Positions 1 to 30,286 of a stretch of 30,286 nucleotides of DNA are shown one piece after another. This DNA is from Butyriboletus loyo (lineage: Eukaryota > Basidiomycota > Agaricomycetes > Boletales > Boletaceae). The stretch spans positions 1 to 30,286 of the forward strand of contig JBBPSI010000274.1 of NCBI GenBank assembly GCA_038093515.1, in the 5' to 3' direction. Below the pieces are notes generated by a model. That model was not told the DNA's origin. It saw only the letters and a list, made by a program, of their open reading frames with translations, and did no database searches. The stretch's first letter is position 1. The number at the start of each line of letters is the position of its first letter. The translations under genes and the position numbers were made by a program.

Positions 1-438
1 CGGGGAGTAATCTCCACCAAACATCAAAGAAGATTTAGGGGATTTATAATTAGAAGGAGACGGAGATGAAATCGGGGATCTGGTTTTCATTTGTCTCAAA
101 AGAGAATTAAGCACGCTTTTGTGCGCCGCGCTCCCGTCAGGAGACGCTCTTTCGAGTTTTTCTATAGATAGTTCATTCGATTTGATACATGAATCAAGAA
201 ATTCGTCCTCTTTACAATCAACTAAACCGGGAACATCCACGCTTACATCCGAAGATGAATTCGCGAACACCGATCCAATCGAAAGCTTAGATTCAGATGG
301 TATGTAAGAATGTTCATCTGTGTCTACGGAATAGTCCACAAATGTAGATAAGGCTGAGAAAGAATTTGAAAAAGAAGAAGAAGAATTTGAAATAGTGTTC
401 AGTCCTCCAGGTACCCCTACACTAGAAGACTTTTTCAT
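1..438 (-). CDS. pol: Pol polyprotein, N-terminal part, element 1 (runs off the window)
   Basis: Reading the minus strand from the ATG at 438-436, all 146 codons to the window edge are open. The product starts MKKSSSVGVPGG and continues with a serine-rich, low-complexity stretch and a basic Ser/Pro segment (SPISSPSPSNYKSPKSS). No protease or RT motif is reached, so the assignment as the Pol leader ahead of the protease rests on position directly after gag. The start ATG overlaps the gag TGA as ATGA, and Pol is in the -1 frame relative to gag. A T TTA AAA heptamer sits immediately before the gag stop. Pol may therefore be made by -1 frameshifting or by stop-start reinitiation; both are inferred. 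The absence of stops fits a young copy. Confidence 0.7.
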   Translation of the reverse strand, partial: MKKSSSVGVPGGLNTISNSSSSFSNSFSALSTFVDYSVDTDEHSYIPSESKLSIGSVFANSSSDVSVDVPGLVDCKEDEFLDSCIKSNELSIEKLERASPDGSAAHKSVLNSLLRQMKTRSPISSPSPSNYKSPKSSLMFGGDYSP

Positions 439-1640
439 TTTAAAGACCGCGAGGCCTTTTCCTTTGCTTCGCAAGCGAAGACATCTGCCCAGTATGCTCG
501 GGCGTCGTCTCCCATATACGCGGCGCGCTGGGAAACTTCTTGTTGCGGTGCTCCAACCGCAGGTGGTGCCGGTAACGGCCTTGACTGATATGATGAATTT
601 GGAGGGGTTACCTCCGCGGCATTTACTTGAACCCACCCATGGACATAGGTTCCATCGGCCTGCTGGATCCACTGCTGCCTTACTTTCGGGCGAGGAGTGG
701 TACCGGCTTTATCCCGACGGTTTGGGTTTTGGGGGCAGTTTGGGCGGATGTGTCCGGCCTGCCCGCAGCCGAAACACGTTCTGGTCTCAGGGCCAGATTG
801 CTGTGCGGATAAGTCCATTGGGGCTCCGCGGCCCGGTTGAGTTCCAGTGGCAGTGAAGCCAGGAGGGGGTCCTTTAGGAGGCGGGTAACCTCTTTGGGGC
901 TGCTGTGAATACGGCCGCCATTGCCGTGCTTGGCCCGTTCCCCTCTCGGCGTACATCTGTTCGAAGGACCTTCCTGTCCTCCTGAACTCTTCCACTAAAC
1001 TATTGAAATCCTCCAGGACGTCCTCGGAACATGAGAGGAAGACCTGTTTGTAGATCTCGTATTTTACTGCCCTTTTTAATAGTTCAATGGCGTGCTTGGG
1101 CTCGCACTCCGACTGCCGGTATAGAACCTTGAACCTTTCTAGGAAGGTATCGATTTGGGTTTGGCCCTGGGTGAGAGCGGCCAATTTCCTTAGTGCCTGA
1201 TGAGCAAGCACGTCGATCTGGAAGTGGCCTCTGATCATGGCCTGTAAATACTCCCATTCTGGCCAAGCCAGATCCTTCTTTCTGCCTTTGGATTTGTCAA
1301 GGGGATCTATGTATCTTTCTTCCTCCATGACATAATCTTCCAGGACCAATTGCGAAAAGTCCTGGCCCTTGCCTTTAATGCGGCTGAGAACCGCGACCGT
1401 CCTGAGTTTGTCGGTTTTCCAGGTGTTGACGGACACCCAGACCTTAAGTGAAGTCCACCAGTGGTGGAACTTTTCTCTGTCGCCGTCCCATTCTCCGGGA
1501 TCAGCAACCTTCTTTGAAATTCCTCCTTGGGTATCTTTTTCCAACCACTGCGCGAAGAGGGCGCGCAGGGTCTGATCGTCGTAGGTGGGAGCGGCAGGGA
1601 CATAATCTGCAGGGGCGTAAGACGGACCAGGATCAGACAT
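435..1640 (-). CDS. gag: Gag capsid/nucleocapsid protein of Ty3/gypsy chromovirus element 1
   Basis: An uninterrupted 401-codon frame on the minus strand. Residues about 45-240 resemble the retrotransposon Gag capsid domain (PGEWDGDREKFHHWW, then HFQIDVLAHQALRKL and AIELLKRAVKYEIYKQVF). A CCHC zinc knuckle of spacing CX2CX4HX4C (CFGCGQAGHIRPNC) lies at about residues 287-300, preceded by a Pro/Gly/Gln-rich linker, as expected for nucleocapsid. The related broken Gags at 2928-3833 and 27274-28078 align throughout and begin at the equivalent MS- start. Gag would package element RNA in cytoplasmic particles. The frame ends TTA AAA TGA and overlaps the Pol ATG. The element is oriented with its 5' LTR at 2419-2927. 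Codons rich in CpG contrast with the decayed relatives. Confidence 0.93.
   Translation of the reverse strand: MSDPGPSYAPADYVPAAPTYDDQTLRALFAQWLEKDTQGGISKKVADPGEWDGDREKFHHWWTSLKVWVSVNTWKTDKLRTVAVLSRIKGKGQDFSQLVLEDYVMEEERYIDPLDKSKGRKKDLAWPEWEYLQAMIRGHFQIDVLAHQALRKLAALTQGQTQIDTFLERFKVLYRQSECEPKHAIELLKRAVKYEIYKQVFLSCSEDVLEDFNSLVEEFRRTGRSFEQMYAERGTGQARQWRPYSQQPQRGYPPPKGPPPGFTATGTQPGRGAPMDLSAQQSGPETRTCFGCGQAGHIRPNCPQNPNRRDKAGTTPRPKVRQQWIQQADGTYVHGWVQVNAAEVTPPNSSYQSRPLPAPPAVGAPQQEVSQRAAYMGDDARAYWADVFACEAKEKASRSLK
438..444 (-). promoter_or_regulatory. Candidate -1 ribosomal frameshift site at the gag/pol junction
   Basis: In the gag frame the minus strand reads TCT TTA AAA TGA. T TTA AAA fits the X XXY YYZ slippery heptamer and lies directly before the gag stop. 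A -1 slip gives TTT AAA ATG AAA AAG, which continues in the open pol frame. A possible 6-bp stem (TAGTGT/ACACTA) begins 13 nt downstream. The alternative is reinitiation at the overlapping ATGA. Confidence 0.5.
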
Positions 1641-2418
1641 CCTTTTCTGGTCGTCGTCTGGGAAATCCGTAGAATATTCGGAACCCAGTTTGGTAAGCGG
1701 GAATTAAAAGAAGTCGGGGGTGATGGAAAGGGGGTGATTTTTGAATCTTCTTCGGCAACCTTTTCTTCGGCTGAACCGGCTTCTTCGGCAAAAGCAAAAA
1801 ATGAAAACTACGAGGTGTAAAGACCCTTACTGTCTCCTATCTTCCAAGGTGACTCTGGGGGACTCTGCAACAAGTAGAACGTAAAAAGTATTTTTTCGAA
1901 CGGAGGTAATATCTCCGACGAAGTTTTGTCCGGTAATGGACGAGAACGGGTAAAGACCTAGTTACGACTAATTGACAAATTTTGAAATATTTTTTCTAGG
2001 TTCTACCTCCCGTGTTACCACAGGGACTACAATTGAGAATGACTCAGCCAAAGGGATTTGGGGGTCCCTAAGTCGTCCTTCGCAAATTGGGCACGACCCC
2101 AACGCGGACTATCAACTCCAAGGGAGCGACGGAGAATGAATATGACAAGTAGTCTACGCGAGACAAAAGCTACCCTTCCAAGGGGTTCCCCTAAAAGCGG
2201 CGGGGGCAATCCGAAATGAAAACTGCTGAACACACAGTGATGACTCTTAACCCTGAGTATCGGGTTTACCCTTCAGCGGGATTTCTGCTCCGTCAAGTGG
2301 AGGCCTACTGGTATGTGTGGGGATAGGAGAAACGAGACGGGTACGCTATTGGCCAATCGCCGACAAGCACGCTACCCCTACCCTGGGGACCGGGTGTGTA
2401 TCTGAAGTTTTAACCAAG
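1641..2418 (-). other. Long untranslated leader of element 1
   Basis: These 778 bases between the 5' LTR and the gag ATG hold no long minus-strand frame. Blocks are conserved with the element 2 leader (3834-4711) even though both genes have diverged. They include the stem CGGAG/CTCCG at 1901-1917, a small hairpin at 1928-1941 and the TTACCACAGGGAC block near 2017. The likely content is packaging, priming or translation signals. No known RNA family was recognised. Confidence 0.6.
2406..2416 (-). promoter_or_regulatory. Primer-binding site of element 1, self-priming type
   Basis: Two bases inside the 5' LTR the minus strand reads TGGTTAAAACT. It is perfectly complementary over 11 nt to AGTTTTAACCA within the LTR (2576-2566), about 30 nt downstream of a TATAAAA box, where the transcript should start. 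This is the arrangement of Tf1-type self-primed chromoviruses. Confidence 0.65.
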
Positions 2419-2600
2419 TGTTGCGAGGCAACGCGCAGTCGAATGCTAGCACGTAGTACCCTTCACACGAGGTCCCACTACAGTTGCAGGTCTACACAAA
2501 GACCTGGCAAGATGGAATCAAGGAGCTTCAACTTAATCCTCAACTGTTGCCAGCGAATAGACAAGTGGTTAAAACTAGGGAATCCTAGTCTAACCACTAG

Positions 2601-2610
2601 CCCTTTTATA
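2601..2610 (-). promoter_or_regulatory. TATA box of LTR-alpha
   Basis: TATAAAAGGG on the minus strand, with an equivalent in every alpha copy. The predicted transcription start, about 30 nt downstream, coincides with the self-primer sequence. Confidence 0.6.
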
Positions 2611-2759
2611 TTGTACAAGGATGCGCACAGACCATGCTGTGCGTGTGAGGAACTACTATACATGGATAGACTAAAGAAGGGAAGCGCAACGGTGATTAAC
2701 CACACGAGGCACGGGGATCAAAAAGAAGAGAAGTAAACGGAGATTAAATACATGTGTTG

Positions 2760-2861
2760 TGACGTCATAGAGTCTAGGCCTGGTCTAGGCCATGACGTCA
2801 TATGCTTAGTCAGCAAGAGATCACATGTAAGTTCCCACGATCACGTGCGCTATGTCACGTG
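2760..2861 (-). promoter_or_regulatory. U3 array of CRE-like and E-box motifs
   Basis: Two palindromic TGACGTCA sites (2760-2767, 2793-2800) flank a CTAGGCC repeat, followed by two CACGTG boxes (2842-2847, 2856-2861). TGACGTCA is the classic bZIP (ATF/CREB) site and CACGTG a bHLH site. In older alpha copies the same positions read TGATGTCA or CACATG, as deamination would produce. Confidence 0.5.
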
Positions 2862-2927
2862 ACCTTTGAAAGTGAAAACGACTAAGTCCGAATTGAAAGT
2901 GTACAAATAAAATGTTAGATTATAACA

Positions 2928-3833
2928 GTTTGGGTTCTGGGAACAATCAGGCCAGATGTGCCCAACGTTGCTGTACCCAAAACAGGTCCTTGTTTCCTTT
3001 CTGGTATCTACTGCTCCAATGTCCATAGGAGTGCCTCTACCAGGCTATAGTCTGACAGCAGTGTAGCCAGGAGGTGACCCATGAGGAGGTGAACAACTCC
3101 AAGGGTTTTGGTTATTGTAGGGCCAAAATTGATATCTGGCCTGACCACTAGCTCCCCTTTCTGAGTGCATCTGTTCGAAAGTAGGGCCTGCCTTCCAATA
3201 TTCCTCTATTAACTGATCGAGATCGTCTATGACCTCTGCCTTTACGGAAAGGAAGACCTGTTTGTAGATCTTGTGCTTGACTGCCCTTTTCAGCAGTTCA
3301 ATTGCATGACCCAGTTTGGCTTCTGATTGTTTGTATAGAATTTTAAAGTGCTCCAAGAAGGTATATATGGGCACAGTTCCTTGTTGTAAGGTACAAAGCT
3401 TTCTAAGGCTATCATGCATGAGAATGTCGATCTGGAAATGATTGCATATCTTTTTCTGGAGATCCTTCCAGCTAGGCCAAGCGGTGTCATCCTTGTAGCC
3501 TAGTGACATGTCCTTTGGATCTAGCCACTCCTCTTTGTCATCCACAAACTCTTATAATGCTAATTGAGTGAAATCCTTCCCATGTCCCTTTATTCAGCTG
3601 AGAACTGCAATGGTTTGGACTTTGTCAGTTTTCCACTTTTGGACTGACACCCAAATTTTAAGTGAAGCCCACCAATAATGGAACTTCAACCTATCACCAT
3701 CCCATTCTCCTGGATTGGCAATCTTTTTTGAAACATTTTTCTCTTTTTCCTTGTTTAGCCATTGTGCAAAGAGGTTGTGCATAAGCTGGTCATTATAGCC
3801 AACCATGGCAGGTCCCAAAGGTCCTCCTGACAT
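2928..3833 (-). pseudogene. gag: Broken Gag of chromovirus element 2
   Basis: Minus-strand frame homologous to the intact Gag at 435-1640. It starts MSGGPLGP at 3833 and continues NPGEWDGDRLKFHYWW, HFQIDILMHDSLRKL and AIELLKRAVKHKIYKQVF. It stays in one frame but carries at least three stops: TGA in the SRIKG motif, TAA about 17 codons later, and TAG before PGRGTPMDIG. The zinc knuckle reads CFGYSNVGHIWPDC, so its second Cys is lost. The gene is cut at 2928 by insertion of element 1. Its own 5' LTR is at 4712-5189; the rest of the element, from mid-RT onward, is at 15421-18812 in the opposite orientation. Confidence 0.88.
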
Positions 3834-4711
3834 CCTTTTATCCTCTTGAGGAAAATCATCCAACAATGTTTTGGAACTCAGTTTGACCTAATTCCAAGTC
3901 TGCTGATCCCAATCATGTTCAGAAAGTTCTCCATCTCCTTGTGGGTGTTGGACGGTAGAAAATGAGAGTTTGGTGGTGAATTTGTTTTTATTGAAGGCAA
4001 GGGTAATTGTAAATGGGTTTGTTTGTTTCCCAATGATGGCAGTAAAAACTTTGAGAGCAAAATAGAAAATTGTGATGAGGATGACATAGGTGGCAATGGT
4101 AGTGAAGATGAAAAGACCAAGATAGTTCATTTGATTTTTTCTTTGGCAATTTCCTAGTAAACTAACTACAAACTGCAAAGATCCTTACTGTCCCCTATCT
4201 TCCAAAGGAACTCTGGGGAAGTCTACAGCAAGTAGGACAAAAGAAGTATTTCTTTGATCGGAGGTAGTATCTCCTTCAAAGTTTGCTTCAGTAATGAAGC
4301 ATAATGGGTAAAGATTTTTTTACTACTATGTAACAAATGATTATGACTGTTTAATGACACTCTACCTCCCATGTTACCACAGGGACTAATGAAACAATAT
4401 AAGCTCAGTTGTAGGGTTTTGGGGGACCCTATGCCACTCTTTGCAAATCAGGCATGACCCTGATGTGGACTGTCACTCCAAAGGGAGGAGATAGAAGGTC
4501 TGACTATTCGAGACAAAGTCAGTGCTTCTGAGGCACTCCCCTAAAGGCATGGGGGAAACAAAAATGAAAACAGGTGAATAGCCTATACTAGCCCTATTCT
4601 CTGGGTGGCAAAAAGCTCTATAAGCGAGGCACCTACTCTGTCAAGTGGAAGTGTACTATGCAAACCATCCCTGCCCTGGGAACCAGGTGTGTATCCTTAG
4701 CTTTAACCAAG
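3834..4711 (-). other. Leader of element 2 with primer-binding site
   Basis: This is the counterpart of the 1641-2418 leader. Shared blocks lie at 4176-4320 and 4368-4570. The hairpin CTTCA-GTAA-TGAAG (4286-4299) replaces GTCCG-GTAA-TGGAC of element 1. The primer-binding site (4695-4709) is complementary over 15 nt to LTR bases 4851-4865. No convincing gene is present; the minus-strand frames at 3878-4178 look accidental. Confidence 0.6.
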
Positions 4712-5189
4712 TGTTATGATCACAGGAGTAAATCCAACAAAAGTCACAAGTGGTTTTACTAGGGTTGCAGTTCTACACAAAGAACTGGCAAGATTATAGA
4801 ATGTAGCAAAGTACCTTAGTTCCTTAACTGTTTCCAGTAAACAAGACAAGTGGTTAAAGCTAAGGGATCTTAGCCCAAACCACAAGCCTTTATATATTGT
4901 ACAGGATGGTGCACAGACCTAGCTGTGCATGTGATAAACTACTATACATGGTTAGACTAAGAAGCCAATGGCAATCAGAAAGAAGAGAAGCAAACAGAGA
5001 TTAAGTACATGAGGTATGATGTCATAGTCTAGACTGATGATGTCATGGGCCAGTCTGGACCATTATGTCATAGGCTCTGTCTAGACTTTGATCACATGTA
5101 CTATCCCATGATCACATGCACTGAGTCACATGACCTTTGAAAGTGAAAGGTGAAGTCCAAAAGCATGGAAATAATATAGTATTATAACA
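4712..5189 (-). repeat. LTR-alpha, 5' LTR of element 2 (478 bp)
   Basis: On the minus strand it starts TGTTATAATACTATATTATT and ends GATCATAACA. These end sequences are shared only with the LTR at 18334-18812, which identifies the two as the LTR pair of one element. The outer flank on the minus strand is GTACT (5194-5190), identical to the flank after 18812. The pair now lies in opposite orientations about 13 kb apart. Confidence 0.92.
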
Positions 5190-5203
5190 AGTACTGGTAT
5201 ATA

Positions 5204-6020
5204 TGTTACAGTTTTACCCCTAAGTGTACCCTGCCACTTGTTTTCCCATGCTCACGCGCCCCTGCTGTCCCTGCCACCCTGTGATCCCGCCCATCACCCA
5301 CTCCCCAGTCACTAGTGGACATCATCCACTTTCCCAGTCCTTCCTAGACGTCTCAGTACTGCAACACTGAGACAACCCCTATCTTGTTGCCCCATCAGGC
5401 CAAACCTTCAGCTGAGCTGTTGTGTCTCTCCTTTCTTATCCAATGACATTTGGTTTGTCACGTGACTAGCACATGACTAGATTACGACGTGTCTCTACCT
5501 ACACGCCGAGACCCATATCCAAGGGCTCCACTGTTCACGTCCCCTTTGCCCTATGGGCCCCGCCTCGTGGACATTGTCACTTCACATTCTGCCCTTCCCA
5601 TTTGCTGATGATGTCACCATCTTACTCAGAGCTTCGCTCCCTTGTTACCAGCACTTTGCTGCTTCTCCATTCACCATTATGACTCAAGTAGACTCATAAC
5701 CCCTTGCCCTTACTGCCATGCACAGCTCAGTCTGTGCACCCTACCTTATAGTATATATACACATACTTAGATAGTACAAGTCTCTAGCTAATTCTACAAA
5801 TCTACCAAGTGCCTAGCAATCTAGCAGTATATCCCTTTCTGCTGATAAAGCCAATAAGAGTCTGCTCAATCTCATCTGGTCGCCACCACATGACAACTTG
5901 CTGACACTTGCTTTGCAGAGAGCCCAATAGTGTCATCTACGCAAGTTGGCATCTTCCCAATTAGGCTCGAGCCCCTATTCAAGTGCTTGCTGCTAGTTTG
6001 TTTTGTGCATCAGCATAACA
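5204..6020 (+). repeat. Solo LTR-beta (817 bp)
   Basis: TGTTACAGTTTTACCCCTAA to CAGCATAACA, flanked by ATATA on both sides (5199-5203 and 6021-6025). It sits inside the older, minus-strand LTR-beta whose remains are at 5190-5203 and 8098-8850. The duplication is low-complexity but is in the right place, since the flanks rejoin to a normal LTR-beta sequence. Confidence 0.85.
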
Positions 6021-6257
6021 ATATATACAGTGGCTCAAAAAACTGTTCACATGTTTGCATATTTTACATTAAATATCACTCAACACAATAACCCCTGATC
6101 CTAACCCTAGGTGGTGGGTGTATGAAATATGGTACCTACCCTTGGCCTTCTATTGGCCCAGGAATCAGGTAATATGGATATGGTTTGATGGAATGTTAGC
6201 TATTCTAAAATGACAGGTCATGCGAACAGTTGTTTGACTTTACAAAAATCCAACTAT

Positions 6258-7736
6258 CTAGTATTTGGTATGAGCTCTCTTGGCCTTGATAACTGCTTCA
6301 ACTCTTCTAGGCATGCTTTCTATCCATTTGTGACACTGTTCCACACAAATCTTCCCCTACTCTACCACCACCCTTTCCCATAATTGATGAAGTCCTTCAG
6401 GAGCACTATTATAAGCTGGGTGTTATAATCGTATCTCTTATAACTATCTTTTGCGTTTGGACTTCATCATATTTCTCTTTCAAAGGTCATGTGACTTTGC
6501 GCACGTGATCGTGGGATTATACATGTGATCACAGGCTGACTAAGCATATGATGTCATGGTCCAGACTGGCCCAGACTCTACGACGTCATGCCTCATGTAT
6601 TTAATCTCCGTTTGCTTCTCTTCTATTTCCCATCATCGTCGACTCGTGACTCCTTCATATGTACATGTATAGTAACTAGTCTCATGCACTGCATGGTCTG
6701 TGCGCATTCCCCTGTAATATAAAAGGGCTTGTGGTTGCAGCTAGGATTCCCTAGCTTTAACCACTTGTCTTATTCACTGGCAACAGTTGAGAGATTAAGG
6801 CTTGAGCTATCCTCATTACACCTCGCCAGTACTTGTGTAGCACTGTGACAGTTGCGGAACCCCGTGTGACTTGATAACTCCATTGTCTCGTAACACTGGG
6901 TGATATTGTTTGAGGTGATTTCAAGTGTGTTCAATGGGGTTGAGGTCTGGATATTGTGCAGGCCAATCCAGAAGCTTGATTCCTTGCTCCTCAAACCAAT
7001 TCTGGGCTCTTTTGCAGGTATGTTTGGGATCATTATTCTGCTGAAAAATGATATCATGTTGAGAAATTCCAGATTTCTCCATGTGTTATAGCAATTCTTC
7101 CTCTAGAATTTACACATACTATTCACCATCCATCCTCCCCTCAACCTCACTTAAAGCCCCTACTCCATTGAACCCTATACCATTAGGAAACTTGCTTTAA
7201 ACTTGACTGTACCTTTAACCTCTCTGGCAGTTAGGCTCTCTCTCTTGTTTTTCCACACATACACTCCTGTCCATCTGACCCAATTCTATTTATTTTGGTC
7301 TCATCCAACCAAATAATCCTCTTCCAGCCCTTATTGATACTTGAGAAAAAAGGAAAATCATCTTTTTCTAGGGCTAATTGGAAGAAGACATTTCTTCATC
7401 ATCATCACAGCCTTTAAATGCACCCTCCTTGAGGTCTTTTCTCACTGTATGTGAGGGGATTGGAGGTTCAATGATGGAATTGATGAAATTTGTAGCCTGG
7501 ACTGCATTTTTGGCCTTGCCAGTAATGATTTGCTGGACAATAACACATTTGTTGGTAGGAGTAAGCTTAGAAGGACAGCTAGCATGAAGCTTCTCCTTGT
7601 CAGGTTGGATCTCTTGGAGTACCCTAGCCACAGTAGACTTCCCTAGGCCCGTTTGGGAGGCAATCTTCCTAGTTGAAAGGTCAAGAGAGGAGAGAGAGAT
7701 AATATTTTGTCTTAGAGAGGTGGAAATGGACTTCAT
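6258..7736 (-). pseudogene. Broken Tc1/mariner transposase (Tc1-A copy 1)
   Basis: Starts MKSISTSLRQN at 7736 with a helix-turn-helix (STRKIASQTGLGKSTVARVL), as in Tc1 DNA-binding domains. After about 100 residues the frame breaks. Pieces of the catalytic domain follow in shifting frames (DETKINRIGSDG near 7275; the DNDP...PIEH region near 7040-6900). The solo LTR-alpha then splits the gene, and the tail ending in the HTKY-type C-terminus reaches the TAG at 6260-6258. Many stops make it inactive. Confidence 0.85.
6421..6895 (+). repeat. Solo LTR-alpha (475 bp) in Tc1-A
   Basis: TGTTATAATC to CTCGTAACA with a perfect CTGGG duplication (6416-6420, 6896-6900). It interrupts the 3' part of the Tc1-A transposase. 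Confidence 0.95.
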
Positions 7737-7888
7737 GGTGATGGTGAGAAAGTAAACATAAGAGGATGGGGTTTATATATGTTGGCTGATACTCAGTTAC
7801 ATAAAGGTAACATAATAGGACCCTTTATGGATGTATGTAATGATATTACAGCATCTAGGGTCTAATATATGTGATCAAAACTTAAAGT

Positions 7889-8097
7889 CAAAAAACTGTC
7901 TGCATGATGTGTCATTTTAGAATAGCTGACATTCTATCAAACCATATCCATATTACCTGATTCCTGGGCCAATACAAGGCCACCAGCGGGTACCTTATTT
8001 CATACACCCATCACCTAGGGTTAGGATCAGGGGCTATTGTGTTGTGTGATATTTAATGTAAAATATGCAAACATGCAGACAGTTTTTTGAGCCACTG
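7889..8097. repeat. Tc1-A terminal module (209 bp)
   Basis: The inner edge reads TCAAAAAACTGTCTGCATG (7889-7907). The outer edge is its perfect reverse complement (8072-8090), followed by the GCCACTG terminus. The interior holds CTAGGGTTAGG, reminiscent of the telomere repeat. Equivalent modules are at 6028-6237, 25131-25340 and 28538-28747. Confidence 0.85.
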
Positions 8098-8850
8098 TAT
8101 ACTATAAGGTAGGGGTGCATAGACCAAGCTATGTGGGGTAATGTTGGGCTAAGGGTTCTGAGTTGACTCAGGTCTGTTGAACATATATTAGAATTATATA
8201 ATATACTAATTACATAACATGTGTAGTCAGATCATATATGTACTTCAAACTCAGCTTATCTGAGTTCTAATCAATCTTGTTCTTACACTGTGATGTGCAC
8301 ACCAGCAAGCTACCAACAACCAACAAGTGAGTACCTTTGGTACCTCCTCACAGTCTCCCTTTCAACAAGGTCAGAATCACAAAAGGAGAAGTGGCAAAGT
8401 GCTGGTAATGAGGGAGAAAAGCTCTGAGTAAGAATGATGATATCACCAGCGAATAGAAAGTGCTGAACAAGAAGTGATGATGTCCAGAGTATGGAGCCCA
8501 CAGGGAAAAGGGGATGCTGCCAGCAGAGACCTTGGATATGGGTCTTTGCATGCTAGTCAAGACATGTTGTAATCTAGTCACATGCAAGTCATGTGATGAA
8601 TAAAATGTCATTGGTCAAGAAAGGGGAGATGCAACAGCTTAGCTGAGGAACTTGGCCTGGCAGGGCAGATGATAGGGACTATCTCTGTAACTTGGGACAG
8701 AGATATCTGGAGTGACTGGGATAGTGGATGACAGTCCACTGGCAACTGGGAGAGTGGGCAATATGCTGTATCATGGAGACAGTGGGGTGGTGGGATGTGG
8801 TAGCATGGGGAAATGAGTGGTGGGATATGCTTAGGGGCAAAACTGTAACA
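8098..8850 (-). repeat. Older LTR-beta, 5' part (split by insertions and inversion)
   Basis: On the minus strand this runs from TGTTACAGTTTTGCCCCTAA (8850) to the TATA region. It resumes at 5203-5190 after Tc1-A and the younger LTR-beta, where it is cut by element 2 at GTACT. Its 3' part is at 18813-19071 on the plus strand. The base flank is CACTA (read from 8855-8851), equal to the CACTA after 19071. The minus-strand frames at 8310-8988 fall inside the LTR and are not genes. Confidence 0.88.
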
Positions 8851-9066
8851 TAGTGTGCTAAATAATATAATGTTTGATGCACCACATATGGAGGCTAGAA
8901 TGAAACTCAAAAATGCGAGTACCCATAGTAAACCAAGAGCAATAGCACTCTTGTTCTGCAGGGCTGGAAACATTATTGCATGCAACAAATGTTTAGATTA
9001 AAAGCCTTTAGCAGGGCTCATAACCTTTTGGTAAAGTCCAAGCAGGCACACTGAGGGCAATGAAGG
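8851..9066 (-). other. Host-like sequence beside the older LTR-beta
   Basis: Not part of any recognised repeat. On the minus strand one frame encodes a hydrophobic, probably membrane-spanning stretch (ALGLLWVLAFLSFILASICG). Removing the insertions joins this segment to 19072 onward through CACTA. Whether it is truly coding is unclear, because other frames are also fairly open. Confidence 0.35.
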
Positions 9067-9520
9067 TGTTACACTTGTGGTGCTAACAACTAGAACTTTA
9101 GGCAGCACTCTGGAGTAGCTGTAGGACTTGTCTGAAGGCAATCTCAGTCTATGTCTAAGTGCTGACACTTAGAGACTGGAAAGAAGAAGTTGCTAGCAGG
9201 TTGATTGCGTAGAACTAGATACTGTACAAGGGTAGAGTCACTAGGTATTTGTACTTTGTGGACCCATGCACAGACTGTGCCTACATCAGGTTGTATGAGT
9301 TGCCATGAGTCAGGGCAAGTCAGAGAGACAGGAATGGAAGATACTCTAGAACATTCTAGAGTGGGAAAGAAACAGCATCTGGAATAGGGATTATCATGAC
9401 TAAGCAGAACAGCTAGCCCATTCGAAGAATAGGAGGTGAAGCCTCAGAGAAAATGGTAGTCCAAATGGAAGAGGGGAAAAAGAGTATACCACCATGACGT
9501 TATCCCAGACAACTTTAACA
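9067..9520 (-). repeat. Solo LTR-gamma (454 bp)
   Basis: On the plus strand TGTTACACTTGTGG to CTTTAACA, with a GAAGG duplication (9062-9066, 9521-9525). The body matches the other gamma copies (GCTAACAACTAGAACT near 9090). Its U3 start is longer and divergent. Confidence 0.85.
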
Positions 9521-9685
9521 GAAGGATGCAAGGGTAAACCTATCAGTGGAAAGACTCACCAATAATATGAGAGAGAGTATCACAAACAGGGGTACTTGAA
9601 GAGCATAAGGAGCAAGGCTCAACTTAGAGATATCACAGTAGTGGTGAAAGATCTAAAGAAAAGTGACAAGCCATAAGGGCTGTCT
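9521..9685 (-). other. Host-like sequence between LTR-gamma and Tc1-C
   Basis: A unique stretch with no repeat match in the window. The minus strand has an open hydrophobic frame (PLFVILSLILLVSLSTD) that stays open across the excised LTR-gamma into 9061-9000 (SVPAWTLPKGYEPC then stop). It may be a broken membrane-protein exon. Confidence 0.3.
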
Positions 9686-10504
9686 TACAGTGAGTGAATA
9701 AACCCTTGCAATGTTTCACTGTTTTGCACTAGATGCCATGTAGCACCTGATTGCATGGGAATTCCGCTTGGCATTGGTGAGATGGGTGATAGCACTGCCC
9801 CCTGGCTACAAATAGGTCCCTGGGTCATGTGATGTGGCCATGTGGCTGTGGAGATATGTCTATTCTAAAACAGATATACCATTTCAAGGGTTTATTCACT
9901 TTTAGCCTCAACACTGGAATCTCAGTCAAATGAAAGGATAATTGTGTTTGTTTGGTCCTACAAACAAAGATACACATATAAACATTATGTCTGAGTTGGG
10001 AAACGTTCACACACTTCTTTCTTCCCAACTTCTACCACCATGAAATCTATCTCCTCCACCCAAAAGAATACCATCTTGACCATGCTTGATTCTGGTCATT
10101 CTGCTTGCTTCATTGTCTCTACCACTGGCCTTCATCTGCCCACCATATCTAGGCTTCATTCAAAGGAGTGTTCTAATGTGCAAAAGTCCACTAGAGGTCA
10201 TCCATCCCAGCTTTCTTCAGCTAATATCTGCCATGCTATCCACCTCATCTCTACTCACAAGGCAAAATATGCTGTCCAGGTGACCAAAGCTCTCACCAAT
10301 ATTATCAATCAACCCCTCAACCCCAACACATATGCCAGCACTTGAAAAAACCTGGTATAAAGGCTGTGGTCAAGAAAAAATGACCTATCCTCTCTGCCAG
10401 GCATTGCAAGGCAAGAGTAGACTTAGCCTATGCTTACAAGGATTGGACTCTGGAGGACTGGAAGAGGGTAGTATGGTCTGATGAGACTATGATAAATCAC
10501 CTAG

Positions 10505-11003
10505 TGTTATAATCATAACATTTATTCGCTTTGGACTTAGTCATTTTTACTTTCAAAGGTCACGTGACATAGTGCACGTGATCGTGGGAACTTACATGTG
10601 ATCTCATGCTGACTAAGTATATGATGTCATGGCCTAGACCAGGCCTAAACTCTATGATGTCACGACACATGTATTTAATCTCCGTTTACTTCTCTTCTTT
10701 ATGATCCCCACGCCTCGTGTGGTTAATCACCGTTGCGCTTCTCTTCTTTAGTCTAGCCATGTATAGTAGTTCATCACACGCACAGCATGGTCTGTGCGCA
10801 TCTCTGTATAAATATAAAAGGGCTTGTGGTTAGACTAGGATTCCCTAGTTTTAACCACTTGTCTATTCGCTGGCAACAGTTGAGGACTAAGCTAGAACTC
10901 CTAGTTCATACTTGCCAGGTATTTGTGTATACCTGCAACTGTAGTGGACCCTGTGTGACAAGGCATTCGTACTGGTATTCGACCGTGCATTGCTAGCGTA
11001 GCA
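10505..11003 (+). repeat. Solo LTR-alpha (499 bp) in Tc1-C
   Basis: TGTTATAATCATAACA to GCGTAGCA with a CCTAG duplication (10500-10504, 11004-11008). The last bases read TAGCA instead of TAACA. It carries TATAAATATAAAAGGG and the self-primer AGTTTTAACCA, like element 1. Confidence 0.94.
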
Positions 11004-11534
11004 CCTAGGATCAGATGGATGCAAATGGATGTGAAAAAAGCTAGGAGAAAGGCTCAGTGATAGACTAGTGGAGGGAACACTTGGGTTTTGGAGAAGGTTC
11101 TGTGATGATGTGGGGCTGTACAAGTTGGTAAAGGGCTGGGTATACCACCAAGATTGATGGTAGGATGGATGGGGACCTATATTTCCAAATTTTGAAGGAC
11201 AAACTTCAAGATTCCCTTCAGTATTATGGTCTCAATCCATCTGGCACCATCTTCTAACAAGCCAATGACCCCAAGCATACTTGCAAGAAGGTCAAGGAAT
11301 GGCTAGATGAATAGGAATTTAGTACTATGATATGGCCAGCACAGTCTCCTGGTATTAACCCAATAGAACATGCCTGGGGTTACCTCAAGAGGAGACTTGC
11401 AGAGTATGAACACCCCCTCAAGGGAACACTGGAGTTGTGGAGAGAATTTAGATAAAGTGGGACAAGATACTAGTTGTAGAGTGTCAGAAGTTGATTGAAA
11501 GCATGTCTAGAAGGGTTCAGGCAGTGCTCAAGGC

Positions 11535-11961
11535 TTTTACGCTGGGCGCTAACAACTAGAACTCTGAGGCGGCACTCTGGAGTAGCCGCAGGACTCGGGA
11601 GACAATTCTGAGCTGGGTCTCAGACTATGTCTTAGTGCACACACTAAGAGTCTGGAGTGGAAACTAATTGCTAGCAGTGAACTGCGTAGAACTAGATAAG
11701 TTACATTGTTGTAAAGACTGTGTTTATATACTACTGGGATCTGCGCACAGACCATGTCCCTAATTGGGTCATGAGAGCCAAAAGACAAATGTGGAAGGAA
11801 TACTCTAGAAGCTTCTTGAGTATGAGAGAAACAGCATCTGTGTGTGAGAAGTGATGACTAATCAGAATGGTTCGTACTGTTCAAAGGGAACTAGCAAAGT
11901 GCTAGGAGAAAACGGTAGTCCAAACAGTAATGGAAAGAAAAAGTAGACCACTACTGTAACA
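11535..11961 (-). repeat. Solo LTR-gamma (427 bp) in Tc1-C
   Basis: The plus-strand edges TTTTACGCTGGGCGC and CTACTGTAACA are those of the copy at 14869-15295 in reverse, with an AAGGC duplication (11530-11534, 11962-11966). One terminal base is altered (TTTTAC for TGTTAC). Confidence 0.93.
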
Positions 11962-12235
11962 AAGGCCAAGGGAGGGTATACCAAGTACTGATATCTCCCA
12001 AATACCCTTCTTTCACCAAAAGTGAATAAACCCTTGCAATGGTGTACCTGTTTTAGAATAGACATATCTCCACAGCCACATGGCCACATCACATGACCCA
12101 GGGACCTATTTGTAGCCAGGGGGCAGTGCTACCACCCAGCTCACCAATGCTAAGCGGAATTCCCACGATATCAGGTACTACATAGCATCTAGTGCAAAAC
12201 AGTGAAACATTGCAAGGGTTTATTCACTCACTGTA

Positions 12236-12890
12236 TATACATGTATAGTACAGCAGTGTTTACTTTTTTTTTTACTTTTTTTTTCTGATTTCTGTCCCTT
12301 GTGGGATAGACTACCCTATGTAGGACATTCCATCTAGTCTATGGAGGCCCCTGCCCCCACTGCTTTCCCTGATCATGCAAATGCCCTGGTTTAGGATTGC
12401 CCTCACCAGTCCACCATTCCTGCCAGCCATTTTAGATGCACTAATCTTTCAAATTGGCAGTGACTTTATTTTGCTGTCGATGTTGAAGTGTGATCTGTCA
12501 TGGCTGTAGATGAACATGTACTCAGGCTGTCTTACAATAGCCTTTTGTACAGAAAGATGTGGAGTGCAAGGTTTTTGCTAATTAAGTAGTTTGAGTGTTT
12601 GAGTGATGAGACTCAATACGGTCACATGGAATCTGCTCTCTCCCTCGTTCTCCTGTTTCCTACTTTGTCTCCAGTTGGCTTTCGCCGAGTCAGGACGAGC
12701 AAGTTGAGGCCCCATGGGGTGCTGCTTGCGAAGTTTTTGTGGTGCTTTGTTTCATGCACGATCTGTGTTTTTTAGCATAGTGTTAGTTGTTGGTGGGTTT
12801 CATGGTGGGTACATTACCAAATGTGTCCTTTAGTCATCCTGTACCATTGATGTATCTTATCAAGTGCTTTGTTGCTTCATCATCCATAAG
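12236..12890. other. Unclassified sequence left of Tc1-B
   Basis: Matches none of the repeats in the window. It starts with a long T-rich tract (12258-12283; A-rich on the minus strand). It retains CpGs around 12680-12730, unlike its neighbours. No frame is convincing on either strand, although a plus-strand frame at about 12590-12770 has coding-like composition (FRRVRTSKLRPHGVLLAKF). Its right end should have been the 5' half of element 2's RT if Tc1-B were a simple insertion, but it is not. The join at 12890 is therefore an inversion breakpoint. Confidence 0.4.
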
Positions 12891-13235
12891 TACAGTGGGC
12901 AACCAAACTGTTGCAATGTTGGCAACACTTTGATTGTTAAGCTAATAACTCAAGAACCACTAAAGGCAAACCTCCTAAACCTACCCATAGAAGAAAGCCA
13001 TAATGAAGGGCTTTCCAAAAATATATACATTGCTTATGTAATTCATTCTATATCAGGAGATATTCACCAATTAAGCAAGGGTACTCATTGCAACAGTTTT
13101 GTTGCTAACTCTATAAAATATTAGAATCATATATTGTGGCTGAGTATTACATAAGCAATGGGTCATGTGATGCATAAGAAGTTCAACATTGTGCAAACAC
13201 ATCAAAACACCATCGCTTTTTCCATTACTTCCATC

Positions 13236-14252
13236 ATGAAATCCCTTTCTATTGAACAAACCAACCAAATCATCTCCTGCCTGGAAATGGGTCAATCCAC
13301 TTGCCAGATCTCACATTCTACTGGTCTCAACCACTCTACCATTAGTAGACTTTGCTCCAAACACTGTCCAGACCTACTCAAAGCCTCTGGTGGTTGCCCA
13401 TCCCTCATAACTCCCACTGACATGCGCCATGCCATTTGTCTTATTGGTACTGGGAAGGCTGAAAATGCTGTCCAGGTTACCAAAACTCTTCAGGACATCA
13501 AGAACCATCCCATCTCCCCCAAAACCATTCATCATCACCTCAGGAAGGCTGGTATGAAGGCTGTGGTGAAGAAGAAATGCCCCCTTCTCTCCATGCATCA
13601 TAGGAGGGCAAGAATGGACTTTGCTGTAAGCCATCAGGATTGGACTGTGGAGGACTGGAAGCATGTCATATGGTCAGATGAGACCAAAATCAATCACATT
13701 GGGTCAGATGGAAGGAAATGGGTGTGGAAAAAGGCAGAAGAGGGCCTAAGTGATAGACTAGTGGAATGTACAGTGAAGTTTGGAGGAGGATCAGTGATGA
13801 TATGGGGTTGTATGACCTGGGAAGGAGTTGGAATGGCTTTCAAGATTGATGGTAAGATGGATGCTAATCTTTATGTGCAGATCATGGAGGATGAACTCCA
13901 GCAAACTCTTCAGTATTATGGAAAAACTCCAGAGGACATTATCTTTCAGCAGGATAATGACCCCAAGCATACCAGCAGGAGAGCCAAGGAGTGGTTTGCT
14001 GACAATGGATTTGAGATCATGGTGTGGCCTGCTCAGTCTCCAGACCCCAGCCCCATAGAACATCTATGGTTCCTTCTCAAAAGAAGGCTAGCAGAGTATC
14101 CTGAGTCATCTAAGGGGATTTTGGAGTTGTGGGAGCATGTACAGGCAGAGTGGGATAGGATTGGGACTGCACAGTGTCAGGAGTTAATTGAAAGTATGCC
14201 TAGAAGGATTCAGGAGGTGATTAAAGCCAAAGGAGGATATACTTCATACTAA
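13236..14252 (+). CDS. Tc1/mariner transposase, DD34E, apparently intact
   Basis: An uninterrupted frame of 338 codons if started at MKSLSIEQTN (13236), the start shared by the Tc1-A and Tc1-C transposases; an in-frame ATG at 13158 would add 26 residues. N-terminal helix-turn-helix (STCQISHSTGLNHSTISRLC, residues 21-40), a second DNA-binding region to about 105, then the DDE domain. WSDETKINHIGSDG holds D148, FQQDNDPKHTS holds D240 and SPIEHLW holds E275, giving the DD34E spacing of the Tc1 group. The C-terminus IKAKGGYTSY matches the decayed relatives. It would cut and paste the element at TA sites in the nucleus. Two LTRs inserted downstream do not touch the gene. Confidence 0.93.
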   Translation: MKSLSIEQTNQIISCLEMGQSTCQISHSTGLNHSTISRLCSKHCPDLLKASGGCPSLITPTDMRHAICLIGTGKAENAVQVTKTLQDIKNHPISPKTIHHHLRKAGMKAVVKKKCPLLSMHHRRARMDFAVSHQDWTVEDWKHVIWSDETKINHIGSDGRKWVWKKAEEGLSDRLVECTVKFGGGSVMIWGCMTWEGVGMAFKIDGKMDANLYVQIMEDELQQTLQYYGKTPEDIIFQQDNDPKHTSRRAKEWFADNGFEIMVWPAQSPDPSPIEHLWFLLKRRLAEYPESSKGILELWEHVQAEWDRIGTAQCQELIESMPRRIQEVIKAKGGYTSY

Positions 14253-14265
14253 TTTAGATACCCTT

Positions 14266-14763
14266 TGTTATAAATGTATCTCTTATAACAGACTTTTGTG
14301 TTTGGACTTCATCATTTCTCTTTCAAAGGTCACGTGACTCAATGCACATGATCGTGGGATAATACATGTGACCATAAGCTGACTAAGCATATGACATCAT
14401 GGTCCAGACTGGCCCAGACTCTATGATGTCATGCCTCATGTATTTAATCTCTGTTTACTTCTCTTCTTTTTTGATTGCTGTTGACTTCTATTTAATCTCC
14501 ATCGACCCTGACTTCTTCTCGTATGTACATGTATAGTAATTAGTCTCATGCACTGCTTGGTCTGTGCACGTTCCCTTGTAATATAAATATAAAAGGCTGG
14601 TGGTTTGGGCTAGGATTCTCTAGCTTTAACCACTTGTCTATTCGCTGGCAACAGTTGAGGATTAAGGTCTTAGCTCTACTCTTTTATACTCACCAGTTCT
14701 TGTATAGAGCTGCAACAGTAGTGGAACTGCCTGTGACTTGATAACATTCATTGTCTCATAACA
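14266..14763 (+). repeat. Solo LTR-alpha (498 bp) in Tc1-B
   Basis: TGTTATAAATGTATC to CTCATAACA, with a CCCTT duplication (14261-14265, 14764-14768). It lies just after the transposase stop. Confidence 0.95.
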
Positions 14764-14868
14764 CCCTTGATATCAGCAATGAAAGTGTTGCAATGAGTAC
14801 CCTTGCTTGATTGGTGAATATTTCCATATAGAATGAATTACATAAGCAATGTATATATTTTTGGAAAG

Positions 14869-15295
14869 TGTTACGGTAGTGGTCTACTTTTTCTCCCCAT
14901 TACCGTTAGGACTATTGCATTCACCTAGCCTTTTGCTAGTTCCACTTGAACGGTGACAACTGTTCGTACTTAGTCATCACTTTCCGCGCATGGACACGCT
15001 TTCTTTCATACTCTGGAATGTTCTAGAGTATCTCTTCCTCATTTGTACTTTCGCTCTCGTGACCCGATTAGGGAGCGTGGTCTGTGCGCAGACCTCAGTA
15101 GTATAAAGCTTCTGTCTTTACACCCTGTAACGGTATCTAGTTCTACGCAGCCTACTGCTAGCAATTAGTATCACTTCCAGACTCTTAGTGTGCGCACTAA
15201 GACATAGTCTGAGACTCACCCAGAATCGTCTCTCGAGTCTCGAGGCCATTCCAGAGTGCCTCCTCGCTGTTCAATTGTTAGCGCCCAGCGTAACA
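14869..15295 (+). repeat. Solo LTR-gamma (427 bp) in Tc1-B
   Basis: TGTTACGGTAGTGGTC to CCCAGCGTAACA, with a GAAAG duplication (14864-14868, 15296-15300). It keeps many CpGs and has a TATAAAG-type box near 15102. It sits inside the right terminal module of Tc1-B. Confidence 0.95.
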
Positions 15296-15420
15296 GAAAG
15301 CCCTTGATTATGGCATTCTGCTATGGGTAGTTTTAGGAGGTTTGCCTTTAGTGGTTCTTGAGTTATTAGCTTAACAATCAAAATGTTGCCAACATTGCAA
15401 TGGTTTTGTTGCCCACTGTA

Positions 15421-16294
15421 TGCCATTGTCATTATTTACATTGATAATGTTATGATATTTACTAAAGGGAGAACTAAGGCGGAACACAAGGATATTGTAA
15501 AAGAAGTCCTCCAATGCCTTAGGGACAATGATTTATTTGTAAAACCAGAAAAATGGGTCTTTTCTTCTGATAGAGTAGACTTTCTTGGTAAGGTAGTTTC
15601 CAAGGACAGTGTTGAGATGCAGACCAAGAAAATGGATGTCATCTGTGACTGGCCCACTCCCACATGTCTCAAACAAGTTCAAGTGTTCCTTGGATTATGT
15701 AACTACTATAGAAGGTTTATCAAGGGCTTCTCAGAGATCGCTCGCCCTCTCAATAATTTGATGAAGAAGGATACTCCTTTCAAATGGGGTAAAGAAGAAC
15801 AGTCTGCATTTGATATGCTGAAAGAAATGTTTATGACAGCACCACTTTTGGCCTACCCAGATCACAACAAGGAGATGAGGGTAGAAATGGATGCTTTGGA
15901 TATAGCAGTAGGGGCCATTCTTTCTGTAAAAGGATCAGACAAACTTTGGTGACCCTGCACATTCCTTTCACACTCTTTTGATGCTGTGGAATGGAACTAT
16001 CTGATTTATGATAAAGAGCTATTGGTCATCATCCATGCATTGGAAGAATGGCTATCTAATTGGGAGAAAAGATTTTGAGATCTGGACAGATCATAAGAAC
16101 CTTGAATATTGGAAGAAGCCATAAACATTGTCAGGACGACAAGCTCACTGGCATGCACTTCTTCAAGAATTTAATTATTTGTTTGTGTACAAGCCAGGAT
16201 CTACCAATGGCAGAGCAGATGCACTTTTGCATTGAGCAGACCACAGTGATGCTGTAACAGATCACAACATGAACATTACTGTATTACCTCTGAA
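15421..16294 (+). pseudogene. pol: Element 2 Pol: RT C-terminal half and RNase H (broken)
   Basis: Starts mid-RT at AIVIIYIDNVMIF, where the catalytic YIDD is degraded to YIDN. RT thumb and connection motifs follow (FVKPEKWVF, FLGLCNYYRRFIKGFSE, PLNNLMKKDTPFKW), then RNase H (MDALDIAVGAILS, the LIYDKELLVIIHAL motif, and IWTDHKNLEYW in another frame). A TGA at 15950-15952 is probably a Trp codon mutated by G to A; a frameshift near 16075 and further stops follow. The preceding RT half is missing, replaced by Tc1-B and unrelated DNA. The gene continues at 16802 after the solo LTR. Confidence 0.9.
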
Positions 16295-16801
16295 TGTTAC
16301 GAGACAACGAAGTTATCAAGTCACACAAAGTTCCACTACTGTTGCAGTACTACACAGGTACTGGCAAGGTGTAATGAGGATAGCTCAAATCTTAATCTCT
16401 CAACTGTTGCCAGTGAATAAGACAAGTGGTTAAAGCTAGGGAATCCTAGCTGCAACCACGAGCCTTTTTATATTGTACAAAGATGCGCACAGACCATGCT
16501 GTGCGTGTGAGGAATTACTATACATGGATAGACTAAAGAAGAGGAGCGCAACGGTGATTAACCACACGAAGCGCGGGGATCAAAAAGAAGAGAAGTAAAC
16601 GGAGATTAAATACATGTGTTGTGACATCATAGAGTCTAGGCTTGGTCTAGGCCATGACATCATATGCTTAGTCAGCAAGAGCTCACATGTAAGTTCCCAC
16701 GATCACGTGCGCTATGTCACGTGACCTTTTGAAAGTGAAATTGACTAAGTTCGAATTGAAAGGTGTACGAAGTGTATGAATAGAATGTTATGATTATAAC
16801 A
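16295..16801 (-). repeat. Solo LTR-alpha (507 bp) inside element 2 pol
   Basis: On the minus strand TGTTATAATCATAACA to CTCGTAACA, with a CTGAA duplication (16290-16294, 16802-16806). Removing it with one duplication restores the Pol frame (ITVLPLN then LFLNKVSLS). It is closest by eye to the LTR of element 1. Confidence 0.96.
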
Positions 16802-17980
16802 CTGAACCTTTTCCTTAATAAAGTTTCTCTTTCATCTTCTTTTTACAATACATTACAAGAAGAATCTGAAAAAGAAAAAGAAAAAGAAATACCAGGATTC
16901 TATTACGATTCAGATCAATCTGTATTTATTAATGAAAAGAAAAAAGTCTTTGTGCCTGAAGCACTTAGAATACAATTACTTAACATATGCCATGACTCTT
17001 CTATTGCTGGCCACTCGGGTCAAGCTCATATGGCACACCTTCTTACACAATACTTTATGTGGCCTGGTGTCACAAAGGACATGAAACATTATGTAGAAAG
17101 CTGTCAAGTGTGCACCTTCACAAAGGGTAAGCAAAATGCACCGGCAGGTAAATTACTACCACTTCCCATGGCTAGTCACCCATGGGAAGATATTTCTGTT
17201 GATTTTGTTACTGGACTTCTGCTTTCTAATGGCTTTGATGCCATTTGTATGATAGTTGATCGTTTCTCCAAAGAAGTGGTTTATGTCCCTTGTTTGACAA
17301 CTACATCTTCTAAGGACTTAGTGGTTATATTTAGAGACAATGTTTGGTGTATTCATGGATTTCCCCTTACAATAGTTTCAGACCAAGGTCCTCAATTTGT
17401 TTCGGACTTTACCACAGAACTTTGCAAGCTTCTCGGAATTTCCCAGAAAATCTCTATGGCTTATCACCCTCAATCTGATGGGCAAACCAAATGGATAAAT
17501 AGGGAGATGGAACAATACTTATGTACCTATGTGGCTAAAAAACAAGAAACATGGGTTGAATGGATTAAAATCGCTCAGTTCAATCATAACAACTCTCTTA
17601 CTACTGCCACTGGTACTATTCCATTATCTATTACATGTAATTATTATCCATGTATCGGTTTCGAGAAATCCTCTTCTACATTAGCCGGAGATTTCGCATG
17701 TACAGCCAGAAAGGCTCATGCTGAAGTTAAGGAAGCTTTGGAAGAAGCTCGTAAAAGAATGGTATCACAGGCTGATAATAGACGATCAGCTGTGCTGGAA
17801 TACAAATTGGGGGATAGAGTTTGGCTCAGTATGGAAAACTTGAAGTTACCATATACCACCAGGAAACTCACACAGCATTGGATTGGTCCTTACTGAATCA
17901 CAGCTTTGAAGCCAAATGCTGTAACACTTCAGCTGCCCAGCAGCATGTGCATTCATCCCACCATCAATATTTCATATGTC
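16802..17980 (+). pseudogene. pol: Element 2 Pol: integrase (broken)
   Basis: Open from the LTR junction to 17896. An acidic/basic linker (EESEKEKEKEIPGFYYD) leads to an HHCC zinc-binding region (H-x-GHSGQAH ... CQVC) and the DDE core: first Asp in ISVDFVTGLL, second in IVSDQGPQFVSDF, Glu in NREMEQYLCTY. The usual GQTE(R)xN reads GQTKWIN. The stop after TQHWIGPY (17894-17896) is an apparent CGA to TGA change. The frame then continues (ITALKPNAVTLQLPS, IHPTINISYVKPY) before a frameshift near 17975 into the chromodomain. It would have inserted cDNA into host chromatin. Confidence 0.92.
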
Positions 17981-18227
17981 AAACCTTATTGGGCAACCTG
18001 TTATCCGCCCTGACCCTGTCAATGTCATGGACGAAGGGCATGTGGAATTTAAAGTAGATTATATTGTCTCTTCATGGATGAAGTGCAAGAAGTTAGAGTA
18101 TCTTGTGCACTGGAGAGGGTATGATGAAACAGATAGGACTTGGGAACCCATTTCCAATTTGGGCAATTTGCAGGACATAATAGCGGATTACCACCATGCC
18201 CACCCTTCCACCTCTCAACCTCTTTGA
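17976..18227 (+). pseudogene. Chromodomain at the C-terminus of element 2 Pol
   Basis: Reads VKVDYIV-like FKVDYIVSSW, LEYLVHWRGYDETDRTWEP and NLQDIIADYHHAHP, then a stop. The aromatic residues (Y of DYIV, W and Y of HWRGY, W of TWEP) are those of the chromodomains that define chromoviruses and steer integration to methylated histone marks. It is now one frame away from the integrase because of a small indel, so it is a remnant of the polyprotein rather than a separate gene. Confidence 0.88.
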
Positions 18228-18321
18228 GGCCTTACTCTGTTTGAATTTTCATTGTTATTTAAAGATTTCAGTCCAGAACACAGAACCACCTATCAAGGAA
18301 CTCATCTGGAATACGAGTCCT

Positions 18322-18333
18322 AGAGGGGGGTAG
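18322..18333 (+). promoter_or_regulatory. Polypurine tract of element 2
   Basis: AGAGGGGGGTAG directly abuts the 3' LTR, as needed for plus-strand DNA priming. Its place fixes the plus orientation of this half of the element. Confidence 0.75.
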
Positions 18334-18812
18334 TGTTATAATACTATATTATTTCCATGCTTTCAGACTTCTCCTTTCACTTTCAAAGGTCATGTGACTC
18401 AGTGCACATGATCATGGGATTATACATGTGATCAGAATCTAGACAGAGCCTATGATGTAATGGTCCAGACTGGCCCATGACATCATCAGTCTAGACTATG
18501 ACATCATACCTCATGTATTTAATCTCTGTTTACTTCTCTTCTTTTTTGATCACCGTTGACTTCTTAGTCTAACCATGTATAGTAGTTTATCACATGCACA
18601 GCTAGGTCTGTGCACCATCCTGTACAATATATAAAGGCTTGTGGTTTGGGCTAAGATCCCTTAGCTTTAACCACTTGTCTTGTTTGCTGGAAACAGTTGA
18701 GAGACCAAGATACTTTGCTATATTCTATAATCTTGCCAGTTCTTAGTGTAGAACTGCAACCCTAGTAAAACCACTTGTGACTTTTGTTGGGATTACTCCT
18801 GTGATCATAACA
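18334..18812 (+). repeat. LTR-alpha, 3' LTR of element 2 (479 bp)
   Basis: Its ends TGTTATAATACTATATTATT and GATCATAACA match the 5' LTR at 4712-5189. The differences are scattered and mainly transitions. The flank GTACT (18813-18817) is the partner of the GTACT beside the 5' LTR. Confidence 0.93.
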
Positions 18813-19071
18813 GTACTTAGACAAGTATGAACTCTAGCTAATTCTATGCATCTATCTTGTGCATTAGTAATCTAGCAATATACCCATCTCTTGCTGATAA
18901 AGCTGATAAGAGCCAGAAAGGTCTTGTCTGGTTGCCACCACTTGACATCTCACTGACACTTGCTTTGCAAGACACCTGATAGTGTCATTATGTGAGTCAG
19001 CTAGTTTCCTCATTAGGCTCAAGCCCCTATAAGTGCTTGCTTGCTAGTTTGTTGTGCACATCAGTGTAACA
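18813..19071 (+). repeat. Older LTR-beta, 3' part
   Basis: From GTACTTAGACAAGTATGAAC to CAGTGTAACA. It continues exactly the LTR-beta sequence interrupted at 5190 (joined, it reads ATACCAGTACTTAGACAAG, as in the copy at 27008). It is followed by CACTA (19072-19076), matching the CACTA beside the LTR start at 8850. Confidence 0.9.
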
Positions 19072-19384
19072 CACTATGGTTGTTGGCTGATTCATTCATT
19101 ATGCTTGTGTTTCATTTCTGAAGATCAGGATTTTACTTTCCAATGGCATTCACAAACTCACCACCATGCCTTGCAAATTAGATCAACTTCTCACCCAAGT
19201 CCTTCTAACTTACAAGAGGTTAATGAGTGTTCTAGGCCTACTCAAAGAGTTGAGCACCATTGTTATCACTCCTCTTCCTACTTTCCCACACTGCCAAATA
19301 TCCATTTTCACACTCCTTTTCCTCCACTGCCTTATATCCATTGTCACCCTTGCACTCCAAATAACTCAGTCGACATCAACCCTC

Positions 19385-20171
19385 TGTTACAGTTTTACCC
19401 CTAAGCGTACCCCGCCACTCGTTTTCCCATGCTCATGCGTTCCCGCCACCCCCGCTGTCCCACAATGCCGCCCATCACCCGCTCCTTAGTCGCCTAGTGG
19501 ATGTTATCCACTTCTCCGGTCGTTCTGCGAGTCTCAGTGACGCTATACTGAGATAGCCCCTGTCTCATCGCCCTGTCGGGCCAGACCCTTCAGTTGAGCT
19601 GTCGCGTCCCTTCTTATTTGACCAATGACATTGCTTGCATCACATGACTAGCACGTGATTAGATTACGACACGTATCCAAGGGCTCCGCCCTTCGCCCTG
19701 TGGGGCCAGCCTCATGGACATCATCACTTCTTGTTCAGCACTTCTCATTCGCTGACGATGTCGCCACCTTATCCGGAGCTTCGCTCCCTTGTTACCGGCA
19801 CTTTGCCGCTTCTCCATTCGCCACTATGACTCAGACAGACTCATAGCCCTTTGCCCTTTGCCGCCATGCACAGCTCGGTCTGTGCACGATACCCACCAGT
19901 ATATATACGAGTACTTAGAGAAGTACAGACTCTTTAGCTAATTCTACGCATCTACCAAGTGCATAGTAATCTAGCAATATACCCTTCTCTTGCCGATAAA
20001 GCCGATAAGAGTCTGCTCAATCTCGTCTGGTCGCCACCACTCAAGATCTCGCCGACACTTGCTTTGCAAGACACCCGATAGCGTCGTCTACGCGAGTCGG
20101 CTAGTTTCCTCATTAGGCTCGAGCCCCTATAAGTGCTCGCTTGCTAGCTATTGTGCGCTACCAGCGTAACA
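19385..20171 (+). repeat. Solo LTR-beta (787 bp)
   Basis: TGTTACAGTTTTACCCCTAA to CAGCGTAACA, with a CCCTC duplication (19380-19384, 20172-20176). It is the best preserved beta copy in the window and retains many CpGs; a TATATATA box lies near 19900. Confidence 0.96.
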
Positions 20172-20317
20172 CCCTCTCAATATTGACAACATTTTTGGAC
20201 ATGCACACCAACACTCTTATCCTCCACATCCTTCACACAATGACTTCATACACCAACTGCACCATCTCAGCAACACCCTCTCTAATGTATCCACTGTTGG
20301 AGATGTTGCAGAGCCTG

Positions 20318-20740
20318 TGTTACAATTTCCTACTCTTTCTTCTTTCACCCCTATGGACTACTGTTCACCCCTAGGGTACAACTCCTATTATTCGAACAGC
20401 TTAACCATTCCGCTTAGTCATCTTCATCCCTATTTGGACGCTATTTCCACTTCACTCTGGATCTTTCCAGAGTCATACCCCTTTTCCACATCTGACTCAT
20501 AATGACTCTTATGACCTGTTGTAGGCATGGTCTGTGCATGGGTCTCAGTAGTATAAATACCCAGCGCCTTGTACTTGTACAAACTATCTAGTTCTATGCA
20601 ATCTACTTGCTAGCAGCTAGCTCCCTTCCAGACTCTTAGTGCCAGCACTAAGATGTAGTCTGAGACTTAGCTTCCAAGAGTCCTGTGGCTACTCAAGAGT
20701 GCCACCTGAGAGTCTAGTTGTTAGTGCCACAAGTGTAACA
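20318..20740 (+). repeat. Solo LTR-gamma (423 bp)
   Basis: TGTTACAATTTCC to CAAGTGTAACA, with a GCCTG duplication (20313-20317, 20741-20745). It contains CTATCTAGTTCTATGCAATC and CAGACTCTTAGTG, which are hallmarks of the gamma family. Confidence 0.94.
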
Positions 20741-20937
20741 GCCTGGTTCCACAGCAGGACCCTCTTCCCCTTGTCATTGGACCCAGTCCATTCTACATCC
20801 CTGGTTACCAAATGCTTCCACTAGCAAACCACCTTTCTGTTACAATTCATTCTTTTCTTTACTACTTAAGCATATCTCATGATAGCTTATCCCTTAGCCA
20901 ATCTAACTCAGAACCTTCTTCTTCTTCATAGACAACA

Positions 20938-21434
20938 AGATCCAACTCTCAATTTGTCACTTCCCATTCAAGGTTGTTATCTGGAATGTTCCATGACCTT
21001 CTATTGTAAGACCTTCCTTCAGCCAATGGCAATTCTCCTCCATATTGTATGATAGTCACCTTTCCTTTTCTATTCTTGGTGCATGCATATGTCAGTTACT
21101 ATAAAGTGGTGAGACTTAGCTACCATGTATGCTAAGCTAGATCTACTTGGAATCCCAGTCAATATCCTCATCCTCTCATCTCTTGTAGCAAGTTGTCTTC
21201 CTTCACAAGAACACCAGATAAATCCTTCACTTGAAAGGTTAGACTTGATGTCTAGAAGAACTATTGAGTTCCAGAACTACATCCAAGTCTACACTCGTAC
21301 TTACCCAGTCCAAGTATAACACTTCCTATGGGATTGTAATTGCTGTGGACTGTGGAATCTGATGCCATCCTGAAGGTGTTACCATGGTCCCTGGCCAGAT
21401 GGAACCAATGGCCTTGTCAGTCATCAAGCTGAAA
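20938..21434 (+). other. Coding-like debris with no assigned gene
   Basis: Short plus-strand stretches look protein-like (ILLHIV region near 21030; LDLLGIPVNILILSSLVAS at 21134; GVTMVPGQMEPMALSVIKL at 21377) but lie in different frames with stops between. They may continue the broken sequence at 19077-20937, with introns or decay. No family was recognised. Confidence 0.25.
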
Positions 21435-21704
21435 CTAGAGATCCTGGGATTCCTCCATCAGGAAGAAGAAGAGGTGAACACCAATGACATCAACAATGTG
21501 AGTGAACTGAACCAGATCTATAATGATTTGGTTGTAAATACTTCTGAGATTTATACCCACAGAATCACTTCCAAAGTTCAGATCTGATCCTTGAAAGTAG
21601 GTCTCCTCAAGCCCATCAATTGGGTCGATGAAAATGGCATCCACCATATTAAAAGGATCTTCAGTATACAAACTCATTCCTTCCTGCACAAATCCCTCTG
21701 TTCA
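21435..21704 (-). CDS. Small acidic unknown protein or exon
   Basis: The minus-strand frame GFVQEGMSLYTEDPFNMVDA, then IDGLEETYFQGSDLNFGSDS, is open for about 85 codons. A possible 3' splice site (TTGAACAG) precedes it at about 21705. It is acidic and glycine/aspartate-rich. The opposite strand carries an overlapping open frame (21384-21587), so the coding strand is uncertain. It ends next to the left arm of the large inverted repeat. It may be an exon of a host gene; no function can be assigned. Confidence 0.25.
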
Positions 21705-21721
21705 ATATTTGAGAATACTGG

Positions 21722-22308
21722 TGAATGATGCAAGATGAGACTGAGAGTGAAGAACCCTGCTACAGGAAGAACTCAATCCAATCAAAAGCAAAGAAATAAA
21801 GAAAAGGGTGTGATATGATCGACCCCAAAGAGAAGTAGAGAGGAAACAAAGAGAGGAACACCAGGGAAGGTCGTTTCCACTGATGCCTACACAGAAAACC
21901 TGTAATTCTGGACTTCCTCTGCTGTGGAATGGACTGGAGAGAAAATGGAAATGCAAGAAGATGGATGGAATCCATTGGCTATAGCTTGAAGATTGAAGGA
22001 TGAGAATGGGGGGTGACTAGATGATCACACAGAGAGGCAGGAGAGTCGAAAAGTAGTATTTTAGGTCATAGTTACAACCTTTTTATAGTCTGGGCATTTC
22101 CCAAGACTTGAAACACTAAGGATAAGTGAAAACTAAGTAGAAACATCAAGGGAATCATTGACAGAATGTATATAATCATAGCAGTTGTCATGGAAGTCAA
22201 TTGGATATAATAAGTATAAGATCAAATAGAAAGGAACCTACCTGTGAACACTTTCTGGACACACAGAACCTTGACATGGAATCTTGATGACCATGGAAAT
22301 ATCAGAAT
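21722..22308 (-). repeat. Left arm of a large inverted repeat (about 590 bp)
   Basis: TGAATGATGCAAGATGAGAC to GGAAATATCAGAAT. Read in reverse it matches 23335-23922 over the whole length with scattered substitutions and small indels. No clear flanking duplication is seen (CTGG against ACAT outside). The frames at 21702-21975 lie within this arm and are mirrored in the other arm. Confidence 0.85.
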
Positions 22309-22425
22309 AGAATGGAACCTGGCAAGGAATGTGGAAGGAAGTAAGGAGAGTTGCAAAGTGATGGTTTGTGATGCATGTAGGTGCTGAATTGCCTGAAAGG
22401 GGAGTGACTGTGACCTAGAGAATAT

Positions 22426-23337
22426 GTGTTTGCTACACTGGTTTTCCTCTCACCTCACCCTTCTATGACACCACCCCTGATGTTCTACTTCACAATCACA
22501 GGTTTGAAAATTTTCTATCACTCTCATTATCCCTTCCTTAGGGAAATGAAGGAACATCTAGCCAGCTTCTACAATCAGTCATCTTCCTTTCAAGGTCATG
22601 ACAATGACACACTCTGGAACATGGCTCTTGCTGCACAAGACCCAGAACTGATTAATAAACACTATTTTTCAGTTAACAATCATGGGCACGTTGGAGCCTA
22701 TGATTCTTCCAGGCAACCTGCAGAGTTCTTTGAAGTTGATGAAGGACATTTTAGAAACTGGGATGTACCAATGTGATGGAGTTGGAACAAAGTACAGGAT
22801 GGGATCTGGAGGGCTAAGTTTCATGAAATCAACCCTTTCTTCCAATGTAATTGCCTTGAAATTGAGGCCTCAAACCATCTGTTCAAAGTTGCTCACAAAC
22901 TCACTGCAGAGCAACAAGACATTGCTGATGATATCTCCCACAATGTCCAACACCTCTTGGAGAACTCCAGAGGGATCTTCAAAACTGTCAAGAATCAGAT
23001 TTTGACAATTGTCAAGAATACTGGGAGACTGGAGTTGGAGCTGAATGATGAGGAAGAAGCTGAAGTCCTTCTGAACATTGAGTTCTGGGAAGAATTTTGC
23101 CTCCTCATTACAAATGTCAACCTAGCTGACTTCATGCCACATGAGACCTTAAGGTCATCAGTCCAATCAGGTCCTCTGTACATCAGAGATGTCAGACTAA
23201 GGCATGGTGTAGAGAACATATATCCTCTAGGTCACAATCACTCCTCCTTCAGGCTATTCAGCACTCACATGCATTGCAAACAATCACTTCACAACTCTCC
23301 TCACTTCTTTCCCTCTTCCTCATCAAGTTCTGATTGA
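22426..23337 (+). pseudogene. Unknown protein encoded between the inverted-repeat arms
   Basis: One plus-strand frame spans about 300 codons with a single TGA (22774-22776), probably a decayed CGA or TGG codon. It reads FLREMKEHLASFYNQSSSF, NMALAAQDPELINKHYF, GHFRNWDVPM, then WSWNKVQDGIWRAKFHEINP, HKLTAEQQDIADDISHNVQH and LELELNDEEEAEVLLNIEFW, and ends SSSSSSD. The second half is acidic and probably helical. The stop falls exactly at the inner edge of the right arm. The true start is uncertain; an alternative frame near 22460 also looks coding, so an intron or frameshift is possible. No family was recognised. It could be a captured host gene or the element's own protein. Confidence 0.4.
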
Positions 23338-23922
23338 TTCTGATATTTCCATGGTCATCAAGGTTTTGTGTCAAGATTCCATGTGTCCAGAAAGTGTTCA
23401 CAGGTAGGTTCCTTTCTATTTGATCTCATACCTATTATATCTGATTGACTTCTATGACAACTGCTATGATTATATACATTCTGTCAATGATTTCCTTGAT
23501 GTTTCTACTTAGTTTTCACTTATCCTTAGTGTTTCAAGTCTTGGGAAATGCCCAGACAATAAAAAGGTTGTAACTACAACCTAAAAGACCACTTTTTGAC
23601 TCTCCTGCCCCTCTGTGCAATCATCTAGTCACCCACTGTCCTTGTTCCTTGATCTCAAGCCATAGCCAACAAATTCCATCCAACCTCTCACATTTCCTTG
23701 TCCTCTCCAGTCCATTCCACAGTGGAGGAAGTCCAGAATTATGGGTTTTCTGTATAGACATCAGTGGAAATGACCTTCCCTGGTGTTCCTCTCTTTGTTT
23801 CCTCTCTACTTCTCTTTGGGGTCGATCATATCACACCCTTTTCTTTATTTCTTTGCTTTTGATTGGATTGAGTTCTTCCTGTAGCAGGGTTCTTCACTCT
23901 CAGTCCCATCTAGCATCATTCA
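23335..23922 (+). repeat. Right arm of the large inverted repeat (about 590 bp)
   Basis: Starts ATTCTGATATTTCCATGGTC and ends GCATCATTCA, the mirror of 21722-22308. It includes an AATAAAAAGGTTGTAAC segment where the left arm has a TATAAAAAGG-like box. The distance between arms is about 1.03 kb. Confidence 0.85.
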
Positions 23923-23953
23923 ACATGTGATATAGAATGGATTAGCACCTGTG

Positions 23954-25340
23954 GTGGACAGTTTTTTGACTTTAAGTTTTGATCACATATGTATATTAGA
24001 CTCTAGATGCTGTAATATCATTACATACATCCATAAAGGGTCCTATTATGTCACCTTTATGTTACTGAGTGTCAGCCAACATATATAAACCCCATCCTCC
24101 TATGTTTATTTTCTCACCATTACCATGAAATCCATTTCCACCTTTCTTGGCCTTTCAACTAGGAAGATTGCCTCCCAGACTGGCCTAGGGAAGCTTACAG
24201 TGGCCCAGATTCTTCAGGAAATCCAACCAGAGAGGCCTAGGCTTCATGGTAGTTGCCCTTCAAAGCTTTCTGCAACCAACAAGAGAGCTATTGTTTAGCA
24301 AATCATAACTGGCAAGGCCAAAAATGCTGTCCAAGCTGCTCAATCTATCAATTCTATTGTTGACTCTCCTGTCTCCTCACAGACAGTGAGTAATACCCTC
24401 AAGGAGGCCTCATTGAAAGCTGTGGCAAAGAAAAAGAAACCTCTTCTCTCAGTCAATCATAGGAAAAGAAAATTGGGCTTTGCTCTCAAGTATCAGCATT
24501 GGACTGTGGAGGACTGAAAGATAGTTATATGGTCATATGAGACCAAAATCAACAGAATTGGGTCAGATGGCCAAGAGTATGTGTGGAAAAAGAAGGGACA
24601 AGGGCTAATTGCTAGAGATGTCAAAGGTACAGTCAAGTTTGGAGCAGGTTCACTAATGGTGTGGAGGTGGATTGGGTAGAATGGTGTAGGGATTTTGAGT
24701 GAGGTTGAGGGAAGGATGGATGCTGAACAATATGTGGCCATTTGGAGCAAAGATTGCTTCAAAGCATGGAGGAATCTGGAATTCCAGAAGATGACATTAT
24801 CTTTCAACAAGATAATGACCCCAAGCATACCTCTAGAAGAGCCCAAAGATGGTTTGAGGAGCAGGGGATCAAGCTTCTGGATTGGCCTGCACAATCTCCA
24901 GACCTCAAGCCCATTGAACACACTTGGAATCACCTCAAAAGATGTCTCTCAGCTTATAATAGTGCTCCTACAGGAATTCATCAATTATGGGAAAGGGTGG
25001 TGGTAGAGTAGGGGAATATTTCTGTGGAACAGTGTCACAAATAGATAGAAAGCATGCCTAGAAGAGTTGAAGCAGTTATCAAGGCCAAGAGAGCTCATAC
25101 CAAATACTAGATAGTTGGATTTTTGTAAAGTCAAACAACTGTCCACATGACCTGTCATTTTAAAATAGCTGACATTCCATCAAACCTTATCCATATTACC
25201 TAATTCCGGGGCCAATAGAAGGCCAAGGGCGGGTACCTTATTTCATACACCCACCACCTAGGGTTAGGATCAGTGGTTATTGCATTGAGTGATATTTAAT
25301 GTAAAACATGCAAACATGTGGACAGTTTTTTGAGCTACTG
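23954..25340 (+). mobile_element. Tc1/mariner element, family Tc1-A, copy 2 (5' end lost)
   Basis: The 3' module 25131-25340 is complete (inner TCAAACAACTGTCCACATG, outer reverse copy at 25315-25333) and is followed by TA, which interrupts element 3's RNase H. The 5' side begins only at the inner motif GGACAGTTTTTTGAC; its outer module is missing. It is transposase-bearing but decayed. Confidence 0.88.
24125..25110 (+). pseudogene. Broken Tc1/mariner transposase (Tc1-A copy 2)
   Basis: MKSISTFLGLSTRKIASQTG (helix-turn-helix, missing a few residues relative to copy 1), then KAKNAVQAAQSINSIV and HWTVED-stop-KIVIWSYET, where the first catalytic Asp region reads SYET instead of SDET. A frameshift near 24740 leads to IIFQQDNDPKHTSRRAQRWF (second Asp) and SPDLKPIEHTWNHLKR (Glu), then ESMPRRVEAVIKAKRAHTKY. 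There are at least four in-frame stops. It is the best-preserved guide to the Tc1-A protein but is inactive. Confidence 0.9.
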
Positions 25341-25342
25341 TA

Positions 25343-27003
25343 AATAGTGGTGACAATCTTTTAGAGCTTGGATTACAGCTAATAGTTCTTTGTCATAAAT
25401 CAGATAATTTCTTTCTGCAGCATTGAATGAGGGCAAAAGGAATATGCAAGGCTGCCATTAATTGTCTGATCCTTTTATGGAAAGAACAGCTCCTATTGCT
25501 ATATCCAAAGTGTTTGTTTTTACCCTCATCTCCTTTTCCCGATCTGGGTAGGCTAAAAGCACCACTGTCATAAACTTCTTCTTCAGCATATCAAATGCTG
25601 ATTGTTCTTCTTTATTCCATTTGAAATGAGTGTCCTTCTTTGTCAAGTTATTGAGAGGGTGAGCTATCTCCAAGAAGCCCTTGATAAATCTTCTATAGCA
25701 GTTAAATAACCCAAGAAACACATGAACTTGTTTAAGATGAGTGAGGGCTGGCCAATCATGGATGGCATCTGTTTTCTTGGTCTGCATCTGAACTCCATCC
25801 TTGGAAACTACCATACCAAAAAAGTCTACTTTGCATATGTATCAGAAGAGAAGACACATTTTTCTGGTTTTACAAATAAACCATTGTCCCTAAGGCATTG
25901 GAGGACTTCTTTTACAATAGCCTCATGTTCCACCTTAGTTCTCCCTTTCATAAATATCATAATATCATCAATGTAAATATTGATGACAGCATACATGTCA
26001 TTAAATATATTGTTCATCATATCTTGAAAAGTAGGAGGAGAATTGGTTAGCATGAAATACATAACAGTAGGTTCATAAGCCCCAACAGGCATTATGAAAG
26101 TGGATTTCCATTCAAATTTCCTTCTTTGATACAAATATTATTGAAACCCCAATGAAGATCCAGTGCAGTAAAGATATTGGCACCTTGAAGCCTATCAATC
26201 AACTGCAGGATAAGAGGTAACAGATACACATTTTTAACGGCTTCATCATTTAAATAACAATAGTCCATAACCAGATGTTTGTCACCAGTCTTTTTAGCAA
26301 TAAAGGAAATGGGGCCATCTGAGGGGACTTAGATGGTCTTATGTAACCCTTTTTTAATTCTTGATCAACAAAGTTTCTGATTTGTTTCTGTTCTTCTTTG
26401 GACATTGGAATAACCTGACCCTTTTTCAGAATGAAATCAGGTTTGAGATCTATTGCATAATCCCAAGGCTTGTGCTCAGGCATCCTCACTGCTTTGTCCT
26501 CAGAAAACACATCCAAATAATCATGGTAAGAACTGGGTACCTTTTTGGCTACTCCAGGCTCAATGGTACAACAACTAGTAATGTGGGAAGAATGAATAGT
26601 GTCCACAATTACTTTACAATATGGGGAACAATTTTTGAAAGAAATTTGTTTGTTACACCAGTCAATTTCCAGATTGTGGCATGCAAACCAATCATAACCA
26701 ATAATCATTTGATGGGAACCCAAGAGGGAAACATAAGCCTCAATGGATTCATAGTGCCCATCAATTTCCATAAAAAGAGAAGCTTCATGTGTGATTCCTC
26801 CAATAGCTCCTTTAAAGCCATCCACATTAATAACTTCCATAGAAGATGATAATGGAATAAGATTGATTTTGTGAGTGTCACAAGACTTTTTGTCAATGAA
26901 GGTATTGACTGCTCCCATATCCAGCAAAGCCTTAAGTGAATGAGTTTGCCAAGTAGCATTTGACTGGTATGTAATTGTAACCAATGGAGAGTAGTTGCCA
27001 CCA
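25343..27003 (-). pseudogene. pol: Element 3 Pol: protease, RT and part of RNase H (broken)
   Basis: Minus strand. Protease region ALLDMGAVNTFID (the catalytic DS/TG is degraded to DMG) to MIIGYDWFACHNLEIDW. RT then begins (DYLDVFSEDKAVRMPEHKPW, KKGYIRPSKSP). After stops and frameshifts near 26330-26135 come FIMPVGAYEPTVMYFMLTNS, INIYIDDIMIF (YIDD intact), FLGLFNCYRRFIKGFLEIAH and RNase H, cut in its HHYL motif by Tc1-A copy 2. The protein is closely related to element 2. Upstream it abuts a truncated LTR-beta at 27003, so the Pol leader and the end of gag are deleted. Confidence 0.9.
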
Positions 27004-27273
27004 TATGTATACCCAGTACTTAGACAAGTACAGACTCTCTAGCTAATTCTATGCATACATCTTGTGCATAGCAATCTAGCCTATACCCCATCTCTGCTGA
27101 TAGAGCCAATAAGAGCCTGCTTGGTCTTGTCTAGTGTCACCTAGCTGATACCTCATTGACACTTGTTCTGCAGAAGCCTGACAGTGTCATTACACAAGTC
27201 AGCCACTACCCAATTAGGTTCGAGCCCATATTGAGTGCACACTAGCTAGCTTGTTGTGCACATCAGCATAACA
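27004..27273 (+). repeat. 3' half of an LTR-beta between element 3 gag and pol
   Basis: TATGTATACCCAGTACTTAG to CATCAGCATAACA matches LTR-beta from its TATA region to its end. The first 500 or so bases are missing and no target duplication is visible on the left, so this is a deletion junction. Confidence 0.85.
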
Positions 27274-28078
27274 GGATGTGCCCAATGCCTCCACACCCAA
27301 AACAAGTCCTTGTTTCCTTTTTGGTATCTAAGACACCAATGTCCATCAGTGCCCCTCTACTGGGCTGCATTCCTACAGCAGTGTGATGGGAAGGTGGTTG
27401 ATTATGAGCTGGGTAGCTCTGAGGAGGTTGCTGGTTTTGAAATGGCCTGTATTGAAATCTGGCCTGACTTCCAATTCCTCTTTCAGAGTACATTTCTCAA
27501 ATGCACAACCCACCTTTTGGTACTTGTCTATTAATAGATCTAGGTCCTCCATGACCTCCTTCTTAACTGACAGAAACACCTGCTTGTATATTTTAACTGC
27601 CTGTTTGAGCAGCTCAATTGTGTGGCCTGGCTCAGCCTCTGATTGTTTGTAAAGCACCCTAAAGCACTCCAAAAAGATATCAATGGACAAGCAACCTTGT
27701 TGTAGAGCACAAAGCCTTTTCAGGGCCTCATGCAAGAGTATGTATGTTGATCTGGAAGTGATTGTGGATCCTTTTCTGAAGACTTTTCCAAGTGGGCCAG
27801 GCTAGGTCATCCCTGGTACCTTGTGACATATAACTAGTATCTATCCATCTTTCTTCACCTTCCATGAAATCTTTCAGGCACAATTGTGAGAAGTCTGCTC
27901 CTTGTCTCTTTATGCTGCTAAAAACCACAACTGTGCAAACTTTGTCAGTTTTCCACTTCTGGACCAACACCCAGACTTTTAATGAAGCCCACCAATGGTG
28001 AAACTTCACCCTATTTCTGTTCCATTTTCCTGGATTGGCAAATTTCTTTGAAACATTATCCTCTTTTTCCCTGTTAAA
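27274..28078 (-). pseudogene. gag: Element 3 Gag (broken)
   Basis: Minus-strand remains homologous to the intact Gag at 435-1640: KEDNVSKKFANPGKW, KFHHWWASLKVWVLVQKWKT, KSLQKRIHNHFQIN, then a frameshift, LKRLCALQQGCLSIDIFLEC, another frameshift, RGIGSQARFQYRPFQNQQPP and a partial zinc knuckle CFGCGGIGHIL. The N-terminal end is cut by LTR-gamma at 28079 and the C-terminal end by the LTR-beta fragment. It needs at least two frame changes. Confidence 0.87.
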
Positions 28079-28528
28079 TGTTACAGTTGGCAGCTATTTT
28101 CCCCTCTTGTGTGGACTACTGCGAGCCCAATGGCTATGCTTCCATGCTGAAGTATTACTTACCACTACTGACTACACTTTGCTTAGTCATTATGTTCTTC
28201 TTTTGGATGCTGTCTCTTTCCTACTCCAGAAGCTTCTAGAATATGTTTTCAATTTTGTCCTTTTGACTCATCTTGACTCATACTGACTCTTGATGACTCA
28301 TGTGACCCGATCAGGCCCTGGTCTATGCTCAGATCCCCTTAGTGCAAATACTGGTGCCTTGTATTGTAAAACCCTATCTAGTTCTACACAATTCATTGCT
28401 AGCAGCTAGCTTCCTTCCAGACTCTTAGTGTGAGCACTAAGGCATAGTCTGAGACTTCGCTTCAAAGAGTCCTGTGGCTACTTGAGAGTGCCACCTTGAG
28501 TCTAGTTGTTAGTCCCACAAGTGTAACA
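28079..28528 (+). repeat. LTR-gamma (450 bp) without matching flanks
   Basis: TGTTACAGTTGGCAGC to CAAGTGTAACA. The left flank TTAAA lies in element 3 gag and the right flank AAGAT leads into a Tc1-A end, so the two sides do not form a target duplication. Loss of the right flank by deletion or inter-element recombination is likely. Confidence 0.85.
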
Positions 28529-28537
28529 AAGATGTCA

Positions 28538-28747
28538 TCAAAAAACTGTCTGCATGACCTGTCACTTTAAAATAGCTGATGCTCCATCAAACCTTATCCA
28601 TATTACCTGATTTCTGGGCCAATAGAAGGCCAAGAGCAGGTACCCTATTCCATACACCCACCACCTAGGGTTAGGATCAGGGGTTATTGCATTGAGTGAT
28701 ATTTAATGTAAAACATGCAAACATGCAGACAGTTTTTTGAGCCACTG
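28538..28747. repeat. Isolated Tc1-A terminal module (210 bp)
   Basis: TCAAAAAACTGTCTGCATG at 28538-28556 and its reverse copy at 28722-28740, then GCCACTG and TA. No transposase sequence is attached. The left edge falls within three bases of the inner motif. Confidence 0.8.
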
Positions 28748-28749
28748 TA

Positions 28750-29033
28750 ATATATCCTTTACCTGAGATACATAAACATATTACAGCATTCCAGGATCTA
28801 ATATATGTAATAAGAACTTAAAGTCAAAGAACTGTCCCAATGAGTTGTCCTTTTGATATGGCTGCTATTCAGTCAGATCATATCCATATTGTTTGGCCCA
28901 GAGACCAGTGTGTATCCATGAGGAATGCCATCCTTTCATGCACCAATGGCCTAACCTTGGGAATACCTGCTAACTAAATATATTGCAATTAGTAAGAAAC
29001 ATGCAAATATTGGGTCAGTTGTTTGAGCCACTG
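28750..29033 (-). repeat. Terminus of a diverged Tc1-A relative
   Basis: The outer end (on the minus strand CAGTGGCTCAAACAACTGAC) is followed outside by TA (29034-29035). The inner motif GTCAAAGAACTGTCCCAATG lies at about 28826-28845. The sub-terminal block TTACAGCAT...CTAATATATGTAA matches Tc1-A near 7845-7875. No coding part remains. Confidence 0.7.
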
Positions 29034-29035
29034 TA

Positions 29036-29643
29036 TATACTGTAGTTGTGCAGTCATATGAACAAAGCATCATGATCTTGATGTTTATGTTCTTCCATTG
29101 GTTGGTACTGCAGTTTCAACACATGAGCTCCATAGGATACTGGTAGCTTCATTTGTCACACAAATTATCCTATGCCCATCTTTGAGAGAACATCCTTTTT
29201 GACCCACCAAACATGGTCAACAAAAGGTGATCAGAAAATCAGTATTTCTCCAGACCCACCTCACTGTATGTACTTTCAGTTGAGTGAAAAACTCAGCACA
29301 ATCTGGCAGCATCAACTAGCACATAATATTATTCCAGTTCTCAATCCTATGATTGTGGAGGAAAATATGTGATTGGCTGGGAAATGACATGTGACAGAAT
29401 GTTAAAGAACTTTGATGAATGTTTTGGAAGGTACAATGGTTGAACTTTGTAGAAAAACAGGGGGAAAAGGAAAAGGAAGATTCTGGGTCAGACCAGACTA
29501 TTAGTACAAATGTGGCAAGCAAACAGATTGCAGGAAAAGAGAAAGAAAGGATAGGGTAAGTCATCTGGCAAGTCATAACATTTTAGCTATAGATTGGCCT
29601 ATGCTATAAGACAAGTTAGTATGTAGAAAGTTATGTCACTTCA
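29036..29643 (+). other. Intergenic DNA with coding-like fragments
   Basis: Plus-strand pieces in three frames look protein-like: DPPHCMYFQLSEKLSTIWQH (29172-29372 frame), WEMTCDRMLKNFDECFGRY (about 29377-29440) and EKEKEDSGSDQTISTNVASK (29419-29559). A GTAAGT follows at 29556. They may be a decayed gene converging on the minus-strand gene at right, or exons of an intact one. No family was recognised and no repeat match was found. Confidence 0.3.
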
Positions 29644-30125
29644 CTACCTACACAAAGGGTACTGCTTTATTATGTCCATGACAAGGTCCACTTTTTCATC
29701 TTCAGATTTGGTGGCAAAATGTTTGGATAAGATCTCATCCAGTTTCTTTGAGATATGAGCAGATACCCCAGATGCTTTATACCTTTTTTCTGCTAAGGCA
29801 AAGGGATTTTCAGATTTATTCTGAACCAGAGTGAAGGAATATTGAAGAAGTAGTATAAGGCCTATGAAAAGATATTGAAGTTATGAAAATTTGAAATGAA
29901 TTCACTTACCAATGCCATGTTGCAGAACCTTTTTCTCAGTGTTGGTTTTCTTTTTGATCTGAAATACACAAAGAGTTAATACAGTAAATATAATTTCATA
30001 ATTGTACATGCCACCATGGTCTTTGCCTCTGTTGGTTGAAGAGAACTCTGAAATTGTTGTAGTAAATACCTAGTATGATCAAATGATAAATGATTTACCA
30101 GGGAAGACTGAGGGTTGGTGACAAC
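29644..30125 (-). CDS. 3' exons of an unknown spliced host gene
   Basis: Three exons fit one frame on the minus strand: 30125-30015 (VVTNPQSSLVNHLSFDHTRY...TEAKTM), 29958-29910 (IKKKTNTEKKVLQHGI) and 29861-29644 (LILLLQYSFTLVQNKSENPF ... VDLVMDIIKQYPLCR, stop). The introns are 30014-29959 (56 nt, GTGGCA...TTTCAG, TTAAC branch) and 29909-29862 (48 nt, GTAAGT...CATAG, ATAAC branch), typical basidiomycete sizes. An upstream 100-nt intron (30225-30126, GTAAGA...TTGCAG) is likely; the first exon lies off or at the window edge. An alternative splice choice in exon 3 (TTCAG at 29828) also keeps a frame. Lys-rich and helical; no domain recognised. Confidence 0.5.
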
Positions 30126-30286
30126 CTGCAAGATGTCAGTTGCAATATAAAGAGCTTCAAGTTAAAAACTGACACTCTGGTCAAATTATGAGTACAATAT
30201 TGAAACAATCACACAGATGTCTTACCTTCTAAATGAAGACAAAGCATAAAATTAAATAACACAAATAAGATTGCATGGAAAAATAA

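Follow-up and report, generated by a model that had tools for sequence, protein, structure and literature searches.

Oppositely oriented halves of nested retrotransposons in Butyriboletus loyo support an inversion and indicate a Tc1-type transposon at its breakpoint

At the level of sequence, the present study confirms nested retrotransposon layers that are split into oppositely oriented halves in a 30,286-bp stretch of DNA from Butyriboletus loyo (hereafter the window, which is a whole contig). One inversion would restore all three layers, namely an element with alpha LTRs (element 2), the LTR-beta into which it is inserted, and a host repeat. As such, the inversion postulated in a preliminary description of this DNA is supported as a reading of the sequence, while the span of 5190-18817 that had been assigned to it is too narrow and has to be extended to 2928-19384. 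The relevant features are as follows.

1-2927, minus: element 1, gypsy-type and apparently young, inserted in element 2; leaves the contig at its left end
2928-4711, minus: 5' internal part of element 2 (alpha) with gag, adjoining the alpha LTR
4712-5189, minus: 5' LTR (alpha) of element 2; minus-strand flank GTACT at 5190-5194
5190-5203, minus: segment of the outer LTR-beta, bounded by the alpha LTR and Tc1-A; agrees with another LTR-beta copy at 13 of 14 bases
5204-6020, plus: solo LTR-beta of a later insertion, at the edge of Tc1-A; target-site duplication (TSD) ATATA
6026-8101, minus: Tc1-A at a TA of the outer LTR-beta
6421-6895: solo alpha LTR inside Tc1-A; TSD CTGGG
8102-8850, minus: 5' portion of the outer solo LTR-beta, flanked by CACTA (8851-8855 read TAGTG on the plus strand)
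8856-9066, minus: host repeat, part of the left flank; resumes at 9521-9687
9067-9520, no strand assigned: solo gamma LTR interrupting the host repeat; TSD GAAGG
9686-12237, plus: Tc1-C at a TA in the host repeat
10505-11003: alpha LTR inside Tc1-C; TSD CCTAG
About 11537-11961: gamma LTR inside Tc1-C; flanked left and right by AAGGC on visual inspection, with a degenerate left end
12238-12890, minus: short host-like stretch, A-rich tail and LINE-like 3' sequence (12472-12890)
12891-15420, plus: Tc1-B, transposon at the putative breakpoint, with mismatched flanks
14266-14763: alpha LTR inside Tc1-B; TSD CCCTT
14869-15295: gamma LTR inside Tc1-B; TSD GAAAG
15421-18333, plus: 3' internal part of element 2 (end of the reverse transcriptase (RT), RNase H, integrase, chromodomain)
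16295-16801: alpha LTR interrupting this 3' part; TSD CTGAA
18334-18812, plus: 3' LTR (alpha) of element 2; flank GTACT at 18813-18817
18813-19071, plus: 3' portion of the outer solo LTR-beta, flanked by CACTA at 19072-19076
19077-19384, plus: host repeat, right flank; resumes at 20173-20317, 20740-20838, 21322-21718 and 22440-23208

The two alpha LTRs on opposite strands had been proposed to be the ends of one element, and this holds, as both carry the flank GTACT and each is the best match of the other by score. The boundary of the 5' LTR reads ...CCAGTACT|TGTTATAATAC on the minus strand and the end of the 3' LTR reads ...GATCATAACA|GTACTTAGAC on the plus strand. Their alignment contains 450 identical positions, 24 transitions, 4 transversions and 1 gap, with TG against CA at four transition doublets, as expected from separate CpG decay. 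When closer partners were sought in the assembly (47 matches for each LTR), the partner within the window was the top non-self match in both searches (730 bits, 94%), followed among full-length matches by C170 with 91% and 90%, respectively. None scored better, and a few partial matches were equal or slightly higher in percent identity (up to 94-95% over 282-376 bases; C20 in one search, C13 and C270 in the other). A pattern search of the assembly for a second junction between an alpha LTR and the LTR-beta sequence GTACTTAGA found none with 0-1 mismatch outside the window; besides the window itself it returned one match with two mismatches (C28) and three with three mismatches, compared to 8 matches for the reversed control. 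One of the three-mismatch matches (C405) resembles a different LTR end, whose 10 bases also terminate the window LTRs at 15295 and 20171, beside the same LTR-beta site, and this LTR-beta site may hence be hit more than once.

The LTR-beta interrupted by the alpha LTRs is likewise distributed over both sides, with CACTA at both of its outer ends: its start reads CACTA|TGTTACAG at 8850 (minus) and its end GTGTAACA|CACTA at 19071 (plus). These end points had been recognised before, and what needs correction is that the element reads as a solo LTR whose inverted side is interrupted by a Tc1 element (about 6026-8101). The earlier statement that the joined flanks read as a normal LTR-beta could be reproduced, since the rejoined empty site, built from the reverse complements of 8150-8102 and 5203-5190 followed by 18818-18880, can be aligned across GTACT with two further copies of LTR-beta. 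By plain arithmetic, assuming equal bases and no target preference, two exact 5-mers alone would be expected to coincide in roughly 1 of 10^6 cases. Neither TSD pair can be rejoined unless one side is turned round, and the host flanks agree with this. The more specific claim that the DNA left of Tc1-B is the inverted part holds in relative terms only, as the whole contig comprises 30,286 bp.

From our point of view, the independent third layer, which is absent from the preliminary description, provides stronger support than the two TSD layers. What lies beyond the two CACTA copies (8856-9050 and 19077-19384) belongs to a repeat, the flanks of which lie exactly 5 bp apart, and in the opposite relative orientation to those of the window, in 29 of the 40 rows listed (the row of the window included). 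Three further rows show distances of 7, 16 and 709 bp, and eight are without a listed partner; among these eight are C375, which is contiguous in its fetched locus, and the window itself, in which the 5-bp spacing is missing. At the corresponding site, three of nine fetched copies carry exactly CACTA, and the other six differ by 1-3 bases.

The coding regions follow the same pattern, in agreement with the earlier assignment of gag to the minus and RT-integrase to the plus strand. Retrotrans_gag (PF03732) was found in 2928-4711 with 24.7 bits, barely over the cut-off of 24.1, and RVT_1 (PF00078), RT_RNaseH_2 (PF17919), Integrase_H2C2 (PF17921), rve (PF00665) and Chromo (PF00385) in the 3' part. 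Element 2 has the TG..CA ends and 5-bp TSD of a Ty3/gypsy chromovirus LTR element, and the order gag, RT, RNase H, integrase and C-terminal chromodomain is obtained only after undoing the inversion; its protease and the 5' half of its RT are absent from the contig. A relative (C123) shows the usual arrangement, with two LTRs, RT 5' and RT 3' all on one strand. Element 1, which carries a gag-like ORF of 422 aa (435-1703), has its 5' LTR at 2419-2927, followed by GTTTG (2928-2932), and its 3' LTR outside the contig; a protein search with its gag yielded no match at E <= 1e-10. The CpG observed/expected ratio is 0.88 for 1-2932 (element 1) and 0.14 for 2938-4711 (element 2), and outer layers are mostly lower than inner ones; this clock is not strict, since Tc1-B (0.03) lies below the RT around it (0.12). 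Taken together, the chromovirus, the Tc1 elements and the CpG decay would suggest a fungal genome.

Among the elements tested between the two halves, Tc1-B is the one with clearly non-matching flanks, and the sequence on its two sides indicates that it is the inversion breakpoint. As previously suggested, it marks the edge of the inverted DNA: LINE-like homology ends and RT homology starts at its TA. On the left, unrelated LINE-like sequence (12472-12890) is similar to C294 and C215 up to this TA; on the right, an RT is cut at the TA, where its homology begins. The LINE label is based on the A-rich tail and a Cys/His motif in the C294 relative, which we take to be a LINE-type feature, and a Pfam search of this relative gave no match at E <= 0.05. 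With DDE_3 (PF13358), a Tc3-type HTH transposase, 216-bp terminal inverted repeats (TIRs) and a TA target, Tc1-B is a Tc1-mariner element; of 20 fetched Tc1-B loci, all have TA at the right end, and 16 have it at the left end. Tc1 elements duplicate TA, and consequently exchanged TSDs are not visible at Tc1-B. The TIRs of the window copy differ by 6.1%, the second highest value of 15, at a within-copy mean of 0.036 that is close to the between-copy mean of 0.039; in a chimera test its mosaic gain ranked ninth of 15. The same RT TA is occupied by a Tc1-type element in 3 of the 30 RT loci read (of 42 matches), namely by Tc1-B in the window, by Tc1-C in C110 and by Tc1-B in the other orientation in C144, and therefore looks like a favoured target.

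Two other positions for the breakpoint were rejected. A crossover inside a nested LTR is argued against by exact TSDs in 9 of the 13 other LTR boundary sets tested, seven of them between the split halves; the four sets not counted are the gamma LTR in Tc1-C, element 1 (3' LTR outside the contig), a beta fragment near 27015-27275 and a gamma copy near 28079-28529. Tc1-C was dismissed because host-like sequence resumes beyond it. In alignments of this sequence to five host copies, 3, 0, 1, 8 and 93 of 300 shuffles reached the score, the last of which gives no support.

The sequence itself shows that three layers are split, that their parts were once contiguous and that the flanks of Tc1-B do not match. 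We infer that there was a second copy of Tc1-B, that the mechanism was homologous recombination and that the event is biological rather than an assembly step, and we lean slightly towards an origin of the inversion in which Tc1-B copies of opposite orientation recombined. The ancestral locus would have been a host repeat with a LINE-like insertion and a solo LTR-beta (TSD CACTA), in which a full chromovirus-type gypsy element, element 2, would have resided (TSD GTACT). Of two opposed Tc1-B copies, one would have been located in the LINE-like sequence and the other at the TA of the element 2 RT gene. Recombination between them could then have flipped the intervening DNA, comprising at least 2928-12890 and about 2.1 kb of element 2 outside the contig, to give a single hybrid Tc1-B with LINE-like sequence on the left and RT on the right, and element 2, LTR-beta and the host repeat each split into oppositely oriented halves.

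It is also conceivable, if rather unlikely, that two inverted Tc1-B copies are real and that the assembly passed wrongly from the first to the second, in which case the flip would exist only in the contig. When 16 of the 20 fetched Tc1-B copies were compared with one another, exact runs of at least 127 bp (longest 580) were common to 75 of 120 pairs, and the window copy shares runs of up to 291 bp with others, which could mislead a short-read assembler; the contig is further only 30 kb long and ends inside element 1, short of the other breakpoint. In addition, the reciprocal junction (RT 5' or LINE 5' beside Tc1-B) was not recognised among the matches listed in sequence and pattern searches, which we count in favour of an artefact. 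The RT 5' search gave at least 41 rows, 22 of them without an RT 3' row within 30 bp among the matches listed, and the three of these that were read (C329, C12 and the window's own element at 25992-26992) all continue past the TA. The LINE upstream sequence found only its own locus among the matches listed, and the junction pattern just two matches with three mismatches. However, an artefact would also presuppose two inverted Tc1-B copies and ought to leave an RT 5'-Tc1-B fragment, none of which was recognised among the matches listed (3 of the 22 partnerless rows read), and the nine other LTRs with exact TSDs in the contig also speak against it.

An improbable variant of a transposon-mediated origin is that two Tc1-B copies at the LINE-like site, either sisters or neighbours, contributed one hybrid pair of ends, whose insertion at the hotspot TA of the RT gave the inversion. 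The 3 of 30 RT loci occupied at this TA would fit, and nothing in the data separates such aberrant transposition from recombination; however, by the criterion given in PMC2775673, it predicts a near-identical Tc1-B at both breakpoints, and a second one was not found. One could speculate, with still more reserve, that a conserved chromovirus RT TA serves as a repeated Tc1 landing site, at which aberrant Tc1 transposition, instead of passive recombination, made the inversion, and that a retrotransposon catalytic motif is a recurrent inversion breakpoint in this genome. Inverted duplication of the locus with subsequent complementary losses, or a replication template switch, would yield the same final halves and appears very improbable, as the duplication needs several events with complementary losses, and neither a second such alpha-LTR/LTR-beta junction at 0-1 mismatch nor a near-identical second copy of either LTR was found. 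Lastly, two unrelated insertions with flanks alike by chance or target preference can practically be dismissed, even though LTRs in the window often enter other repeats and the C405 end beside GTACTTAGA suggests a favoured site, because the TSD match, the same LTR-beta position, mutual-best LTRs, contiguous host flanks and a second TSD match would be needed at once.

If confirmed with reads, the window would represent an unusually legible fossil, with three nested layers and the breakpoint placed at one transposon, in which the ancestral order follows, with no need for an outgroup genome, from two TSD layers and from dozens of host-repeat copies elsewhere in this genome. It would also show how TSD bookkeeping on nested repeats can reveal inversions or assembly errors in repeat-rich regions where synteny cannot.

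The Galileo inversions of Drosophila are reportedly far larger than the case described here. In Drosophila buzzatii, sequencing covered the two breakpoints, the exchanged TSDs and the pair of chimeric copies (Delprat et al., 2009; PMC2775673); the window resembles this system in a DNA transposon at the breakpoint, opposed copies (inferred here), exchanged flanks and the inversion outcome, and differs in having one breakpoint and a Tc1-type element with an uninformative TA. Transposon ends likewise lie at the breakpoints of inversions by reversed-ends or alternative transposition of Ac/fAc in maize, which are hAT elements whose 8-bp TSDs mark the mechanism (PMC8225341), whereas the window has no readable mark. 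Nesting also serves as a record of rearrangement in the post-insertion rearrangements of nested LTR elements flagged by REANNOTATE, which reportedly does not check TSDs (PMC2672092), while the order in the window is derived from two TSD layers and host copies of the third. Transposons and ectopic recombination in fungi are reportedly the subject of works such as PMC3562529, PMC4112212 and PMC5004834. Overall, the type of rearrangement is already known, and the window is a cleanly readable example of it.

The window corresponds to one complete contig (C274, 30,286 bp). This contig certainly carries an inverted arrangement, in which element 2 (a gypsy chromovirus), the solo LTR-beta that contains it and the host repeat around that LTR are all split. 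Two alpha LTRs with GTACT flanks and two LTR-beta ends with CACTA flanks had been reported in the preliminary description, and both pairs were confirmed in the sequence. The features concerned are:

4712-5189, minus strand, alpha LTR of element 2, flank GTACT
6026-8101, minus strand, Tc1-A, a Tc1-type transposon
8850, minus strand, start of the outer LTR-beta, flank CACTA
8856-9050, left host repeat flank, outside the CACTA copy
9686-12237, plus strand, Tc1-C, a Tc1-type transposon
12891-15420, plus strand, Tc1-B, a Tc1-type transposon
18334-18812, plus strand, alpha LTR of element 2, flank GTACT
19071, plus strand, end of the outer LTR-beta, flank CACTA
19077-19384, right host repeat flank, outside the CACTA copy

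The strongest evidence in the case is independent of the target site duplications (TSDs) and comes from other copies of the host repeat, for which the assembly was searched with each flank (40 of 48 candidates scored for one, 40 of 47 for the other). Among the matches listed, 29 of the 40 right-flank rows had an opposite-strand left-flank row exactly 5 bp away and 3 more had a left partner at 7, 16 and 709 bp, and 8 were without one. The window is one of these 8; C375 is another, although in its own fetched locus the flanks are contiguous. Same-strand flank pairs within 20 kb occurred twice among the matches listed, namely in the window and in C110; the C110 right flank is also paired normally, at a distance of 5 bp. 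The target site reads exactly CACTA in three of nine fetched host copies and differs by 1-3 bases in six. Since the flanks adjoin in these copies, we conclude that both were contiguous before LTR-beta inserted. The window also holds a repeat of about 720 bp in two inverted copies (21719-22438 and 23207-23925) flanking 768 bp of host repeat, and in the host copy L074 the sides of the first of these adjoin each other.

Of 478 bases aligned between the two alpha LTRs, 450 are identical, 24 are transitions and 4 are transversions; the alignment also has one gap, and the differences include TG/CA doublets. Searches of the 30.3-Mb, 420-contig assembly for closer partners returned each LTR as the top non-self match of the other by score (94%, 730 bits; 47 genome matches each), the next full-length match lying on C170 (91% and 90%) and a small number of partial ones, 282-376 bases long, reaching 94-95% identity. 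The joined empty site aligns through GTACT with two other LTR-beta copies. In a pattern search, the junction of an alpha-LTR end with GTACTTAGA was found in the window with 0 mismatches, in C28 with 2 and in three places with 3; the reversed control gave 8 matches. At one 3-mismatch match (C405:5894-5912), what looks like a beta/gamma-type LTR end adjoins GTACTTAGA of LTR-beta, and to judge from this sequence another LTR element possibly used the same site as the alpha LTR. Because of this resemblance, the GTACT site may be a favoured target, which weakens the TSD argument taken alone and leaves the host-copy argument unaffected.

Between the split halves sits Tc1-B, with a transposase containing DDE_3 and HTH_Tnp_Tc3_2. 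On the right, RT sequence begins directly at the TA; on the left, a LINE-like stretch with relatives in C294 and C215 reaches the TA, and neither flank resumes on the opposite side. RT continues upstream of that TA in 27 of 30 RT loci read, the other three carrying a Tc1-type element there: the window (Tc1-B), C110 (Tc1-C) and C144 (Tc1-B, other orientation). This TA (15419-15424 in the window; L048, L051), which lies shortly before the part of the RT gene encoding the YIDD-type motif, is an apparent insertion hotspot for such elements. RT matches in the flanks occur at one of the 20 fetched Tc1-B loci, that of the window itself. As both LTRs inside Tc1-B have matching TSDs, any exchange was within Tc1-B itself. 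Tc1-C, considered as a breakpoint, reads as an ordinary insertion, with about 25 bp of host-like sequence on its far side and then an A-rich tail, a continuity that beats nearly all of 300 shuffles in four of five host copies and does not in the fifth. Within the LINE-like 3' end, about 175 bp (12297-12470) are inserted with GACAG on both sides by eye; weak dispersed relatives exist, and this is a possible SINE-like insertion.

A colinear relative lies on one strand of C123, with LTRs at 69683-70142 and 76457-76935 and RT at 73041-74040 (5' part) and 74041-74876 (3' part), whose spacing suggests a single element. The distances in this relative predict that about 2.1 kb of element 2, the stretch from gag to the TA, is located outside the contig on the left, past element 1. 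Element 1, a CpG-rich and apparently young gypsy-type element at the left end, holds an intact 422-aa gag-like ORF (435-1703, minus strand) with no protein match at E <= 1e-10.

Tc1-A interrupts the outer LTR-beta in its inverted half and has in turn received two solo LTRs, an alpha LTR with TSD CTGGG and an LTR-beta with TSD ATATA. Exact 5-bp TSDs together with TG..CA ends were seen in 9 of 13 LTR boundary sets tested, seven of these nine lying between the element 2 halves. A second Tc1-A copy (23957-25349) is devoid of the left TIR, its alignment beginning at 7900 of Tc1-A's 8101; it stands between an inverted-repeat region (left) and the RNase H/RT of a different gypsy element (right), and is perhaps another transposon with mismatched flanks.

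Among the nested elements, CpG observed/expected spans 0.00 to 0.99 and is mostly lower in outer layers.

CpG observed/expected in elements of the window
Element 1: 0.88
Gamma LTR in Tc1-B: 0.90
Alpha LTR in RT-integrase part: 0.79
Solo beta at 19385: 0.99
Element 2 LTRs: 0.00 and 0.06
Outer LTR-beta: 0.03 and 0.00
Host repeat: 0.12 and 0.09

The ratio, for which the Tc1-A and Tc1-C figures take in their nested LTRs, tends to track nesting depth and is no strict clock: Tc1-B (0.03) falls below the RT containing it (0.12), and a gamma LTR in the host repeat (0.14) lies near the host value. For some fungi, PMC4352252 describes transposons that decay in this CpG-type manner.

When 16 of the 20 Tc1-B copies were compared pairwise, 75 of 120 pairs had an identical stretch of 127 bp or longer in common, which is enough to mislead a short-read assembler. 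A reciprocal junction was not recognised among the matches listed, of which 3 of the 22 RT 5' rows lacking a listed RT 3' partner were read. The inverted arrangement is likely present in the organism itself. Elsewhere in the assembly, L030 (C294) and L031 (C215) share a stretch 99% identical over 1.7 kb, and C216/C285 and C129/C323 share near-identical stretches, judged from matching positions and scores alone; such pairs suggest haplotype or segmental duplicates.

One inversion, broken within Tc1-B, accounts for the opposed orientation of the alpha LTRs, for the division of both LTR-beta and the host repeat, and for the mismatched flanks of the transposon, and recombination between inverted Tc1-B copies would be its simplest cause. 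Hybrid-end transposition would have a similar outcome; according to PMC2775673, the two differ in whether the transposon copies are chimeric. Tested for chimerism, the window's Tc1-B has TIRs that differ by 6.1%, second highest of 15 (means 3.6% within copies vs 3.9% between copies), and its mosaic gain is ninth of 15. Transposon-mediated inversions and nested-element paleontology are already known kinds, and for recombination between inverted transposon copies Galileo (PMC2775673) is a close precedent.
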